Shown piece after piece: positions 1 to 64,000 of a stretch of DNA of 64,000 nt; position 1 is the first letter of the stretch, and each line of letters begins with the position of its first letter. The position numbers and the translations under genes are program-made. The DNA is taken from contig NZ_CP019422.1 in NCBI RefSeq assembly GCF_001984215.1, positions 62,001 through 126,000 on the forward strand, given 5' to 3'. The notes beneath the pieces were generated by a model. That model had not been told where the DNA came from. It saw only the letters and a list, made by a program, of their open reading frames with translations, and did no database searches. This DNA is from Mycobacterium sp. MS1601 (GTDB lineage Bacteria; Actinomycetota; Actinomycetes; Mycobacteriales; Mycobacteriaceae).

Positions 1-435
1 TACCAGAAAGATGTCTTCGAAGCGTACGACCGCTTCATTGACAACCGCAGACAGGCGCGACCCTCCGCCGAATATCGTGAGCCCACACAAGCCGAATGGG
101 ACGATTTCATCGAGCACTTCGGCCAGCGCCGGATCGCGCTCGGCAACTGCCACCGTCCCTACGGATCTGACTGCAGCCATGAACATGCTTGCCTCCGGTG
201 CGATTTCTGCGAGGTCGAACCGTCCCAAGCGGCGAGGCTCAACGCGATTCGCGACAACCTTCGAGCCCAGGTCGACGAAGCCCAGAAGAATCGGTGGCTG
301 GGCGACGTCAACCAGCTACGCATCACCATCGAGCACGCCGACCGCAAGGCGGCCAGACTGGCCGCCCTCACCGAGGCGGACCCCATGCTGCTGGCGCCGC
401 ACGTCCTGACGACCACCGACGCTCCGTCCCTCTGA
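1..435 (+). CDS. Tyrosine recombinase/integrase, C-terminal end (5' end outside window)
   Basis: The frame is open from the first base to a TGA at 433-435, with no start codon, so this is the last 144 codons of a larger gene. It carries a His/Cys-rich segment (NCHRPYG, then HEHACLRCDFC) followed by a charged helical tail with the motif WLGDVNQL. This combination is characteristic of the C-terminus of long actinobacterial site-specific integrases found on plasmids and transposons. The catalytic tyrosine domain would lie upstream. Its position beside the arsenic genes fits an integrase at the edge of a mobile island. Family recognition is from memory of the C-terminal motif only, so the recombinase class is likely but not proven. 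Confidence 0.65.
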   Translation, partial: YQKDVFEAYDRFIDNRRQARPSAEYREPTQAEWDDFIEHFGQRRIALGNCHRPYGSDCSHEHACLRCDFCEVEPSQAARLNAIRDNLRAQVDEAQKNRWLGDVNQLRITIEHADRKAARLAALTEADPMLLAPHVLTTTDAPSL

Positions 436-606
436 GCGCTGTCGTCCGGACTGATGACAGACAGATCATCAGCTCGGCCCGGTCGAATGAGACTCAAAGA
501 CTCCCGGCGAAGTCTGGGCCGTCGACGTGCTCCGAGTGAGGTATCAAGCGATCGTCCCGCGAGTTCACCAGTTGTTTGGTTGCGTCTTGATTTGATGACT
601 GTCAAT

Positions 607-622
607 ATCGACGTATGTCGAA
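607..622. promoter_or_regulatory. ArsR-type operator over the arsR start codon
   Basis: The motif TCGAC-GTAT-GTCGA at 608-621 is a perfect 5-bp inverted repeat with a 4-bp spacer. It overlaps the arsR ATG at 615 and there is no Shine-Dalgarno sequence before the ATG. This suggests a leaderless transcript repressed at the start site. A near-identical element (ATCGAC-N4-GTCAAT) lies before the second arsR at 7333-7352. Function is inferred from symmetry and position. Confidence 0.5.
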
Positions 623-989
623 TCAAGACGGTGGTGGGGCGGACGCCTGCTGCATCACCCCGCCGCTGCTGCGTGAGCCGCTGACGGAGCTGGCCGCTAC
701 CGAAATGGCCAAGAAGTTGAAGGCGCTGGCCGATCCGGTGCGGTTGCGGCTGTTCAGCGCCATTGCCAGCCATTCCGGTGGTGAGGCGTGCGTCTGTGAC
801 ATTTCCGGTGGCATTGACGTTTCCCAGCCCACGGTGTCACATCACCTCAAGGTGCTGCGCGACGCTGGCCTGTTGACCTCGCAGCGTCGGGCGTCGTGGG
901 TGTATTACGCCGTGGTCCCCGAAGCGCTTCGTGACCTCTCGGCGCTGCTGGATCTCAACGCGGCAGCGCTGGCAGGGGTGACGGTATGA
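615..989 (+). CDS. arsR: ArsR/SmtB-family arsenite-responsive repressor
   Basis: A 124-residue winged-helix repressor. The core starts with KALADPVRLRLFSAI, and the recognition helix reads DVSQPTVSHHLKVLRDAGL, the usual ArsR signature. It has a Cys pair near the N-terminus (C12, C13) and an ACVC motif (C59, C61). This matches the arrangement known for Corynebacterium-type ArsR, where an N-terminal CC and a core Cys bind As(III). It overlaps the ACR3 pump gene by 4 bases (ATGA), so the two are translationally coupled. An inverted repeat covers its own start codon, which fits autoregulation of the whole operon. The ATG at 615 is chosen because the CC motif lies just after it. Confidence 0.9.
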   Translation: MSNQDGGGADACCITPPLLREPLTELAATEMAKKLKALADPVRLRLFSAIASHSGGEACVCDISGGIDVSQPTVSHHLKVLRDAGLLTSQRRASWVYYAVVPEALRDLSALLDLNAAALAGVTV

Positions 990-2101
990 CCGACACCGTG
1001 GCCTCGGGTTCTTCAACACCGGTCGTCGCAAAACTGTCCACCCTGGACCGGTTCCTGCCGGTGTGGATCGGCATCGCGATGGTCGCCGGTCTGCTGCTGG
1101 GGCGCTGGATCCCGGGTCTGAACACCGCGCTGGAAAGCGTGCAGCTTGACGGTATTTCGTTGCCGATCGCGCTGGGCCTGCTGATCATGATGTATCCGGT
1201 GTTGGCCAAGGTGCGTTATGACCGCCTCGACACCGTGACCGGTGACCGCAAACTGCTGCTGAGCTCGTTGTTCTTGAACTGGGTGTTCGGCCCGGCGCTG
1301 ATGTTCGCCCTGGCCTGGCTGATGCTGCCGGACCTACCCGAATACCGCACGGGCCTCATCATCGTGGGTCTCGCCAGATGCATCGCCATGGTCATCATCT
1401 GGAATGACCTGGCCTGCGGAGACCGCGAAGCCGCCGCCGTCCTGGTCGCGCTGAACTCGATATTCCAGGTCATCATGTTCGCCGTCCTGGGCTGGTTCTA
1501 CCTGTCCGTCCTACCGGGGTGGCTCGGTCTGGAACAGACCACCATCGACACCTCGCCGTGGCAGATCGCCAAGTCGGTGCTCATCTTCCTCGGCATCCCG
1601 CTGCTGGCCGGCTACCTCTCGCGCCGACTCGGCGAGAAGGCTAGGGGTCGCGACTGGTACGAGTCGACATTCCTGCCAAAGATCGGGCCGTGGGCCCTGT
1701 ACGGGCTGCTGTTCACCATCGTGATCCTCTTTGCGCTGCAAGGTGACCAGATCACCAGCCAGCCGCTGGACGTGGTACGCATCGCGCTGCCGTTGCTGGT
1801 GTACTTCGCGATCATGTGGGGCGGGGGTTACTTGCTGGGTGCGGCGATCGGGCTGGGTTATCAGCGGACCACCACCCTGGCGTTCACCGCGGCGGGCAAC
1901 AACTTTGAGCTGGCCATCGCGGTTGCCATCGCCACCTACGGCGCCACCTCCGGACAAGCCCTAGCCGGAGTCGTCGGCCCGCTCATCGAGGTCCCGGTGC
2001 TGGTGGCGCTGGTTTATGTGTCGTTGGCGCTGCGCCGCCGCTTCGCCGACCAGTCCACCGCTACCGATGCAGTTCCCCCCGTCGCGACAAAGGAGTCGTA
2101 G
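986..2101 (+). CDS. arsB: ACR3-family arsenite efflux permease
   Basis: A 371-residue integral membrane protein with about ten hydrophobic segments, typical in length for ACR3 (the BART/bile-acid-sodium-symporter superfamily type of arsenite exporter). Diagnostic stretches are GLARCIAMVIIWNDLACGD, containing the Cys conserved in ACR3 pumps, and a conserved late segment around AAGNNFELAIAVAIA. It exports As(III) from the cytoplasm. It is the second gene of the ars operon, overlapping arsR by 4 bases, and the arsenate reductase gene starts 5 bases after its stop. It is often named arsB or acr3; the sequence is ACR3-like rather than the 12-TM E. coli ArsB type. Confidence 0.92.
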   Translation: MTDTVASGSSTPVVAKLSTLDRFLPVWIGIAMVAGLLLGRWIPGLNTALESVQLDGISLPIALGLLIMMYPVLAKVRYDRLDTVTGDRKLLLSSLFLNWVFGPALMFALAWLMLPDLPEYRTGLIIVGLARCIAMVIIWNDLACGDREAAAVLVALNSIFQVIMFAVLGWFYLSVLPGWLGLEQTTIDTSPWQIAKSVLIFLGIPLLAGYLSRRLGEKARGRDWYESTFLPKIGPWALYGLLFTIVILFALQGDQITSQPLDVVRIALPLLVYFAIMWGGGYLLGAAIGLGYQRTTTLAFTAAGNNFELAIAVAIATYGATSGQALAGVVGPLIEVPVLVALVYVSLALRRRFADQSTATDAVPPVATKES

Positions 2102-2105
2102 CACC

Positions 2106-2777
2106 ATGTCTGACAGTCCTGCCGCCCTGCGCCCACACCGCGACCTGTCCATCGATCAACGACACGCACTCACCACCGCGGCCACCCGCCTGGAACGTGA
2201 CTTCGGCGACAGCTTTGGTGTCGAGACCATTGAACGGTTCCTGCACACCTCCTACGACCAGTTCGCCGGCCGCGCAACGGTCCCGAACTTCCTGCCCCTG
2301 CTGGCCGAACGGTTCGCCCGCCAACGCCTGCACGCCTTGGCCCGGGTCGAAGGCAAGATCAGCGACGGCAAACCCACCGTGCTGTTCCTGTGCACCCACA
2401 ACGCCGGTCGGTCTCAGATGGCGTTGGGGTTCTTCACCCACTTCGCCGGTGACGGCGCGGTGGCGTGGTCGGGTGGTTCTGAGCCCGGCGATGCCATCAA
2501 CCCGGCCGCCGTCGCCGCGATGGCCGAAGTCGGAATCGACATCACCGGCGAGTTCCCCAAGCCCTGGACCGACGAGATCGTCCAAGCCGCCGACGTGGTG
2601 ATCACCATGGGCTGCGGGGATGCCTGCCCGATCTTCCCCGGCAAGCGCTACGAGAACTGGGAGCTGCCCGACCCCGCCGGCCAGGACGTCGACGCGGTCC
2701 GTCCCATCCGCGACGACCTCGAAGAACGCGTCCGCCGGCTCCTGACTGAACTCCACGTCACCGCACGCCAAGGATGA
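2106..2777 (+). CDS. arsC: Arsenate reductase (LMW-phosphatase fold) with N-terminal helical domain
   Basis: 223 residues. Residues 1-85 are helical, with the actinobacterial pattern RATVPNFLPLLAERFARQRL. Residues 90-220 are a low-molecular-weight phosphatase-type arsenate reductase with the P-loop CTHNAGRS (C96 to R102) and the acid loop ENWELPDP. By family knowledge such actinobacterial ArsC proteins reduce As(V) using mycothiol/mycoredoxin; that redox partner is inferred. The open frame extends upstream into arsB, but the ATG at 2106, 4 bases after the arsB stop, with AAAGGAG nearby, is the sensible start. It overlaps the next reductase gene by 4 bases. Confidence 0.9.
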   Translation: MSDSPAALRPHRDLSIDQRHALTTAATRLERDFGDSFGVETIERFLHTSYDQFAGRATVPNFLPLLAERFARQRLHALARVEGKISDGKPTVLFLCTHNAGRSQMALGFFTHFAGDGAVAWSGGSEPGDAINPAAVAAMAEVGIDITGEFPKPWTDEIVQAADVVITMGCGDACPIFPGKRYENWELPDPAGQDVDAVRPIRDDLEERVRRLLTELHVTARQG

Positions 2778-3205
2778 CCATGGCCGTATCCAGTACGCCC
2801 TCAGTGCTGTTCGTCTGCGTCAAGAACGGCGGCAAGTCGCAAATGGCCGCCGGGCTCATGCGCCAGATCGCCGGTGACTCCGTGACCGTGCACTCAGCCG
2901 GCACCCAACCCGGCAGTGCGGTCAACGACTTGTCTGCCCAAGCGCTGCTCGAGGTGGGCGTCGACATCACCGGCGAAAAGCCCAAGCCGGTTGACTACGA
3001 CCTGGCCCGTGACGTCGACTTGGTGGTGACCCTGGGCCGGGAAGCCCGCCTCGATCCGCTGCCCGGCACCCGGGTGGAAAACTGGGACACCGACGAACCG
3101 TCCGAGCGCGGGATCGACGGCATCGAACGCATGCGGTTGGTGCGCAACGATATCGACAAACGCGTCCGCCACCTACTCCATACCCTGACTACCGCCACCC
3201 CGTAA
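2774..3205 (+). CDS. Second ArsC-like low-molecular-weight phosphatase-family protein
   Basis: 143 residues covering a single LMW-phosphatase domain. The P-loop reads CVKNGGKS (C15 to S22), so Lys occupies the position of the usual Arg in the CX5R motif. The acid loop has ENWDTDEP. Single-domain actinobacterial arsenate reductases with a KNGGKS loop occur in ars operons, so this is probably a working arsenate:mycothiol-type reductase, but the missing Arg leaves room for a different role. The start overlaps the previous arsC stop by 4 bases (ATGA), making the two reductases translationally coupled. It is followed by a 67-base gap and the flavoprotein gene. Confidence 0.82.
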   Translation: MTMAVSSTPSVLFVCVKNGGKSQMAAGLMRQIAGDSVTVHSAGTQPGSAVNDLSAQALLEVGVDITGEKPKPVDYDLARDVDLVVTLGREARLDPLPGTRVENWDTDEPSERGIDGIERMRLVRNDIDKRVRHLLHTLTTATP

Positions 3206-3272
3206 CCCCCCATCACCGGTCCGCAGCGGCGCGGGCACCCCATTTCATCCCGCTCAGGCAGGAGTCTTTGTC

Positions 3273-4682
3273 ATGCCCGCACGCCACATCGTCGCCATCG
3301 GCGGCAGCGACGGCGGAATCAGCGCCGCCCTGCGTATCCGTGAACTCGACCCCAGCGCCGAGGTCACGGTGGTCGTCGCCGACGCCTACCCCAACTTCTC
3401 AATCTGCGGCATCCCCTACTACGTCTCCGGAGAAGTCACCCACTGGAGCAACCTGGCGCATCGCACCGCTGATGACCTGGCCGCCACCGGCATGCGGGTG
3501 CTCACCGACACCCGCGCCACCCGAATCAACGTCGCCGAGCACACCCTCGACGTCCTCGACCCCACCGGTGCACCCACTGAACTGTCCTATGACGCCCTGA
3601 TCGTGGGCACCGGCGCCGTCAGCGCCCGACCACCCATCGACGGTCTCACCGGCCCGGACGCCCTCGGCGCGAAAGACGGTGTGCACCTGCTGCACTCCAT
3701 GGGCGACACCTTCGCCGTCATGGACTCCTTGGCGCAGCGCGACCCCAAGACCGCTGTCATCATCGGCGCCGGTTACATCGGCCTGGAGATGGCCGAAGGA
3801 CTCACCACCCGCGGTATCGCCGTCACCCAAATAGAAGCGCTGCCCGAAGTGCTGCCCACCGTCGACCCCGAACTGGGCGCCCTGGTCCACGCCGAACTGG
3901 AACGCCACGGCGTGCAAGTCCTCACCAACACCACCGTCTCCGCCGTCACCCGCACCGCCACCGGAGCGCTGACCGTGACCGCCCACCGTGACGGCGAAAC
4001 ACTGCAGCAGACAGTCGATTTCGTGCTCGTCGTGGTCGGCGTGCGACCCGACGTGGAGTTGGCCGCCGACGCCGGCGCCGAACTCGGAATCAAAGGCGCC
4101 ATCGCCGTCGATGCGGCCATGCGCACCAACCTGCCCGACGTCTTCGCCGCCGGAGACTGCGTGCACACCCATCACCGCCTCCTCGGCCTAACCTGGCTGC
4201 CACTGGGCACCACCGCCCACAAACAGGGCCGCGTCGCCGGGGAAAACGCCCTCGGCGGCTCAGCGCGGTTCGCCGGCGGCCTCGGCACCCAGGTCGTCAA
4301 GGTCTTCGACCTGGTGGCCGCCCGCACCGGCCTGCGCGACCACGAAGTGCTCGCCGCAGACCGCGGCTGGACACCGGTCACCACCACGGCCACCCCCGAC
4401 GACCACAAGGCCTACTACCCGGGCGCCACCCCAATCCACATCCGGATCACCGGCGACGAACACACCGGCCGGCTCCTGGGCGCCCAACTCGTCGGACATC
4501 GCAGCGCCGAAGTGTCCAAACGGGTCGACACCTATGCCGCCGCCCTGTTCCACGAGATGACCGTCGAAGGCTTCTCCGAGCTGGACCTGTCCTACACCCC
4601 ACCGCTCGGATCCCCCTGGGACGCCACCCAAATGGCCACCCAGACCTGGGCACGCCACCTTCGAACGAAAGCATTGCGCTGA
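3273..4682 (+). CDS. FAD/NAD(P)-dependent disulfide oxidoreductase (CoA-disulfide-reductase-like)
   Basis: 469 residues. An N-terminal FAD-binding Rossmann motif (IGGSDGGISAA) is followed by FSICGIPYYVSG, with Cys45 in the place of the single redox Cys of CoA-disulfide reductases and NADH oxidases. A second nucleotide motif (VIIGAGYIGLEMAEGL) and the FAD site VFAAGDCV follow. The C-terminal third has the dimerisation-domain pattern TYAAALFHEMTVEGFSELDLSY. An AGGAG lies about 9 bases before the ATG. Genes of this kind commonly close actinobacterial ars operons. A role in thiol redox balance or reduction of arsenic-thiol adducts is inferred; no substrate can be read from the sequence. Confidence 0.85.
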   Translation: MPARHIVAIGGSDGGISAALRIRELDPSAEVTVVVADAYPNFSICGIPYYVSGEVTHWSNLAHRTADDLAATGMRVLTDTRATRINVAEHTLDVLDPTGAPTELSYDALIVGTGAVSARPPIDGLTGPDALGAKDGVHLLHSMGDTFAVMDSLAQRDPKTAVIIGAGYIGLEMAEGLTTRGIAVTQIEALPEVLPTVDPELGALVHAELERHGVQVLTNTTVSAVTRTATGALTVTAHRDGETLQQTVDFVLVVVGVRPDVELAADAGAELGIKGAIAVDAAMRTNLPDVFAAGDCVHTHHRLLGLTWLPLGTTAHKQGRVAGENALGGSARFAGGLGTQVVKVFDLVAARTGLRDHEVLAADRGWTPVTTTATPDDHKAYYPGATPIHIRITGDEHTGRLLGAQLVGHRSAEVSKRVDTYAAALFHEMTVEGFSELDLSYTPPLGSPWDATQMATQTWARHLRTKALR

Positions 4683-4722
4683 CCTGCGGGATGCACTGAA
4701 TTCAGCTCGCGTGCGAGACGGG

Positions 4723-5949
4723 TCAGACCCGGACGATCGGTACGGGGGTCGCGACACGCGGTCGGCTGGCCACCGCCAGCAGTGCCCCCGCCGCGGCGAT
4801 CGCACCCAGGGCGACAAACATCGCGGCGTACCCGCCGAGCAGACTGGCCAACGCCGCGCCGACGAACGGTCCGATCGCGGTCGCCACCATGATCGGGGCA
4901 TTCAGGTAGGCGCTGAGATGGCCGTAATGGGTGGACCCCCAACGTTCGGTGACCGCGGTGGCTTGCAGCAGCGTCATGATGCCGCGCATCACTCCCGCAC
5001 CGATCGCGACCGCCACCAACGCCGCGTAGGAGCTGAACACTCCGAGCAGCGCCGTGGTGACCGCGACACCGCCCATGATGAGCACCGTGCGAGGAACAAC
5101 ACCGACGCGACGCACCAGGGTGCGGTAGCCCAGGCGGCCCAGCACCTGGCCGGCGCCGCCCAGACCGAGTGCGACCGCGGCAGCGCCGGTGCTAATGCCG
5201 CGCTGGCTCATCAACGGCACCAGGTTCGCGATTACCGCATACGACGCCAGTCCGGCCAGCGCGAACGCTGCCACCAGCGCCAGGAACGGCCAGCTGCGTG
5301 CAGTGCGTCCTGGCGCCTCGACATGGTGGTGCGTGGTGGTTACCGCTGGCCACGGGCGCCGCAATCCGAAGAAGTGCGCCGGGATGGTGATCACCGCCAT
5401 CACCACGGCCAGCACCAGATAGGTATGACGCCAACTCATCTGGGCTGACAGGGCCGCAGTCACCGGCGCGAACACGGTGCTGGCGAACCCCGCCACCAAG
5501 GTCAGCACCGTCAACGCGCGTACCGCGTCGGCACCGAAGAACCGGGTCAACGCCGCAAACGCGGGTGCGTAGAACACCGCGCTCATCGCCACCCCGGCCA
5601 CAACCCACGCCGCGACGAACCAGCCGTAATTCGGGGCCGCGACTACCGCCACCACCGACAGCACACCCAGGACGGAGCCGGCGGTCATGATCCAGCGCGG
5701 GCCCACCCGGTCCAGCCACCGCCCGACCGGGATGCCCACCACCGCCGAGGTCACCAGCCCGGCGGAGAACGCCGCGGTCACCGCGGGCGCCGACCAGCCC
5801 GTCTCGGTGCTGATCTGTTCCGAGAGCACCGTGAAGGCGTAGTACAGCACGCCCCAGCTGGTGATCTCGGTGATGCACAACGTCAGCAGCACCCAGCGCA
5901 GCCCCTGCCGGGCTGCGCTGGGTGCTGCAGAAGACTCTGCCGGTGTCAT
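4723..5949 (-). CDS. MFS transporter in the arsenic island
   Basis: About 408 residues with 12 predicted hydrophobic segments and the MFS signature GRWLDRVGPRW between segments 2 and 3. The family is clear; the substrate is not. The ATG at 5949 overlaps the stop of the upstream flavoprotein gene by 4 bases, and the sequence immediately becomes transporter-like (WVLLTLCITEITSWGVLYYA), so this start is preferred over the longer open frame to 6012. MFS carriers paired with ArsO-like monooxygenases are seen in arsenic islands, so export of an arsenical or an oxidised product is a reasonable inference. It is convergent with the CoA-disulfide-reductase-like gene, with a 40-base gap. Confidence 0.8.
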   Translation of the reverse strand: MTPAESSAAPSAARQGLRWVLLTLCITEITSWGVLYYAFTVLSEQISTETGWSAPAVTAAFSAGLVTSAVVGIPVGRWLDRVGPRWIMTAGSVLGVLSVVAVVAAPNYGWFVAAWVVAGVAMSAVFYAPAFAALTRFFGADAVRALTVLTLVAGFASTVFAPVTAALSAQMSWRHTYLVLAVVMAVITIPAHFFGLRRPWPAVTTTHHHVEAPGRTARSWPFLALVAAFALAGLASYAVIANLVPLMSQRGISTGAAAVALGLGGAGQVLGRLGYRTLVRRVGVVPRTVLIMGGVAVTTALLGVFSSYAALVAVAIGAGVMRGIMTLLQATAVTERWGSTHYGHLSAYLNAPIMVATAIGPFVGAALASLLGGYAAMFVALGAIAAAGALLAVASRPRVATPVPIVRV

Positions 5950-7283
5950 CCGCCAACGGGGTTGATCGACAACGACAACGGCTGCGGTGTCGACGGTGCG
6001 GGCCCGCAGCATCCGCCGCCGGCGTTCTCACCCTCGGGGCTGTCGAACAGCCCGGCCCCGTTGCACACCCCGGTGTCGGGCAGGGTCAGCTCGACCCGGC
6101 GGGCGGCCTCGTGGTCGCCGGCCAATTCGGCGGCGATGCTGCGGACCTGCTCGTAGCCGGTCATCGCCAGGAATGTCGGTGCCCGGCCGTAGGACTTCAT
6201 GCCCACGATGTACAGGTTCGGCTCGGGGTGGGCCAATTCGGCGGCGCCGTGCGGTGCCACGCTGCCGCAGGAGTGCATATTTGGATCGATCGAGCCGGCC
6301 AGGTTGACGGGGGCCTGCAGGATCGGGTCCAGCTCGATGCGCATCTCCGACAGGAACGACAGGTCCGGGCGGAACCCGGTCAGCACCACCACGTGATCGG
6401 CCGGCGCCAATACGCGCCCGTCCTCCGCAATGAGCACGGCGCGTCCGTCCACCAGGTCGATGCGCTCGGTGCGGAATCCGGTGGCCAGTGACACCCGGCC
6501 GGCCTCGACCGCTTCCTTGGACCGCACCCCCAGCGCGCCGCGCTGGGGAAGTTCGTCGGCGGCGCCACCGCCGAAGGTGTCGCTGCTGACCCCGCGCCGC
6601 AGCACCCACGTGACCGTCGTCGAGGGATCCTGGCGGACCACCTCGCCGAGCTGGATCACCGCGGTCATCGCCGAATGCCCGCTGCCGACCACCACGACAT
6701 GCTTGCCCGCCAGCGCCGAGGCCTGCGCCAGCGTCGGCGGGACATAGGTCAGCACCCCCGACGTCGCCGCCGCGCGTTCACCGATCGCGGGAACACCGTC
6801 AGCGCCAGCTGGATTGGGCTGGCCCCAGGTGCCGGAGGCATCAATGACGGCCTGGGCCTGCACCCGGCACTGCGTGCCGTCGGCGTTGCTCACGTGCACG
6901 ACAAATGGTGTCTCGGCGCGGCCCGGGCTGACGAGCCGATCCCGGCCCAGCCGCGACACTGCTTCCACTCGCGCGCCGTATCGCACGCTCTTACCCAAGG
7001 CCTCGGCCAAGGGCGCGAGGTAGCCGTCGATCCACTCCTGACCGGTCGGGAACCCGGACTCATGGGCGGTCCAGTCCGTCGGCTCCAGGAGGCGCGCGGC
7101 AGCGGGGTCCACCAGCTCGGGCCACGGGGAGAAGGTGCGCACGTGTGCCCACTGCTCGACCGCCGACGCGGGGCCGCTGCCGGCCTCCAGCACCAACGGG
7201 GTCAAGCCGCGCTCGGACAGGTGCGCGGCCGCCGCCAAACCCAGCGGTCCGGCTCCGACCACTACGACGGGCAGCTCCGACAT
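5946..7283 (-). CDS. ArsO-like flavin-dependent monooxygenase/oxidoreductase
   Basis: 445 residues. It has an N-terminal FAD motif (VVGAGPLGLAAAAHLSERG), a second dinucleotide motif (VVGSGHSAMTAVIQLGE) and a long C-terminal region ending in a Cys-rich tail with GGGCCGPAP. The layout is that of the flavin monooxygenases called ArsO in arsenic islands. The terminal CCG could bind arsenic or another thiophilic metal; this is inference. It is the first gene of a minus-strand pair with the MFS transporter and is divergent from arsR2. A perfect 8-bp inverted repeat sits 12 bases upstream of its ATG, suggesting repression by ArsR2. Confidence 0.8.
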   Translation of the reverse strand: MSELPVVVVGAGPLGLAAAAHLSERGLTPLVLEAGSGPASAVEQWAHVRTFSPWPELVDPAAARLLEPTDWTAHESGFPTGQEWIDGYLAPLAEALGKSVRYGARVEAVSRLGRDRLVSPGRAETPFVVHVSNADGTQCRVQAQAVIDASGTWGQPNPAGADGVPAIGERAAATSGVLTYVPPTLAQASALAGKHVVVVGSGHSAMTAVIQLGEVVRQDPSTTVTWVLRRGVSSDTFGGGAADELPQRGALGVRSKEAVEAGRVSLATGFRTERIDLVDGRAVLIAEDGRVLAPADHVVVLTGFRPDLSFLSEMRIELDPILQAPVNLAGSIDPNMHSCGSVAPHGAAELAHPEPNLYIVGMKSYGRAPTFLAMTGYEQVRSIAAELAGDHEAARRVELTLPDTGVCNGAGLFDSPEGENAGGGCCGPAPSTPQPLSLSINPVGG

Positions 7284-7294
7284 CCTCGACTCCT

Positions 7295-7316
7295 CTCATC
7301 GACGTTCTTCGATGAG
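7295..7316. promoter_or_regulatory. Inverted repeat, putative ArsR2 operator for the flavoprotein/MFS operon
   Basis: CTCATCGA-CGTTCT-TCGATGAG is a perfect 8-bp inverted repeat with a 6-bp spacer, 12 bases upstream of the minus-strand start at 7283. It contains the same ATCGACG core as the other arsR operators in the window. Confidence 0.5.
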
Positions 7317-7332
7317 ACCGATGGTGCGCGAC

Positions 7333-7352
7333 GCATCGACGTTTGTCAATGC
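7333..7352. promoter_or_regulatory. Inverted repeat, putative operator of arsR2
   Basis: GCATCGAC-GTTT-GTCAATGC matches as an 8-bp inverted repeat with one mismatch and a 4-bp spacer, ending 18 bases before the arsR2 ATG. It shares ATCGAC-N4-GTC with the arsR1 operator at 607-622. With the repeat at 7295-7316 it gives one operator per divergent promoter. Confidence 0.5.
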
Positions 7353-7370
7353 GTGTGTCATCATGGGGAC

Positions 7371-7730
7371 ATGGCTACCGCGACCGCTGCTGCGTTGACT
7401 GCTGATGTGGCCGCCTGCTGCTCACCGCTGACCGGCGGCGTGCTGGATACACCAGCCGCTGAACGTCTTGCCTCGGTGTTCAAGGCCCTGGCCGACCCCG
7501 CGCGGGTCAAATTGGTGTCGCTGATCGCCGCCTCCGCCGGCGGGGAGGCGTGCATCTGCGACCTCACCGAACCACTCGGCTTGAGCCAGCCCACGGTGTC
7601 GCACCACATGAAACTGCTCGTCGACGCCGGCCTGGTCAGCCGAGACCAACGCGGCAAATGGGCCTACTACCGCGTCAACGCCGAGGCCCTCAACCGCGTC
7701 GCCGCCGCGGTGTCGACCCATTCGGCGTAA
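7371..7730 (+). CDS. arsR: Second ArsR-family repressor
   Basis: 119 residues. It is the same subtype as the first ArsR: an N-terminal Cys pair (AACCSPL), FKALADPARVKLVSLI, the ACICD motif, and a recognition helix LGLSQPTVSHHMKLLVDAGL. It is therefore likely to be As(III)/Sb(III)-responsive. The longer open frame upstream is not credible, because it runs antisense through the flavoprotein gene. The ATG at 7371 follows GGGGAC directly, so the transcript may be leaderless or nearly so. It is divergent from the ArsO-like/MFS pair, with two inverted repeats between them, and probably controls both directions. Confidence 0.88.
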   Translation: MATATAAALTADVAACCSPLTGGVLDTPAAERLASVFKALADPARVKLVSLIAASAGGEACICDLTEPLGLSQPTVSHHMKLLVDAGLVSRDQRGKWAYYRVNAEALNRVAAAVSTHSA

Positions 7731-7754
7731 CCCGACCAATCCGGCCCATCGCTC

Positions 7755-8537
7755 GTGACGACGAACAGGTCTGGCACTGAACCCACCGCTGGACCGCGCT
7801 GGGGCGGATCGGCGTTGTTGCGTCCGGGGGTGTTGGCTTTCACCGGATCGATTGGCAGCACCGATGCCCATGCCCATCACGCTGTGCAGGTCATGTCGGC
7901 CACGACGGGGTTGGCGGTGCTCGACGACCACGGCACCCGGTATCGCGGCTCGAAGGTGGTCGTGCCCGCCGACGCCGAGCATCGGATCGAGGTCGGCGCG
8001 CAGGAGGGGACGGTGGTGTTCTTGGAGCCGGAGTCCGCGCCGGGACGGGCCGCGCACCTGCGGGCCGTGCGCTGCGGGTGGGCGGTCACTCCCAGCTTCG
8101 CCTCCACCCGGCGACGCCCGCTTGCCGCGGTGGTTGATGAGCTGGTCGCACAGCTGGCGCCGGCCGCGGCCGCACATGGTGACGTCGCGACGCGTCACCC
8201 GGCGGTCGACGACGCGTTGCGGCTGCTGCCCGACCTGACGGCGGCCGGCCCGGTCAGCGGAACAGAATTGGCTGCGCAAGTGGGGGTTTCGGCGAGCCGA
8301 TTGACTCATCTGTTCACCGAGCAGGTGGGCATCCCGCTGCGCCGGTATGTGTTGTGGACGCGGCTGCGGATCGCGATCACCCGGGTGCAGGCCGGGGATG
8401 ACCTCACCGGCGCCGCCCATGGTGCGGGGTTCGCCGACAGCGCGCATCTGAGTCGCACCACCCGCGAGATGTTCGGCCTGGCGCCTTCGGTGCTGAGCCG
8501 GCATGTGTCGTGGGACCTCGACGAGGGCAGCGGGTAG
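7755..8537 (+). CDS. AraC-family transcriptional regulator
   Basis: 260 residues starting at a GTG. The N-terminal half resembles a cupin-like ligand domain (HAHHAVQVMSATTGLAVLDD). The C-terminal half is a two-HTH AraC domain with LAAQVGVSASRLTHLFTEQVG and the second HTH around GAAHGAGFADSAHLSRTTREMFG. It begins 24 bases after arsR2 and may be co-transcribed. The next gene, a membrane hydroxylase-like protein, lies 47 bases further on and is a plausible target. The ligand cannot be inferred. Confidence 0.85.
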   Translation: MTTNRSGTEPTAGPRWGGSALLRPGVLAFTGSIGSTDAHAHHAVQVMSATTGLAVLDDHGTRYRGSKVVVPADAEHRIEVGAQEGTVVFLEPESAPGRAAHLRAVRCGWAVTPSFASTRRRPLAAVVDELVAQLAPAAAAHGDVATRHPAVDDALRLLPDLTAAGPVSGTELAAQVGVSASRLTHLFTEQVGIPLRRYVLWTRLRIAITRVQAGDDLTGAAHGAGFADSAHLSRTTREMFGLAPSVLSRHVSWDLDEGSG

Positions 8538-8584
8538 CCGAAACGTTCAAGCCCTACACCGGGCCGAGCGCCGACCATCAACGC

Positions 8585-9550
8585 ATGAGCGCGATTTCCT
8601 CGACATCGACCCGCACCCCGATTCGGATGGTGGCCCGCTACGGGTACGTGCCGTTCATGCTGATCGGCCTCAACGGCGTCGGCATCGCCCTGGCCTCCTC
8701 CGGAGCGCCGAAAATCTGGTTGCTCGTGGTTTTGGTGGTCGCGATCGTGACGGCGTTCCTGGTCGAGCGAATCATTCCCTATGACTCCGAGTGGAACCAC
8801 GACCGCGCCGACAGCATCCGCGACCGCATTCACGTCGCGGTCAACGAAACCCTCATCCTGGCCAGCGTCGCCGCCATCCCGCTCCTGGCGGCGATCGTGC
8901 CCGCACCCCACTTGTGGCCGCAGCACTGGTCGTTCGTCGCGCAGGTCCTCACCGCGATTCTGGTCGCCGATTTCGGCATTACCGTCGTGCACCTGGCCAG
9001 CCACAAGGTCGGCCTGCTGTGGCGCTTCCACGCGGTGCATCACAGCATCACCCGCTTCTACAGCCTCAACGGCTTGATGAAACACCCGTTGCACCAAACC
9101 GTCGAGATGGCCGCTGGCGTCGTCCCGCTGATCCTGATCGGCCTGCCGGTCAACGTCGCCTCAGCGTTGGCGCTGGCGGTTGCCATTCAGCTGCTGTTGC
9201 AACACTCCAACGCCGACTACCGCATCGGCCCCGCAAAGTACGTGCTTGCCCTCAATGAAGGCCACCGCTTCCATCACCTCAAATGGGCCGGCGTCGGCGA
9301 TGTCAACTTCGGACTGTTCACCTTGATCTGGGATCACCTGATGCGCACCTACTCCTATGACCCGGCTCGCCGCTTCGACTCCACCCAGCTCGGCATGGCC
9401 GCCAAACCCGACTACCCCAGCGACTACCTGCACCAGATGATCTATCCGTTCACCCGCGGCGGGGGTTGCGCGCTGAAGTCCACGACCGCGACGCCGCACG
9501 GCGATGCGCAGACATCGGACTCCGACCCGGCCTCGAAGTATCGCTGCTGA
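8585..9550 (+). CDS. Sterol-desaturase/fatty-acid-hydroxylase family membrane protein
   Basis: 321 residues from the ATG at 8585; the open frame begins at 8510 but overlaps the AraC gene. It has several membrane segments and the histidine clusters of di-iron membrane hydroxylases: HLASH, HAVHH and GHRFHH, with additional His residues in KHPLHQ. By family knowledge such enzymes hydroxylate or desaturate lipid chains at the membrane. Its place between AraC and the CmtR/P-type ATPase unit suggests lipid remodelling as part of a metal-stress response, but that is inference. The C-terminal 30 residues are hydrophilic and unusual in composition. Confidence 0.8.
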   Translation: MSAISSTSTRTPIRMVARYGYVPFMLIGLNGVGIALASSGAPKIWLLVVLVVAIVTAFLVERIIPYDSEWNHDRADSIRDRIHVAVNETLILASVAAIPLLAAIVPAPHLWPQHWSFVAQVLTAILVADFGITVVHLASHKVGLLWRFHAVHHSITRFYSLNGLMKHPLHQTVEMAAGVVPLILIGLPVNVASALALAVAIQLLLQHSNADYRIGPAKYVLALNEGHRFHHLKWAGVGDVNFGLFTLIWDHLMRTYSYDPARRFDSTQLGMAAKPDYPSDYLHQMIYPFTRGGGCALKSTTATPHGDAQTSDSDPASKYRC

Positions 9551-9557
9551 CCGGTTA

Positions 9558-9577
9558 TCATCGTTGTATGACGATGA
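9558..9577. promoter_or_regulatory. Inverted repeat over the cmtR start, putative operator
   Basis: TCATCGT-TGTATG-ACGATGA is a perfect 7-bp inverted repeat whose spacer contains the ATG at 9568. No ribosome-binding site precedes the ATG, which points to a leaderless, start-site-repressed transcript. Confidence 0.5.
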
Positions 9578-9975
9578 ATAAGGCGGGTGGTTGCCTCGCC
9601 GACACGACGTCGGGGGAATCGAATCTCGATGCCGCGGTGGCGCTGTTTCACAGTCTGTCCGACTCGGCCCGGTTGGCGATCGTGCGCCGCCTGGCCGACG
9701 GGGAGGCCCGCGTGGTCGACCTGATCGGGGAGCTGGGCCTGGCGCAGTCCACGGTGTCGGCGCATGTGGCGTGTCTGCGGGACTGCGGGCTGGTGACCGG
9801 TCGTCCCGAAGGTCGGCAGGTGTTCTACTCGCTGACCCGCCCCGAGCTGCTCGACCTGCTGGCCGCGGCCGAGACGCTGTTGGCCGCCACCGGCAATGCC
9901 GTCGCCTTGTGTCCCAACTACGGAAACCGTTCGCGCACCGACGCGACGACTGATCCCCAGGAGACTGACCGATGA
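9568..9975 (+). CDS. cmtR: CmtR-like Cd(II)/Pb(II)-sensing ArsR-family repressor
   Basis: 135 residues of winged helix, with a recognition helix LGLAQSTVSAHVACLRDCGL. The CLRDCGLV segment and the late ALCPNYG cysteine correspond to the pair of helix-4 cysteines plus C-terminal Cys known from the Mycobacterium tuberculosis Cd/Pb sensor CmtR. That makes Cd(II)/Pb(II) the likely signals. Translation is coupled to the P-type ATPase gene by a 4-base overlap. The ATG at 9568 is preferred because it lies inside an operator-like palindrome and the upstream extension belongs to the preceding gene. Assignment as CmtR rather than another ArsR subtype rests on the Cys pattern. Confidence 0.83.
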   Translation: MTMNKAGGCLADTTSGESNLDAAVALFHSLSDSARLAIVRRLADGEARVVDLIGELGLAQSTVSAHVACLRDCGLVTGRPEGRQVFYSLTRPELLDLLAAAETLLAATGNAVALCPNYGNRSRTDATTDPQETDR

Positions 9976-11939
9976 GCGATGCGTGCGGCTGCGGCAACGA
10001 CGAACCCCGCAGCGCCGACGAGCAGGAACATGAGCCCGAACGGCTCTGGCAGATCAAGGAAATGCAGCTCGCCGCCCTCTCAGGGATTTTCCTGCTGGCG
10101 GGGGTGATTGCGGGATTCATGAACGCCGCTGAACCGGTGGTCCTCACGCTGCAAGCGGTGGCGTTGTTGGCCGGCGCCTACACCTTCGTGCCGTCCACGC
10201 TGCGACGGCTGGCCAAGGGCAAGATCGGGGTGGGCACGCTGATGACCGTCGCCGCGGTGGGTGCGGTGATCCTCGGCGAGGTGGGTGAGGCCGCGATGCT
10301 GGCCTTCCTGTTCTCCATCAGCGAGGGACTGGAGGAGTACTCGCTGGCGCGCACGCGCCGCGGTCTGCGTGCGCTGTTGTCACTGGTGCCTGATGAGGCC
10401 ACGGTGCTGCGTGACGGCGCCGAAATAACTGTTGCGCCTGCCGATTTGCGGATCGGTGACCGGATGCTGGTCAAGCCCGGTGAACGGGTCGCGACCGACG
10501 GCATCGTCCGCCACGGCCGCACCGCACTCGACGTCTCGGCCATCACCGGGGAGTCGGTGCCCGTCGAAGCCGGGCCAGGTGATGAGGTGTACGCCGGGTC
10601 GATCAACGGCACCGGGGTGCTGGAGGTGGAGGTCAGCACCACCGCCGAGGACAACTCGCTGGCCCGCATCGTGCGCATCGTGGAAGCCGAGCAGTCCCGC
10701 AAAGGCGCCTCCCAGCGCTTGGCCGACCGCATCGCCAAACCCCTGGTGCCGGGGATCATGGTCGTCGCCGGGCTGATCGCGGTGATCGGCAGCGTGTTCG
10801 GGGACTCGGCCACCTGGATCGAACGTGCCCTGGTGGTGCTGGTCGCCGCCTCGCCGTGCGCCCTGGCGATCTCGGTGCCGGTCACCGTGGTGGCCGCCAT
10901 CGGCGCCGCCAGCAAGCTCGGCGCGCTGGTCAAGGGCGGCGCCGCACTGGAAGGGCTGGGCAAGATCCGCGGCGTCGCACTGGACAAGACCGGCACGCTC
11001 ACCGCGAATCGGCCCGCCGTCATCGACGTGGCCACCACCAACGGTGCCACTCGCGAGCAGGTACTTGATGTGGCGGCGGCACTGGAAGCGCGCAGCGAGC
11101 ACCCGCTGGCCGCGGCGATCCTCGCCGCAGCCGAGGACGTCATCGCTGCCGCCGACGTCGAGGCCGTCACCGGTGCCGGGCTCACCGGATGCCGCGATGG
11201 GTGCACCATCCGGCTGGGTCGACCGGGCTGGCTGGAGCCCGGGCCGCTGGCCGGTGACGTCGCGCGGATGCAGCGGGCCGGCGCCACTGCGGTCCTCGTC
11301 GAAGACGACGGGCAGCTGATCGGCGCGATCGCGGTGCGCGATGAACTGCGGCCCGAGGCCGCCGAAGTGGTCGCCCAACTGCGCCGCGACGGCTATCACG
11401 TGGCGATGCTCACCGGCGACAACCACGCCACCGCCGCCGCATTGGCCCACGATGTCGGGATCGAGGCCGTGCACGCCGAGCTACGCCCCGAAGACAAAGC
11501 CCGACTGATCGAACAGCTGCGCGCCCAGCGTCCCACGGCGATGGTCGGCGATGGCGTCAACGACGCTCCCGCGCTGGCGACCGCCGACCTGGGTATCGCG
11601 ATGGGTGCGATGGGCACCGACGTGGCCATCGAGACCGCCGATGTCGCGTTGATGGGTGAAGACCTGCGCCACCTGCCTCAAGCGTTCCGCCACGCACGGC
11701 GGGCCCGGCGGATCATGCTGCAAAACGTCGCCCTGTCTTTGGGTTTGATCATCGCGCTGGTGCCGCTGGCACTGTTCGGTGTACTTGGTCTGGCCGCCGT
11801 GGTGCTCGTCCATGAACTCGCCGAGATCGTGGTCATCGCCAACGGTGTACGGGCCGGGCGCACCACACCGCTGGCCCCCGCGCCGGTCGATCCAGCCGCC
11901 AGTCCCACCAGCACAGCACCGGTAGGCGCGCCGTCATGA
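9972..11939 (+). CDS. Heavy-metal P1B-type ATPase (Cd/Zn/Pb exporter, CtpG-like)
   Basis: 655 residues. It has the actuator loop ITGES, the transmembrane metal-site motif SPC (residues 294-296), DKTGT with the phosphorylated Asp at 337, the SEHP motif of the nucleotide domain, and GDGVNDAP. The SPC motif and flanking sequence fit Zn/Cd/Pb rather than Cu pumps. There is no N-terminal ferredoxin-like metal domain, only a short Cys-rich start (SDACGCGNDEP). In M. tuberculosis the CmtR-controlled pump is CtpG, and gene order and size match that pair. The 4-base overlap with the repressor gene supports co-regulation. Confidence 0.92.
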   Translation: MSDACGCGNDEPRSADEQEHEPERLWQIKEMQLAALSGIFLLAGVIAGFMNAAEPVVLTLQAVALLAGAYTFVPSTLRRLAKGKIGVGTLMTVAAVGAVILGEVGEAAMLAFLFSISEGLEEYSLARTRRGLRALLSLVPDEATVLRDGAEITVAPADLRIGDRMLVKPGERVATDGIVRHGRTALDVSAITGESVPVEAGPGDEVYAGSINGTGVLEVEVSTTAEDNSLARIVRIVEAEQSRKGASQRLADRIAKPLVPGIMVVAGLIAVIGSVFGDSATWIERALVVLVAASPCALAISVPVTVVAAIGAASKLGALVKGGAALEGLGKIRGVALDKTGTLTANRPAVIDVATTNGATREQVLDVAAALEARSEHPLAAAILAAAEDVIAAADVEAVTGAGLTGCRDGCTIRLGRPGWLEPGPLAGDVARMQRAGATAVLVEDDGQLIGAIAVRDELRPEAAEVVAQLRRDGYHVAMLTGDNHATAAALAHDVGIEAVHAELRPEDKARLIEQLRAQRPTAMVGDGVNDAPALATADLGIAMGAMGTDVAIETADVALMGEDLRHLPQAFRHARRARRIMLQNVALSLGLIIALVPLALFGVLGLAAVVLVHELAEIVVIANGVRAGRTTPLAPAPVDPAASPTSTAPVGAPS

Positions 11940-12006
11940 CCGCCGGCCACACCGGCGTTACAGCTGGTGGGCAGGCGAAAGCGGCTGCAGACATGGGGCC
12001 AGGGGC

Positions 12007-12609
12007 ATGATCTTGTCCTCCGTCTTGCCCGCCATCGGCCTGTTCATCGTCACCAACATCGACGACATCATCGTGCTCTCGCTGTTTTTCGCCCGCGGCG
12101 CGGGACAACGGGGGACAACGGCGCGGATCACCGCGGGGCAATACCTGGGATTCGCCGGGATTCTGGGCGCGGCGGTGCTCGTGACGCTGGGCGCGGGCGC
12201 GTTCTTGCCCCCGGAGGTCATTCCGTACTTCGGGCTCATCCCCCTGGCCCTGGGACTGTGGGCGGCCTGGCAAGCGTGGCGGGGCAACGACGATGACGAC
12301 GACGACGACGGCAAAGTTGCGGGCAAGAACGTTGGTGTCTTGACCGTCGCCGCAGTCACTTTCGCCAATGGCGGAGACAACATCGGGGTCTACGTTCCGG
12401 TCTTTTTGAGCGTGGGACCTGCCGCCGTAGTGGCCTACTGCATCGTCTTCCTCGCCCTCGTCGCGGTCCTCGTCCTCGCCGCTAAATTCGTCGCCACCCG
12501 CCGGCCCATCGCCGAAGTCCTGGAACGCTGGGAACACGTCCTCTTCCCGATCGTGTTGATCGGTCTCGGCATTTTCATCCTGGTCCACGGTCTCGCCTTT
12601 GAGAACTAA
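12007..12609 (+). CDS. cadD: CadD-family cadmium resistance transporter
   Basis: 200 residues with five or six hydrophobic segments. Family hallmarks are the opening FIVTNIDDIIVLSLFFA and the mid-protein FANGGDNIGVYVP, both typical of CadD proteins. A cytoplasmic loop contains a run of seven Asp (residues 99-105 approximately) that could weakly bind divalent metal. CadD confers cadmium resistance in Gram-positives, presumably by export. It lies 67 bases downstream of the P-type ATPase and shares its orientation, so it is likely part of the CmtR regulon. Confidence 0.87.
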   Translation: MILSSVLPAIGLFIVTNIDDIIVLSLFFARGAGQRGTTARITAGQYLGFAGILGAAVLVTLGAGAFLPPEVIPYFGLIPLALGLWAAWQAWRGNDDDDDDDGKVAGKNVGVLTVAAVTFANGGDNIGVYVPVFLSVGPAAVVAYCIVFLALVAVLVLAAKFVATRRPIAEVLERWEHVLFPIVLIGLGIFILVHGLAFEN

Positions 12610-13267
12610 GCAGCCAGAAACGTCGGCGGTGACATCGCCGTCCACAACGTGGCCGTCGCGAGGGTTTGTCAGGACCAGCGTCAGGCGATGTGTCGCCGCC
12701 GTCGCGGCCGTTGTCGCCGCGACAGGCCTGGTCACCGGCTGCACCACCGGCGAGGATGCCGTCGCCCAAGGCGGCACCTTCGACTTCGTCTCGCCCGGCG
12801 GCCAGACCGCGATCTTCTATGACCCACCCTCGACGCGGGGCACGATCGGCGATCTGAGCGGACCCGACTTGTTCACCGACACACCGATCCGGCTGTCGGA
12901 TTTCACCGGAAAAGTGGTTCTCATCAATGTGTGGGGCTCCTGGTGTGCGCCGTGTCGCACCGAAACTCCGGAGCTGGAAACGGTGTACACCGAATATCGC
13001 GACCGGGGCGTGCAGTTCCTCGGCATCGACGTCCGCGACAACCGCGACACCGCACGCGATTTCGTGACCGACCGCAACGTGCAATATCCCTCCATCTTCG
13101 ACCCCTCGCTGCGCAGCCTCATCACCCTGGGACGCAACTATCCGACCAGCGTGGTGCCCACCACGATGGTCCTCGACCGCCAGCACAGAGTCGCGGCGGT
13201 GTACCTCATGGCACTACTAGCCGAAGACCTACGACCACTACTAGACCGGCTGACCACCGAGCCCTGA
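12599..13267 (+). CDS. TlpA/thioredoxin-like lipoprotein
   Basis: About 222 residues. An N-terminal signal with lipobox LVTGC (Cys around residue 48) marks an exported lipoprotein. A redoxin domain follows, with the thioredoxin motif WCAPC and the cis-Pro region SVVPTTMVLD. It would act outside the membrane as a thiol-disulfide reductase, resembling CcsX/ResA/TlpA. Starts are uncertain: a TTG at 12599 overlaps cadD by 11 bases, and a GTG at 12629 gives a more normal signal peptide. It is the last gene of the cadmium unit; a role in protecting exported thiols from metal stress is inference. Confidence 0.83.
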   Translation: MRTKQPETSAVTSPSTTWPSRGFVRTSVRRCVAAVAAVVAATGLVTGCTTGEDAVAQGGTFDFVSPGGQTAIFYDPPSTRGTIGDLSGPDLFTDTPIRLSDFTGKVVLINVWGSWCAPCRTETPELETVYTEYRDRGVQFLGIDVRDNRDTARDFVTDRNVQYPSIFDPSLRSLITLGRNYPTSVVPTTMVLDRQHRVAAVYLMALLAEDLRPLLDRLTTEP

Positions 13268-13373
13268 CACACACCTCATGAATCTCGTGCTCGGCGATGG
13301 TCAGGCGAGCGCGAGGAACAGCTCCACTACGCATCCATGGTTTGACTGAGACCGCGCGACGCCCCACCGAATC

Positions 13374-13418
13374 TGTCTGGTTTCGAGAGAATTTTGGACG
13401 TCTCAGTTTCTGTCTCGC
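13374..13418. repeat. Resolvase-site-like motif, copy A
   Basis: Two short elements, TGTCTGGTTTCGAGAGAA at 13374-13391 and TCTCAGTTTCTGTCTCGC at 13401-13418, recur in the same order and orientation at 15117 and 15189, with about 16/18 and 14/18 matches. They bracket the DUF3703/CadC-like/DsbA-like genes. The layout is reminiscent of serine-resolvase sub-sites, but no resolvase gene is visible here. Confidence 0.4.
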
Positions 13419-13437
13419 GCGTGCTCGCTTGGGTGGG

Positions 13438-13776
13438 TTAGCTGGTCAGCGTGGCGAGGTCGTCAGGTATGAGCATCGGGGTCATCAGCCCGGCAGCGAC
13501 ACGGCCGGTGTTGCCCACGGGGTACCGCCCGCTCAGCGAGCCTGGCGCCGCGACGATGAGGCGCACGACCTGGCCGAGCGCTTCGCGGCGGTCGCGTTGG
13601 CGCAGCGCGAGCGCCAACATCGCGGCGTGGTTGCAGGTATGCAGCCACGGGTCGGGCTGCGACACGATGTGCGCCCGCTCCAGATGTCGCCACCGAGTCG
13701 TCGCGTCGGCGGCGTTCTTGGCGGCCGCCATCTCGTTGCGGTAGACCAGGGCGGCCTGGTCGCTGATCCGTGTCAT
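13438..13776 (-). CDS. DUF3703 family protein
   Basis: 112 residues. The sequence contains the family core LERAHIVSQPDPWLHTCNHAAML and ends with RYPVGNTGR followed by PIPDDLATL, matching DUF3703. These small proteins are found near arsenic, copper and cadmium resistance genes, and their function is unknown. The stop is 17 bases after copy A of the resolvase-site-like motif. It is transcribed away from the CadC-like gene, in the same direction, and may be in the same minus-strand unit. Confidence 0.75.
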   Translation of the reverse strand: MTRISDQAALVYRNEMAAAKNAADATTRWRHLERAHIVSQPDPWLHTCNHAAMLALALRQRDRREALGQVVRLIVAAPGSLSGRYPVGNTGRVAAGLMTPMLIPDDLATLTS

Positions 13777-14021
13777 CGGGTGCTCCTCTCGGGGCGGTCA
13801 GCCTCGTCGCTGCAGGTTGGCTGCCGACTTAGCGGGTGCGGTGGTGCTGCTCTTGGCGTCTGGCCCAGGGGTGGGGGCGCAGCACTGGCATCCGACCTCA
13901 ACGGCAGCCGCGGTGCGTGTAGGTGTGATGACGGGTAGGACGGGCCGGGTTGCACCACCGGTCGCGGTCGTTCCGCCTCGGGTTCGGCGGCGCTACTGGA
14001 TCCGCAGCACGCATCAGACAC
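13773..14021 (-). CDS. Short Cys-containing ORF, possibly the N-terminal remnant of a metal transporter
   Basis: An open frame of 82 codons that overlaps the CadC-like stop (14014-14016) at one end and the DUF3703 start at the other. Only the first 20 residues (MSDACCGSSSAAEPEAE) look protein-like; they resemble the Cys-rich beginnings of metal transporters such as the P-type ATPase at 9972. The rest is Pro/Ser/Arg-rich and has no membrane segments. A second frame in the same stretch encodes a Cys-containing tail (EVGCQCCAPTPGPD), so a frameshift is possible. It may be a coupled small metal-binding protein or a decayed transporter. Confidence 0.3.
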   Translation of the reverse strand: MSDACCGSSSAAEPEAERPRPVVQPGPSYPSSHLHAPRLPLRSDASAAPPPLGQTPRAAPPHPLSRQPTCSDEADRPERSTR

Positions 14022-14403
14022 GATCAGGCTCCTTCCCGGCGGCCACGTTCACCGTGGGCAGCACCGCGGCCATCAACTGACGTCCACGCTCGGTCAGCCG
14101 GTACATCACCAACTTTCCCTGCCGCCGCGAGGACACCAGCGAGGCGTTCTTGAGCTGGCGCAAATGATGCGACACCAAACCCTGTGGGAGGCCAATCACC
14201 CAGGCCATGTCGCATACGCACAGCTCATCGCCGGCCGCCAACGCCGCGGCGATCGACAACCGGGTGGCATCACTCAAGCCGCGGGCTGCCGCGGCCGCGG
14301 CCTGCACCGTGGCGATGTCCGGCACCGCGGTCCGGATCTGCTCCGCGTGGGGCAGGTCCAAACACAGCAGATCGCAGGTACCCAGCGGCTCGCTCATATC
14401 CAT
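14014..14403 (-). CDS. CadC-like ArsR-family metal repressor
   Basis: 129 residues. The N-terminal TCDLLCLDLPHAEQIR with two Cys, followed by the core LCVCD motif, is the metal-ligand pattern of CadC/SmtB repressors that sense Cd, Pb or Zn. The DNA-binding region reads IGLPQGLVSHHLRQLKNASL. Two starts are possible (14403 and 14397). It is divergent from the DsbA-like gene, with only 18 bases between the two ATG codons, and a CATAT-N14-ATATG symmetric element fills that gap. The repressor therefore probably controls both genes. Confidence 0.85.
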   Translation of the reverse strand: MDMSEPLGTCDLLCLDLPHAEQIRTAVPDIATVQAAAAAARGLSDATRLSIAAALAAGDELCVCDMAWVIGLPQGLVSHHLRQLKNASLVSSRRQGKLVMYRLTERGRQLMAAVLPTVNVAAGKEPDRV

Positions 14404-14424
14404 ATACTAAAGTACGTCGATATG
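14401..14424. promoter_or_regulatory. Shared operator between CadC-like and DsbA-like genes
   Basis: CATAT at 14401-14405 and ATATG at 14420-14424 form an inverted repeat spanning both start codons, with GTACGTCGAT between. With 18 bases between divergent ATG codons there is no room for leaders, so both messages should be leaderless and a single bound repressor would block both. Confidence 0.45.
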
Positions 14425-15108
14425 AGTATGAAAGGCCTCGGCTCGATCCTGGCCAACACCCGCGTGCTCCTCACGATCTTCGTCATCGCGGTCGCCACCG
14501 TTGCGACGGTGGTGTTTCTTTCAGTGCGCGATACCGGCTCGACGGCCGAGGTTGCACTCGACGATTCAACCGCCGGCCAGACAGTCCGAGACAACAGCCA
14601 CCGACTGAACTCAGTACCCGACAGCGATATCTACTTCGTCGAGTTCCTCGACTTCGAATGCGAAGGCTGCCGCGCGCTCTACCCGGTCGTCGAGCAGCTG
14701 CGCGCCGAGTACGGCGACCGGGTGAACTTCGTGCTGCGCTACTTCCCGCTGCGCTCCCACTTCAACGCCGAACGCGCCGCCCGCGCTGTCGAAGCCGCCG
14801 CCCAGCAAGGCCAACTCGAAGCCATGTACAAGAAAATGTATGAGACACAGGCCGAATGGGGTGAACAACAGGTTCCGGCCGACGACGTGTTCCGCGAGTT
14901 CGCCCAACAACTTGGCCTCGACATGGGCGCGTTCGACGCCACCTACAACGACCCCGCAACCCTGGAGCGCATCCAACTCGACGTCAGCGACGGCACCGCA
15001 CTAGGCGTCCAAGGCACCCCCACCTTCTTCATCAACGACGAACGCATCCAACCCCGCAGCTATGAAGACCTCACCACCGCACTCGACCAAGCATTGGGGC
15101 GCAGCTAG
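14422..15108 (+). CDS. DsbA-family thiol-disulfide oxidoreductase, membrane anchored
   Basis: 228 residues from ATG 14422; the open frame from 14164 is antisense to the repressor and rejected. An N-terminal segment (VLLTIFVIAVATVATVVFL) anchors it in the membrane. The thioredoxin fold follows, with the active site FECEGC (a CEGC redox pair) and the cis-Pro loop GVQGTPTFFIN, typical of DSBA/thioredoxin_4 proteins. It would oxidise or isomerise exported thiols. Control by an adjacent metal repressor suggests induction by thiol-reactive metals. The stop is 9 bases before copy B of the resolvase-site-like motif. Confidence 0.85.
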   Translation: MSMKGLGSILANTRVLLTIFVIAVATVATVVFLSVRDTGSTAEVALDDSTAGQTVRDNSHRLNSVPDSDIYFVEFLDFECEGCRALYPVVEQLRAEYGDRVNFVLRYFPLRSHFNAERAARAVEAAAQQGQLEAMYKKMYETQAEWGEQQVPADDVFREFAQQLGLDMGAFDATYNDPATLERIQLDVSDGTALGVQGTPTFFINDERIQPRSYEDLTTALDQALGRS

Positions 15109-15116
15109 GGCGGCTG

Positions 15117-15206
15117 TGTCTCGTTTCTAGAGAAACGAGACAGCCATGCACGGCCTAACTTGTGTTCGCATAGCGCCAGGTCGCGGTGTCTCATTTCTTG
15201 TCTCAC
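15117..15206. repeat. Resolvase-site-like motif, copy B, with an 11-bp inverted repeat
   Basis: TGTCTCGTTTC at 15117-15127 and GAAACGAGACA at 15132-15142 form a perfect 11-bp inverted repeat around TAGA. TCTCATTTCTTGTCTCAC follows at 15189-15206. The order and sequence match copy A at 13374-13418, but the two elements are 72 rather than 27 bases apart. There is no T-run, so the hairpin is not a good terminator. Confidence 0.4.
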
Positions 15207-15351
15207 ACCTGTGATCGACGACGGTGAATACGCATCTGGAGTGAACTCACCGACGATGAAACGGGCATATCGCGGGTATAAACCGGTCAGCGAGCGGAGG
15301 TCCTCCCCTCGCCACGGGCCTTCGCGGGCAGGCGCGTCAGCAACAGCTTGA

Positions 15352-15696
15352 CTAATGCAGATAAGTGCGTCCGTAACGGTCGTGCGCATCCTGGCTCGCA
15401 TCAGCGATCAGCGCGACCCGACGGTTCAGCAGGATTGAGATCGCGAATTCTGTGGCCTCACGGCCCCAGCATGCCTGGGTGTAACCCGGCCGCTTGGTCT
15501 CCGGGGTGTCGATGCCCAGCACGCGCACTCGAAGACGTCCGCGAGCGTCGTCGAGGACGTCCACTGTGTCACCGTCAACCACGCGCAGCACTGTCGCCGT
15601 GGCTGCTGCCGCCTCAACCGGAGCGGCGCACGCCGAGGCGGGGGCCGCCGCCACAGCGGCGACCAATGTCAACGCAATCGCCAAACGTGTTCTCAC
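15352..15696 (-). CDS. Thermonuclease (SNase)-like secreted protein, probably truncated
   Basis: About 114 residues from a GTG at 15696, beginning with a signal peptide (LAIALTLVAAVAAAPASACA). The staphylococcal-nuclease core is recognisable: VVDGDTVDV, VRVLGIDTPE and DAHDRYGRTYL, with the catalytic Arg/Asp/Glu motifs present. The family normally continues 30-40 residues past the DRYGR motif; here a stop follows four codons later. No continuation was found in the other frames, so the 3' end appears lost, close to copy B of the resolvase-site-like motif. It may be inactive. Confidence 0.7.
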   Translation of the reverse strand: MRTRLAIALTLVAAVAAAPASACAAPVEAAAATATVLRVVDGDTVDVLDDARGRLRVRVLGIDTPETKRPGYTQACWGREATEFAISILLNRRVALIADASQDAHDRYGRTYLH

Positions 15697-15750
15697 GTAT
15701 CCATTTTCATGCCCGCATCGACAACCGCCCGCACGAATTTCGGCCACACG

Positions 15751-16491
15751 TCACGGCTCGGCAAGTTCGGCGATCAACGCTTCCACCCGCGCAGCGCTTC
15801 CGGGGTCCATCGGCTTGCCTGTTTCGGCAGACTCCACCAGCTCCGCCGAGAGTCCGCCCACCGCGGCCGCCTCACCGGCGCTCAGGTTCGCCCGGCGCCG
15901 TGCGGCGTAGAGCCGCTGGCCCAGTGAGGCTTCCGGATGGGCCGCAGCTTTCAGCATGAGTTCGTCGTAGCGGCGGCGAATGAGCCCCAGAGACTTGACC
16001 ACCTCAGCCGGCGAGCCCTGGCTGTGGCGCATCGCCCGCGCGGCAAGAGCCTCCAGCTTGCGCAGATCAGCCAGGATCGTCGACGCGCGTTTTACGAAGT
16101 CCGGTGACGAGGCCGGGGGCAGATCGTCGATCGCAGTGTCGAAACGGGCCAAGGCCAACTTGAGCGCATCCACCACCAGCACAGCGTTCTCGGACCCATC
16201 CGGCGGCGAGGCAGCCACTTCATCAGCCGTGCCTCCGGCCCGGATACGCGCTATCGTTCCTGCCGGCCACTGCAAAAGTTCTTCCAGGGTGTGCCGGGTG
16301 CGCTCCCTGGGCCAGGACCGGCCTTTCTCAAAGTGAATCAGCGCCGGGGCTGTGATGACTTTCAGGCGTGCCAGCTCGCGCTGGGAAATACCCAATTCAC
16401 GTCGGCGAGCTGCGACAGCGGCACCAGCGCGGGCAATCCCGTCGTCTGTGTCGCCTTCCTTCACCGCGTCAGTGTAACCAGCGGTTATCAC
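15751..16491 (-). CDS. Double-HTH (XRE-type) regulator, paralogue of the proteins at 40.5 and 42.7 kb
   Basis: 246 residues from a GTG. An N-terminal XRE helix-turn-helix (AARRRELGISQRELARL, then HFEKGRSWPRERTR) is linked by a helical middle region to a second HTH-like C-terminal block (LGQRLYAARRRANLSAGEAA). The same two-block layout and the motif FEKGRSWPR occur in the XRE gene at 40457 and the FHA-fused gene at 42652, so the three are paralogues. It is divergent from a frameshifted whiB across a region rich in TTAGC repeats, the likely operators. DNA binding is well supported; its targets are inferred. Confidence 0.75.
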   Translation of the reverse strand: MITAGYTDAVKEGDTDDGIARAGAAVAARRRELGISQRELARLKVITAPALIHFEKGRSWPRERTRHTLEELLQWPAGTIARIRAGGTADEVAASPPDGSENAVLVVDALKLALARFDTAIDDLPPASSPDFVKRASTILADLRKLEALAARAMRHSQGSPAEVVKSLGLIRRRYDELMLKAAAHPEASLGQRLYAARRRANLSAGEAAAVGGLSAELVESAETGKPMDPGSAARVEALIAELAEP

Positions 16492-16599
16492 GGTTTCGGA
16501 ACATCACGAGGTACATCTTGGCCGGATTTCAGTGAAGTAGGCGCTAACGCTGGGCGGCTGCGACATACAGCCGTAGGCGCAAAACTTCATCATTGAAAC

Positions 16600-16644
16600 T
16601 TAGCGCTAGATAGAGTGGCGCTAAATTTAAGTGCTAAAGTTAGC
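16600..16644. promoter_or_regulatory. TTAGC-repeat operator cluster between XRE regulator and whiB
   Basis: TTAGCGC at 16600-16606 and GCGCTAA at 16618-16624 form a perfect 7-bp inverted repeat. GCTAA-AG-TTAGC at 16633-16644 forms a second one. The 9-mer TTAGCGCTA at 16600-16608 recurs at 41320-41328, upstream of the paralogous XRE gene, supporting a shared operator. Confidence 0.5.
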
Positions 16645-16675
16645 GTCATTCGATAGCTCAGTGGGAGGAGCGACG

Positions 16676-16971
16676 GTGACAGTGACACTCGAACGACCAA
16701 CGGTGCGCAAGAGCACCCAGCCATGCATGTCCGACCCCGACAGGTGGGCCGCCGGCGGCGAAGACGCAGAGCTCAAGGCGCTGTGCCGTGGCTGCCCGCG
16801 GCGTTGGCAGTGCGCTAAAGACGCCCTCGACACCCCGGGGCCGAGGGCATGTGGTCAGGGGTGAACATCCCCAAAGAAGGTCGAGGCCGCAAATTCGCGC
16901 TACGTCAACTGCGTTCACTGGCCGCCCATGGCGGCTTCGATGTCGCAGACGAGCCCTGCACCGACAGCTGA
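16676..16971 (+). pseudogene. WhiB-like Fe-S regulator with a single-base frameshift
   Basis: A GTG start follows GGGAGGAG. The first frame encodes the WhiB cluster ligands C17, C37, C40 and C46 (ALCRGCPRRWQC) and then stops early. The second frame, entered at the GGGG run near 16840, continues the protein with GMWSGVNIPKEGRGRKFALR, the expected glycine-tryptophan turn and basic DNA-binding tail, to the TGA at 16969-16971. One missing G restores an intact protein of about 98 residues. The gene may be truly broken or the run may be misread. It is divergent from the double-HTH regulator and shares its operator-rich promoter region. Confidence 0.75.
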
Positions 16972-17166
16972 CGCTGCCGACGGCGTCGGCAACCCGCGAC
17001 CGGCAACGAAACTCACTGCGCATCAACGTCTTGCAGGCAGTAAAGCAGAAAGCGTACGCCTCGGCCGGCTGCCAAGGTGGAGATCCGATGCTACTCAGAG
17101 GTAGGTCAGGACGTGCGCGATGAAGCTGGGCGGTGCTCGCAGGCGGCGCCGCATATCGTGGAGCTC

Positions 17167-18084
17167 ATGAGCGAGGTACTTCTCCACCACGTTGAGTGCG
17201 GCCCCGTATTGCTGCTCAATGGCGCCGCAGCACCAGCCACCGTGCTCACCAGCCTCCCCGGCCCCGACGGCGATACCCACCTATGTGCTCAGCTGGCGAA
17301 TCCGGTCAAATACCACCTGCCGGCGAGTGCGGAGGCCGCCGACTATCCGGGGGCTCAGCACGGCAGAGACGCGCACGGGCCATTCCTATGGATCTATTAC
17401 GTTGCGCTGCATCCTCGCGTCCCGGGGACCGACTTGGCCGTCCCGGCCACCGATCTCCCTGTCGATATCTCCTACATCCTTGACCCCAGCATCGGCCAAG
17501 CCGATGTCCTCGATGCAACGAAGATGGTGTGGGTCGCGACCGCGTTCCTGGACCACCACCCGGGCCAAGCTGTCTCACCGCTGCCTTCATGGCCCGACCT
17601 TGATCACCTCATCACGGCCGGCGCTGCGGGCCCCGAATCCGCGCTCGAAGCCAGCATTGACCGAACACTGGGGCAACTCAGTGCGGTCGCGCGCATTGAG
17701 GCGAAGGGAATTCTCCCCCGCCCTCAGTTTCGGGCGGTTCCGGTGGTCGGCGCCCCCGGTTCCGCCTACACCGTCGAGGACGGCCGTGTCCGCTATTACT
17801 CCATGGACGTACTTACCGGCCAACCGCGCACGGCCCAAGCCGCCGACACCGACGAACTGCTGTACTGGATCATCGACGACGCGGCCCGGGCGCTGGCATG
17901 GAACATTGCCTACCGCTCCCCCGCCGCCGCTCGCGGCGTCAACGCCGACACGCTCAAGGCGACCGTCGCCCTGCCGCTGTGGGTCGCCCTCGTCAGTGCG
18001 CTCGACCCACGATGGGGCTCTAAGACGCAAGCCACAATAGACGCTCTACACCGCAAGCCCGCTCCCATAGTGCAGGCGAGCTGA
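17167..18084 (+). CDS. Hypothetical protein with an Imm63-like C-terminal segment
   Basis: 305 residues from ATG 17167, preceded by GGAG; the open frame begins at 17077. There is no signal peptide or membrane segment. The C-terminal third (RVRYYSMDVLTG, then DTDELLYWIIDDAARALAW) resembles the Imm63-type immunity domain, in which a DELLYW segment precedes a helical bundle. If so, it would neutralise a toxin, but no toxin gene is recognisable next to it. The N-terminal 200 residues are unassigned. The domain match is from pattern memory and moderately uncertain. Confidence 0.5.
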   Translation: MSEVLLHHVECGPVLLLNGAAAPATVLTSLPGPDGDTHLCAQLANPVKYHLPASAEAADYPGAQHGRDAHGPFLWIYYVALHPRVPGTDLAVPATDLPVDISYILDPSIGQADVLDATKMVWVATAFLDHHPGQAVSPLPSWPDLDHLITAGAAGPESALEASIDRTLGQLSAVARIEAKGILPRPQFRAVPVVGAPGSAYTVEDGRVRYYSMDVLTGQPRTAQAADTDELLYWIIDDAARALAWNIAYRSPAAARGVNADTLKATVALPLWVALVSALDPRWGSKTQATIDALHRKPAPIVQAS

Positions 18085-18896
18085 CACCCATCGACCGCCG
18101 CCGGGTATTACCTCTTCAGGCACATCAAGATCGCGTGAGGGCACGTCGCGCCCTTCACAGCGACAAATGCGCAGTCCGGCCGCGACAAGGACCCCTTTCC
18201 CTTCGGGGCGCACCTCCGACCGGTGTATGAGCGATGGACGCCGACCCCACGGTTCGTGTGACAAGCGGTGCTGAGGCCTTACAAAGCACGAGCCGTGGCC
18301 CTCGGATGAGATACCCCTGGGGCACACTCGGGCGGCATAGGCTCTTCGTATCGCGCTGCGTCCGCCGCACGGTCGCCAATAGACGCACCGTGCACGCCCT
18401 CCGAGATCAGGTGGGCAGCAGCTGGCCGCCGTCGCGGAGGCAGCCGCGGAGTCAGGTAAGAGCTGTATCAATTGAAAGGGATGAGTCTCTATCGCCGACG
18501 CGGTTTCACATCTATCCGCGCCTGACTCCCACCGATCGGCAAAGCTTCACGAGTACGGCCGTGTCCGGGAATCGCGCTGAAGCTGCGATCTGCTCGCCAC
18601 CGAGTGAATCCTGCAGCCGCGCAGGCTGATCGACGCCGACGTTCATACGACTCGCACTCAGACACGCCGAATGCCATTTCGACCACCAGACCCCAGCCGT
18701 GAAAGATGATAACCGTAGGCGTGCGGGTTCAAATCGCCATACTGCGACGGTCGCCGCGGTCATCGTCGCGGACATCTTCGTACGCAAAACCGTGCTGCAT
18801 GGCACTTCCTTCCGGGGGACGACCTGATTCGACGCCGGGCTAGCCCAATCGGGCAGAACTCAGCCTAGGAACCGGGCGACATTGCATTGCTGTGCG
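18085..18896. other. Non-coding or unassigned stretch
   Basis: No open frame here has convincing protein character. A GGTTCAAATC string near 18728 looks like a tRNA T-loop but lacks a pairing stem. I see no repeat array or clear terminator. Confidence 0.4.
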
Positions 18897-19865
18897 CTAT
18901 TTGCAGTTGTACAGGTCGTCGATCCCGCTGCCGATGGTCATTCCTGCGACGCTGAGACCCAACAGCGACGTGCCCATAGTGGGTGCGGTCCCTGCGACAG
19001 CCCCAACCGCGGTCAGCATCCCTCCCGCCACCGTCAGTCCCGCTTTCACCGTGTCGCCGCCGTCGCACCGAGGGAACAGGTCGACCGGCCCAGGGTCGAT
19101 GTTCATGTCAACGACGGTGACCGGATTGGGCGCGGGAGGCATCTTTATGGGGTCGCCTGTCACCGCGGGCGGCGGTGGCGACCACCCGGGAATGGGTTGG
19201 CCTTGGAGTTGGCGGCCGGTGAAGTCCTGCAACGGCGCGGGAACCGTGATGGGGGGCAGGGGCGCAACCGGATCGGGCCGCGGCGGCGGGCTCTGCGAAA
19301 GGGCGCGGGGCCCGAATCCCAGCATGGTCGTGCCGCGATCCGCCTCGGTAGGCGCGTCGCCCGTTGGGGAATCCAGCTTGGTCCGCAATTGTGCGGCCAG
19401 GTGCTCCCCAACAGCCTGGGTTGCCCGAATCAGCTCATCCTGTTCGGCGACATGGCCACGTAACGCTGCCAGCAACGCCTTCTGACTACCCGGTGCATCC
19501 AAACATGTTGTGAGGTAGGCAATGTCGGCGTCCGCGGCGGTGATGATGGACGCCGATCGCGTATGTGCGGTGCGGTTGACTTCGCTGGCTTCACGCAGGT
19601 ACATGCCAAGGTTGGCGTCGTGGGCGCCCAAGTCCGTTAGCCGGCGTGTTGCAGTGTCGGCAACGCAGTCATAAGGATTCGCCGTTTCTCCGGCGGTGCT
19701 GCCGCTTACGGTGCGTCGGCTGGTGTCGGTCTCCGCGGCGAGGTCGCCGAGGCGGGCGCCGAAATTGTCAGCGGTACTGGCACCGCTGTCGGCGGGTGGC
19801 GTGAGAAGACTGTGGGTCTGCAACAGCGTCTGCTGTGCGAGTTCGATGACGGCCGAGATTGCCAT
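18897..19865 (-). CDS. Proline-rich protein with helical N-terminus and hydrophobic C-terminus (ESX-substrate-like)
   Basis: 322 residues from ATG 19865; the longer open frame upstream is not protein-like. Residues 1-170 are helical and Ala/Thr-rich, without a classical signal peptide. Residues 190-270 are Pro-rich with the phrase PAPLQDFTGRQL. The last 65 residues are Gly/Ala-rich and hydrophobic, with a Cys near each end (PRCDGG and LYNCK). This helical-bundle plus Pro-rich layout recalls mycobacterial ESX-secreted proteins, but I recognise no named family. A decayed paralogue with the same segments lies at 31791-32705. Function unknown. Confidence 0.6.
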   Translation of the reverse strand: MAISAVIELAQQTLLQTHSLLTPPADSGASTADNFGARLGDLAAETDTSRRTVSGSTAGETANPYDCVADTATRRLTDLGAHDANLGMYLREASEVNRTAHTRSASIITAADADIAYLTTCLDAPGSQKALLAALRGHVAEQDELIRATQAVGEHLAAQLRTKLDSPTGDAPTEADRGTTMLGFGPRALSQSPPPRPDPVAPLPPITVPAPLQDFTGRQLQGQPIPGWSPPPPAVTGDPIKMPPAPNPVTVVDMNIDPGPVDLFPRCDGGDTVKAGLTVAGGMLTAVGAVAGTAPTMGTSLLGLSVAGMTIGSGIDDLYNCK

Positions 19866-20232
19866 GTATTCGAGTATCCGACATACCGAAGGTTGTCTGT
19901 GCACTTTCTTGTCGCGCACTCCCAGCACTCGCTGTCGGCTACCCGAGGTGCTCACTGTGTCCTGAGCTCGGGTGTTCGTCGCGCGTAACCCCGACTGCTG
20001 ACCCACTGGGACAACGCATTCGACGAAGCCTGCTCCTCCGTCCAAGCACGGCCAGAGCACTTACGACCTTCGCTGCAGCTCAGTACATAGACTCACTCGC
20101 TCGAGAGGCGGCTCGTGGTCCGGCCGACAACAGCCCACCGTCATCATCGTATTCGGCGTCGTTCGCGGGTAGTCCCCCACCGTCAAAGAAATCGTGCACG
20201 CGAGGCGTCGGGGGCGGCCATAGGGTTGAAGC

Positions 20233-21441
20233 ATGATTCTGCGCGACCAGCGGAAGCCACAGCAGGCCTTGTCAGTTACCGAAAGCACCACCGCAGACGA
20301 GTCTCGGACCCACGCCGCGACCTTCTTCCTTGGCTGGTTGATTCTGGCAGCGTCGATGTCCGTAGCCGGCAATGTCGGGCATGCCCTCCTGATCGCCCCG
20401 TCGGATACTCGTGAGCTTGCCGCCCTCGGTGCTCTGGTACCTCCGATCGTGCTTCTTGCAGCGACACATTCAGCGGCTTGGCTGGTGCGAGCTCGTTCGG
20501 CCGGCTGGGTCTATTGGGTGGCGCTGGCGCTCACCGCGGCCCTGGCGCTGGGCTCGTTTGCACTGTCGTTTGACGCCCTACGCTCATTCGCAGTGATGTT
20601 GGGCATCCGAGAATCTATGTCGTGGATCTGGCCGGCAGTGATCGACATCGCGATCGCGCACGCGACACTGTGCCTGCTCTCGCTGAGTACACCTAGGAAA
20701 AGAGCGGAACCCGAGTGCAAAAGCGCTGACACTGAGAAGATTTCGGATACGGCGACTAAAGCTGCCAAGCTTTATCACGAGAACTTAGCGGGCACTTCGC
20801 CGGCATCGGATCATCCCGACGAGCCGCAGCCCTCGTCAGCGGAGTTACCGATGCCGTCTGCTGCACCAGCGACGCTGCCCTCGGTGAAGGCGAAGCAGTC
20901 ATCGCCCACGATCGCCCAGACCGCCACCAGCGTAGAGTCCGAGTTTGCCGCCGCGCCGTCCCTGCCGAGCGCAGCGGCGGCCGCCGCGACCGAGCCGCCG
21001 CGATGGCAGGACCGCTCGTTGACTGCAGTACCGGCGAGGAAGCCCGACCCTTCGGCGATCACGGCGTCCCGTCCGGCGGCCGCAGGGCCGAACATGGAAC
21101 GCGACGAGATCTTCGAGCACTGGCAGCCGGTCGCTGAGTCGCTGGTGCGCGACGGGGTGACGACCAAGGACGCCGCCTTGATTACCAGGATCCTCGCCGA
21201 GAACGCTGCCGGCACACCACCGACCACCATCGGCCGCCGTCACGACGTCCACCACTCCACGGTCAACCGAATCCTCTCGGCTGCACAACAGGTCACCGAG
21301 CCAGCGCCTCGGCGAGGACCCGGGCGCCATGGTGTGCCGGAAGGCGACGAACTCGGAGATGCACTGGATGGATGCGGACCATGGCCGGCGCAGAGGGTAG
21401 ATACGCGGCGGACCTCAGGTACTGCCGTCGGTCGCGCTTAG
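20233..21441 (+). CDS. DUF2637 family membrane protein with C-terminal HTH
   Basis: 402 residues. The N-terminal 160 residues hold four hydrophobic segments with the DUF2637 pattern (FFLGWLILAASMSVAGNVGH and SWIWPAVIDIAIAHAT). A low-complexity Ala/Pro/Ser linker follows. The C-terminal region (TIGRRHDVHHSTVNRILSAAQ) is a helix-turn-helix. DUF2637 proteins are common on actinobacterial plasmids and integrative elements, often near the replication genes, as here. The role is unknown; a membrane-tethered DNA-binding protein fits the architecture. The last 40 residues look compositionally random, and the true stop may differ. Confidence 0.75.
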   Translation: MILRDQRKPQQALSVTESTTADESRTHAATFFLGWLILAASMSVAGNVGHALLIAPSDTRELAALGALVPPIVLLAATHSAAWLVRARSAGWVYWVALALTAALALGSFALSFDALRSFAVMLGIRESMSWIWPAVIDIAIAHATLCLLSLSTPRKRAEPECKSADTEKISDTATKAAKLYHENLAGTSPASDHPDEPQPSSAELPMPSAAPATLPSVKAKQSSPTIAQTATSVESEFAAAPSLPSAAAAAATEPPRWQDRSLTAVPARKPDPSAITASRPAAAGPNMERDEIFEHWQPVAESLVRDGVTTKDAALITRILAENAAGTPPTTIGRRHDVHHSTVNRILSAAQQVTEPAPRRGPGRHGVPEGDELGDALDGCGPWPAQRVDTRRTSGTAVGRA

Positions 21442-21656
21442 CTGTCTGGGGGTAAAAGAAGCGTGAGCAGAACAGATAGCGTGCCCGGTATTCGTCGCCG
21501 CGCGCAAGCCCAGCTCAGGCGCGATCGCCCTCCACGCATGACACCGACTCGGCAACCAGCGCGGCCGCCTCCCCCCCTTCACTTTGTTACCCGTGTGAAA
21601 AGTGGTGCGGCGTGTCATACGCGTTCGGACCGACAGATGCGGCATGCTCACAGGCG

Positions 21657-21734
21657 AGCGCGGATATCCGCGCTTCGCTGAGACCCGCCCGGTGCCCAGG
21701 GCACCTTTGCGCCCTTAACGCGGATATCCGCGCT
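21657..21734. repeat. Two copies of a 14-18 bp palindrome before the replication gene
   Basis: AGCGCGGATATCCGCGCT at 21657-21674 is an 18-bp perfect palindrome. Its 14-bp core CGCGGATATCCGCG recurs at 21719-21732, a spacing of 60 bases. Between them lies GGTGCCC-A-GGGCACC at 21691-21705. The set lies about 200 bases upstream of the Rep-like gene and could be its operator or part of an origin. Confidence 0.5.
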
Positions 21735-21938
21735 GCAGGGGCCCGACCGACGAGGAGAGGAGCCTGCCCACGCAGCCTGTCGCTGCACCGTAATCAACTG
21801 CACCACAACTACATACGCATCACGCGAGACCCCTGAACGGCGAAACCCCCGGTCCACTGGACCGAGGGCCGTCGAATCCGAGTTGCCGCTCGAATCCGGT
21901 GTGCTCTCGCGCTCTCCCCCTCGCTGAAGGGAATCGTC

Positions 21939-23201
21939 ATGAAAGACGCATTCCACGGTAGCGCACGCGTACCTTCAATTCCATACGCGGCGCTTCGTGA
22001 CCCCATTGCCGTCCCGACCCGCCCGTACCACGGCTCCTCACCCCGGCTGCGACGCCGCGGCGTCGCCCACACCGCACCGGTGTGGATCCGCCGCGCCGGC
22101 GGCCACTGCTTCGACCGGGCCCCCCGCATCGTCCTGGGGGTTGACGTTCACTGGGGGGCGATCCCGTGCTGGACCGGTCGCGCCCACCGGTGGGCACACT
22201 TTACCGTGCCAGCCGCCTACCACGCCCGGTACGAAACCCATTGCCGTCCGGCAATGCCGAACAACCCGGTGAGCCTGAAATCGCTTGTCGCTGTGGCCGA
22301 GGCGCGCGCCTCCTTCGCCGACCACCGCACCGGGCGTAACTGCCGGCCCACCAACGAACGCTTGGCCGAGATGACCGGCCTGTCGGTACGGACAGTCCAA
22401 CGCGCCTCCACTGCCCTGCGGCTGCTTGGCGTCGCCACCGAGGTCATGCGGGGCCGGCAGCGCACCCGCGACGAGCGCTACGCCAGCTGGCGCGTTGGGG
22501 ACCGCGGCCGCGGCTGGGCATCAGTGTGGGCCTTGCACGACAGTCGAATCGGATCCCTGTCACCCCATCCCGCAGGGTCTCTTTTAGATCTTCAAAGTTC
22601 TTCTAAGAAATTACTCACTACCCGCACCCGACCAAAGGCCGGTAGCAGCGCCGCTCCGCGTCGCACAGCCCTGAACACACGAGCTCTGGCCCTGGCAAAC
22701 CGATGGATCTGCGATCGGCAAAGCCCCTCCTGGGCCCGGCGCTACCGCACCGGAACCCCCTGGGCACCAGTGCTCGCCGAGGTCGCCCGCCACGGCTGGA
22801 CCCCCAGAGACATCAACCAACTGATCACTGACTGGGCCGGCACCGGCCACTGGATCCCCGACGCACCACACAAGCCCATCGGTCTGCTCGGCGCTATCCT
22901 GTCCGCACACGGCAACCCCGCCGACCGACCCTCCGCTCTTGACGAAGAGCGCGAAGCCGCCGAGCTGGCCGCCTCCCGCCAACGCATCGCCGCCCAGTTC
23001 GCCGAACGCAAAGCAGCCCAGCAGGCCCGCGACACCGGCCGTGCCGCCCTCCACGGCGCAGGACACCGCGCCGCGCTCGCCGCCGCCCGCGACGCAGCCC
23101 AACGCGCACAACGGCGCCGCGCCGACGAACAACGCCACGCCCTGGACGAGATCGCGCGTCAAGTACACCAGCGGCGACAATCTCAGGGCGACAACACATG
23201 A
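21939..23201 (+). CDS. Plasmid replication-initiator-like protein (HTH-containing)
   Basis: 420 residues. Residues 100-190 contain a winged-helix region (NERLAEMTGLSVRTVQRAST, then LRLLGVATEVMRGRQR) of the kind found in actinobacterial plasmid replication proteins. Residues 250-310 hold WICDRQSPSWARRYRTG and HWIPDAPHKPIGLLGAILS, a conserved block I associate with Rep proteins of mycobacterial and rhodococcal plasmids. The C-terminal 100 residues form a long charged Ala/Arg coiled-coil-like helix. It overlaps the next whiB-like gene by 4 bases, and upstream palindromes suggest autoregulation. The Rep assignment is likely but rests on remembered similarity. Confidence 0.6.
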   Translation: MKDAFHGSARVPSIPYAALRDPIAVPTRPYHGSSPRLRRRGVAHTAPVWIRRAGGHCFDRAPRIVLGVDVHWGAIPCWTGRAHRWAHFTVPAAYHARYETHCRPAMPNNPVSLKSLVAVAEARASFADHRTGRNCRPTNERLAEMTGLSVRTVQRASTALRLLGVATEVMRGRQRTRDERYASWRVGDRGRGWASVWALHDSRIGSLSPHPAGSLLDLQSSSKKLLTTRTRPKAGSSAAPRRTALNTRALALANRWICDRQSPSWARRYRTGTPWAPVLAEVARHGWTPRDINQLITDWAGTGHWIPDAPHKPIGLLGAILSAHGNPADRPSALDEEREAAELAASRQRIAAQFAERKAAQQARDTGRAALHGAGHRAALAAARDAAQRAQRRRADEQRHALDEIARQVHQRRQSQGDNT

Positions 23202-23914
23202 CCGCCGTGCCCGGCCTCCCCCAGCCGGTAACCGTGCTGCCCTGCCACACCAACCCCGATCAGTGGTTTAACCCGGTCGCACGCACCACCAGCCTTAAAG
23301 AATGCCTGGCCTGCACCTATCGGCAGGGCTGCGCGCAACGCGCGCTACACCTGCAGCCGACCGACGGCATGTGGGCAGGAGTGTGGATCAGCAACGACTT
23401 CGACGACGTTGCGCCACTGCTCACTGCGATCGCCACCGACACACCCTGCAAGCGGGTCGGCGCCGACGACACCGAGGCACTCAGGGTGACCGCCGTGGTC
23501 GGCACTGCCTCACCGCCACCCCCCGCGACAACCGCCGCAGCACACGTATTGAGGGCACGGCGGCCGCCGACGTCACCCGAGGCGCCGCGGTCGCTGGTCC
23601 TCGCGCGCTGCAGCGGGCATTGCGAAGTGATGGCCCCCGGCTGCGCCCTTGCCGCTCATGAACTCGCGTCGCGGCTACCAGGCCGCGAGATCAACGATCC
23701 CGCACTGCTTTACGCCGTTTGCCGGCCCTGCGCCGAGGTTGTGCAGTCACTCGACACTCCGATCGCCCGGCGCCTCGGCTACACCCTGGAGCCGGCCGAC
23801 GCTGCCGCCTCAATACCATTTCTGTGGCGCCAAGCCCACCGGGTGCTCCTTGATTCCGGCGGTGCACTCACCTCCGCCGACCGGCATCGGCACCTCGATA
23901 GTCGAGCGAGGTAA
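23198..23914 (+). CDS. WhiB-like Fe-S regulator with an extra Cys-rich C-terminal domain
   Basis: 238 residues, longer than the usual 80-130 of WhiB proteins. Residues 10-65 carry the cluster ligands C16, C36, C39, C45 and the turn DGMWAGVW. A linker is followed by a second Cys-rich region, ARCSGHCEVMAPGC and later AVCRPCAEV, which could bind zinc or a second cluster. The ATG overlaps the Rep-like stop by 4 bases, so the two are translationally coupled. That coupling suggests redox- or iron-dependent control tied to replication, which is inference. No frame damage is visible. Confidence 0.8.
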   Translation: MTAVPGLPQPVTVLPCHTNPDQWFNPVARTTSLKECLACTYRQGCAQRALHLQPTDGMWAGVWISNDFDDVAPLLTAIATDTPCKRVGADDTEALRVTAVVGTASPPPPATTAAAHVLRARRPPTSPEAPRSLVLARCSGHCEVMAPGCALAAHELASRLPGREINDPALLYAVCRPCAEVVQSLDTPIARRLGYTLEPADAAASIPFLWRQAHRVLLDSGGALTSADRHRHLDSRAR

Positions 23915-24338
23915 CCCACTGGTGTCGCCGGATGCACCACCTCCGCGCGTCCGCCCCTCGGGCACGCTGTGCGACAGCACGCGTCAACACCGACAGCCGT
24001 CGCGGATACTCCACCGCAGCCCGATCGCCCCGGACCACCCGTACCAGAGCCGCCAAGTCCGTGCGGCGCAGCCAGCACCACCTCACCGGCCTGCCAGTTC
24101 TCGCGAACCCACAACGAGGACGCGGCTCGCGACGAAGGCCCTGAGGCTCGACGGCACAGCGTCGGTGCAGCCACACATGCCCGCTCCGCGTGCTGCGGTC
24201 CGGACACCGCCACACCGCACGGCGCGCTGGACTCCGTTGCCGTGAACGACCAACAGCCGGGGCAGTACTTCGAGGCGACAATCCCAGCAGCGCGTCCATC
24301 CCGCCGCCGAACCGACGCACCGCGACAACCTCAGACGG
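23915..24338. other. Unassigned stretch between converging units
   Basis: Open frames exist on both strands, but none shows a recognisable domain or a good start. I see no clear hairpin terminator. Confidence 0.35.
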
Positions 24339-24794
24339 TTACTCCTCCGGCAACAACTCGAATGCATACCGCAACGCTTGTTCCACCAAAGCGCTGCGGG
24401 TCCCCGCATTCCACGCCTGCACCAGATCATCGAGACGCTGAGCATTGCTCGCCGTGACCCCGGACAGCACGACCGTCCGCGGTGGGTGCGCATGCCGCCG
24501 GCGCCGAGGTACGGCGTTCGAGGACGGTCGCTCGAAGAGCTGCCCCTCCCCCACCGCCGCCTGTTGATTAGCCCACGTCGTGGCCAACCGCGGCGCGTGG
24601 GCCTCGATGGCGTCCAGCACGATCGTGCCCATCGTGCGCGCCAAGCCACGACGCAGCTTCTTTTCCGCGAGCAGCACCCGATAAAACTCCTCGTACACCT
24701 CCGCAGACAGAAGCACTTCGGGAGGCCGGGTCCGCGGCGTCGACGAAGGCAGCGCGACGGATGGGCGCGAGCGTCTTGGTGCTGGCTGTCTCAT
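24339..24794 (-). CDS. Ribbon-helix-helix-like protein of the first partition module
   Basis: 151 residues. The C-terminal 45 residues (RTVVLSGVTASNAQRLDDLV, then GTRSALVEQALRYAFEL) look like a ribbon-helix-helix DNA-binding domain. Residues 25-75 form a helical region (EVLLSAEVYEEFYRVLLAEKK). The start at 24794 overlaps the preceding gene by 4 bases (ATGA), and the order ParA, small protein, RHH protein suggests it is the centromere-binding partner of ParA. Such RHH partners replace ParB in type Ib partition systems. It would bind repeats such as those at 26204-26312; this is inferred. Confidence 0.6.
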   Translation of the reverse strand: MRQPAPRRSRPSVALPSSTPRTRPPEVLLSAEVYEEFYRVLLAEKKLRRGLARTMGTIVLDAIEAHAPRLATTWANQQAAVGEGQLFERPSSNAVPRRRRHAHPPRTVVLSGVTASNAQRLDDLVQAWNAGTRSALVEQALRYAFELLPEE

Positions 24795-25021
24795 CTCGGT
24801 AACGCCCTGCGCTGGGGATCGGCAGGAGCCACCAGCGGCACGGCCGGAGCGGCATTCCCAGACGCAACCGGTGGCGGCGCAGCTGGAGCCGAGGACGTTG
24901 GCGCAACCGGTCCGCGCTGGGCAGACGGTGCCGCCTTCGGCGTCGGCCACAGCTCATCGAGATCGTCGTCCAGCGCCGACGGGTCGAACACTGGCTTAGC
25001 TTTGTGACGTGTGGGGCTCAT
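24791..25021 (-). CDS. Small protein between ParA and the RHH protein
   Basis: 76 residues, with a short acidic N-terminal motif (FDPSALDDDLDELWPTPK) followed by an Ala/Pro/Ser-rich tail. It overlaps both neighbours by 4 bases, so it is embedded in a tightly coupled three-gene operon. I recognise no family. The acidic segment could be a ParA- or partner-docking peptide; that is speculation. Confidence 0.5.
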   Translation of the reverse strand: MSPTRHKAKPVFDPSALDDDLDELWPTPKAAPSAQRGPVAPTSSAPAAPPPVASGNAAPAVPLVAPADPQRRALPR

Positions 25022-25950
25022 CCGACTCGCTCCTGCACGGGGGTTTCCGCCTCAAACTTCATCAACCGCGCGACGATCTGACGCACCAGCTCTTGATAGT
25101 CGGCCGCGAGGCCGCTCGGATCGCTCGCCCACATCGCGCGGCTCGGGCTTTGTTTCTCGCGCAACTTCGCCAAACGGCTGCGCCGCTCATCGTTGGCCAA
25201 CGCCACCAGCTCGCCCGCGGTGCGATGCAAAGAACGCATATCCACCGCGGCCGCCGGCGCCGACCGAATAGTGATGTCGAACGGCGTGGTGCCGCTGCCC
25301 TCCAGCATTTCACTAACTTGGCTGAACACCTCCTCGTTCCGTTTCGTCGCTCGCGGGTTGACATCGAACAAGAGCACACCGAGCAACTGGATAGAGGCAC
25401 CGCGCTTGCGGGCACGCCAAAACCGCTTTGCCAACCGTTCCACACCGCCGAGGCTCGCTTGATCGTCACGCGTCGGAATGAGCAGGTAGTTGGCCAAAGC
25501 CAAATACGTATCCAACAGCGGCACATCGCCGGGGCCGGAATCAATGACCACCAGGTCGTAGCGTTCGGACTCGCACAAACTCTCTAGCTGCGCCTCGAGG
25601 TTGGCGGCCATATCAATCCCGTTTTCCGCCATCAGATGTGCCGCCGCGCCCACCACGGCCAGCTGCGGCCCACCAGCAATCACGTCGAGATTCGGACGGA
25701 CATTACGCACCGGCACCAATGGGGCGCCGAACTGCAGGGTCTGCGCCAGCGACTGCCCACGATCCCCCGTGACCCCCAGGTCCTCAACCGTCACATTCGC
25801 CTGCGGGTCACCGTCGACCACCAGGACCCGTCGACCCCGCTTACCGGCCGCGGCAATCATCTCGGCGACCGCAGCCACCGTCGTCGACTTGCCGACCCCA
25901 CCTTTCTGGTTGGCGACCAGGATGGCCCGTGCATGCCCACTCATTGTCAT
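25018..25950 (-). CDS. parA: ParA-family partition ATPase (first module)
   Basis: 310 residues. It has a deviant Walker A VANQKGGVGKSTTV near the N-terminus, the Asp-rich VLVVDGDPQAN, and Walker B-like YDLVVIDSGPGD. There is no N-terminal HTH, so it is the short ParA type. The ATG at 25950 (or 25944) is preferred because the upstream extension is not protein-like. It heads a coupled operon with a small protein and a ribbon-helix-helix protein. Tandem 50-bp repeats and two DnaA-box sequences lie 250-600 bases upstream, a usual place for a partition site and origin. Confidence 0.88.
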   Translation of the reverse strand: MTMSGHARAILVANQKGGVGKSTTVAAVAEMIAAAGKRGRRVLVVDGDPQANVTVEDLGVTGDRGQSLAQTLQFGAPLVPVRNVRPNLDVIAGGPQLAVVGAAAHLMAENGIDMAANLEAQLESLCESERYDLVVIDSGPGDVPLLDTYLALANYLLIPTRDDQASLGGVERLAKRFWRARKRGASIQLLGVLLFDVNPRATKRNEEVFSQVSEMLEGSGTTPFDITIRSAPAAAVDMRSLHRTAGELVALANDERRSRLAKLREKQSPSRAMWASDPSGLAADYQELVRQIVARLMKFEAETPVQERVG

Positions 25951-26203
25951 GCCGGGCAACCTACGACAAGCGCCGCGGATAGCCGCGCCGTCACACACCC
26001 GCGACACCGAACTGTTACCAATGTGACTGACGGGACGTATGGCGATCAGTGTGGCGGGACATGAACTCGATCGTCGCGTGGTGCGGGCACCTCGCCCGCA
26101 CCACGTCCGTACGCGTGACCGGTAGCTGACCCGTTTCTCCGAGCGTCTACCTGCACGTGTGCACGCACGACAACTCGACGTCTGTCCGCGCGTGCTTACC
26201 GTA

Positions 26204-26312
26204 GTGCGCACAGACGTGCTTACGAGCGTCGTACAAGCCGCAAGTCGTGCGTGTTATCCACTGTGTGCACAGACGTGCGTACGGACGTCGTACAACCCGC
26301 AAGTCGTACGTG
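26204..26312. repeat. Tandem 50-bp repeat, candidate partition site or iteron
   Basis: Two copies of about 50 bases at 26204-26253 and 26263-26312 (period 59) share GTGYGCACAGACGTGCKTACG at the front and GTCGTACAA-C-CGCAAGTCGT further in, with roughly 44 of 50 matches. CACGCACGAC at 26162-26171 is the inverse of GTCGTGCGTG in copy 1. The repeats lie upstream of the ParA operon. Confidence 0.65.
26254..26262 (+). other. DnaA-box-like sequence between the tandem repeats
   Basis: TTATCCACT sits exactly in the 9 bases between the two 50-bp repeats and differs from the classical DnaA box TTATCCACA only in the last base. Confidence 0.45.
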
Positions 26313-26531
26313 CGAGCCTCGTCAAAGGCACGGTTTTGACCCGCGATCACTGCGGGAAAAGGCCGGAAACGTGCAGTGTGCTGACGCGACAAAGACCTGT
26401 TACAAACCCGACCATCATGCGTATGGAACGCGCGGTTTATGCCGTCACACGCACGGGTCAAGCTCGACCGTCACACGGTTTTCGTCCGGATACTGCAGCT
26501 CAACGCACGTTGCCTCTTAGTACCAACGAAG

Positions 26532-26540
26532 TGTGGATAA
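26532..26540 (-). other. Perfect DnaA-box sequence
   Basis: TGTGGATAA on the plus strand is TTATCCACA on the minus strand. It lies in the same 700-base non-coding region as the tandem repeats, so the region 25951-26654 is a candidate replication origin. Nothing else coding is supported there. Confidence 0.5.
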
Positions 26541-26654
26541 CTGGCTGGGGGACTGGTCAACCGGCGCCTCTGATACGTGATTAACGGCAGGACAGCGGGG
26601 GAGAGGACACCGACTGAAACTCGCGTTGTGGCTGAGCTTCCGCGGAGTGGGCCC

Positions 26655-27458
26655 TCAGATCGCCAAATTAGCCTGCGGCCGCAACGAACCAGCCGACCGC
26701 TTCACCCCGTCACCGGTGCCCACCGCCGCAAAACTGCTCCGCAGCGCGTCCACGCGGTTCAGCACCGCATGAACTCGGTACGGACGTGAACTATCGAGCG
26801 CGACTACCGCCTCGGATGTTCTCATCTCGGCAGCCGCCAGGCTCAAGACCGCCATCGTCGCCGGAGTAAAGCCGCCCTCGCGGGCATCAATGGCCAACTC
26901 ATCGATCCATTCGCGCTCGTCGTCGCTAAGTCGATATTGCTCCGCAAGACCCACCATGTCGACGATCAACGACCGCAATGCCTCCCAATGTGCATTGAGC
27001 CAGTCGTTTTCAACCGCCCGCCGCTGCGATGAGTACCGCTGCGCCTGTCGCGCCGTCCGGGACAGTTTCTCGTCGGGCCGGTCATAACGCAGTAATGCTT
27101 CCAGCCGATCGATACGGTCCACAACCCCCTGCTTGCCGACGCCGACCTGGGCGCCGAGCTGAGATAAAAACAAGCCGCGCTCGCGTCCGGCCTTGAGGAA
27201 GTGCAGTTCGCGCCGGCGGTCTTCCCACCACAACCAGTTATTAAGCGTGAGAGCATCGCAGATGTCAGCTTGCAGAACCCACCGCGGAATGTTGCTGCCG
27301 CTGTATTTCCGCAGGTAATCAAGCACTTCACGAGGATCGGAGTCCTCGGCGTCCGGTAGGAGGTCTCGGTGGCGGTCATCGACCTTGCAGCGGCGGCGAG
27401 CGATCGCGAGGATGGCGCGCGTGGCCTCGAGTTGGTGAACTTTGGGACGCGTGGCCAC
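26655..27458 (-). CDS. HTH DNA-binding protein of unknown function
   Basis: 267 residues from a GTG at 27458. The middle contains a helix-turn-helix-like segment (LFLSQLGAQVGVGKQGVVDR followed by IDRLEALLRYDRP). The rest is helical and charged, with no membrane segment. A 6-bp inverted repeat lies 3 bases upstream of the start codon and suggests self-repression. The gene flanks the candidate origin region on the side opposite the ParA operon, so a role in replication control or in regulating the partition genes is possible. I do not recognise a named family. Confidence 0.6.
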   Translation of the reverse strand: MATRPKVHQLEATRAILAIARRRCKVDDRHRDLLPDAEDSDPREVLDYLRKYSGSNIPRWVLQADICDALTLNNWLWWEDRRRELHFLKAGRERGLFLSQLGAQVGVGKQGVVDRIDRLEALLRYDRPDEKLSRTARQAQRYSSQRRAVENDWLNAHWEALRSLIVDMVGLAEQYRLSDDEREWIDELAIDAREGGFTPATMAVLSLAAAEMRTSEAVVALDSSRPYRVHAVLNRVDALRSSFAAVGTGDGVKRSAGSLRPQANLAI

Positions 27459-27461
27459 GCC

Positions 27462-27478
27462 GTCAGTATTTCACTGAC
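27462..27478. promoter_or_regulatory. Inverted repeat at the start of the HTH gene
   Basis: GTCAGT-ATTTC-ACTGAC is a perfect 6-bp inverted repeat with a 5-bp spacer, 3 bases upstream of the GTG at 27458. This is a typical position for an autoregulatory operator. Confidence 0.4.
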
Positions 27479-28594
27479 ACATAGGCCTTCCGCGATCATC
27501 ACCGCCGTGTCGCTCGCCCGGCCACTCACTACCCGGGCGGTGCAAACTCCGTCGGGAGCCGTCCCCGAATCACCACGGGCGGGAGGGGCACACGTCCGTT
27601 GTACAACGCACCGTCCGTCCGGGCACCCCGATGCGTCACGTGACATAAACCTGCTGGAGTCATTGGACGTTGGCGAAGCCGTGTTTAGGCCGACCGTGCG
27701 GAGCCTTATCGCCGGGCACTAGTTCTGCTCACCTCGACCGTGCCACCGAAGGTGCATATCGAGTTGCACCCCACGCCACCAAGCGCGCGCTACGGCAACG
27801 GGTACCCTCCTCGCGTCGAGCCGCAGTGGGAACGCCGTAGACCCTCCGGAAGGCCGGGGGCGGTGACCCTTGGGATCGTGATCGGATCCCCGGTCCCTCG
27901 GCCGAATGGCAACGGTGATCGGGTCCTTGCGCTGACATGGTCACGGACGAGCGCAACTGGTCCACACCGCATCGACCCGGATACGGCAGAGCCGCCCCGC
28001 CTCCACGCACGGGCCATCCGTAGAGAGAAAAAAAGTCCTGTCTTCGCTCGCCGCGATCGCCTCCAAGGCGTAAACGAATCCGAATTAGAGCGTCCCACTC
28101 CGGTAGGAGCGGCTGAGGCTGACCACCAAGGCCTGTAGAAGTGCGGCGCTGCCCACCACTCACCCGAACTCACTGGCGTACGAGGCGGCGTAGTTCGAGC
28201 GTTTACGCACACGTGCGCCAACCGCCGCAACGTGAGCGAAAAGCCACCCGATGCTGGAGCGGCAGCGGCGGTCACCGGGGGGCGTGGGGGAGTGGGGACA
28301 GTGTGACCTGAGCCCGGCCGAGGCGCGGCGCACGTTCGGGGTTGCGTTCACTGGCGGCAGCACTCCGCGACCTCAAGACGCGAGCTGAGGGACAGGCGTT
28401 TGATCCGCATTCCCCGGGCCACCATGTGAGCGTGCGCCGACGAGTCCCTCGCCAGGAAACCGGCGGCCTAGACCAGAGTTTGAGGCACACCCCCCGCCGG
28501 AAAGGGGGGTGCTGCAAGACGGGATTGCCATAGCGTCCGCTACCTGGGGTCGCTTGTCGGCTGGAGCAGGGGGGTGACGACACCCCGTGCGCGA
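27479..28594. other. Long stretch without a supported gene
   Basis: Several open frames cross this region, but none has a domain, good start or consistent protein composition. A short C-rich/G-rich hairpin lies at 28488-28511. The stretch leads into the parS-like palindromes. Confidence 0.35.
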
Positions 28595-28620
28595 GGTTTA
28601 CCGGTTTACCGCGGTAAACC
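28595..28620. repeat. parS-like palindrome, copy 1, with an extra half-site
   Basis: GGTTTACCGCGGTAAACC at 28603-28620 is an 18-bp perfect palindrome. A direct extra half-site GGTTTACC precedes it at 28595-28602. The identical palindrome recurs at 29048-29065, both copies lying upstream of the parA/parB pair, so binding by that ParB is likely. Confidence 0.6.
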
Positions 28621-29045
28621 AGGACACTACGTGTCGCGCGGTCGAGTTCGGTTCGCTGACCACGATGGCGGCCACGTCGCGAATGCGGCGCGTTGCAGCG
28701 CCTGCGGGGGTGGGCAAAGCTCAAACATGACCAACGCGGCGAACGTCGCGGTGATTAGCGGCCTAACGTCGTCACGGTATTTACCCGACACCTCAGCGAG
28801 TTCAAGCACCCAACGCCAGTGGGGAACAACCGCATCACGGCACCCGTCGCAGCGAGCAGTTGCGGATGCTGCGAGGTGACTAGGACCCGCACGGAACGGC
28901 CAAGGGTTTCGCTAACGTCCCGGGGCGAAAACGTTCATCGAACTTTCTGCCTACCCCGAGGGATGTGGTCTCGCTGCCCCACGATGACCGTACCCCGTAG
29001 TGACGCTCCGCTGCGTCCACAGGTCCACGGGGCGGCCTACGCGAA

Positions 29046-29067
29046 CTGGTTTACCGCGGTAAACCAG
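29046..29067. repeat. parS-like palindrome, copy 2
   Basis: The 18-bp palindrome of copy 1 lies here at 29048-29065 and extends by two more symmetric bases on each side to a 22-bp perfect palindrome. It lies 117 bases upstream of the parA start and may serve as both centromere and operator. Confidence 0.62.
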
Positions 29068-29183
29068 CGTCCCCAATTTCGCCCTGCGTGTCGCACGGGC
29101 CATCACCACCCCGATCTCCTAAGGTGAGCGGGTCTGATCCGAAGTACCCCGCACAGTCGGGGGAAGCACACGGAGGGCCATCT

Positions 29184-29897
29184 ATGGCTATTCATGTCGT
29201 CCTGAACCAAAAAGGCGGCGTCGGTAAGAGCACCATCTCGGTGAACCTTGCTGCAGTGACTGCCGATGTTCTCAATCGAGGCGACGATCCGGAGTCCAGC
29301 TCACCAGTTCTCGCCCTCTCGGTCGACCCCCAAGGCTCCGCGGTCTGGTGGGCATCCCGAATGGACGACCTGCCCTTTCACATCGCGCAAGCGCACGACG
29401 ACCTCGCCGGGCTCGCCGCATTGAAAAACCTGCCAGGCATTCAACACGTCTACGTGGACACTCCGGGCTGGATCGACCTCGACTCAGACGGCAACGGGGC
29501 CGATCCGCTAGGACGGGGGCCGGCGGCTGAGGTACTGCGAGCAGTACTGGACATGGCTGACCAAGTCATCGTGCCAATCGAAACCGAACCGTTGAGTTTT
29601 GATCCCACCGCGCGGACCATCACGAAAGTGCTACAGCCGCGGGGACTGCGCTACTTAGTGGTCATCAACAACTGGGACCCCCGCGATGGAACCTACGATC
29701 TCAACCAGACCAAAGACTTCGTCAAAGCCAATGGGTGGCCCCTGGCCAACACCGTGATCCGCCACTACAAGTTGCATGCCCGCGCCAGCGCCGAAGGGCA
29801 AGTCGTCACGGAGTACCCCCTCAACAGGGTGGCCCTGCAGGCCCGCGAAGACTTCTACAAGTTCGCGCTGGAGCTCAACGTCGGGGGAGTGCGCTGA
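29184..29897 (+). CDS. parA: ParA-family partition ATPase (second module)
   Basis: 237 residues from ATG 29184, preceded by CGGAGGG. The deviant Walker A is VVLNQKGGVGKSTISVNLAA, and later motifs include VLALSVDPQGSAVWWA and VYVDTPGWID. It is a short ParA without an N-terminal DNA-binding domain and is clearly different in sequence from the ParA at 25018. Its stop overlaps the parB start (TGATG). Two copies of a perfect 18-bp palindrome lie upstream. It would drive segregation of the replicon through ParB bound at those sites. Confidence 0.88.
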   Translation: MAIHVVLNQKGGVGKSTISVNLAAVTADVLNRGDDPESSSPVLALSVDPQGSAVWWASRMDDLPFHIAQAHDDLAGLAALKNLPGIQHVYVDTPGWIDLDSDGNGADPLGRGPAAEVLRAVLDMADQVIVPIETEPLSFDPTARTITKVLQPRGLRYLVVINNWDPRDGTYDLNQTKDFVKANGWPLANTVIRHYKLHARASAEGQVVTEYPLNRVALQAREDFYKFALELNVGGVR

Positions 29898-30727
29898 TGG
29901 CTCGGGGACAACGCACAAATCTGGCCGACCTTGCGGGCGCCGTCGGCACCCATTCGCCCGTCGATACGGTTGCCAAGCGCGATGACGCATCCGGACGCAC
30001 CGTCCCTCTCAACGACCTCACCGCCAACCCTCGTAATCCCCGCGACGACGTCGGCACCCTCGACGACCTCGCCTCCATCGCCGATCTGCAACTGCAACCC
30101 GTCCTGGCCGTCACACGCGAGGCATACGGCAAGCTCTACCCGGACGACGAGATCGGCACACCCTACGTCGTGATCAACGGATGCCGGCGCCTCGCGGCCG
30201 CCCATATGTACGGGCGGACCGACCTCATGGTCATCATCAACGACCTCGTCGCGCGCGACCACATCACCCTCATCTCCGCCTCCATCGCCGAAAACGTAGA
30301 TCGGCAAGACTTCGACGTGATCGAGGAAGCCAAGGCGGTCGAAACCCTCGTCACCGCCTGCGGCAGCGCCGACGCGGCGGCCACCCGGCTGCGCAAGACC
30401 AAAGGCTGGGTTTCCCAACGCCGCGCACTGCTCAAGCTTGCGCCCGAACTGCAGCAGGCACTACGCGGCGGCGAACTCGCGATCCGCGAAGCACGCAGCC
30501 TCGCCCGAGTCCCGATGGTTGAACAGGTCGCGCGCTGGACCAAGACCATCAACCGTGACGAAGACACCGACGGCAAACCCGCCGACACCTATCGTCCCCC
30601 GAGCCGGGCCCGCGTGCTCGCATCCGCCTTAGCCGACTTCCACAACAAACCCGAAGACCTCGCCTCGGCGCTGCGCACCTATCTGGGCGCCGACGGAGTC
30701 CAACGGCTACGCGAGCTGCTGCACTAG
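29897..30727 (+). CDS. parB: ParB-family partition protein (second module)
   Basis: 276 residues. The N-terminal ParB/Srx domain is seen in PLNDLTANPRNPRDDVG and VVINGCRRLAAAHM, with ISASIAENVDRQDFDVIEEA matching the family's conserved box. A helix-turn-helix follows (AATRLRKTKGWVSQRRALLK), and a C-terminal helical tail is likely to dimerise. The start codon shares its A with the parA stop, so the pair is translationally coupled. The upstream 18-bp palindromes are the natural candidates for its binding site. The box usually written GERR reads GCRR here, so its CTP-clamp activity is uncertain. Confidence 0.87.
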   Translation: MARGQRTNLADLAGAVGTHSPVDTVAKRDDASGRTVPLNDLTANPRNPRDDVGTLDDLASIADLQLQPVLAVTREAYGKLYPDDEIGTPYVVINGCRRLAAAHMYGRTDLMVIINDLVARDHITLISASIAENVDRQDFDVIEEAKAVETLVTACGSADAAATRLRKTKGWVSQRRALLKLAPELQQALRGGELAIREARSLARVPMVEQVARWTKTINRDEDTDGKPADTYRPPSRARVLASALADFHNKPEDLASALRTYLGADGVQRLRELLH

Positions 30728-30737
30728 AACCGCAGGG

Positions 30738-31190
30738 TCAAAACCCAGCCAGGTCACCGAGGTGACCGGGTGTCATGAACTGTCCCAACGCGTCAAGATA
30801 ACGCTGGGCCACCACCCGATACTTATCGCTGGCTTCCTGACCAGCCCGCTCGGCATCAAGGAGATCCTGCTGCGCAGCGATCAGCAGACGATTGGCCTCT
30901 TGTAGCGACACAATCTGTGATTGCAGGTCCTGAATGCGCTCATTCGGCGCTGCCAATGTTGTCGACGGTGACGAGAGCGCCCCGGCGACGGGCGGCAACT
31001 CGCTGGCATAGACGTACCAACGCAGCCGCTCCGGACGGGGCATCGCGCCGCCGCGCAGCGTGCCCGCCCGAATCGCCTTGATCAGCGTGCGGGGGTCTCT
31101 CCCCAAACGCGAGGCAGCCTCCTGCAACGAAACCACATCTCCCTGTGGCTCCGTTTCCACCCCCGGCGGCGGCTGCTTCGGTTCGGACAT
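30738..31190 (-). CDS. HTH plus coiled-coil protein
   Basis: 150 residues. Residues 18-65 resemble an excisionase/MerR-type winged HTH (VVSLQEAASRLGRDPRTLIK, then GAMPRPERLRWYVYASEL). Residues 85-135 are a coiled coil (IQDLQSQIVSLQEANRLLIA). It is convergent with parB, with a gap of 10 bases. Such small HTH-coiled-coil proteins occur on plasmids as accessory DNA-binding proteins; the role here is unknown. Confidence 0.6.
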   Translation of the reverse strand: MSEPKQPPPGVETEPQGDVVSLQEAASRLGRDPRTLIKAIRAGTLRGGAMPRPERLRWYVYASELPPVAGALSSPSTTLAAPNERIQDLQSQIVSLQEANRLLIAAQQDLLDAERAGQEASDKYRVVAQRYLDALGQFMTPGHLGDLAGF

Positions 31191-31371
31191 CCCGCTTTCT
31201 GCTCCTGAGGAGTACGTTTACAGCATTATGCTCCAATTTAGGCGCATTGGGAACGTCACGGCCCTGACACGGGCATCCGCATGTCCCTAAATAGCGTCAT
31301 CATGTCGTAAACTAAGCGCATTGCGCAGAAAGGCTTTGGCTGGACTGCGACCGAGACCGGAAGGAACCGCG

Positions 31372-31530
31372 ATGAGTGAAACCCGTCAGCGCACTGCGGG
31401 TGTGTTCGTCCGTTTCACGCCCGCGCAGCTCGAAGTGTTGCAAAACGAGGCGCGGGTGCAAGGGTGCAGCGTCCCCGAGTTGCTGCGCGACCGTTCGCTC
31501 GGCCAGAACTACAGTCGCGCCGCGTCCTAG
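31372..31530 (+). CDS. Small ribbon-helix-helix protein (mobilisation-accessory-like)
   Basis: 52 residues from ATG 31372, preceded by AAGGAA. The sequence (GVFVRFTPAQLEVLQNEARV, then GCSVPELLRDRSL) fits a short ribbon-helix-helix fold like those of plasmid mobilisation accessory proteins. No relaxase gene is present in the window, so a transfer role cannot be supported; it could equally be a copy-control or antitoxin-type repressor. Confidence 0.5.
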   Translation: MSETRQRTAGVFVRFTPAQLEVLQNEARVQGCSVPELLRDRSLGQNYSRAAS

Positions 31531-31790
31531 CCTCAACCGCAGGACGCGCTGGCTGCAACAAAATAGCGCCGACGGAACGTTTCCCGCCGAGGATGCTCGG
31601 CCACGTGGTGGCCTGGCTGCGACGCTTCGACGGGGGATGGGTGGCGGTGGTCGAGATGGCCGTATCGAGCTCTAACGGGCGATCGAGTGTCACTGCGACC
31701 TGATGGCTTCCCGCGGGCGACGTCAGTCCCGCGGACGGCCACCGTGATCAACCGGCCGGTCGTCGTTTGCAGACTTAACGAACCGGCCAA

Positions 31791-32705
31791 CTACGCAAGG
31801 CCTTTGCACACGGCAAGGGCATCGATCGCCTCGGTCAAGGTGATGGCGGCGACACCTAACCCGGCCCAGGTGACCCCGGCGGTGAGGGGGCCGGTGGTCA
31901 GAGCGACGGCGGCTCCGATGCCGGCTCCGGTGACCTGTCCCGTTACTGCGAGGACTTCACGGCTGTCACAGTTGGGAATAGATCAGCCGAGTTTTCCGGG
32001 GGTTGCATCGTGATGACGGTGGGCGGTGTGGGTGGCGGGATGAGCTTGATGGGCTCGCCGGTGGTCGGCGGTGGCGGCTGAGTCCACGTCGTGGACGTCC
32101 CGGCCCTCCAGCTGTTATTCGGTGAAGTCGCGCAGCGGGATCGGCAGGCTGGGCTCCGGCGTGGGCTCTGGCGAAGTTGGGACGGTTGGCATGTTTGGCA
32201 GGGACAGCGGGGCGCACCCCCAGTTTGCCATGGTGACGGTCCCATCGCCGTCGTCTCCAGGGTCGGGCCGGCGGCGCTCATCGAATGCTGTCGTGGCGGT
32301 ACCGCGCCCAGCCTGAAGCGTCTCATAGCCGACCCCAAGATTGTCAGCATCGGCGGCGAAGTGCTCGGCAGCACGCTGATTGGCTGCCTGAACAAGTTGT
32401 GTTTCGGCAGCTTTCGACTCCAGGAACCGGATCAGTTGTAGACGCTCTGCTGGTGTGTCCAAACTGGGTTGTAACGAGTTCACCCCGGCGACGATTTCGC
32501 GGTGGAGCTCAGTGAGCCGGACACGTCCGTCAGCGTCTGCCATCTGCACTTGGTGAACAACTGAGGCTCGTTGGTCATCGGGGCCTGCCGCTGCGGCACG
32601 CGTCTGCCGAAGGTGACGGTCGGCGGTGGCCGCCGACTGCGCTGCCCGGCCGCCCCAGGACGCCGATGCCCACGCGTCATCGGATTGAGCCTCAACCTGT
32701 GCCAT
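31791..32705 (-). pseudogene. Decayed paralogue of the proline-rich protein at 18897
   Basis: Three consecutive segments in different frames line up with the intact protein at 18897-19865. Segment one (32115-32705) ends in a Pro-rich stretch and IPLRDFTE, matching PLQDFTG. Segment two encodes TTGEPIKLIPPP and SADLFP, matching TGDPIKMPPA and VDLFP. Segment three encodes CDSREVLAVTGQVTGAG through ALAVCKGLA, matching the Cys-flanked hydrophobic tail. Two frame breaks, near 32115 and 31965, separate them. The N-terminal helical part has diverged from its paralogue. Confidence 0.65.
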
Positions 32706-32861
32706 GCGCCTGACGATAAAAGGTGGGGGTCACAGGGCCCACCAGCAACACAATGTTCGACGCGAGGGCTTGCGGCGTTTGCACTCAACGCACATGCGCG
32801 TACTACCCGCGTCCGACGGCAGGAGGTTTGATCGGCGGTTGGAGTGCGACTTTTCGGAAAG

Positions 32862-34646
32862 TTAGTGGGACTGGTGTCTCAGGAATCCCTGCACCGAAAG
32901 TTGGGCGACCATCGCCGCTAGGGCGGTGTCGCCACGCTGGTGCAATACGTCTGCCACCTCGTGGGGTTGACAGCGCAATGCCCGGGCGAGTTCGTCGGCG
33001 GGGGAGCCGTGTGCATGACCGAGCAGGACGTGCAGGCGTTGGCGCGGTGGCCGATTCGCGCCGCAGGGGTGGGCTTCTACGGTTCCATGTTTGCGGTTGA
33101 AAGCCAGGACGAGGGTGTCCCCGAGCTGAGATTTGAGGTGCTCGGCCAGTCGGCGCAGTGATCCCAGACTGGCTCCACTGACCGCGGACACCCGCCAGAA
33201 GAGGGTCAACGGGTCGGGTGTGCCGGTGAAGACGCGCTCCTGACCGGGATCGACGCCGAGGGCGGTGGCGACCGCGGGATGGACTGTCTGGCCGGATCCC
33301 CGCAGCAGGTCGACATCGACGGTGATAGCGAGGCGTATCTCATTGTCCCCGTTGAGGAAAACCCCTCGGACTGTCTGGGGCGGCGAGACGGTCGGCCACC
33401 CATCGGCGTCGGTGCGTAGGCGTACGTGGCCGTTCTCGGTGACGAACGCGGGAGCACCCAGATAGCTCACCAAGGACTTTTCGGAGATGTCTGGGAAGGT
33501 CAGCTTCATGTCGCGGAGGAGGGCTTTGACGTTGTGTGATCCGCCGTTGGTGGCGATGCGGTTGGTGAACTCGGCGAAGATGCCGCCGTACTCGGTCAGG
33601 CCCCACTGCCGCAATGCCCACAGTTGCTTGGTGGTGCGACTGAACCGTTCGTCGTTGAACAACGCGTGCCGTATCACGTGGGGGTGGTAGTCGGGGCCCA
33701 TGGTGGCGGCGATCAGGTCGGCCGAGGCGGGGGCGGCAGAGACATGAAGGACGGCTTCGGCCTTGTCGGTGATCGTGGTTCCCCAGCGCACCCAGCGGTC
33801 GGCGAAGCGCCGTAGGTGGGGTCGGCTGCGCAGGATACGTTCAGCCATGGGTGCGGGGACGCCGAGCGGGGCCAGTTCTGCGGTGACGTCGCGTGTCGTG
33901 AGAACTCCGCGCAGCGCGAAGGCCTCGGCGAGCACGCCTTCGGCCTGGGTGAGGGCGTCGGTGTTGGCGCGTTCCAACCACGGGCCGTTCGGTGTGTAGG
34001 GTCCGGCGACGTGCAGCAGCAGCTGTCCGGATTCCGTTGTGAGGTCGAGATCGAGGTTTTTGAGCTCCTGTTCGGCGACAGTGGGCTCGGTCAGCGGTCC
34101 GAGGTGCTCACTGAGTTGCGCAGCGTGCCGGCTCACGGCAGCGTGGACCGGCTGGGCGAGCAGATGTTGGAAACGCTGGTAGGCGTGCGGTGTGTGCCGT
34201 TCCACGTTGATGGGCGAGACGCCGAGGTGCTCGGCGGTCTGCCGAATCGTCAACGGCTGTAACGCCCATCGCCGTGCCGATAAGAGGCGGCGGTCATAGT
34301 CGTCGAGCTGCTCGAGCATCCTGGTGACGGCGGCCGCCGCGTCGGTGTGGTCGTCGAAGGGCGGTGCCTGGGCCAGGGCGACGGCCTCGCGCGCCGCGGT
34401 AACGAGTGCACGGACGGTGCCGATACCAGCCTTCGGCCAACCCAGCAGCGAGGTGATCGTTTCCTCGGCCAGATCAGCCCACACGACGAAACGCTCGGCA
34501 TACAGCTTTTCCGCGCGACCGGGTATCCAGTGATACGGGATCGCGCTGTCGGCGATCTCCTCGAACCCCTCGATGAGGCGGCGCAGCGGCGTATCAGTGC
34601 GGAACCGGTTCTGCTGCCACCAGGTTGCCGCCGGATCGTCGCTCAT
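32862..34646 (-). CDS. Large sigma-70-region-4-like HTH protein
   Basis: 594 residues, no membrane segment. Residues 105-165 contain a sigma-region-4-like HTH (LDDYDRRLLSARRWALQPLT, then RQTAEHLGVSPINVERHT). The following 400 residues read as several winged-helix-like units, for example RGVLTTRDVTAELAPLGVPA and YGGIFAEFTNRI. No sigma region 2 is visible, so it is not a normal sigma factor. It lies last in a minus-strand series after the kinases and lipoproteins and may be the transcriptional output of that cluster, which is inference. Confidence 0.6.
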   Translation of the reverse strand: MSDDPAATWWQQNRFRTDTPLRRLIEGFEEIADSAIPYHWIPGRAEKLYAERFVVWADLAEETITSLLGWPKAGIGTVRALVTAAREAVALAQAPPFDDHTDAAAAVTRMLEQLDDYDRRLLSARRWALQPLTIRQTAEHLGVSPINVERHTPHAYQRFQHLLAQPVHAAVSRHAAQLSEHLGPLTEPTVAEQELKNLDLDLTTESGQLLLHVAGPYTPNGPWLERANTDALTQAEGVLAEAFALRGVLTTRDVTAELAPLGVPAPMAERILRSRPHLRRFADRWVRWGTTITDKAEAVLHVSAAPASADLIAATMGPDYHPHVIRHALFNDERFSRTTKQLWALRQWGLTEYGGIFAEFTNRIATNGGSHNVKALLRDMKLTFPDISEKSLVSYLGAPAFVTENGHVRLRTDADGWPTVSPPQTVRGVFLNGDNEIRLAITVDVDLLRGSGQTVHPAVATALGVDPGQERVFTGTPDPLTLFWRVSAVSGASLGSLRRLAEHLKSQLGDTLVLAFNRKHGTVEAHPCGANRPPRQRLHVLLGHAHGSPADELARALRCQPHEVADVLHQRGDTALAAMVAQLSVQGFLRHQSH

Positions 34647-34784
34647 GAGCGGTGATCCCCACGGGCGGCGGGCTGTGCTCGGCGTCGGCGGTCAGCCACG
34701 CCCTGCCGCCAGGCGGTGTGAGCGCTCATAGGGTTCATTGTCGCAGTGCCCGGCGGGTGTTGCTGACACAGCTTTCGGGGTGAT

Positions 34785-36053
34785 TCAGGAGCCGCGGAGC
34801 ATCAGGTATTGGGCGGCGACTTGCTGGTGGGCAGTATTGAGGTCGCGGGAGGAGGCCGTGAAGACATACCGGCCGAATGTGGCGATGCACTGGTAGCGGG
34901 CAAGCCCGCCTGCGCCGACGCTGCTACCGCAGTGGCTGTCGGGTAGGCCCGGCACTCCCGCGGCCTCGGCTGCGGCGTTGTCGCCCAGTTGTCCGGCGAG
35001 CGTGGCTGCCGCGGCGGGATCGCTGCTCTGGTACACGGTGGTCAGTGCAGCCGACACGACATCGACACCAGCATCGGTGAACGCTGCGCCCGCCGCCATC
35101 GGGTCGGCCTGCAGGTGCAGCGCGCCGTGAGCGTCGAAGGTGCCGCTGGCCAGAGAAGTTGGGTCGGTGGCCGCGACGGTGCGGGCCGCGAGGCCGGTCG
35201 GATCGCGCGGCAGCGCGACCAGCTGGTCGGCAGGGGTGGGGGTGAAGGTGTCGAGCCGGGCGCGCTGGTCGGCGAGGGTGTCGGCGACGAGCGCGACCGC
35301 GGCGTCGGGATCGGTTGCGGTGCGGGCACTGTGGACAAGGACGAAGGGTCCGCGGGCGGTGATCAGGATGGCTTCGTGCACGGTCTGGGTGCCCTCGCGG
35401 AAAGTGAGGAGGGCGGCGGAGGCGTCGGGGGCGGTGGGAACGGGGACGGTGCGGATGGGTTCGATGGGGATGGGGTCACTGCTGTCGGTGCGTACCAGCA
35501 TGGTCAGGGTGCCGTCGTTGAGTCCGGCGGCGACGCCGGCGGCGGTGGTGTCGTCGGGGAAGCGCAGCAGCGTGTTGCGCAACCGGGTGAGGGTGTTGGG
35601 GTGGGCGGCCCAGCGTTCGGAGCTGAAGGCGACCAGCATGGTGGTCAGGTTGGGGGTTGTGTAGGTGGTGGTGGGGTAGATGACCGAGCCGAGTTCGGAG
35701 GGGTTGGTGATCAGCGCGGCGGTCGCGCCGCCGCTGCGGGTCAGGGTGGGATCGATCTGCCAGGGGCCGGTGACGGCGCCGGCCATCCGGCGTCCTTCGA
35801 CGAGACGCCCGTCGGTGTCGGTGCCGGCCACACCGGCGGGCGGGGCTGCGGTGGTGGGGTAGCGGCCGGGTTCCAAGGCGGCGGGATCCTCAGGCATGGT
35901 GGTGGTTACGGTCGCAGCGGCGGCCGAGGGCGCGGTGGTGGGGGTGCCCCCGGTGTTCGTGGAGGTGCACGCACCTACGACTGCGGCCGCGGCGAGCAAC
36001 GCGGTGGCCTGCCGCCGCCGCCGGCGGGCGCGGCTGGTCAGTAGGCCATGCAT
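34785..36053 (-). CDS. DUF7373-type mycobacterial lipoprotein
   Basis: 422 residues from ATG 36053; the frame continues to 36260 but overlaps the upstream gene. A basic start (SRARRRRR) and hydrophobic helix lead to the lipobox VVGAC. The mature part contains the family stretch LVEGRRMAGAVTGPW and a Cys pair in the C-terminal domain (SHCGSSVGAGGLARYQC). Such lipoproteins are abundant in mycobacteria and of unknown function. It overlaps the upstream small lipoprotein by 16 bases and sits downstream of two transmembrane kinases, so it could act in cell-surface sensing. Confidence 0.7.
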   Translation of the reverse strand: MHGLLTSRARRRRRQATALLAAAAVVGACTSTNTGGTPTTAPSAAAATVTTTMPEDPAALEPGRYPTTAAPPAGVAGTDTDGRLVEGRRMAGAVTGPWQIDPTLTRSGGATAALITNPSELGSVIYPTTTYTTPNLTTMLVAFSSERWAAHPNTLTRLRNTLLRFPDDTTAAGVAAGLNDGTLTMLVRTDSSDPIPIEPIRTVPVPTAPDASAALLTFREGTQTVHEAILITARGPFVLVHSARTATDPDAAVALVADTLADQRARLDTFTPTPADQLVALPRDPTGLAARTVAATDPTSLASGTFDAHGALHLQADPMAAGAAFTDAGVDVVSAALTTVYQSSDPAAAATLAGQLGDNAAAEAAGVPGLPDSHCGSSVGAGGLARYQCIATFGRYVFTASSRDLNTAHQQVAAQYLMLRGS

Positions 36054-36529
36054 ACGGCCCAGCCGTCGTCGCCGCGGGTCAGGGGCAGGTCCACGGTGGC
36101 GGTGCCGGTGAGTTCGTTGGTGTTCTCGGCGGTGACGACCGCGGTGTCGCCGGTGATGGTGACGGCCTTGACCGCCATGGTGGTCAGCCCGGCCGAGGCG
36201 CGAGTTTGGCGGACGGAGTCCATGATTGAGCCGGTGAAGCGTTCGCGCATGCTCGGGCACATCAACGCTTGATAGGCCGCCCAGTTCTCGCTGTTGTAGG
36301 CGTCCTGGAACGCGGACAGGGTGTCGCGGATCTGCTGCTCATCGCTCGGCGGCGGCGGCGGCGGTGGCGCTTCGGTGCTGGTGGTCGTGGGAGCCGCCGG
36401 TGCAGTGGCGGCAGTGGCAGCGGTGGTGCTTTGCTCGGCGCTGCTGCCGTCGTCGGAGCTACATCCCGCGATCACCGCGACCATAACAGCGGCAACGCCG
36501 ATGCCGGCAAACCGCGACAGTCTGGTCAT
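36038..36529 (-). CDS. Small lipoprotein with an NTF2-like/DUF4878-like domain
   Basis: 163 residues. The signal sequence ends in the lipobox VIAGC. A Thr/Pro-rich linker containing eight Pro in a row leads to a compact domain (IRDTLSAFQDAYNSENWAAY, then GDTAVVTAENTNELTG) with two Cys (LMCPS and WAVCMA), probably disulfide-bonded. The fold resembles the NTF2-like extracytoplasmic domains common in mycobacterial lipoproteins. It lies 75 bases downstream of the first kinase gene in the same direction. Confidence 0.72.
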   Translation of the reverse strand: MTRLSRFAGIGVAAVMVAVIAGCSSDDGSSAEQSTTAATAATAPAAPTTTSTEAPPPPPPPSDEQQIRDTLSAFQDAYNSENWAAYQALMCPSMRERFTGSIMDSVRQTRASAGLTTMAVKAVTITGDTAVVTAENTNELTGTATVDLPLTRGDDGWAVCMAY

Positions 36530-36604
36530 GATGGCGATACCCCCGAATCAGCCCTGATGAACGAACCCTGCGTGGAGCGTAGCAACGGATCTGCTGCAGC
36601 GTCG

Positions 36605-38398
36605 TCACCCGGTGGGGAGGCGCTCGGACAGGGCATTGATGAGCGCCACGACATCATTGCTGCCGTCCGTGCGGCATTGCCGGACGTCGAAGATCACGTT
36701 GCCGCGGGTGGCGGCGCCGCGCTGGCATGCGGCGCCGTCGGTGCGTAGGTCCATGACGAGGACGCCGGCGGTGGTGACCGGCGGGGTGAACGTCCACGTG
36801 CGCGGCGGGCTTTGCGGTGCGGTGATGGTGACCGATCCCGCGGACGCGCAGGCCGCCCAGCGTCGTTGTTGGCGCAGCATGAATCCGGCGACCGGCGGGG
36901 TCACGGTGACGGCAGCTTGGACGATGCCGTCCTGCCAGGGTTGGGCATGCAGCGCCCGCAGGGTCTGCACCGCCGCTCCGGTCACGGTGTCGCGGTCGGC
37001 GGCGGTGTCGCCTTCAAAGGAGACGGGTTGTGCCGGGGACCAGCCGGAGACGCATTGGGGATCGCTGACCGTGGAGGGGTCCACGGTCACGTCGCTGGTG
37101 TCGCTGTCCAGCGTCAGCGCGGCGCCGGTGAGGGCCGTCAGTTCTGTTGCCGGGAGCAGGATCTCGCGCAGAGCGGTGGGTGGGATGTCGTTGGCCGGGT
37201 GCTGCGCGGTGGTCGGCGCGGCGCCCGGCGTCGGCGCAGTGCGCGGAGTCGGTGCGGCGGCCCGCGCGCCGGTCGACTCCGTGGCGGTGCCGGAATCGGC
37301 GGCGTCGGTGGTGGAGGACTCTGGCCAGACGGCAATCGCCCCGGCGGTCACGACCGCGACCGTTGCGGTCGCCGCGGCGGTGAGCAGGGCGGTGCGTCGG
37401 CGCGGACGTGATGGCGCGGCGCTGGGCGGGGGCGGCGCCGATGCAGCGGGGTGGGCCAGGCGGGTGCGGGCGCCGCCGTGGCGGCCTTGATCCCACCACG
37501 GCCCCGCCGGCGGCGGTTCTGCACCTGGAGGTGTTGGCACCGCTGTGGTGGAGCTGACCTGACCATTGGTGATGGCGGCGGTGGCTGCGGCGGCCAGTGC
37601 CGCGGCGCTGCGGTAGCGATGCTCGGGCTGCTTGGCCATCGCGGTCGCGATCACCTCATCGAAAGCCGGCGGCAGCGACGGCACCGACGCGGTAGGCCGG
37701 GGTGGGGCAGTGGTGAGGTGGGCCATCATCACCGCGGCCATCCCATTGGTGGTGGGATAGGGCGTTTTGCCGGTCAGTAGGCGGTACAGCGTGCAGCCCA
37801 GGGAGTAGATGTCGGCGCGGCCGTCGAAGGGGTCGCCGGCGAGGACTTCCGGTGCGGCGTAGGCGAACGTCGCGACTACCGAACCGGTGGCCGTCAAGCC
37901 GAAGTCGTCGAGGGCGCGGGCAATGCCGAAGTCGCCCAACAACACTCGTTCTTCGGGTCCGGGCGTTCCGGAGAGGAGGAAGTTGGCGGGTTTGACGTCG
38001 CGGTGCACGATGTTGCGGGAGTGGGCGTAGTCCAGGGCCGCAGCGACCTCGACCACGATGTGGACCGCGCGTGCGGCGGTCATCGTCCCGCAGCGTAGGG
38101 CGGCGTCGGCGTCGGTGCCGTTGACGAACTGCATGGCGATCCACAGTTCGCCGGTGTCGGCTTGGCCGCGGTCGTAGACACCGACGACGTTGGGATGTTC
38201 CAGATTCGAGGCGACGTCGGCTTCCCGTAGGAATCGGGCGCGGAAATCGGGGTCGCGGGACAGCTCAGAGGACAGCACTTTCAGCGCGATCTGGCGGGGC
38301 AGGCTGGGGTGGTCAGCGAGGTAGACCGAGCCCATCCCGCCTTCACCGAGCAACCGGTGGATGCGGTAGCCGGCGAGCACGCTGCCGGGGGTCAGCAT
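36605..38398 (-). CDS. PknH-type transmembrane Ser/Thr protein kinase
   Basis: 597 residues. The kinase domain (about 10-270) has the glycine loop [18 protein letters not shown] with the catalytic Lys, [18 protein letters not shown] and APEVLAG, so it should be active. A Pro/Thr-rich juxtamembrane region precedes the membrane helix ([22 protein letters not shown]). The extracellular part matches the PknH sensor domain, with [23 protein letters not shown] and further Cys that would form disulfides. The same domain appears without a kinase in the proteins at 41559 and 44019. It would sense an external signal and phosphorylate cytoplasmic targets, with the FHA protein at 42652 a candidate. Confidence 0.9.
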
Positions 38399-38503
38399 CG
38401 GCGCACCCAGCTTGCGGGGCGCCTGTCGGCGCGCCGGTGCGGTGCGCGGGAGGTGGCGCAGTTCATCGCCGCACTGTACGACGCGGCGGACGGCACCACG
38501 GTG

Positions 38504-40452
38504 TTAGCTGGCGACGGTGAACAGCATGGGCGGCGCCTTGGTCAGGTCGACGGTGCCGTTCACCTGGAAGGGGATGGTGTAGGTGGGGGAGCCGGAGGTG
38601 GCTTGGCCTTCGGCGGGGAATTGGGCGGGTCCGCCGCTGTAGGTCAGGGTCAGTCGCTGGGCATCGAACTCGGTGTTCACGGGTCGCAGGTCGCCGGCGC
38701 CGGTGATTTTGGTGGTGCCCGGGACGATGTTCGGCGGGGTGTTGTCGGGTGTTCTGCCGATATCGGGGCACCCGATGCCGGAGGTATTGCCGCTGTAGCA
38801 CTTGAACGCCCAGAACGTGACGGCGGAGTCAGCTTCCATGCGGCCGGTGTCGGTCAGGGTGACCTCGGGCGTGATCGCCGCCCGTCCGGGTGGCAGCAGC
38901 CGGTCGAGCAGCAGCGGCGGCGCGTCGGCGGTGATGTCGACGGCGTTGATGCTGGAGCCGACGCTCACCGCACCCGGAAACAGGGTGGCTGTCGGGCTAC
39001 CACCGAGCGGTATGTCCCAGACGGTGGTCACCCCGAGTAAGGGACTGCCTGGGTTGGCTACGGCGACGTCGGCGGTGATGCGGGGCAGCAGCCACCGATC
39101 CCCGTGGTGTTCGACCCCGATCTGCACCTGGGAACGTTGACCGCCGAAGGTGGCGGCCAGCAGCACCTGCTGCACTTGCGCTGGATCATCGCCCGGCTTG
39201 GCCGGGGCGCTGGTGACCGAGATCTGGCTGATGGGTGCAGCGTTGAGCTGGCTGGCCAGCACGTCATCGGTGAGGAACCGGGTATCTGCGGGGGCGGTGA
39301 CCACGAGATCCAGGGCAGCGTGGGCGTCGCCGGCGGCGAGTGCTTCCAGGTATTGCTGGCCGACTGTGCGCGCCGCGTCCTGGTGGGCGAGCTCCTGTGC
39401 GGTGGGTTCGGTGTCACCGGAGATGAAGACGAATCCTGCGACGACGGCGACCACCACGGCCACGGCCGCGGCGACGCCGGCGGCCAGGCGCCCGCGGCGT
39501 CGTGTCGGGCGTGGTCGGGGCGCCGGCGGCAGGCCGGGCTGCGGTGACGGTGGCGGCGCGGCGGCGGGGATGGGGGTGGCGTGCTGCGTCGGTGAGGAGT
39601 GCTCGGCGAGGTGGTACAGGGTGGCGCTGAGGTGGTGGGCGAACTCGCGGCAGCTGGGGAAGCGGTGTTGGGGGTTTTTGGCCAGGGCGGTGGCGAAGAC
39701 TGGGTCCAGGGCGGCCAGGTCGGCGCGCCGCTGCCCGGGTAGCGGTGGGGCAGTGTGCAGGTGTGCGCTGATCACCGCCACCGGGTTGGAGTGCGGAAAC
39801 ATCCGGGTTCCGGTGAGCAGGTGAAAGGCCGTGGCCGCCAGCGCGTACTGGTCGGCGCGGCCGTCGATGGCCTCGCCGAGCAATTGTTCGGGCGCGGAGT
39901 AGGTGACGGTGCCGACGGTCATGTTGGTGGCCGTCAGACCAGAGACGTCGCCCGTGGTGCGCGCAATACCGAAGTCCGTCAACAATATTCGGCGGGCACC
40001 GCGTTCGTCGGCGTTGCTGAGCAGAATGTTGGCCGGTTTGATGTCGCGATGCAGCAATCCGCGGTGGTGGGCGTAGTCGAGGGCATCAGCGATGGCCGAG
40101 ACGATGGCGGCGACCTCCGGTAGCGGCAATCCGTGCGGGTAGCGGTCCCGCAACAGCGCCAACAGGTCGGTGCCCTCGATGTACTCCATCGAGATCCACA
40201 GTCGGCCGTCGTATTCCCCGCGGTCGTGCACGCCGACGATATGCGGGTGGGACAGGCCCGCGGCCATGTCCGCTTCGCGCACGAACCGGGCCCGGAAATC
40301 GGCGTCGGCCGACCAGTCGCCGCGCAGGACCTTCAGCGCTTCGTGTCGCGGCAGGCGAGGGTGCCGGACGAGATAGACCTCGCCCATCCCCCGGCACCGA
40401 TCTCGCGGATGACGGTAAACCCGGCGAATGTGGACCCTGCGGCCAGTGACAT
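38504..40452 (-). pseudogene. Second transmembrane Ser/Thr kinase, frameshifted in the glycine-rich loop
   Basis: From ATG 40452 the frame encodes the kinase N-terminus ([11 protein letters not shown]) and then breaks at a run of five G near 40388. From MGEVYLV the rest is in the other frame to 38504. One extra G restores a normal glycine loop and a protein of about 649 residues. Catalytic elements are intact: [35 protein letters not shown] membrane helix ([21 protein letters not shown]) leads to an extracellular domain unlike PknH, with a Cys pair ([13 protein letters not shown]). If the frameshift is real, the kinase lacks its ATP loop. Confidence 0.82.
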
Positions 40453-40456
40453 GGCA

Positions 40457-41254
40457 TTACCCCCGGACAATGGTGGACAGAAACTGTGTCAACGCTGCGG
40501 CATGCGCGGCCGCGACGGGCTGGTCGTTCTCGGCCGCAACGATGGCCTCGACGGGAACAGCGGTGAACGCGGCGATGTCCTCGATGCTGAGATCGACGGT
40601 GTGGCGGGCGGTGTAGAGCTGTTGGCCGAGGGTCGCCCCTGGGGACAGCGCAGCGCGCGCCATGGTGGCGGTGTAGAGCCGGTGCAGCTGCCCGAGGCCG
40701 GCGACCGCCGCCGGCTCCCGCGTGAACCGCGAGAGCTCGGTGGCGACCATCCGCAGCTCCCGCAGCTCGGCCAGCACACCGGTCACCTGGTCGGTGAAGC
40801 CGGGCGCGCTCGGCGCCGGTAAGGCGGCACAGAGTGCGGTGAGCAGTCGCAGCGAAGAGTGCACCGTGCGCAGCGGTAACGCTGCCGCGGAGTCTGCCGG
40901 CACCGCAGGACCGCGCGGGACAGACTCCGACGGGCTGGGTGACGATGTGTTGTAACGGATCTGGGCGAGGGTGCCGCGCGGGCAGTCGAGGAGGTCTTCG
41001 AGTTTGGCCAACGTGTCCTCGCGTGGCCAGCTACGGCCCTTCTCGAACGCCACCAACGCTGCGGGACTGAGCACCTTGACCTCTCCGACCTGACGTTGGC
41101 TGATTCCGAGTTACGCCCGCCGGGCGGCGACGAACTGCCCGGCACGCAGGATGCCGGGATCACCGCTGACCAACGGAGCACCGAGCCGGCTGGTGTGCTC
41201 GGGCAGCGGTTCAGTCGCCGAAGTGTCCCTCGACGTCCATACGGAGGTGACCAC
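40457..41254 (-). pseudogene. Double-HTH regulator interrupted by a nonsense codon
   Basis: The sequence from a GTG near 41254 encodes a short leader, GILRAGQFVAARRA, then TAA at 41111-41113, then in the same frame LGISQRQVGEVKVLSPAALV and FEKGRSWPRED to the TAA at 40457. The paralogue at 42652 has Glu where this one has the stop, so a single G-to-T change explains it. The C-terminal second HTH (LGQQLYTARHTVDLSIEDIA) is intact. An internal start would lose the first helix. It is 4 bases from the frameshifted kinase start, and both sit in one minus-strand operon. Confidence 0.72.
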
Positions 41255-41319
41255 CGCCGCCTTTCCCACCCCACGACCTCCCACGTCCGCTTACCAGTGC
41301 GTTACAGTTTTACCATAGC

Positions 41320-41328
41320 TTAGCGCTA
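41320..41328. promoter_or_regulatory. TTAGCGCTA operator candidate before the kinase operon
   Basis: The 9-mer TTAGCGCTA is identical to 16600-16608 in front of the paralogous double-HTH gene and is preceded by AGC, extending the symmetry. It lies 66 bases upstream of the likely GTG start at 41254. Confidence 0.4.
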
Positions 41329-41558
41329 GTTTCTCTAGAACGTGGTCTTGATCGGCGCGCAGGACTTCGCGCGAAAACTGGCGAGTGAGCGGCGTTAACG
41401 CAGGCGCCGACCGGCTCTCACGTCGCCGCCCTTGTGCGGGCGGGCTCGCGCCCGAACGGCGAAGTGTTCAAGTTGTTCTATTGCATAGCGCCGCGCACAG
41501 TGGTTGACTGTCGATCCAGTTCAACAGAAGCGCACCTGAGTACCGGAGGGTCCTACCT

Positions 41559-42602
41559 ATGACCGACGCACCATCGCCGCAGGATGATCGTCGCGGTCAG
41601 CGCGGCGCCTCGGCCGACCACCGCGACTGTTCGCCGGGGCCGTCTACCCCTGACGCCCCGACACAGGCCGCGGTCCCTGGCCCCGATCAGCGATATCGCC
41701 GCGCGGCGGAGGACACCCGTGACTGGTACCCCGCCGGCAGCCCTCCCGGTGGCCCCCCGTACGCACCCCAGCCGCCGCTAGTAGCGCCGTGGGATGCTGC
41801 GCCGCAGCACAACCCGCGGCGCAGTAGACGTGTTCGCCAGAGCGTCGTCGCCGCCGGCGCCGTCGTGGTGATCGCGGCCAGCGGCCTTGCGGTGTATGCC
41901 GCGACTGGGGACCGCACCACGATCGCCGGTACCGCGACCACGGTCTCGGCCACCGCCGCTGCCCCCACCAGCACGCCGAGGCGCACACCGAGGCCGACGC
42001 CGGCCCCACCGCCGCCTGCACCGATGGTGGCCACCGAGGACCTTGAGCGCCTCCTCATTGATGACGCCGCGCTCAGCGAGCTGGTCGGGGTGTCGCTGGC
42101 TCCGGATTTCGCTCCGGTGAATACCACGATGTCGATCGAGGCCACCGACAACCCGCAGTGCCGGGGTGCGCTCACGGTGGCTGCCGAGCCTGCCTACGGG
42201 GAGTCCCGCTGGATGGCGATCCGCCGGCAGACCAGCCGCAACCGCGACACTAAGCGTTCGCTGGTGCAGGCGGTGGTGAGCTACCCCAGCGCGCAGGCGG
42301 CCACCGCCTATGTCGAGGCCCAGGCCCGCACCTGGAGGATCTGCGACGGCCAGATCATCTCGTTTGACCCCGACACCAATCCGCTGCCGATTCGCATCCA
42401 CTCGGTGCGCTTCGACGACACCGGCCTCAGCGCGGTCGCCACCTCAGAAACTCAGGGGTCCAATTGTTTCCGTGAACTGAGGTCTGTGGCCAATGTGGTG
42501 ATCGACACCGCAGCCTGCAATCCCGCCACGGTGGCTGCCGCGGAGGGGGCCGACGACGCTGAGCGCGTGGCCGCGATGATCGCCGAACGTATCCCCGGAT
42601 GA
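41559..42602 (+). CDS. PknH-like sensor-domain membrane protein without a kinase (first copy)
   Basis: 347 residues. A 95-residue Pro/Asp-rich cytoplasmic N-terminus precedes a single membrane helix (VVAAGAVVVIAASGLAVYAA) and a Thr/Pro-rich stalk. The extracellular domain carries the PknH-sensor pattern: TEDLERLLIDDAALSELVG, NPQCRGALTVA, WRICDGQ and two later Cys. The kinase domain is replaced by a disordered tail. It is preceded by GGAGGG and lies back to back with the kinase operon. It may act as a co-receptor or decoy for the kinase ligand. Confidence 0.8.
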   Translation: MTDAPSPQDDRRGQRGASADHRDCSPGPSTPDAPTQAAVPGPDQRYRRAAEDTRDWYPAGSPPGGPPYAPQPPLVAPWDAAPQHNPRRSRRVRQSVVAAGAVVVIAASGLAVYAATGDRTTIAGTATTVSATAAAPTSTPRRTPRPTPAPPPPAPMVATEDLERLLIDDAALSELVGVSLAPDFAPVNTTMSIEATDNPQCRGALTVAAEPAYGESRWMAIRRQTSRNRDTKRSLVQAVVSYPSAQAATAYVEAQARTWRICDGQIISFDPDTNPLPIRIHSVRFDDTGLSAVATSETQGSNCFRELRSVANVVIDTAACNPATVAAAEGADDAERVAAMIAERIPG

Positions 42603-42651
42603 ACCCCGGGGCCGGTGCCCACGCTCCCGTAGGGCCAGGAGCCGGTGGTGG

Positions 42652-43734
42652 TTAGGGCGCGGTGTTGGCGACGAACTGGGTCAGCGCGTCGAGGTGGGCG
42701 CCCTCGAGTGGCTGTTCGTGTTCGGCGGCCACGACCGCGGTGGTCGGGACGGCCGTGATGGCCGATACGTCGTCGACGCTGAGTTCGAGGGACCGCCGGG
42801 TGGCGTACAACCGTTGGCCCAACGTGGCCCCGGGTGACTGCGCGGCGCTCATCATGATGTCGGAGTAGAGCCGGCGCAGCTGACCCAGGATGCGCACCAG
42901 GGCCTGTCCGGCACCGGCGCGGGACAACTCGGTGGCCACCAGCTGCAGTTCGCGCAGTTCACCCAGCGCCGCGGCGGCGCGGGCGGGAAAGTCGGGGTCA
43001 CTCGGTGCCGGCAGCGCCGCACTGGCGGCGGTGAGCAGTCGCAGCGAGGATTCCAGCGCCCGGATCGACAAGGCCGCTGCGGCGTCCATCGGTACCGCAG
43101 CTGCCTGCAGCACCGGAATCGACGGGCTCGATACCGGTGTGCTGTAACGGATCTGAGCCAGCGTCCCCCGTGGACACTGCAGCAGGTCCTCCAGCTTGGC
43201 CAGGGTGTCATCCCGGGGCCAGCTGCGCCCCTTCTCGAAGGTCACCAAGGCGGCCGGACTGAGAACTTTCTTCGCCCCCACATCGCGTTGACTGATACCG
43301 AGTTCTTGGCGGCGAGCCGCCACGTATTGCCCGGTGCGCAAGATGGCGGGGTCCACTGCGGCCAGTGAAGGGTCCAGGTGGGTGGTGGCCTCCTCCGGTT
43401 CGACCTCCTGCGGGGGGACTGCAAGATCGGTTGTCGCTGGTTGCAGATGCACCGGCACGCCCTGCGGGTCGCCCAGCATCAGGGTCACCGGCCGGTCGAT
43501 CACCACCGTCGAAATGCGCTGGCCATCGAGGTACACCCCATTGCGGCTCGCCAAATCCGTGACATGCCAACGGTTGCCGGCAGCACTGAGCCGCAGATGT
43601 GACCGGGAAATCCGAGTGTCGTCGAGGTAAATCTGGGCAGCCTGATCCCGCCCGATCACCACATCACCGTCGGACGGGTCCGCCGTGTGGCGGACACCAT
43701 TGACGTCGATCACCAGCCTGGTCGCAGACTCCAC
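42652..43734 (-). CDS. FHA domain fused to a double-HTH (XRE) DNA-binding protein
   Basis: 360 residues. Residues 5-95 are a forkhead-associated domain with the phosphothreonine-pocket residues in VIGRDQ, RISRSHLRL and DLASRNGVYLDG. An acidic linker (QEVEPEEATTHLDPSL) contains a TT pair reminiscent of the phosphorylated motif of GarA-type FHA proteins. Residues 140-360 are the double-HTH module shared with the genes at 15751 and 40457. The architecture reads as a phospho-controlled transcription factor acting downstream of the neighbouring Ser/Thr kinases. No comparable named protein comes to mind. The gene is convergent with the sensor gene at 41559. Confidence 0.82.
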   Translation of the reverse strand: MESATRLVIDVNGVRHTADPSDGDVVIGRDQAAQIYLDDTRISRSHLRLSAAGNRWHVTDLASRNGVYLDGQRISTVVIDRPVTLMLGDPQGVPVHLQPATTDLAVPPQEVEPEEATTHLDPSLAAVDPAILRTGQYVAARRQELGISQRDVGAKKVLSPAALVTFEKGRSWPRDDTLAKLEDLLQCPRGTLAQIRYSTPVSSPSIPVLQAAAVPMDAAAALSIRALESSLRLLTAASAALPAPSDPDFPARAAAALGELRELQLVATELSRAGAGQALVRILGQLRRLYSDIMMSAAQSPGATLGQRLYATRRSLELSVDDVSAITAVPTTAVVAAEHEQPLEGAHLDALTQFVANTAP

Positions 43735-44018
43735 AGCTCGTCGTGTCCTCTCGCCCCGACCCGTTACGGAACTCGCACAAGTTCAACTTGATCATACCAC
43801 TCGTCGAACCACTCGACGGCTTACGGTGATCCATCTTTGCCAGGGCAGCCCGCGATATCGCACCGCCCGCCGAGCGCGCGTGCTTTCGATGTTTGCGCAG
43901 GCAGATCGGCCGCAAGCGGATCCAGATGCGCGCGAATCAGTTTGACTGTTGCGTTGAGCTAGTTATTGTGTAACGCTATGGGCAAGTTAAACAATAACGC
44001 CCCATCGGGAGGACGACC

Positions 44019-45032
44019 ATGGCCGACAGCGCCGCAGGCTGGGACACCCACCGCCACGGACAGCACCCCACGCCGCAACCGGTGTACGCCGGTTACCCAC
44101 CCGTGGCACCGGGCAGCGCAGAAGACCGCACCGAGGTGCTGGCGGCCACCGCACGGGCCGGGGCCAACCGCCCGAGTGATCCCACCCAGCACCCCCGGCC
44201 GGCGCCGATGGGCCCCGCCGGATACGCCCCGCCTGCTGCCCCCTACGGCCCGGCCGCGACACGCTATCCCTACGCCTTTACCGCACCGGCGCCGAGGAAA
44301 CGCCCGATCTCGCTGCGCCTGTACGGCATTGGCGCCGCGGTGGTCATCGCAGCCGTCGCATCGGCCGCCATCGCCATGGGCGCCGGCGCCGACAGCACCG
44401 GCAGTGAGGCCACCGCGAGCCAGCCCGGATCCGGTTCGGCCGGCGCACCGGTCGCCGCGCCCATGATCGGCACCGCTGATCTGGAGGGGCTGCTGCTCGA
44501 CAACGCCACCCTCAACGACGAGCTGGGGATGGCACTGGAACTGCGGGACATGCCCGGAGCCACCACGATGTACACCGACATCGTGGACCGGCCCCAGTGC
44601 ATCGGCGCCGTCGTGCCGGCCAGCCGCGAAGCCTACGCCGACTCCGGCTGGATCTCGGTCCGCAAAAGCATGCACACCGGCGTCGACACAGCGCACAGCT
44701 CAGTGACCCAGGCCATCGTCAGCTTTCCCACCGCCGATCGCGCGACAGAATTCATCGCCGCCCAGACCCAGGCCTGGCAGTCCTGCGACGGGCAGACCGT
44801 CGCGCTGGATCCCGACGACGACCCCCTGCCGGTGACCGTGGCCTCCGTCGGCAGCGACGGCATCACCGTGACGGCCATCGCCTTCCCCGAAGGCACCTCG
44901 AACAGCGGCTGCGACCGGGCCCTGCGCGCCGAAGGCAATGTCGTTGTCGACGTGCAGAACTGCGGCGCCCAGCCCAGCCAGAACGCCGCCCGGGTTGCTG
45001 TCCTCATCGCCGAGCGGACCGCGGCGTCATGA
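44019..45032 (+). CDS. PknH-like sensor-domain membrane protein without a kinase (second copy)
   Basis: 337 residues with the same plan as the protein at 41559: a Pro-rich cytoplasmic N-terminus, one membrane helix (LYGIGAAVVIAAVASAAIAM), a Ser/Gly stalk, then the sensor domain (TADLEGLLLDNATLNDELG, RPQCIGAVVPA, WQSCDGQTVALD). The upstream sequence has GGGAGGACG. It overlaps the possible upstream start of the protease gene, and both run in the same direction, so sensor and protease may be co-expressed. The start is the first ATG of the frame and fits the homologue's length. Confidence 0.8.
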   Translation: MADSAAGWDTHRHGQHPTPQPVYAGYPPVAPGSAEDRTEVLAATARAGANRPSDPTQHPRPAPMGPAGYAPPAAPYGPAATRYPYAFTAPAPRKRPISLRLYGIGAAVVIAAVASAAIAMGAGADSTGSEATASQPGSGSAGAPVAAPMIGTADLEGLLLDNATLNDELGMALELRDMPGATTMYTDIVDRPQCIGAVVPASREAYADSGWISVRKSMHTGVDTAHSSVTQAIVSFPTADRATEFIAAQTQAWQSCDGQTVALDPDDDPLPVTVASVGSDGITVTAIAFPEGTSNSGCDRALRAEGNVVVDVQNCGAQPSQNAARVAVLIAERTAAS

Positions 45033-45112
45033 GAACCCCGCGCAGCGCGGACCGCACCCACGTGCGCCGCAACCCCGGCGCCGGTCGCCACACCCAGCAA
45101 GGACCCACCACA

Positions 45113-46567
45113 ATGCAATGCGGCACCACGCCCCGACGGCGATGGATCTCGACTGCCACAGCGTTTCTCACGATCCTCCTCGCCGGCTGTTCCTCAACTA
45201 CCGGAGGACACGCGGTCTCCCCGCTGACCGATCCTTTCCGGGTCGGCGGTCTGCCGGCCGCCGACGGCCCCAGCGGTCCCCGCGACAACGCCCCCGCCCC
45301 CGAGGGGCAGATCGCCAACACCGACAACGGCCCTATCGACCAGCTGGCGCTGCTGGGCATCAACGACGTCGAAGCGTTCTGGCAGGAGCACTACGCCGAC
45401 ATCGCCGACGGCACCTTCCAACCCGTCGAAACACTGCTGTCCTATGACTCGGAGGACCCGCTCAGTCCACGCGCTTGCGGAATGCCGACCTACGAGATGA
45501 TCAACGCCTTCTACTGCATCCCGCTGCACGGCATCGCCTGGGACCGCGGCGTCCTGTTCCCCGTCGGGGAGAAATTCTTCAGCGATATGGCCGTGGTCGC
45601 CGTGCTCGCTCACGAGTACGGTCACGCCGTACAGCAGAGCGCCGGCCTGGTGGACGAATTCACGCCGACCTTGGTGGCGGAGCAGCAAGCCGACTGCATG
45701 ACCGGCATGTATCTGCGCACCGTCGCCGAAGACCAGTCGCCGCGCTTCACGTTGAGTACCGGCGACGGGCTCAACCGCGTTCTGGCCGGCGCGATCGCGA
45801 TGGCCGACCGCCCCTTGGGGCCCTTCGACGCCGATGACGTCGACGACGGGCACGGCAGCGCCCTCGACCGGGTCAGCGCCCTCCAAATGGGTTTCACCAC
45901 CGGCGCCGACGCCTGCACCGCCATCGACCTCACCGAAATCGAGAACCGCCGCGGCGACCTGCCTGTCGTAATGGAGGTGGCCGACCTCCTCGACGGCGGA
46001 CAACGCGAACTCACCGGCGACCTCATCGAACAACTCGCCGACCAGCTCTACACCATTTTCAACCCCGCCCGCACACCTGCACTAAGCTTCAGCGCGTCCG
46101 AGCAGCGCTGCCCCGACGCGGCAGCCGTCACCCCCGCCGGATACTGCCCGGCCACCAACACCCTCACGGTCGACCTCGACGGGTTACGCGAGATGGGCGC
46201 AGTCTCCGACCTCGACAACTACACCCTGCAGCAAGGCGACTTCTCCGCCTTGTCTGTCGTCATCTCGCGTTACGCACAAGCGATACAACACGATCGCGGC
46301 CTACCGCTGGACACCGCCATGGCGGGCCTGCGCACGGCCTGCCTCACGGGCGCGGCGCACCGAGCACTGACTGCCGACGCCGCAGCCAACGGTCTCACAC
46401 TCAACGCAGGCGACATCGACGAAACCGTCTCCGGACTGCTCACCAACGGCCTGGCCGCCAGCGACGTCAACGGTGCCGCCGCCCCCGCCGGCTTCACCCG
46501 CATCCACGCCTTCCGCGCCGGCCTCAGCGCCGACACCGGAACCTGCTACCAGCAGTTCACCGATTGA
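45113..46567 (+). CDS. Lipoprotein zinc metallopeptidase (HEYGH)
   Basis: About 484 residues from ATG 45113, chosen because AAGGA precedes it and a proper lipoprotein signal follows (ISTATAFLTILLAGC). An ATG at 45029, overlapping the sensor-protein stop, is the alternative. The zinc motif VLAHEYGHAVQQSAG (H167, E168, H171) is followed by LVAEQQADCMTGMYL, giving a third ligand Glu and the helix typical of YpfJ-like predicted metallopeptidases. Six or more Cys suggest disulfides. It would act on the cell surface; processing of the neighbouring sensor ectodomains is an attractive but untested idea. Confidence 0.82.
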   Translation: MQCGTTPRRRWISTATAFLTILLAGCSSTTGGHAVSPLTDPFRVGGLPAADGPSGPRDNAPAPEGQIANTDNGPIDQLALLGINDVEAFWQEHYADIADGTFQPVETLLSYDSEDPLSPRACGMPTYEMINAFYCIPLHGIAWDRGVLFPVGEKFFSDMAVVAVLAHEYGHAVQQSAGLVDEFTPTLVAEQQADCMTGMYLRTVAEDQSPRFTLSTGDGLNRVLAGAIAMADRPLGPFDADDVDDGHGSALDRVSALQMGFTTGADACTAIDLTEIENRRGDLPVVMEVADLLDGGQRELTGDLIEQLADQLYTIFNPARTPALSFSASEQRCPDAAAVTPAGYCPATNTLTVDLDGLREMGAVSDLDNYTLQQGDFSALSVVISRYAQAIQHDRGLPLDTAMAGLRTACLTGAAHRALTADAAANGLTLNAGDIDETVSGLLTNGLAASDVNGAAAPAGFTRIHAFRAGLSADTGTCYQQFTD

Positions 46568-46592
46568 GTTACCCAGCACGAAAGGCACCGCC

Positions 46593-46937
46593 ATGGGACC
46601 CGTCACCAGCCTCGTCCGCGCAACCCGCGACCAACTCGACCACCTCACCGCCCACCCCGACAACATCAACGAGTTCCTCCTACATGACGAGCGACGCGCA
46701 CCGCCCTCCGGATACCTGGACAAGTCCGTCGACATCATCCAGACAGCACTGGACGCCTCAGCAGTGAACGTCACATCGTCACCCGCAACATTCCCCGGTG
46801 AGCCAATAGCCACTGAACGCGGAAGAACCGTTTTCGCGATCTACCCCGACAAGATCCGGACCATCGCCGATGCTGTCGCAGGCCTCTCCGGGAGGAAATC
46901 GGCTCCAGACTCCACAAAAGCCAGCGAGACTACGTAA
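46593..46937 (+). CDS. DUF1877-like protein, N-terminal part
   Basis: 114 residues with GAAAGG upstream. The opening (LVRATRDQLDHLTAHPDNIN, then SGYLDKSVDIIQTAL) resembles DUF1877 proteins, which are usually about 150-170 residues. The stop TAA at 46935-46937 shares its A with the next ATG, and the short following frame looks like the missing C-terminus. This could be a frameshifted single gene or a coupled pair. The function of the family is unknown. Confidence 0.5.
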   Translation: MGPVTSLVRATRDQLDHLTAHPDNINEFLLHDERRAPPSGYLDKSVDIIQTALDASAVNVTSSPATFPGEPIATERGRTVFAIYPDKIRTIADAVAGLSGRKSAPDSTKASETT

Positions 46938-47017
46938 TGCACTACTACGACAACCTCATTCGCTTTCTTGAACACGCCGCCGCGCATGACTACGGCGTCC
47001 TCATCAGCCACGGGTGA
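46937..47017 (+). pseudogene. DUF1877-like C-terminal fragment
   Basis: 26 residues (MHYYDNLIRFLEHAAAHDYG, then VLISHG). The pattern of aromatic residues followed by a helix and a short strand is that of the last 25 residues of DUF1877 proteins. It starts at the TAATG overlap with the preceding gene and would complete it if one or more bases had been lost. Confidence 0.45.
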
Positions 47018-47241
47018 CACTGCCTGCCAATCGACTCATCACAACCGCCACGCTTCGATCCCGGAGCCACCCCACCGCTTCGGTGCAACCATCGTTCACA
47101 GGGTTGTGACTCACGGCTGTCCTGCGACCGTGAACTTCTCAGACGTCCCCTCACCAACTTCTGCGCCAGCGGGAACGTCATAGCGCCCAAAATGCCGTCG
47201 AATGAACGCATTTCGGCCCGCACCTGAAAGGCGAACACAGG

Positions 47242-47706
47242 ATGCCCTCAAACCCGGATGGCGCAACAGCCGCCTCAGCCGCGCTGGGATACCTTCTCAA
47301 CACCATCACCACCCGACTCTTCGTGTCTGACGAGCCCACACCCTGTCAGCAGTACATTCCCCGCACCGAAGGCCCCGACACCTGGTTCGCCGGCGGCGGC
47401 GACCTCACCCGCATCCACGCCATCGCACAATGTCGCACCTGCCCCTTCATCGGCCGCTGCGGCTACAACGCCATACTTACCGGAGCTACAGACGGCGTGT
47501 GGGGCGGAGTCTTACTGCCAGGCAACAACCCCCGCCGCGCTGCCCTCGAACACGCCTATCACCGCCTTCTTTCCCAGTTCGAGACCCGACGACACATCGA
47601 ACTCGGCCGCGCCCCAGTTCCAGCGCTACCCGCTGCGCCAGGCCGGAAACGAGCGCGACGGACGGCGCGCCCGAGCGCCATCAGTCCAACAAAGACCGCA
47701 GGGTGA
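47242..47706 (+). CDS. WhiB-family Fe-S regulator
   Basis: 154 residues, with AAAGG near 47227 upstream. The cluster ligands are C35, C64, C67 and C73 (AQCRTCPFIGRC), followed by the canonical turn DGVWGG (84-89) and a basic Arg-rich C-terminal tail (PGRKRARRTARP) that would contact DNA. All WhiB elements are intact. It lies at the end of the signalling cluster and is one of three whiB-type genes in the window. Confidence 0.85.
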   Translation: MPSNPDGATAASAALGYLLNTITTRLFVSDEPTPCQQYIPRTEGPDTWFAGGGDLTRIHAIAQCRTCPFIGRCGYNAILTGATDGVWGGVLLPGNNPRRAALEHAYHRLLSQFETRRHIELGRAPVPALPAAPGRKRARRTARPSAISPTKTAG

Positions 47707-48288
47707 ACCTGGGCAGCACACTTCGCACCACCCCGAGCGGTCAAGCTCGACACCCCTCTCAGAGCGGCGGCACACACGCGAAAAGTTGGCACCCATCTGG
47801 TGAGGTCGTCAGATCAATAGCGATCGCTCACCGCGCAAGACCGGAGGACTCACCATCACAAAGTGACTGTGCGCGAAAGCGTGTCCCCAGGCAAGCTGAC
47901 ACATCCCCATCCACAATTTCGCGCAGGCGTGCCCCGGCCTACGGGCGATGTCACTGCAACCACCGGCCCAGTCGTCTCTGATCAGTATCTGCACTCGATG
48001 CGAAACATGGATCTACCGGTTGTCAGTGACCGATTTTCGCCCGTGCGGTTTCCTGAGGCCCGGAGCTGACGAGGGTCGAGTGGGCGCTGGCCTGTCTCGA
48101 TCCTCGGGCCACTGGCTCGACAAACACCATCACCGTCGCAAGCCGACTACATAGACGGGAGTTCGCCGTAACCAATCTCATCGACAGCAACAACAACCGC
48201 TGTGACTTCCCGAGTTTAATGTCCAAATCCCAACTCGAATGTCCAGTCGATGTCCAATTGGACATCAACCTCAATCGACAGCAGATGC
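47707..48288. other. Unassigned stretch
   Basis: No supported gene. Around 48215-48265 the sequence repeats GTCCAA/TTGGAC-type motifs, including TGTCCAATTGGACA, a perfect 14-bp palindrome at 48249-48262 and a possible operator or old promoter. Confidence 0.35.
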
Positions 48289-48552
48289 TTGAGCTCTCTT
48301 GCAGACCATCCGGCGGTCGGTGAGGTGCGAGGTGGTACCGGACTCGTGGGAGCCGTCGAGCTCGACGCGGAACTCCTGGGCTCGGACCCGGGAGCGGTGT
48401 CTAAGGCCTTCCGCAGTGCCCGCGACGCTGGCGTGTTGCTTAGGCCATTGGCGAGCTCGCTTGCCGTCTCTCCGCCACTGACGATCACCGAAGCCGAACT
48501 CGACCTCATAACAGACGGGATCCGTGCTGGCCTCGACGCACTCACCACCTGA
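48289..48552 (+). pseudogene. C-terminal fragment of a class III aminotransferase
   Basis: 88 codons encoding LADHPAVGEVRGGTGLVGAV, then AGVLLRPLASSLAVSPPLTI and a closing helix. This is the typical small-domain end of PLP-dependent class III aminotransferases. The PLP-binding Lys domain is absent upstream, so only the last fifth of the gene survives. It marks a recombination scar. Confidence 0.65.
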
Positions 48553-49053
48553 GTGACAACTGGGCGGAACAGGCCCATGCGCTGGTCTGCGCCACCTCGG
48601 TGCAGCACGTAAGCTACGGGCGACGGGCGGGATGTCGTCAAGCGAGCCTGAGCGGCGGCAGCGCACACCGGGTTTCGGTGCGGTCGCGACGGCCTATCAG
48701 CTAGCCGGGCTCGGACGGTGTTGCGGGACAGACTGGTTCGCTCGATTAAGGCCATCACCGTGGCGCGTGGGTTGAGGGCGGTGAGGAGTTGGCGTCTGCA
48801 CTGACCTTCACAGACGAGGGTCTTCTACGCGAAGGCGCGTGCCGCGCTGGCAAACCTGGCTGCCCGCACCTGTGCTCAACACCCACCACGCGAGCAGGGC
48901 ATTGCGTCGCGGTAGCCACCTCACCCGAGGGGGAGCCTGACATTGCGGCGGGCGCCGACAAGGCCGTCCACCTCAAGGACGAGGGTTTGCGCGGCTCCGA
49001 CATGGGCCAGACCGGGTGGGTGTTAGCGCGGTCACGGAGCCGGCCTTGCCGAT
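48553..49053. other. Unassigned stretch
   Basis: A plus-strand open frame from 48789 contains the run LTFTDEGLLREGACRAGKPG and several Cys, but it has no convincing family, start or ending. Nothing else is supported. Confidence 0.3.
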
Positions 49054-49410
49054 TCAGACCGGGCGTCTGCTGCGAGGTAGGCCGTCCACCACCAGCTCGT
49101 AGGCACCGACGACGAGATCTTCGACCAAGTGTTCGTCGATGTCCGGTCCTGGCGCGATCGAGATCCAGTGCCGCTTGTTCATGTGGTAGCCGGGAGTGAT
49201 CTCCGGGTAATCGCGGCTCAGGGCTAGCGCCCTGGGTGGCTCGCACTTCAGCGTGGCGATGTCGACGCCACGGACTCGGGTGGTCATCACGAACACCTTC
49301 CCAGCGACCTTGAAGACGTCGTAATCGGGGCCGATCGGCTGCGTTAGGGTGGCGGACGGTAGTTGTTCGGCTGTGCGCGCTGTCACGGTCAGCAATCGGC
49401 GTCCGTTCAT
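49054..49410 (-). CDS. MmcQ/YjbR-family protein
   Basis: 118 residues from ATG 49410. The fold signature of the MmcQ/YjbR family is visible: an opening helix, PDYDVFKVAGKVFVMTT, LKCEPPRALALSRDYPEITPG in two parts, and the family hallmark GYHMNKRHWISI. These small proteins are described as DNA-binding-like, with no firm function. It seems intact among otherwise decayed fragments. The longer upstream open frame includes unrelated remnant sequence. Confidence 0.8.
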   Translation of the reverse strand: MNGRRLLTVTARTAEQLPSATLTQPIGPDYDVFKVAGKVFVMTTRVRGVDIATLKCEPPRALALSRDYPEITPGYHMNKRHWISIAPGPDIDEHLVEDLVVGAYELVVDGLPRSRRPV

Positions 49411-49420
49411 CACCGTCAGT

Positions 49421-49636
49421 CTAGATGCCGTGGCGCCGGACCACCGTGCGCCGACCTCGCCGCACCGGCCCATAGCGGCGCAGGTAGTTACCGTCGCGGC
49501 GACCGAAAAGTGCTTCGAGCGCTTCCCCGTAATCGCGGGTGCGGAACATCGTGATGAAGCGTTCGATCTGTAGTTCGTCGCCCTGCTCGGCGGTGAGGTC
49601 GAGGGCTTCGCTTGCCGAGCGTTTGGTGGCTTCCAC
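49421..49636 (-). pseudogene. C-terminal fragment resembling an enoyl-CoA hydratase/crotonase
   Basis: The frame begins VEATKRSASEALDLTAEQGD and continues ERFITMFRTRDYGEALEALF. The spacing of the Lys-rich helix and the EALEALFGRR ending matches the C-terminus of crotonase-family proteins. The catalytic core is missing. It abuts a thiolase fragment on the opposite strand, an arrangement not expected of intact genes. Confidence 0.5.
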
Positions 49637-49660
49637 CGAAAGTGGTGCACGTGTGCCCGC

Positions 49661-49750
49661 GAGATGATCCGTTGCCGAATGCGTTACGGGTTGCAGACAA
49701 TGTGCATCGGCGGCGGGCAGGGCCTGGCCGCTGTGTTCGAGCTGGCCTAG
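49661..49750 (+). pseudogene. C-terminal fragment of a thiolase
   Basis: The last 29 codons read MRYGLQTMCIGGGQGLAAVF plus ELA and a stop. This is the very conserved end of acetyl-CoA acetyltransferases, including the active-site Cys in the CIGGGQG loop. Upstream sequence is unrelated, so the gene is cut off 29 codons from its end. Confidence 0.72.
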
Positions 49751-50149
49751 CTACTTCGACCTGAAAAAGGGGTTCATGGTCGACGAGGCTTCACGACGGT
49801 CTCGGTGCGGATGGCCCCCTTGGGGTCAACCAGGCCGAGGTCGACACCGGCCAGCGTGACGAAGACCGCCGGCCCTCGTGTCTGAGGCCTCATCGTCAGC
49901 ACCAGGGTGGTCCGCTTCATGGCGGCGCGGGGCTATACCGTCGGATATTTCTTGATAGCACCTATATCCAGTGGGGGCCAAAAAGGCTGTGCGCCAGCAC
50001 TCTCGACACGTCGATAACGGTCAGCCCGTCACCTAAGAATGGTCCCCACCGGGAAGCGCGATCGCTTACGCCGCGAGCGTGCCTATCGGTTCCGGTCTCG
50101 GCATCCACACCGGGGACCTAATGCCCTAACCGCCTCAAGGCCCGCACGA
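49751..50149. other. Unassigned stretch with possible fragments
   Basis: The minus strand encodes RGPAVFVTLAGVDLGLVDPK, a short protein-like piece of unknown family. The plus strand near 50061-50126 encodes AIAYAASVPIGSGLGIHTGD, which may be the N-terminal part of the permease pseudogene that follows. Confidence 0.35.
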
Positions 50150-51346
50150 ATGCCTTCGGCGATGTGGCCATGGCTGTTGATCCCCATCGCCACGATCGTC
50201 GGCGGACTGATCATGCGCATCGCAAGCAAAGAGGGCCTTTCCCTGCCCCTCCTGAGCCGCGGCCTGGGCTTTGGTGTCAAGGGCGCAGCGGTAGCCTCCA
50301 TCGTCTATGGAGTCAACTACATCTTCTACTTCATCTTCGAGGGCAGCATCGTCTCCCACGCCCTGAGCGAATAGCCGGAATCGCAATCAATTCCTTCTGG
50401 GCCACAGTGGTATTCGCCATCATCGCTTTGGTCGCTTTGTACTGCTTCTGGCGCGGTAAGCACAGTATGAACGTTCTACAGCGTTTCGGCGTCCCCATTT
50501 CATCGTGCTGTTCGTCATCGGGATGTACATGCTGACCAGCGGCTACGTCCTCGTCGGCCCCGGCCAGTGGGAAGCCACCGGCACCGTCGGCGCCACCGCC
50601 ATGTGGCAAGCTCTCAGCCTGGTCAACGGCCAGATGTCTTCCAGGGACTCATCGCCACCGACTACGGCCGGTTCGTCAAGACCCGGTCGGCTACCGCGGT
50701 ACCTCGGGGTTGATGTTCGCTGAACTGGTCATGTGCGCCGTCGTTGTCCTCGTCGGCGCCTTCCTCGGCTTCACCATGCTGCGCCACTTCGACGGTACCC
50801 AGGCCGATCCCGAACTCGCAGCCACCGATCCCGGGCTCTTTTTGCAGTCATCATGGGACTGCTCGGTGTCATCTTCGCAGTGGTCACCCACGTGCGGATC
50901 AACGTCATGAACCTGTACTCCGGATCGCTGGCGCTCTCCAACGCTGCCGATGCTCTGTCCACGCGTCGAAGCGGGCGACAGTGGTGGATGGTGGGTCTCA
51001 TCCTGGTCGGGTATCGGCGTCTGCCCGCTCAATGTGCTCCAACACACTGACAAGTTCCTCGCGGTCACCGGAATCATGACCAACACTTGGATTTTCATCC
51101 TACTCGCCGACTATTTTGTGTGCCGAAAGTTGCTGCGCCTGGCGCCCACCGACAACATTGCGTTCGAAGAAGGACGTGTGCGCAGCTGGAACCCTGCCGG
51201 CATCATTGCCATGGCCTTCGGCATCGGGGTTAGGTGGACTCGACATCTTCGGCTTCTACGAGACGTACTACGCTTCGTTCATTGCGATGTTGCTCGGGCC
51301 CGTCGTCTACATACCCATCATGATCGCGACACGAGGCCGCTACTAG
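50150..51346 (+). pseudogene. NCS1-family (purine/cytosine/allantoin-type) permease with about seven frame breaks
   Basis: The pieces read in order through a typical NCS1 transporter: SRGLGFGVKGAAVASIVYG, then AINSFWATVVFAIIALVALY, MYMLTSGYVLVGPGQWEATG, DYGRFVK, RGTSGLMFAELVMCAVVVLV, LLGVIFAVVTHVRINVMNLY, PLNVLQHTDKFLAVTGIMTN and LDIFGFYETYYASFIAMLLG. Frame changes fall near 50372, 50498, 50634, 50681, 50841, 51010 and 51228, each explained by one lost base, several in short homopolymers. Few nonsense codons interrupt the pieces, so decay is recent or the breaks are read errors. The N-terminus is incomplete. Confidence 0.8.
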
Positions 51347-51630
51347 ACGCCGACCAGCTTGCGGTCCGACCGACTGTCAAATGGGTTGCGCCCAACGCAG
51401 TCAGCTGGCCCTGGCTGGACACCGCTGAGAAAAGGTGCCCGGCTCCGAAAAGCCCCCTCTCGCAACGGTAGATGATCACAGTGCAGTTGCCTCCTCTTGC
51501 AACCCACTTCCAGCGGACCGGACGCGATGAGAGAATGACTCAACGGCGGATCTGGGACCGTTTCGGGTGCGCCGACACACTTCGGTGCACCGCGGGCCTG
51601 CGTCCACTTCCAGTCCATCGAACATCGAGG

Positions 51631-52404
51631 CTAGCGGTGGGTAAAGTTCGCGGCGCGCTTCTCCGCGAACGCGTTCATGCCCTCGGTCTGGTCCTCGGTG
51701 GCGAATGCGCTGTGGAACAGTCGGCGCTCGAGGAGGATGCCTTCGGCCAGCGTGACCTCGAAGGAGCGGTTGACGGCCTCTTTGGCCAATTGGGCCGCAG
51801 GCAGCGACATCTGCGAGATGGTGGTGGCCACCGACTTGGCCTCGGTCAGCAGATCGGCCGCGGGCACCATCCGGGAAACCAGGCCGGCGCGGTCGGCTTC
51901 CTCGGCGCCAATGGTGCGTCCGGTCAAGATCAGGTCCATCGCCTTGGCCTTGCCGATCGCGCGCGTGAGGCGCTGGCTGCCACCCATCCCGGGCAGCACA
52001 CCGAGTTTGATCTCCGGCTGGCCGAACTTGGCGGTGTCGGCGGCGATCAGGATGTCGCACATCATCGCCAGTTCACACCCGCCGCCCAGTGCGTAGCCGG
52101 CGACCGCGGCGATGGTGGGGGTGCGCACCGCGGCGAATTTCGCCCAGTCGGCGAAGAAGTCCGAGCCGAACATCTCACCGAAGGACTTGTCGGCCATCTC
52201 CTTGATGTCCGCGCCCGCGGCGAAGGCTTTCTCGCTGCCGGTGACGATGATGGCGCCGATTCCCGGATCGTTGTCGAGTTCGGCTGCCGCGGTGGTGACT
52301 TCGGCCATCACCTGACTGTTGAGGGCGTTGAGCGCCTTGGGCCGGTTCAGCGTGATGGTGGCGACGCGCTCGTCACGCTCAACGAGGATGGTCTCGAAGG
52401 TCAT
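51631..52404 (-). CDS. Enoyl-CoA hydratase, EchA8-like
   Basis: 257 residues, the usual crotonase length. The oxyanion-hole residues lie in [12 protein letters not shown] and [17 protein letters not shown]. Catalytic Glu positions match the short-chain enoyl-CoA hydratases in [15 protein letters not shown]. The sequence closely recalls mycobacterial EchA8. It hydrates 2-enoyl-CoA in fatty-acid or amino-acid breakdown. A promoter region of about 290 bases separates it from the divergent PucR gene. It is the first fully intact chromosomal-type gene after the fragment zone. Confidence 0.9.
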
Positions 52405-52690
52405 GGTATTTCCTATTCAGAATTGGCTGTCCAATTGGGTGTTCAGGTGTCGTTACTTCGGGTGGTGGATGAGTCTTCAGTCGGCAGACCGGTAGCACCA
52501 GCGGCGATTTGTCGGAATCGATCAGCTATTCGGTCACAATGTCCGGAGCTACTGCCGAGAAGCTCGTCCCACATGGATGTCGTGGCCAGGACATGCCAGA
52601 GTCCGGCGCCGACCAACGATTGCCCTGTTCCGCAGGCTGTGAGTCGCATGGTCGATAATAGTGTCTACGCGTGAATGAGAGGAGATTGCG

Positions 52691-54277
52691 GTGCTGCCGA
52701 CTGTTCGGGAAGTACTGGCAATGCCGCTTCTGACAGCCTCTGACCCCGAGGTCATCGCAGGCTCCGCGGGACTGGACCGTGAGGTCCGCTGGGTGCATCC
52801 GGCGGAAGTGGCCGACATCGCACACTTGTTGCGTGGCGGAGAGATCGTCATCATCACCGGGATCGTGCTGTCCGAGGATGTCGATGCGATGCGCACCTAC
52901 GTCCTATCCCTGGCGGACGCCGGCGTAGTGGCACTTTTTGTCGAACTCGGCCGACGTTGGGCGCAGGTTCCGCATGCACTGACGCAAGCATGCCAGTCTT
53001 CGGATTTGGTTCTGGTCGCGCTGCACAAGGTCGTGCGGTTCGCTGCAGTCGTGGAAGAGGTGGCCGCCCGCGTTTTCGAGTCGCAGATGGAGGATTTGAG
53101 GGCCAGCGAACACATTCACGAGACATTCACCCGCCTGGACGTCGATGCGGCAGGCCCAGAGGAAATCTTGGCCGCAGTCACGCAAATCGCCGGGATGCCA
53201 ATTGTTCTGGAATCGGCGCACCATCAAGTGATCGGGTACAACTCAGCTGGACGCGACGCAAAAGACATTCTCGCTGACTGGCCTCGCCGCTCTCGCGGAG
53301 TCGGATTGGCCGGGCGTACGGGCTACGACCGACCGTCTGGGTGGCTGACCACTGTGGTCGGTTCCCGCGGCGATGATTGGGGTCGCCTTGTGATGATCAC
53401 CGACAGCGTGCCAAGCCGACGCGATCACGTGCTCGTCGAGCGTGCCGCGGCGGCGCTCTCGTTGCATCAGATGAGGTCGAGAGCTCGTGATAGCGTCGAG
53501 AGGAACACTCACACAGGCTTGATCGCGGAACTGCGGGCGGTGCGGATCACGCCAGAACTTATAGTTCGGTGTGAGGCTGCCAATTTCCCGGTGCGGGACC
53601 GAAGCTTTTTTGCTGTCGCAGTTCATCAGAAACTCGGCAGCGATGTCGGTAAGAGCTGGTCCCTGACCGATCTCGCCTCGACGTTGGCGAAGTCGGCGAG
53701 AACAATGCAGATGGCAATGCTGGTGGGTGTCGAGACTGACCATGTGATCGGTGTGATCAGCATTCCACAGACACTTTCTGTTAACTCTGTCTTGGCCACT
53801 CTGGCGCGTGAGGTCAGACAGTCACTGCATGTCACGATTTCGCGGGGAGAAGTGGTGCACCGTCTCGAGGACACCTTCCGCACCCTGATCGACGCCAAGA
53901 ACATCCTGGCCGCCAGTGATCCTGATGACCCGCGGCCTTGGATAACGCTCGCCGATGTGCACTTACGGGGCTTGATCCACCTGTTGCGGGATGACGAACG
54001 CCTACGCCTTTTTGCTCGCCGGGAACTTGGCCCGCTGATTGCCTACGACGCTGCGAGAGGCACCAATCTGCTCAGGCTGCTCACGGGCTTTCTCGAGACA
54101 CCTGGAAGCAAAGCCGCTGCCGCGAAGTCGCTTCTTCTGTCTCGCCCGGTGCTATATGAGCGGCTCGCCAAGATCGAGAGCATTCTCGATGTGGATCTTG
54201 AAGATCCCCACATCAGAACTTCTCTGCACGTCGCTGTGATGGTGACGTCGCTGTTCGGCAACGCAGAGTTGGACTAG
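52691..54277 (+). CDS. PucR-family transcriptional regulator
   Basis: 528 residues from a GTG preceded by GAGAGGAG. The N-terminal PucR domain is recognisable (LTASDPEVIAGSAGLDREVR, then WVHPAEVADIAHLLRGGEIV). A GGDEF-like/CdaR middle region follows. The C-terminal HTH_30 contains GTNLLRLLTGFLETPGSKAA and RPVLYERLAKIESILDVDL. PucR regulators respond to metabolites and control purine, amino-acid or other catabolic genes. It is divergent from the EchA8-like gene and convergent, with a 4-base overlap, with the second crotonase. Confidence 0.88.
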   Translation: MLPTVREVLAMPLLTASDPEVIAGSAGLDREVRWVHPAEVADIAHLLRGGEIVIITGIVLSEDVDAMRTYVLSLADAGVVALFVELGRRWAQVPHALTQACQSSDLVLVALHKVVRFAAVVEEVAARVFESQMEDLRASEHIHETFTRLDVDAAGPEEILAAVTQIAGMPIVLESAHHQVIGYNSAGRDAKDILADWPRRSRGVGLAGRTGYDRPSGWLTTVVGSRGDDWGRLVMITDSVPSRRDHVLVERAAAALSLHQMRSRARDSVERNTHTGLIAELRAVRITPELIVRCEAANFPVRDRSFFAVAVHQKLGSDVGKSWSLTDLASTLAKSARTMQMAMLVGVETDHVIGVISIPQTLSVNSVLATLAREVRQSLHVTISRGEVVHRLEDTFRTLIDAKNILAASDPDDPRPWITLADVHLRGLIHLLRDDERLRLFARRELGPLIAYDAARGTNLLRLLTGFLETPGSKAAAAKSLLLSRPVLYERLAKIESILDVDLEDPHIRTSLHVAVMVTSLFGNAELD

Positions 54278-55092
54278 TGCCCGGCCCAGGTGTGGTCCTT
54301 CTTCGTGAGAAAGCCGCGTACGCCGTTGGAGAAATCGGCGGATCCGTAAACGCGCGAGAGGACGTCTTCGTCGTCGATCGACTCTGCGGTCGACTGCAAT
54401 CGGCGAATGAGTTCCTTTGTGGCCCACATGGTGAGGGGAGCGTGACGGAGTATGCGCTGCACTACGGCAGCTGCGGCGTGGGAGACATCCTCGTGCACTT
54501 CTGAGACGAATCCACATGATCTCATCTCGTCTGCGCTGAAATGACGCGCATTCAAGATCATGTCAGTTGTGCGGCTGCGTCCAAAATGTCGAAGTGCAAG
54601 GTCCAGCACTTCCGCCGACAACGTGTTGCCGAGAGTTCGGGCAATAGGGACACCGAACTGTGCGGCCGGGCTGGCGATTCGGATATCGCTCGTCATCGCG
54701 ATCGCCAAACCGGCTCCGAGGCAATAGCCGTCAATGGCTGCCACCACCGGTACATCGACATTGATGAGCCGTCGGATGACGCCTGACACTCGTCGCTCAA
54801 AAGCTACCGGTCCGGCCGAGTCGGTGAATCCGCTGAATGTCGAAATGTCCGTACCTGATACGAATGATCTGCCACCAGCGCTGCGTAACAACAAGACTCG
54901 GACGTCATCTTCGTCAGCGCGGTCGCACGCACGCAGCAGGCCGTCGTACATGAGCGGGGTCATGGCGTTGTGGTGGGTAGGACGATTGAAAGTGACGGTG
55001 AGGACCGGGCCGTTGCTTTCGATGAGCAGGTCCTCGGCGTGCGGTTCGCTACCTGTCAGGCTGGGCATCTGTTCCATTCTTCCTGTGTCCAT
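54274..55092 (-). CDS. Enoyl-CoA hydratase/isomerase family protein
   Basis: 272 residues. Crotonase features are FNRPTHHNAMTPLMYDGLL, SFVSGTDISTF for the first oxyanion-hole segment and IDGYCLGAGLAIAMTSDIRI for the second. The usual hydratase Glu pair is not evident (FGVPIARTLGNTLS), so it may be an isomerase, hydrolase or other crotonase-fold enzyme rather than a hydratase. Its last 4 bases overlap the end of the PucR gene on the other strand. An unassigned 588-base gap lies upstream. Confidence 0.83.
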   Translation of the reverse strand: MDTGRMEQMPSLTGSEPHAEDLLIESNGPVLTVTFNRPTHHNAMTPLMYDGLLRACDRADEDDVRVLLLRSAGGRSFVSGTDISTFSGFTDSAGPVAFERRVSGVIRRLINVDVPVVAAIDGYCLGAGLAIAMTSDIRIASPAAQFGVPIARTLGNTLSAEVLDLALRHFGRSRTTDMILNARHFSADEMRSCGFVSEVHEDVSHAAAAVVQRILRHAPLTMWATKELIRRLQSTAESIDDEDVLSRVYGSADFSNGVRGFLTKKDHTWAGH

Positions 55093-55680
55093 ACGATGAG
55101 GCTCGGGCCGGGCTGGGTAGGCGCCGACCGGAAGTGCGGGACAGTCGATTGGCCGGCGTTGACCAACCAGCGCATTCAGGGCCCCGAGCGACCCGAGATC
55201 CCCGCAAACGCTTCAGCCGGAGCCGGTGACGGCGCAGACCGGCATCTGAACGTTATCGGCTGTGCTGCAGGTGATTCTACAGAGATACCAATACGACATG
55301 TGAAGGCGATGGGGGGATCGTCGATCTATCAGTACCGCGTTCGCTCCGTATCCGTGCCGGCTCTACGCCGGCTTGCCTGCGCAGCGCCGCTGGCGCCGCA
55401 CGAGATGAATATGACGTCGCCCTCCGTGGAGCGAAAGGATGCCTGCGGGGTTAGGTTGACATCCAGAATCCGTCGACGTTGCAGTGCTGCGTATCGGCCC
55501 AGCGGGTTGAATAGTGTTGAATAATATGTGCAACGAATTCACCAGTTTTCAAGGGCCGGAGGGGTAGCGAAAATCACGGCCGGGTGACTACAGTTGAGTC
55601 GAACACATTCAGCTGGCGGCACAATCAATAGAGATTAACCGTAATTTTCTGTGCTGCAACCAATTTCCCGAGGAGTGGCC
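55093..55680. other. Promoter-side gap before the SDR gene
   Basis: No gene is supported. The last 30 bases include the GAGGAG ribosome site of the SDR gene at 55667-55672. I see no strong inverted repeat, so regulation cannot be read here. Confidence 0.35.
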
Positions 55681-56514
55681 ATGGCAGGAAGAGTCGAAGG
55701 CAAGGTTGCTTTCATCACCGGTGCGGCGCGCGGACAGGGCCGAGCGCACGCCGAGCGCCTCGCTGAAGAAGGCGCAAACATCATAGCTGTCGACATCTGC
55801 CAGGATGTGCCCACCATCGGCTACCCGATGGCGACGTCCGAAGAACTGGCCGAGACCGCGAAACTGGTTGAGAAGCAGGGCCAAAAGGCGGTCACCATCG
55901 AGGCGGATGTGCGTGATCTGGAGGCGCTCAAGCAGGCGGTGGCGACGGGTGTTTCCCAGCTTGGCCGGCTTGACACTGTTGTCTGCAACGCGGGAATTCT
56001 CGGGCTCGTCGACGGGTGGAACATTCCGCCCGAGGCTTGGAAGGACACCATCGACGTCTGCTTGACGGGTGTCTATCACACCTGTCTGGCCACGATTCCG
56101 CAGCTGCTCGAGCAGGGTGAAGGCGGGTCTATCATGATGACGGGCTCGTTGGCGGCCAGCAAGGGCCTGCGCAATCTCGGCCACTACGACGCGGCAAAAC
56201 ACGGCGTGGTCGGACTGATGCGCGCGATGGCAAATGAGCTCGCAGAGCACATGATCCGTGTCAACGTCATCAACCCGCACGCGGTTGACACCATGATGGT
56301 CCACAACCTCGACACATACAAGGGGTTTGCGCCCCACATCGAGACCCCAACCCGCGAAGACGCCTCGGTGGCATTCAGAACTCTGAATGCCATGCCGGTC
56401 GACTTCATCGCCCCTCGGGAGATCTCACAGGCGGTTCTGTGGCTCGCGTCGGATGAGTCTCGATTTGTCACAGGTCAGACACTGGGGGTTGACGTCGGCG
56501 CCGTCATCAAGTGA
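55681..56514 (+). CDS. Mycofactocin-coupled short-chain dehydrogenase/reductase
   Basis: 277 residues from ATG 55681, chosen for the GAGGAG before it. The Rossmann motif is ITGAARGQGRAHA, the NAG motif is VCNAGILGLVD, and the catalytic Ser, Tyr and Lys lie in MMTGSLAASKGLRNLGHYDA and AKHG. The insertion DICQDVPTIGYPMATSEELA after the second strand is typical of mycofactocin-dependent SDRs, which hold NAD(H) tightly and pass electrons to mycofactocin. The substrate, probably an alcohol, is unknown. A terminator follows directly. Confidence 0.88.
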   Translation: MAGRVEGKVAFITGAARGQGRAHAERLAEEGANIIAVDICQDVPTIGYPMATSEELAETAKLVEKQGQKAVTIEADVRDLEALKQAVATGVSQLGRLDTVVCNAGILGLVDGWNIPPEAWKDTIDVCLTGVYHTCLATIPQLLEQGEGGSIMMTGSLAASKGLRNLGHYDAAKHGVVGLMRAMANELAEHMIRVNVINPHAVDTMMVHNLDTYKGFAPHIETPTREDASVAFRTLNAMPVDFIAPREISQAVLWLASDESRFVTGQTLGVDVGAVIK

Positions 56515-56562
56515 GCAAGCCGAGCTTGCGACAGCCTTGAGCCCCCCCGGTGAGGGCAAGCT

Positions 56563-56594
56563 GCCCCTGGCGCTAAGCGCCAGGGGCGCTTTGC
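56563..56594 (+). terminator. Rho-independent-like hairpin after the SDR gene
   Basis: GCCCCTGGCGC-TAA-GCGCCAGGGGC at 56563-56587 is a perfect 11-bp stem followed by GCTTTGC. It ends the SDR transcript 49 bases after the stop. Confidence 0.75.
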
Positions 56595-56635
56595 ATTCAA
56601 CCGGGTGCCTGACGTTGGTGGGTACACGGCATATG

Positions 56636-56649
56636 CTTTCCCGGGAAAG
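56636..56649. promoter_or_regulatory. LacI-type operator candidate
   Basis: CTTTCCCGGGAAAG is a 14-bp perfect palindrome centred on CCGG, 49 bases upstream of the LacI-family start. A central CG and A/T-rich arms are typical of LacI-family operators. I found no second copy before the importer or dehydrogenase genes. Confidence 0.5.
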
Positions 56650-56697
56650 TAGGATCCGCGGGAGCATGCCCCGTGGTTTACAGAACTGAGGTCACCG

Positions 56698-57762
56698 ATG
56701 ACCGATTCACATGCAGTCCGTCCCAGCCCTGGACCGGACCGTGCCGCTGTCACAGGTTGGGACGTAGCGCGTCTTGCGGGCGTGTCCCAGCCGACTGTGT
56801 CTCGAGCGTTGCGCGGCTACGCATTCGTGTCCAATGAGACACGCCAGCGCGTTCTCGATGCAGCCCGAGAGCTCGGTTACATTCCCAATGCACAGAACAA
56901 ACCGCCTGTGTCCATGCGAGCTGAGCAGATTGCAATCGTGTCCACCGATTGGGATAGTCCTTTTTATCCGCATTTGGTGGCACCGATGCAAAGCGAATTT
57001 AACGCAGTGGGCTACAGCACCGTTTTGTTCACTGAGAAAGTGGATGACACTCTGCTGTTACGCCGTTTGGTGGACAAACAGATCGGCGGCGTGATCATCA
57101 CCAGTAGCTCCCTGGAGTCGACCATTCCGCGCGAACTGACCCGGCAGGGGTTTCCCGTGGTCCTGGTGCATCGGTCGCTGGACGAAGTCGAAGCAGACTC
57201 CTGCACCATGGACAACTACTACGGCGGAAGATTGGCCGCGACCGCACTGCTCGAAGCCGGTCACCGACATGTCGGCCTAATCTGCGGTCCGAAGAACACC
57301 AATACGGGACGTGATCGGGAAGCAGGTTTCTTGGCGGCGTTTTCCGGCTGTGGGGTTCCGATTGCGAACGAAGCAATACGACATGGCTCGTACAGTTATG
57401 ACACTGGATACGAAGAAGCCGGACGTCTCCTGAAGAATTTGCCGGAGACCACTGCCATCTTCTGTGGCAATGACGTCATCGCACTCGGAGCTCACAGTCG
57501 AGCCACCGCCATGGGGCTGCAGGTCCCCGACGACCTGAGTCTCATCGGGTTCGACGACTCTCCTGTCGCGAGTTGGGGAGGATTCGACCTGACCACCATC
57601 AACTGCGATGTCGCGGTGATGGCAGAGCGTGGTGTAGCCATGTTGTTGGAACGGATTGCCGACCCCAAGCGGCCGCACCAGCGCGTCATCGTCCAGCCTC
57701 GGCTGGTCAATCGGCGGACGGTGGCGCCCCCGCGGCCCATCGACCGCGCCCTGATCACGTGA
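56698..57762 (+). CDS. LacI-family transcriptional regulator
   Basis: 354 residues. The N-terminal HTH is WDVARLAGVSQPTVSRALRG with the hinge VLDAARELGYIPN. The periplasmic-binding-like domain includes QIAIVSTDWDSPFYPHLVAP and the C-terminal LSLIGFDDSPVASWGGFDLT. It is convergent with the ABC importer operon, the usual partner of such a regulator, and a perfect palindrome lies upstream of its own start. The effector is likely a sugar or polyol imported by that system. Confidence 0.9.
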   Translation: MTDSHAVRPSPGPDRAAVTGWDVARLAGVSQPTVSRALRGYAFVSNETRQRVLDAARELGYIPNAQNKPPVSMRAEQIAIVSTDWDSPFYPHLVAPMQSEFNAVGYSTVLFTEKVDDTLLLRRLVDKQIGGVIITSSSLESTIPRELTRQGFPVVLVHRSLDEVEADSCTMDNYYGGRLAATALLEAGHRHVGLICGPKNTNTGRDREAGFLAAFSGCGVPIANEAIRHGSYSYDTGYEEAGRLLKNLPETTAIFCGNDVIALGAHSRATAMGLQVPDDLSLIGFDDSPVASWGGFDLTTINCDVAVMAERGVAMLLERIADPKRPHQRVIVQPRLVNRRTVAPPRPIDRALIT

Positions 57763-57775
57763 CAGTCGCCGCATG

Positions 57776-57822
57776 ACAGAACGGCCACTGTCTCGTTGTC
57801 GTCGAGACAGTGGCCGTTCTGT
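57776..57822. terminator. Bidirectional terminator between LacI and importer genes
   Basis: A perfect 20-bp inverted repeat: the left arm 57776-57795 contains GGCCACTGTCTCG and the right arm 57803-57822 contains CGAGACAGTGGCC, with a 7-base loop. It sits between two convergent stops, so it can serve both transcripts. Confidence 0.8.
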
Positions 57823-57833
57823 GTGCCTGGACG

Positions 57834-58844
57834 CTACTTGACCAGATCCAGTTTTTTGCGGTCGAGCGTCACCGCCACCGCGATCACCACGACCAGACCC
57901 TGAACGACTGTCTGTAGGAATGGGTGAACAGCTCCGATGACCATGCCGTTGGACAGTGTGGTGATGATCAGGACGCCCGTGACGGTGCGCAGTGGACCGC
58001 CCACCCCGCCTGACAACGGTGTACCTCCCATAACAACGGCGGCAATGGCGAGCAGCAGGAACGCATCGCCGAGGTCTGGAGTAGACGAGCGAACTCGGAA
58101 CACTTGGAGTAGCCCAGCGGCGCCGGCCAGGAAACCGGTCAAGAGGAACGCGTAGACCTTCGTTCGGTCGACGGGCACGCCCGACAGGCGACTGGTCAAC
58201 TCGTTGCCGCCGATGGCGTACATGTAGCGGCCAAGCCGAGTGCGACTCGCGATCAAGGTGGTCAACACCAGGGCGACCACCGCCCACAGCGACACCTTGG
58301 GGATTCCGAAGATGCTGCCGGTGAACCACTGGCTCAGGTCGCTGACCGCAACCGGCACCGGGCGTCCATCGGTGACGAACTTGGCAATGCCGACGAAGGT
58401 GAACGACGTGCCCAATGTGACCAGGAACGACGGGAGCTTTGCATAAGAGACCAGGAGACCGTTGGCCAGGCCGCAGATCAACCCGATGAAGGGGCAGAGC
58501 AGAAAAACCCAGGCTCCGTACTGCTGCGCGAGGGTGGCGCAAACAGAGGCGCTGAGTGTGACGATGGCCCCGATGGACAGGTCGATGCTTCCCATCAAGA
58601 TCGGGAAGGTCGCCGCGATCGCCAGCACCAGGAGCACCGAGGACTGGCTCAGGATGTTGAGGCCGTTGTTCTTGGTGAGGAAGGTCGAGTTCATCAACGT
58701 GAACACGACGACAAGAACGATCAGAGCGCCGAACGGTGCTGCCGTGTTCCAGTGCTCACGCAGAAATCCCATGGCATCAGGGCGTGGAGGGTTCTGCGAC
58801 GACGGTTGGTGGGTGCGTTCAGCTTGCTGCGTGTTGTTTGACAT
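57834..58844 (-). CDS. Sugar-type ABC transporter permease (RbsC-like)
   Basis: 336 residues with about 8-10 hydrophobic segments. Family motifs include PILMGSIDLSIGAIVTLSAS, ICGLANGLLVSYAKLPSFLV and TLGTSFTFVG, and the EAA-like loop with AIGGNELTSRLSGVPVDRTK. It is the membrane channel of a CUT2-type importer. It is the last gene of a three-gene operon, 9 bases after the ATPase gene. A hydrophilic N-terminal tail of about 30 residues is longer than usual. Confidence 0.9.
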   Translation of the reverse strand: MSNNTQQAERTHQPSSQNPPRPDAMGFLREHWNTAAPFGALIVLVVVFTLMNSTFLTKNNGLNILSQSSVLLVLAIAATFPILMGSIDLSIGAIVTLSASVCATLAQQYGAWVFLLCPFIGLICGLANGLLVSYAKLPSFLVTLGTSFTFVGIAKFVTDGRPVPVAVSDLSQWFTGSIFGIPKVSLWAVVALVLTTLIASRTRLGRYMYAIGGNELTSRLSGVPVDRTKVYAFLLTGFLAGAAGLLQVFRVRSSTPDLGDAFLLLAIAAVVMGGTPLSGGVGGPLRTVTGVLIITTLSNGMVIGAVHPFLQTVVQGLVVVIAVAVTLDRKKLDLVK

Positions 58845-58853
58845 TTCTCTCTC

Positions 58854-60422
58854 TCAGACCATCGCCGAAACAAGGTCGAACTCAGTCGGTTTCGATGACA
58901 CGGGTGCGGCCTGACGGCGAGTGATCTCGCCGTCCTTCATGATCACGATCTCGTTGGACATGCCGATTAACTCCAGAAGGTCGTCGCTGATGAGAAGAAT
59001 CGCGACATCGTTGGCGGCAAGCTCGCGGATGATGGCGTAGATGTCCTCCTTGGCGCCTGCGTCCACACCTCGGGTCGGGTTGTCAAGAATCAGCAGGTCG
59101 AGCGGCCTGGCCAGCCATCTGGCGAGAATGCACTTTTGCTGGTTTCCGCCCGAGAGTCGGGTGATCTGCTGGTTGATGCTGTCGGTCTTGATGCTCAGCT
59201 GACGCACGAAGCGGTGGGCGTCCTTGGTCTCCCTGGCGAGGTCCAGAAGCGAGCCGCCGCCGCCGGTTGTGATACGGGAGAACGAGATGTTCTTCGACAC
59301 CGAGAAGTTGTCGATGATCCCTTCACGCTTGCGTTCCGGGGGGATGTATCCGATGCTGCGCTGTTGGCGTTGACGAAGATTCAGCCGTCCGATGTCGCTG
59401 CCCTTGAACGCCACCGAACCTTCGTCGAGGAGGAGATCACCGGCGACGGCTCGGCCGACCTCGGTCTTCCCGGAACCGAGAACGCCTCCCAGACCGATGA
59501 TCTCGCCCTTGCGAATCGACAGATCGACCTTGTTGAAGGACCCCGTGACGCTGGCGCCCGTCAGCTGCAGAAGCGGCGAGTCGTCGTCGGTGCCGACGGC
59601 ATCGACGATGATTCGCTGCCGATCCTCGTGGTAGAAATCGCGGTCTCGCTCGCGTCCCACCATCAGGAAGTGCAACTCGTCCTCGTTCGTGGCGTCTGCC
59701 GCCCGATCAGCTACCAGCACACCGTCTTTCATCACCAGAATCCGCTCGCTCCAGCTGATGAGTTCGGAAAGACGGTGACTGACGAACACGATCGACGCGT
59801 CGCTCCGCACCCGGTGCAGGATCTGTTCCAGAAAGTCGATCTCCTCTTGGGCCAATCCCGCCGTGGGCTCATCGAGCAGGAGCACCGGGTGAGGCTGTTG
59901 AAGGAGCTCGGCCAGGGCGAACGCCTTGAGGACCTCGAGCACCTGGCGAACCGCGAATGGATAGTCGCCCGCCAGTTTCCGTGCGTCGATCCACCCGTGG
60001 TCGAACCGGTCCAGCAGCTCACGCGCCATCCGCAGCATCCGCTTCTTGTCGAGAAGGCCTGCCTTGCGTAGGTGACGTTCGTGCGAGAGGTAGAGGTTCT
60101 CATACACCGTCAGGTTCGGAGCCAAGGCCAGTTCCTGGAAGATCCGAAACACGCCCTGCTTCGTGGCTTCGTGGTAGTTCGACGGCGAATATGCCTCGCC
60201 GTCGAGCAACACCGACCCGTGGTCAGCGGTCGTGACACCGCTGAGGATGTTCAGCAAGGTGGACTTACCTGCGCCGTTCTCACCGATCAACCCGACGAAC
60301 TCCCCGCGGGCGACGGTGAACGAGATGTCACGTAGGACAGTCACCGGGCCGAATGACTTGCCTACGTGTTCGAGACTCAGCCGCGGAGTTGTTGCGGGGG
60401 AGATGTTCTCGGTGATCGTCAT
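58854..60422 (-). CDS. Sugar-type ABC transporter ATPase with two nucleotide domains (RbsA-like)
   Basis: 522 residues with two ABC cassettes. The first has Walker A GENGAGKST and Walker B VLLLDEPTAGL. Its signature region reads LAGDYPFAVRQVLEVLKAFA, in place of the usual LSxGQ. The second has GVLGSGKTEVG, signature LSGGNQQKCILARWLA and LLILDNPTRGVDAG. This double-ATPase plan is that of CUT2 importers such as ribose or galactose systems. It overlaps the binding-protein gene by 4 bases. The unusual first signature is worth noting because this half is often the less active one in the family. Confidence 0.9.
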   Translation of the reverse strand: MTITENISPATTPRLSLEHVGKSFGPVTVLRDISFTVARGEFVGLIGENGAGKSTLLNILSGVTTADHGSVLLDGEAYSPSNYHEATKQGVFRIFQELALAPNLTVYENLYLSHERHLRKAGLLDKKRMLRMARELLDRFDHGWIDARKLAGDYPFAVRQVLEVLKAFALAELLQQPHPVLLLDEPTAGLAQEEIDFLEQILHRVRSDASIVFVSHRLSELISWSERILVMKDGVLVADRAADATNEDELHFLMVGRERDRDFYHEDRQRIIVDAVGTDDDSPLLQLTGASVTGSFNKVDLSIRKGEIIGLGGVLGSGKTEVGRAVAGDLLLDEGSVAFKGSDIGRLNLRQRQQRSIGYIPPERKREGIIDNFSVSKNISFSRITTGGGGSLLDLARETKDAHRFVRQLSIKTDSINQQITRLSGGNQQKCILARWLARPLDLLILDNPTRGVDAGAKEDIYAIIRELAANDVAILLISDDLLELIGMSNEIVIMKDGEITRRQAAPVSSKPTEFDLVSAMV

Positions 60423-61795
60423 AGGACGTCAGCACCTCCGTTGTTCTTGCAGAGCTTGCGGATGTCCTTCCACGGATCGATCTTGAACGCGGTCTTGTAC
60501 ATCTCTTCGATCCGCTGGAACTCACCGGAGTCCGTCGCAGTGGCGTAGTCCGGTGGCAATTGGTAGCCGGCCGGCTTCGGGTAGTTGGCCCAGTACGCGT
60601 TGGGGTCGATGGGCCGCAACGAATTCTGGGGGTCCCAGTCGTCGGGATGCAGCACACGGGACCACTTCTCGTAATCGAACGGGAACCGTTCGGCTTTGTA
60701 CATCAGGTCCTGGTACGCTGCGGCGGCTTCGGGCGTGTCGACCACGAACCCGCCGAAGTACATCATCCGCTCCGGCACCGTCAGCTGGAAGCCGTTCATC
60801 GCGTCGAAGACCTTGACCATGCAGTAGGCGCCGAGCCAACTGCCGTGCGGCGCAGCAGAAGCCAATGCCGTCCCACCGCGCTGCATGGCGTCCAGGAACT
60901 CGTTGATGACGTCGATTCCCACGACGGGAACCTGCATGTTCCGCGACTCCAGTGCATTGACAACAGCAATCGCAGAGTCGTCGTTCGAGCACATGATGCC
61001 AGCGACATCGGGGTGTGCCGTCAGTAGGCTTTCGATCACCGGCTGTGTCACCGAACGACTGAAACCGCCCTCTTCCCGGGCGACCATCTGAACATTCGGA
61101 TAGGCGGCCAGTGCCTCGTCGACACCGACATTCCGGCGGTCAGAAGCGCTGTTTCCGCGCTGTCCCTCGATGTGGATGAATTTGCCCTTACCGCCCATCT
61201 CTTTGAACAAGATTTCGCATACGGCGCGGGCCAGAGCCTCGTCGTTTCCGGCCTGGTACGACACGAAATAGTCACCGATGTCCAACGGGGTGCTCCACGG
61301 TGCGTTCGACCACGCCGTGGATGTGGGAATCCCGGCCTGCTGGGTGATGCCGATGACCTCCGGCGTCGAAGCGGCAACGGCGGGTGCGTTCACCACACCG
61401 GCAATCTGACGGGTCACCGCTGCCTCGAAGATGCCACGCAGAGCATCAACGGATGAGTTGTCGACCTGGCGATCCCTCTCGAGGTTGTAGACCGCGCACA
61501 TCTCGCGGGACGCCCGATCCCACCCCTGGAAGTAGTCGTTGTCCAGGGTGTAGAAGCTATCCAGAACAGTTCGCCGCTCGAACCGCGGGTCGTTCGGATC
61601 GGTGATCTCGACCGCCGGCACCTGTGACTCCGCGCCGGTGTTCGATGCAGTGCCGCAGGCAGCCAGGAGGGGAGCCGCGACAGGAAGTGTCAGACCTATC
61701 TGGACCATTCTCTTGAGCACTTCGCGTCGATTTGCATCACGCTCGAAATATGAGGGGTTCACATTCGCTCCGTCGTTGTGGGAGTTCTCGGGCAC
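60419..61795 (-). CDS. Sugar-type ABC transporter substrate-binding lipoprotein
   Basis: 458 residues, longer than the common 320-350 of this family. A twin-Arg-like NRREVLKR precedes a hydrophobic stretch ending in the lipobox LAAC, so export as a lipoprotein is likely, possibly via Tat. The RbsB-type fold shows in GIMCSNDDSAIAVVNALESR and VVGIDVINEFLDAM. The last 100 residues are an extra extension rich in aromatic residues (RVLHPDDWDPQNSLRPIDPN). The substrate cannot be read from the sequence. It heads the importer operon and is divergent from the aldehyde dehydrogenase gene. Confidence 0.87.
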   Translation of the reverse strand: MPENSHNDGANVNPSYFERDANRREVLKRMVQIGLTLPVAAPLLAACGTASNTGAESQVPAVEITDPNDPRFERRTVLDSFYTLDNDYFQGWDRASREMCAVYNLERDRQVDNSSVDALRGIFEAAVTRQIAGVVNAPAVAASTPEVIGITQQAGIPTSTAWSNAPWSTPLDIGDYFVSYQAGNDEALARAVCEILFKEMGGKGKFIHIEGQRGNSASDRRNVGVDEALAAYPNVQMVAREEGGFSRSVTQPVIESLLTAHPDVAGIMCSNDDSAIAVVNALESRNMQVPVVGIDVINEFLDAMQRGGTALASAAPHGSWLGAYCMVKVFDAMNGFQLTVPERMMYFGGFVVDTPEAAAAYQDLMYKAERFPFDYEKWSRVLHPDDWDPQNSLRPIDPNAYWANYPKPAGYQLPPDYATATDSGEFQRIEEMYKTAFKIDPWKDIRKLCKNNGGADVL

Positions 61796-62066
61796 TCACG
61801 GAATGGTGAGTTTCCTGGTTGCCAGAATCTTGATGATCGTGAGTTTGGTCTCTGCCAGCCTCGCCAGGATTGACAAATAGTGAAACGCGCCACAACATCC
61901 TGTCAAGGCCGGCCGCGTACTGAGCCGCAACTTGCATAAGATTCGCATACGATGCAATGCAATTCATGAAAATATTCGAATTCGCTCGCAATGTGTCAAT
62001 TCCGATTATTCGGTGGTTACAGTGACGTGGGTAACCCGCTTTGCGCAGAGACTAGGAGTCCAGAGC

Positions 62067-63545
62067 ATGACCAGTCCGACATCCGCTGCCGATGCCTTCC
62101 TTGGACAGGACCCTGTTCCGTTCTATGTGGACGGACAGTGGACAACTGGTAAGCACGGCAACACGATTGAGGTGCTGAGGCCTTCGACCGGCAAGCTGCT
62201 GGCGACAATCTCCTCTGGCGATGCCGACGATATCGACAACGCCGTCCGAGCGGCGCGCCAGGCTTTTCCGAGCTGGGCCGCGCGTTCGACCCGCGATCGC
62301 GTCGTTTTGTTGCACCGTTGGGCCGATGCCATCGAAAAACACCAAGACACGTTGGCCACCATCGAATCTCGTGACATCGGCAAGCCGCTGGCGGAGGCTC
62401 TGGAGTTCGACGTGCTGTTCTCCGCGGAAGGCATCCGATACTTCGCAGACGTCGCCGACCACGTTGATCCACGAGAGTTGGTGGCAGTGCGCGGAATAGA
62501 GGCAGAGCAGCGCTTCCTACCCCGAGGCGTGTGCGGCTTCATCATTCCGTGGAATGCCCCGGGAAGCCTGATGGTCTGGGGGACTGCCCCGGCACTGGCA
62601 GGCGGAAACACCGTCGTCGTGAAGGCTCCGGAGCTGGCGCCGATGAGTTGCCTGTTCCTGTGCAAGCTGGCGGAGGAAGTCGGCATCCCAGCTGGGGTGA
62701 TCAACGTCGTCCCTGGCTTCGGAGAGACTGCCGGTGCGGCCCTTGCCGGCCATCCTGACATCGACTACATCTCGTTCACAGGTTCGCCCCGCACGGGCAT
62801 GCAGGTCGCCATTGCCGCAGCGGGCAACTTCGTGCCGAGCAAGATGGAGCTGGGCGGCAAGGGCGCGGCGATCGTGATGCCCGACGTCGACGTTGCAGCC
62901 ACCGCAGAAAAGCTGTCCTTGGCAGTCGTGCGCAATGCTGGCCAGACCTGTTGCACAGCAACGCGATGGCTGGTCCAGGAGTCGATCTACGACGAGTTCG
63001 TCGACGCGGCCATTAACAAGCTCACCTCAGTGCACATGGGAGCCGACGACGATCCGAACACCGTCCTGGGCGCGCTGATCAGCAATGGTCAGCGCAAGCG
63101 TGTCGAGCACTATCTGCAGCGTGGCCAGGACACAGGTGCCACTGCCCTGCTCGACGGCGGCCCGACCGCGGTGCAGGGCCTGGAGGGTGGCTTCTTCGTC
63201 AGCCCTGTCTTGCTGACCGGTGACACCACCAACGTGTGCGCCCAGGAGGAGATCTTCGGCCCGGTTGCCTATGTGATGCCCTTCAAGAACGACGACGACG
63301 CCATCGCCATCGCCAACGACTCTCGGTACGGGCTGGCGAACAGCGTCTGGAGCCAGGATCTTCCGCACGCACGTGCGGTCGCCGCGCAACTTCACGCCGG
63401 CAATAGCTGGATCAACGCCCACAATGTGTTCGCTTACGGCCTACCGTACGGTGGGATCGGGATGAGCGGTTGGGGTGGTGGCGTCAACAGCGTGAAGACT
63501 TATCTGGACTACCTGCGGCCCTTGACCATTGCCCGTCCTCTGTGA
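62067..63545 (+). CDS. NAD(P)-dependent aldehyde dehydrogenase
   Basis: 492 residues from ATG 62067, preceded by AGGAG; the open frame extends upstream but has no protein character there. The catalytic Cys295 lies in GQTCCTATR, the general-base Glu in MELGGKGAAI, and the cofactor segment in FIIPWNAPGSLMVWGTAPAL. It oxidises an aldehyde to the acid. The 271-base gap to the divergent importer operon probably holds both promoters. With the mycofactocin SDR nearby, alcohol to aldehyde to acid is a plausible route. Confidence 0.92.
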   Translation: MTSPTSAADAFLGQDPVPFYVDGQWTTGKHGNTIEVLRPSTGKLLATISSGDADDIDNAVRAARQAFPSWAARSTRDRVVLLHRWADAIEKHQDTLATIESRDIGKPLAEALEFDVLFSAEGIRYFADVADHVDPRELVAVRGIEAEQRFLPRGVCGFIIPWNAPGSLMVWGTAPALAGGNTVVVKAPELAPMSCLFLCKLAEEVGIPAGVINVVPGFGETAGAALAGHPDIDYISFTGSPRTGMQVAIAAAGNFVPSKMELGGKGAAIVMPDVDVAATAEKLSLAVVRNAGQTCCTATRWLVQESIYDEFVDAAINKLTSVHMGADDDPNTVLGALISNGQRKRVEHYLQRGQDTGATALLDGGPTAVQGLEGGFFVSPVLLTGDTTNVCAQEEIFGPVAYVMPFKNDDDAIAIANDSRYGLANSVWSQDLPHARAVAAQLHAGNSWINAHNVFAYGLPYGGIGMSGWGGGVNSVKTYLDYLRPLTIARPL

Positions 63546-63695
63546 GCTGGTAGCCCTCCGGCGCCTGTGACTTCCTGCGCTGGAGGGCGTCCTTCCACCC
63601 GTGGCGTCTGCCTCTAGCCCTCGAGTCGCCACAATCGTTCGAGATCGCGTACCGCTACGTCACCGACTCACCCAAGGCAACAGGAGACCATCTCA

Positions 63696-64000
63696 ATGAG
63701 CACCCTGGCTCATATCGAAGCACCGCCGAGCCCCAATCCGTTGGAAGACGCTCGGGCTCAACTGGCCGAAGCGGTGGAAATCCTGGGCTACGACGCTGGT
63801 TTCGGGCAGAAGATGGCGGCACCCGGGCGCGAGGTCACAGTGAGTCTCCCTCTGAGGCGTGATGACGGCAGCATGGAAAATCTCATCGGGTATCGCGTTC
63901 AGCACGACGTCTCTCGCGGAGCGGTCAGTGGTGGTTTGCGCTTCAGCCCCCATGTGGACCTCGATGAACTTCGTGCGCTGGCTATGTGGATGACCTGGAG
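63696..64000 (+). CDS. Glutamate/leucine/phenylalanine/valine dehydrogenase, N-terminal part (runs out of window)
   Basis: 101 codons to the window edge, from ATG 63696 with AGGAG before it. Residues VSLPLRRDDGSMENLIGYRV and GAVSGGLRFSPHVDLDELRA match the N-terminal substrate domain of the Glu/Leu/Phe/Val dehydrogenase family, up to the point just before the catalytic Lys region. The enzyme would interconvert an amino acid and a 2-oxo acid with NAD(P). The gene lies 150 bases after the aldehyde dehydrogenase in the same direction and is likely linked to it. Confidence 0.85.
   Translation, partial: MSTLAHIEAPPSPNPLEDARAQLAEAVEILGYDAGFGQKMAAPGREVTVSLPLRRDDGSMENLIGYRVQHDVSRGAVSGGLRFSPHVDLDELRALAMWMTW

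What the first reader, a model, noticed from the sequence alone, without database searches (positions are those of the whole stretch)
32862..47706. Plasmid-type signalling cluster: transmembrane kinases, stand-alone PknH ectodomains, an FHA-XRE reader and a surface protease
Two transmembrane Ser/Thr kinases, two kinase-less PknH-like ectodomain proteins, two lipoproteins, a lipoprotein HEYGH protease, an FHA domain fused to a DNA-binding protein, a sigma-like HTH protein and a WhiB regulator lie together within 15 kb, beside partition and replication genes. Seen directly: gene order, motifs and the shared ectodomain pattern. Known: FHA domains bind phosphothreonine, and PknH-type domains are extracellular sensors. 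Inferred: a complete surface-to-promoter pathway carried on a mobile replicon, possibly for sensing a host, a rival or the plasmid's own state. I know of no described system with this set.
Basis: partly seen in the sequence, partly recalled or inferred. Interest (0 to 1): 0.75.

Follow-up and report, generated by a model that had tools for sequence, protein, structure and literature searches.

The report
Plasmid kinase–EspM-like regulator signalling cassette
A mycobacterial plasmid carries a recurring set of genes that looks like a wire from the cell surface to a gene switch: a membrane kinase, partner surface proteins and a DNA-binding protein that should read phosphorylation, related to the known secretion regulator EspM.

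Summary
The genes are there, but one "kinase" is damaged. Intact: a PknH-type transmembrane kinase (36605-38398), an FHA-XRE regulator (42652-43734), two kinase-less PknH_C membrane proteins, two lipoproteins, a lipoprotein HEYGH peptidase and a WhiB. The second kinase ORF (38504-40387) begins inside its kinase domain; the regulator copy beside it lacks FHA. The "sigma-like" protein is no sigma factor.

The set recurs in mycobacteria: a stand-alone PknH_C gene lies in 34 of 41 loci with FHA-XRE plus kinase, 7 of 20 with FHA-XRE alone, 0 of 35 with neither FHA nor kinase.

The regulator is a homologue of EspM, the ESX-1 regulator (282 bits, cut-off 550). PknQ-MupFHA on pMUM001 is the same kind, so the kinase-FHA link was tested there.

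New here: MupFHA's main mapped phosphosite falls in a linker motif (acidic-x-T-x-V-L) found in 26 of 37 non-redundant FHA-bearing members. Near-identical motifs sit in cytoplasmic tails of kinase-less PknH_C proteins (15 of 66, shuffles 0.05), including that at 44019: possible docking tails. The window's own regulator lacks the linker site; phylogenetically paired tests had no power. No ligand or target genes were found.

The parts
36605..38398 (-). KinA: intact transmembrane Ser/Thr kinase, 597 aa; TM about 338-357; PknH_C ectodomain 406-593 with four Cys
   Evidence: Pfam PF00069 156.9 bits and PF14032 79.9 bits; GEGGMG, HRDVK, DFG, APE present
36038..36529 (-). small lipoprotein (lipobox VIAGC), DUF4440-like below the cut-off; starts 75 bp after KinA
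   Evidence: 19.2 bits, cut-off 25.2
34785..36053 (-). DUF7373 lipoprotein (lipobox VVGAC; start chosen by the lipobox); overlaps the end of the small lipoprotein gene by 16 bases, so probably one transcript with KinA (inference)
   Evidence: PF24088 129.7 bits and PF24092 75.3 bits; in the loci 23 of 40 strong kinase hits have a DUF7373 gene directly upstream on the same strand; here it lies downstream
38504..40387 (-). KinB: second kinase, ORF begins inside the kinase domain; the segment before it is out of frame; own type of ectodomain
   Evidence: kinase profile enters at position 13; intact relatives exist (P0002-P0005)
40457..41074 (-). decayed second copy of the EspM-like regulator: no FHA, stop upstream in the HTH
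   Evidence: (62% identity to the intact copy)
41559..42602 (+). PknHC1: kinase-less PknH_C membrane protein, about 95-aa N-terminal tail, TM, ectodomain; no phospho-motif in the tail
   Evidence: PF14032 118.1 bits; matches PknH ectodomain structure 4esq, E 8.4e-14
42652..43734 (-). EspM-like FHA-XRE regulator, 360 aa; FHA residues G28, R29, S43, H46, N65, G66 present
   Evidence: Pfam; NCBIfam NF052403 282 bits, cut-off 550; AF2 model pLDDT 88.6; FHA fold matches Rv1747, OdhI, GarA, FhaA
43372..43395 (-). EEATTHLD in the disordered FHA-XRE linker (residues 114-121), candidate phosphosite
   Evidence: inference by position with MupFHA Thr123
43824..43839 (-). weak copy of the element found upstream of FHA-XRE genes, 90 bp before the start codon
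   Evidence: 13.6 of at most 24.2 bits; the window was in the training set
44019..45032 (+). PknHC2: kinase-less PknH_C membrane protein, 100-aa tail with EDRTEVL at residues 35-41, TM, ectodomain
   Evidence: PF14032 123 bits
44121..44141 (+). EDRTEVL motif in the PknHC2 tail, candidate phospho-docking site
45113..46567 (+). lipoprotein zinc metallopeptidase (Zn_peptidase, HEYGH at residue 167)
   Evidence: PF04228 35.1 bits; the 11 plasmid records with a homologue at E <= 1e-20 all hold an FHA-XRE gene
47242..47706 (+). WhiB-family regulator, possible member of the set
   Evidence: PF02467 32.3 bits; Cys 35, 64, 67, 73
29088..30727 (+). ParA and ParB partition genes (backbone, context only)
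   Evidence: about 78% DNA identity over 2 kb to plasmids of M. vanbaalenii and M. poriferae
32862..34646 (-).

Best explanation
This is a mycobacterial, mostly plasmid-borne kinase-to-transcription-factor cassette. Shown by sequence: a transmembrane Ser/Thr kinase with an exported sensor domain is linked to an EspM-family regulator (FHA domain, XRE DNA-binding domain, helical bundle), to kinase-less membrane proteins with the same type of sensor domain, and to lipoproteins and a lipoprotein peptidase. Inferred mechanism: an envelope ligand, perhaps handled by the lipoproteins and the peptidase, sets the kinase's activity. The kinase phosphorylates threonines in acidic T-x-V-L-like sites. Such sites lie in the disordered linkers of the regulator family and in the cytoplasmic tails of some kinase-less PknH_C proteins. 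The FHA domain then binds a phosphothreonine, either on the regulator itself (a GarA/OdhI-like switch) or on a membrane tail (docking). Either event changes whether the regulator sits on DNA. Likely targets are the regulator's own promoter and, more speculatively, plasmid secretion or transfer genes. In this copy the linker site is absent, so docking on PknHC2 or the site after the FHA domain would have to serve. Odds by step (my estimate): regulator is a substrate and reader of the linked kinase 0.75; tail docking 0.35; control of transfer or secretion 0.3.
For: Synteny: stand-alone PknH_C in 34 of 41 FHA+kinase loci, 7 of 20 FHA-only, 0 of 35 with neither, 0 of 2 kinase-only. Kinase within 10.5 kb in 20 of 32 FHA-bearing against 2 of 30 FHA-less loci with full flanks. 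All 15 fetched plasmid loci with FHA have kinase hits in the stretch, one only as broken pieces. FHA pocket residues kept in 60-65 of 65 members, near-copies counted; the model's FHA fold matches phosphothreonine readers. MupFHA on pMUM001: phosphorylated by PknQ on Thr210 (about half of the signal), Thr214, Thr123 and Thr8; FHA mutants lower binding and phosphorylation (PMC4238996); Thr210/214 fall in the linker motif seen here. Linker motif in 26 of 37 non-redundant FHA-bearing members, 500 shuffles mean 11.8, most 19; 2 of 16 FHA-less, shuffles 1.9. Tail motif: 15 of 66 tails, shuffles 0.05; 6 of 47 non-redundant, shuffles 0.036, most 2 of 2000 runs (66 and 15 recounted); 0 of 40 kinase juxtamembrane regions; 0 of 18 PknH_C proteins from loci without FHA/XRE. 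A second cassette (kinase, FHA-XRE with linker motif, PknH_C lipoprotein) lies on contig C2 of the same genome. EspM is a DNA-binding repressor with FHA + HTH (PMC7002343).
Against: The window's own regulator lacks the linker motif and PknHC1 lacks a tail motif. 11 of 37 non-redundant FHA-bearing members have no linker motif. The strict tail pattern was chosen after seeing the tails, although it also fits the published Thr210 site; 51 of 66 tails lack it. On the tree the FHA/motif and FHA/kinase links rest on five independent pairs: no power, median p = 1; the contrast is largely between clades. 20 of 61 FHA-bearing loci show no kinase in the stretch held. FHA-less plasmids of M. poriferae, M. 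vanbaalenii and M. gilvum carry a kinase elsewhere. The upstream element hardly occurs before other cassette genes, so no regulon is shown. ESX is not tied to the set: 14 of 26 FHA-XRE plasmids show EccC at E <= 1e-50 (3 matching records not listed). No phosphorylation, binding or expression data exist here for these proteins.
Confidence: 0.55

Rival explanations
1. Plain kinase-to-FHA-regulator pair as in PknQ-MupFHA or PknH-EmbR: kinase and regulator work together, but the kinase-less PknH_C proteins are unrelated envelope proteins and their tail motif is not a docking site.
For: The biochemistry on record covers only kinase and FHA protein. Most tails lack the strict motif (51 of 66; 41 of 47 non-redundant).
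Against: Stand-alone PknH_C proteins track the FHA+kinase loci (34 of 41 against 0 of 35). Tail motif rate is 0.79 per 1000 aa against 0.063 in long ORFs of six frames. PknH_C proteins from loci without FHA/XRE mostly have no tail (15 of 18) and none the motif.
Confidence: 0.25
2. The plasmid EspM-like regulators act on the host chromosome (whiB6/ESX-1) rather than on plasmid genes: the plasmid uses a kinase-controlled EspM mimic to tune the host's secretion.
For: Homology to EspM, which represses whiB6. M. smegmatis uses ESX-1 in conjugation (stated in PMC7002343).
Against: The protein has diverged: 282 bits against 584 for a chromosomal EspM. The upstream element of the FHA-XRE genes lies before their own starts. 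No host target was tested.
Confidence: 0.1
3. A loose collection of plasmid accessory genes with no joint function; proximity reflects shared plasmid backbones.
For: The parts also occur apart: DUF7373 and kinases sit on Rhodococcus and other plasmids without the regulator. One kinase and one regulator copy are decayed here.
Against: The set is found on plasmids of different relaxase types and in chromosomes, at low identity, with re-ordered genes. All 11 plasmid records with the peptidase also hold FHA-XRE (chance 1e-4 to 4e-7 for assumed pools of 50 to 80 plasmids, taken as independent although some are near-copies).
Confidence: 0.1

Closest known systems
PknQ-MupFHA(-MupDivIVA) of plasmid pMUM001 (PMC4238996; abstract, passages and section 31 read)
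   Same: Plasmid-borne kinase and FHA protein of the same regulator family; the plasmid is in the hit lists for FHA-XRE, DUF7373 and kinase. Kinase phosphorylates the FHA protein outside the FHA domain, and the FHA domain is needed for it.
   Different: No DivIVA hit among the proteins scanned here (not every ORF was). The main site Thr210 has no counterpart in the window's regulator. That paper has 0 hits for 'helix-turn-helix' and 'DNA binding' and for EspM; its Table 2 does pair MUP018c with Rv3863.
EspM (Rv3863 / MMAR_5438), NCBIfam NF052403 (PMC7002343, PMC11005418; abstracts and passages read)
   Same: Same architecture end to end: FHA, HTH, helical bundle, second HTH-like end; family includes FHA-less members.
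   Different: Window protein scores half the cut-off, lies on a plasmid beside a kinase, is divergent from a PknH_C gene and not from whiB6, and is not next to an ESX locus.
PknH-EmbR of M. tuberculosis (PMC4601284; passages read)
   Same: A kinase with a PknH ectodomain and an FHA-bearing transcription factor as substrate.
   Different: EmbR is a SARP/OmpR-type factor with a C-terminal FHA domain; here XRE/EspM type with an N-terminal FHA.
GarA/OdhI and PknG (PMC8546545; passages read)
   Same: FHA protein with a threonine site in a disordered segment (peptide SDEVTVETTSVFRADFL); the disordered phosphorylated segment of PknG recruits the FHA domain, a precedent for docking tails.
   Different: GarA and OdhI are not transcription factors, and PknG has no such membrane ectodomain (recalled).

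Membership tests
EspM (NF052403 equivalog) | full-length FHA-HTH-helical architecture | tested here: met
   aligned 4-356 to model 10-364; AF2 model
EspM (NF052403 equivalog) | score over curated cut-off of 550 bits | tested here: not met
   282 bits; a chromosomal member L061 reaches 583.9
EspM (NF052403 equivalog) | divergent from whiB6 and beside ESX-1 | tested here: not met
   divergent neighbour at 44019 is a PknH_C gene; the EccC of this contig lies about 60 kb away
EspM (NF052403 equivalog) | represses whiB6 | not testable with these tools
   needs an experiment
PknH-type receptor kinase (KinA) | kinase domain, TM and PknH_C ectodomain with four Cys | tested here: met
PknQ-MupFHA type pair | plasmid kinase linked to an FHA-XRE protein of the same family | tested here: met
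PknQ-MupFHA type pair | threonine site at the Thr210 position of the linker | tested here: not met
   absent in the window protein; present in the C2 copy and 26 of 37 non-redundant members
PknQ-MupFHA type pair | kinase phosphorylates and FHA binds | not testable with these tools
   shown for MupFHA only
PknH-EmbR pair | regulator is of the SARP/EmbR type | tested here: not met
   XRE domain instead
FHA domain | conserved G-R, S-x-x-H, N-G residues | tested here: met
   G28 R29 S43 H46 N65 G66
Sigma factor (32862-34646) | sigma-70 region 4 over the cut-off, with region 2 | tested here: not met
   19.5 bits against 25.7; no region 2 hit at E <= 0.1
Conjugative ESX plasmid (pRAW kind) | relaxase and ESX ATPase on the replicon | tested here: met
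   TrwC domain on C3; EccC on C3, 99% identical to a M. poriferae plasmid
Conjugative ESX plasmid (pRAW kind) | complete type IV secretion gene set and transfer | not tested
   only weak TrwB-like hits seen

The most novel reading that the evidence does not exclude
The kinase-less PknH_C proteins are phosphothreonine docking receptors. The kinase marks the same acidic T-x-V-L site on their tails and on the EspM-like regulator, so the two compete for one FHA domain and the transcription factor is held at or released from the membrane. Several such cassettes, differing in sensor domain, run side by side in one cell (here on contigs C2 and C3), each tied to its own plasmid. The FHA domain of chromosomal EspM, for which the passages read of the two EspM papers name no partner, would then be the relic of, or still work as, such a switch: chromosomal EspM relatives keep an EEVTEIL site in the linker.
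Probability: 0.3. Interest if true: 0.78.

Novelty: new variant of a known kind. Interest (0 to 1): 0.6.

Why it matters
It joins two lines of work that, in the papers searched here, are linked only by one table row: plasmid kinase PknQ with MupFHA, and EspM, the regulator that responds to the state of ESX-1. If EspM-family FHA domains read kinase marks at a conserved linker site, the open question of what the FHA domain of EspM does becomes a direct biochemical test. It also gives stand-alone PknH-like ectodomain proteins a concrete, testable role, and suggests how mycobacterial plasmids may couple envelope state to their own gene expression.

Tried and rejected
- Sigma factor reading of 32862-34646: rejected (below cut-off). 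Whether it belongs to the cassette is unsettled: in L024 and L025 it occurs with no kinase in the stretch, in L023 it follows the kinase.

- "Two kinases": reduced to one intact.

- Strict rule "FHA in the regulator if and only if a kinase is near": true for the first 18 plasmid loci (15 of 15 with FHA, one with a broken kinase; 0 of 3 without), softened by 20 FHA-bearing loci with no kinase in the stretch. The three FHA-less plasmids do carry a kinase elsewhere.

- My first guess that FHA-less homologues were Rv0023/WhiB5 (recalled): dropped after the EspM match and the statement that M. smegmatis EspM lacks FHA.

- Regulon-wide operator: an element (AAAGATGTAGCATC, partly palindromic, holding TAnnnT) is enriched upstream of FHA-XRE genes (8-mer TGTAGCAT in 16 of 56 upstream stretches against 8 of 1120 random windows of the same loci, which include coding DNA) but is rarely seen before other cassette genes. 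It may be an auto-operator or just the core promoter.

- Phylogenetically paired tests: no power.

- Virus contigs: no relative. Repeat search gave GC-rich matches that I could not use.

- Papers on ESX plasmids and the Mycolicibacterium mobilome, searched inside by term: 0 hits for FHA or PknH in the three; kinase in one, as marker genes in a legend.

- The link EspM-to-plasmid-kinase was looked for in paper searches; only the table row in PMC4238996 turned up. In PMC7002343 the words kinase and phosphorylat occur only in the reference list; in PMC11005418 kinase has 0 hits. Subscription papers, such as the first pRAW report (recalled), were not seen.

- Correction made on checking: an earlier count of 42 kinases had taken in kinases of loci L001-L008 from the same genome; recounted without them it is 40.

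Full report
What is there. The window is bases 62001-126000 of contig C3 (190,985 bp) of a six-contig genome. That the host is a mycobacterium is inferred from its nearest matches. C3 carries a TrwC/MobF-type relaxase domain and an EccC ATPase of a type VII secretion system that is 99% identical to EccC of plasmids from M. poriferae and M. vanbaalenii. ParA and ParB lie at 29088-30727; 2 kb around them are about 78% identical in DNA to the same two plasmids. So the replicon is most likely a plasmid of the ESX-bearing mobilisable kind; a full transfer apparatus was not checked (weak TrwB-like hits only).

The cluster, gene by gene. KinA (36605-38398, minus) is an intact Ser/Thr kinase with one TM segment and a PknH_C ectodomain. 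Behind it follow a small lipoprotein (36038-36529) and a DUF7373 lipoprotein (34785-36053) whose gene overlaps it by 16 bases, so the three are probably one transcript (inference). PknHC1 (41559-42602) and PknHC2 (44019-45032) have no kinase: an N-terminal stretch of about 95-100 residues rich in proline, a TM segment and a PknH_C ectodomain with four cysteines. PknHC1 matches the solved PknH sensor domain 4esq. The FHA-XRE regulator (42652-43734, minus) is divergent from PknHC2. The peptidase (likely start 45113) has a lipobox and HEYGH. A WhiB lies at 47242-47706.

The second kinase ORF (38504-40387) begins inside the kinase domain. Four relatives of 651-658 residues start 22 residues earlier; the matching segment in the window is in another frame. 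The XRE ORF at 40457-41074 is a second copy of the regulator without FHA and with a stop in the HTH. Both are damaged, or the assembly is wrong there. The sigma-like protein does not reach the sigma cut-off. It is held in six loci: with no kinase in the stretch in L024 and L025, but directly behind the kinase in L023, so I lean to backbone without being sure.

Is the grouping real? The regulator has relatives on 32 plasmid records of 72,556, 31 of them mycobacterial; in 26 of these the match includes FHA and XRE. I fetched 18 of the 32: 15 with FHA and 3 without. Left out: six M. ulcerans, M. liflandii and M. pseudoshottsii records on purpose, five that look like near-copies of fetched ones (H4, H7-H9, H12) and three with short matches (H30-H32). 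A genome scan gave 80 more loci (127 relatives found, best 80 kept). Over these 98 loci a stand-alone PknH_C gene is present in 34 of 41 loci with FHA and kinase, 7 of 20 with FHA but no kinase, 0 of 35 with neither and 0 of 2 with kinase but no FHA (flanks differ and some loci are cut short). In the genome loci with 9 kb or more on both sides, a kinase lies within 10.5 kb in 20 of 32 FHA-bearing and 2 of 30 FHA-less loci, PknH_C in 18 of 32 and 0 of 30, DUF7373 in 13 of 32 and 5 of 30 (p = 0.05), a divergent WhiB in 10 of 32 and 16 of 30. All 11 plasmid records with the peptidase at E <= 1e-20 also hold FHA-XRE; 22 of 26 mycobacterial records with DUF7373 do. Of 40 strong kinase hits in these loci and the window, 23 have a DUF7373 gene directly upstream. 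The sensor domain of the kinase varies: PknH_C in 7 of 40, the KinB type in 7, other in 26; in pRAW it scores as a periplasmic binding protein domain. Contig C2 of the same genome holds a second cassette: kinase, FHA-XRE and a PknH_C lipoprotein.

The regulator is EspM-like. NCBIfam's EspM model aligns end to end with 282 bits, cut-off 550. A chromosomal member scores 583.9; nine others, including pRAW's, 290-458. EspM (Rv3863) binds the whiB6-espM intergenic DNA through its C-terminal half, represses whiB6 when the ESX-1 membrane complex is missing, and in M. smegmatis lacks the FHA domain (PMC7002343, passages). The passages read discuss a possible role of the FHA domain but name no kinase partner; kinase occurs only in the reference list of PMC7002343 and not at all in PMC11005418. 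So the window protein is a homologue built on the same plan, not EspM itself.

The kinase link has been tested once, on a relative. In PMC4238996 PknQ phosphorylates MupFHA on Thr8, Thr123, Thr210 and Thr214; removing Thr210 takes away about half of the signal; FHA mutants R41A and S55A lose about 40% and 80% (section 31). Table 2 of that paper pairs MUP018c with Rv3863, although the text calls MupFHA unique. Thr210/Thr214 lie in EERpTHVLpTATT. In my alignment this is the linker between XRE and the helical bundle, where FHA-bearing members show strings such as ESTEVMTDTV, DEATEVLTDS and RTEVLTNTV, and chromosomal EspM relatives EEVTEILSGD. MupFHA itself was placed by its published peptide, not aligned in full. 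With a relaxed pattern the linker site is found in 26 of 37 FHA-bearing and 2 of 16 FHA-less non-redundant members (shuffled linkers: 11.8 and 1.9 on average). The AF2 model of the window regulator (36 sequences, mean pLDDT 88.6, pTM 0.46) has pLDDT under 50 only at 105-124 and 200-214, the two linkers. Its FHA part matches solved FHA domains of Rv1747, OdhI, GarA and FhaA, and the pocket residues are kept in 60 to 65 of 65 members.

Tails of the kinase-less proteins. Among 66 kinase-less PknH_C proteins with a TM segment and a tail of 40 or more residues, 29 have the relaxed motif (300 shuffles: mean 11.3, most 18) and 15 the strict one: two acidic residues, any, T, any, V/I, aliphatic (2000 shuffles: mean 0.05, most 2). 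After collapsing similar ectodomains it is 6 of 47 (shuffles 0.036, most 2): pRAW, alvei, the M. intracellulare type, the parascrofulaceum type, setense and the window. Controls: 0 of 40 kinases in the 130 residues after the kinase domain; 0 of 18 PknH_C proteins from 34 loci without FHA/XRE, of which 15 have no tail of 40 residues (these are the best-scoring loci of 13 genomes and reach only about 1.5 kb to each side); 0.063 per 1000 residues in six-frame ORFs of 250 or more against 0.79 in tails. The strict pattern was fixed after I had seen the tails, so the numbers overstate the surprise. Still, a pattern that also fits Thr210 of MupFHA in these tails suggests that kinase and FHA domain act on both. 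PknG offers a precedent: its disordered, phosphorylated N-terminus recruits GarA through the FHA domain (PMC8546545, passages).

How it most likely works. Shown: gene content, domains, conservation. Shown for a relative only: kinase phosphorylates the regulator, FHA domain needed. Inferred: ectodomain ligand changes kinase activity; phosphorylated linker or tail captures the FHA domain; DNA binding or position of the regulator changes; the regulator acts at least on its own promoter. For the last step there is only an upstream element enriched before FHA-XRE genes, weak in the window (13.6 bits), which may also be a core promoter. Function in conjugation or secretion is a guess: 14 of 26 FHA-XRE plasmids show EccC at E <= 1e-50 (three matching records were not listed).

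Against this reading. The window regulator has no linker site; only EEATTHLD after the FHA domain, near the place of MupFHA Thr123, whose removal cost no signal. PknHC1 has no tail motif. Twenty of 61 FHA-bearing loci show no kinase. On a tree of 72 regulators the FHA state changes at least 8 times, yet only five independent pairs can be drawn on supported branches, and neither the motif nor the kinase follows it significantly.

Verdict. A real, recurrent cassette; a new variant of the known kinase-to-FHA-regulator kind, with the EspM kinship and the shared tail/linker motif as the new elements. Interest 0.6.

Noticed in passing
window 15751-16491 (-): A second EspM-family regulator without FHA domain (NF052403 290.7 bits), closest in the tree to one on M. 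gilvum plasmid pMSPYR101.
   Followed up: partly
L107 12149-17019 (contig C2 of the same genome): A parallel cassette on a second contig that also holds an EccC-like ATPase: kinase with a weak periplasmic-binding-protein-like ectodomain, FHA-XRE with linker motif, PknH_C lipoprotein.
   Followed up: partly
G000 C3:141134-141864: Kinase remains in two pieces on the same contig: another damaged kinase.
   Followed up: no
L012 13799-17077, L020 20471-23914: Long proteins that combine two FHA hits with a PknH_C ectodomain; the one in L020 is annotated as an ABC protein. Looks like an Rv1747-type exporter (recalled) with a sensor domain.
   Followed up: no
L052 2000-9000: Seven PknH_C genes in a row beside one FHA-XRE gene in M. 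hubeiense.
   Followed up: no
upstream of FHA-XRE genes; window 43824-43839: Conserved element AAAGATGTAGCATC about 70-90 bp before the start codon in many loci; auto-operator or promoter.
   Followed up: partly
L010 10515-11335: Kinase in pieces in two frames beside an intact FHA-XRE gene on M. avium pS2b: the kinase may be lost before the regulator.
   Followed up: no
window 38504-40387 and L011 11962-12927, L012 1329-2513: The unnamed KinB ectodomain also occurs as kinase-less proteins, the same pattern as PknH_C.
   Followed up: partly
window 46473-46937 (+): DUF1877 protein next to the peptidase end (29.1 bits, cut-off 22).
   Followed up: no
window 34785-35948 (-): DUF7373 gives a confident AF2 model (pLDDT 87.6, pTM 0.86) of a kinase-linked lipoprotein family whose fold I could not compare.
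   Followed up: partly
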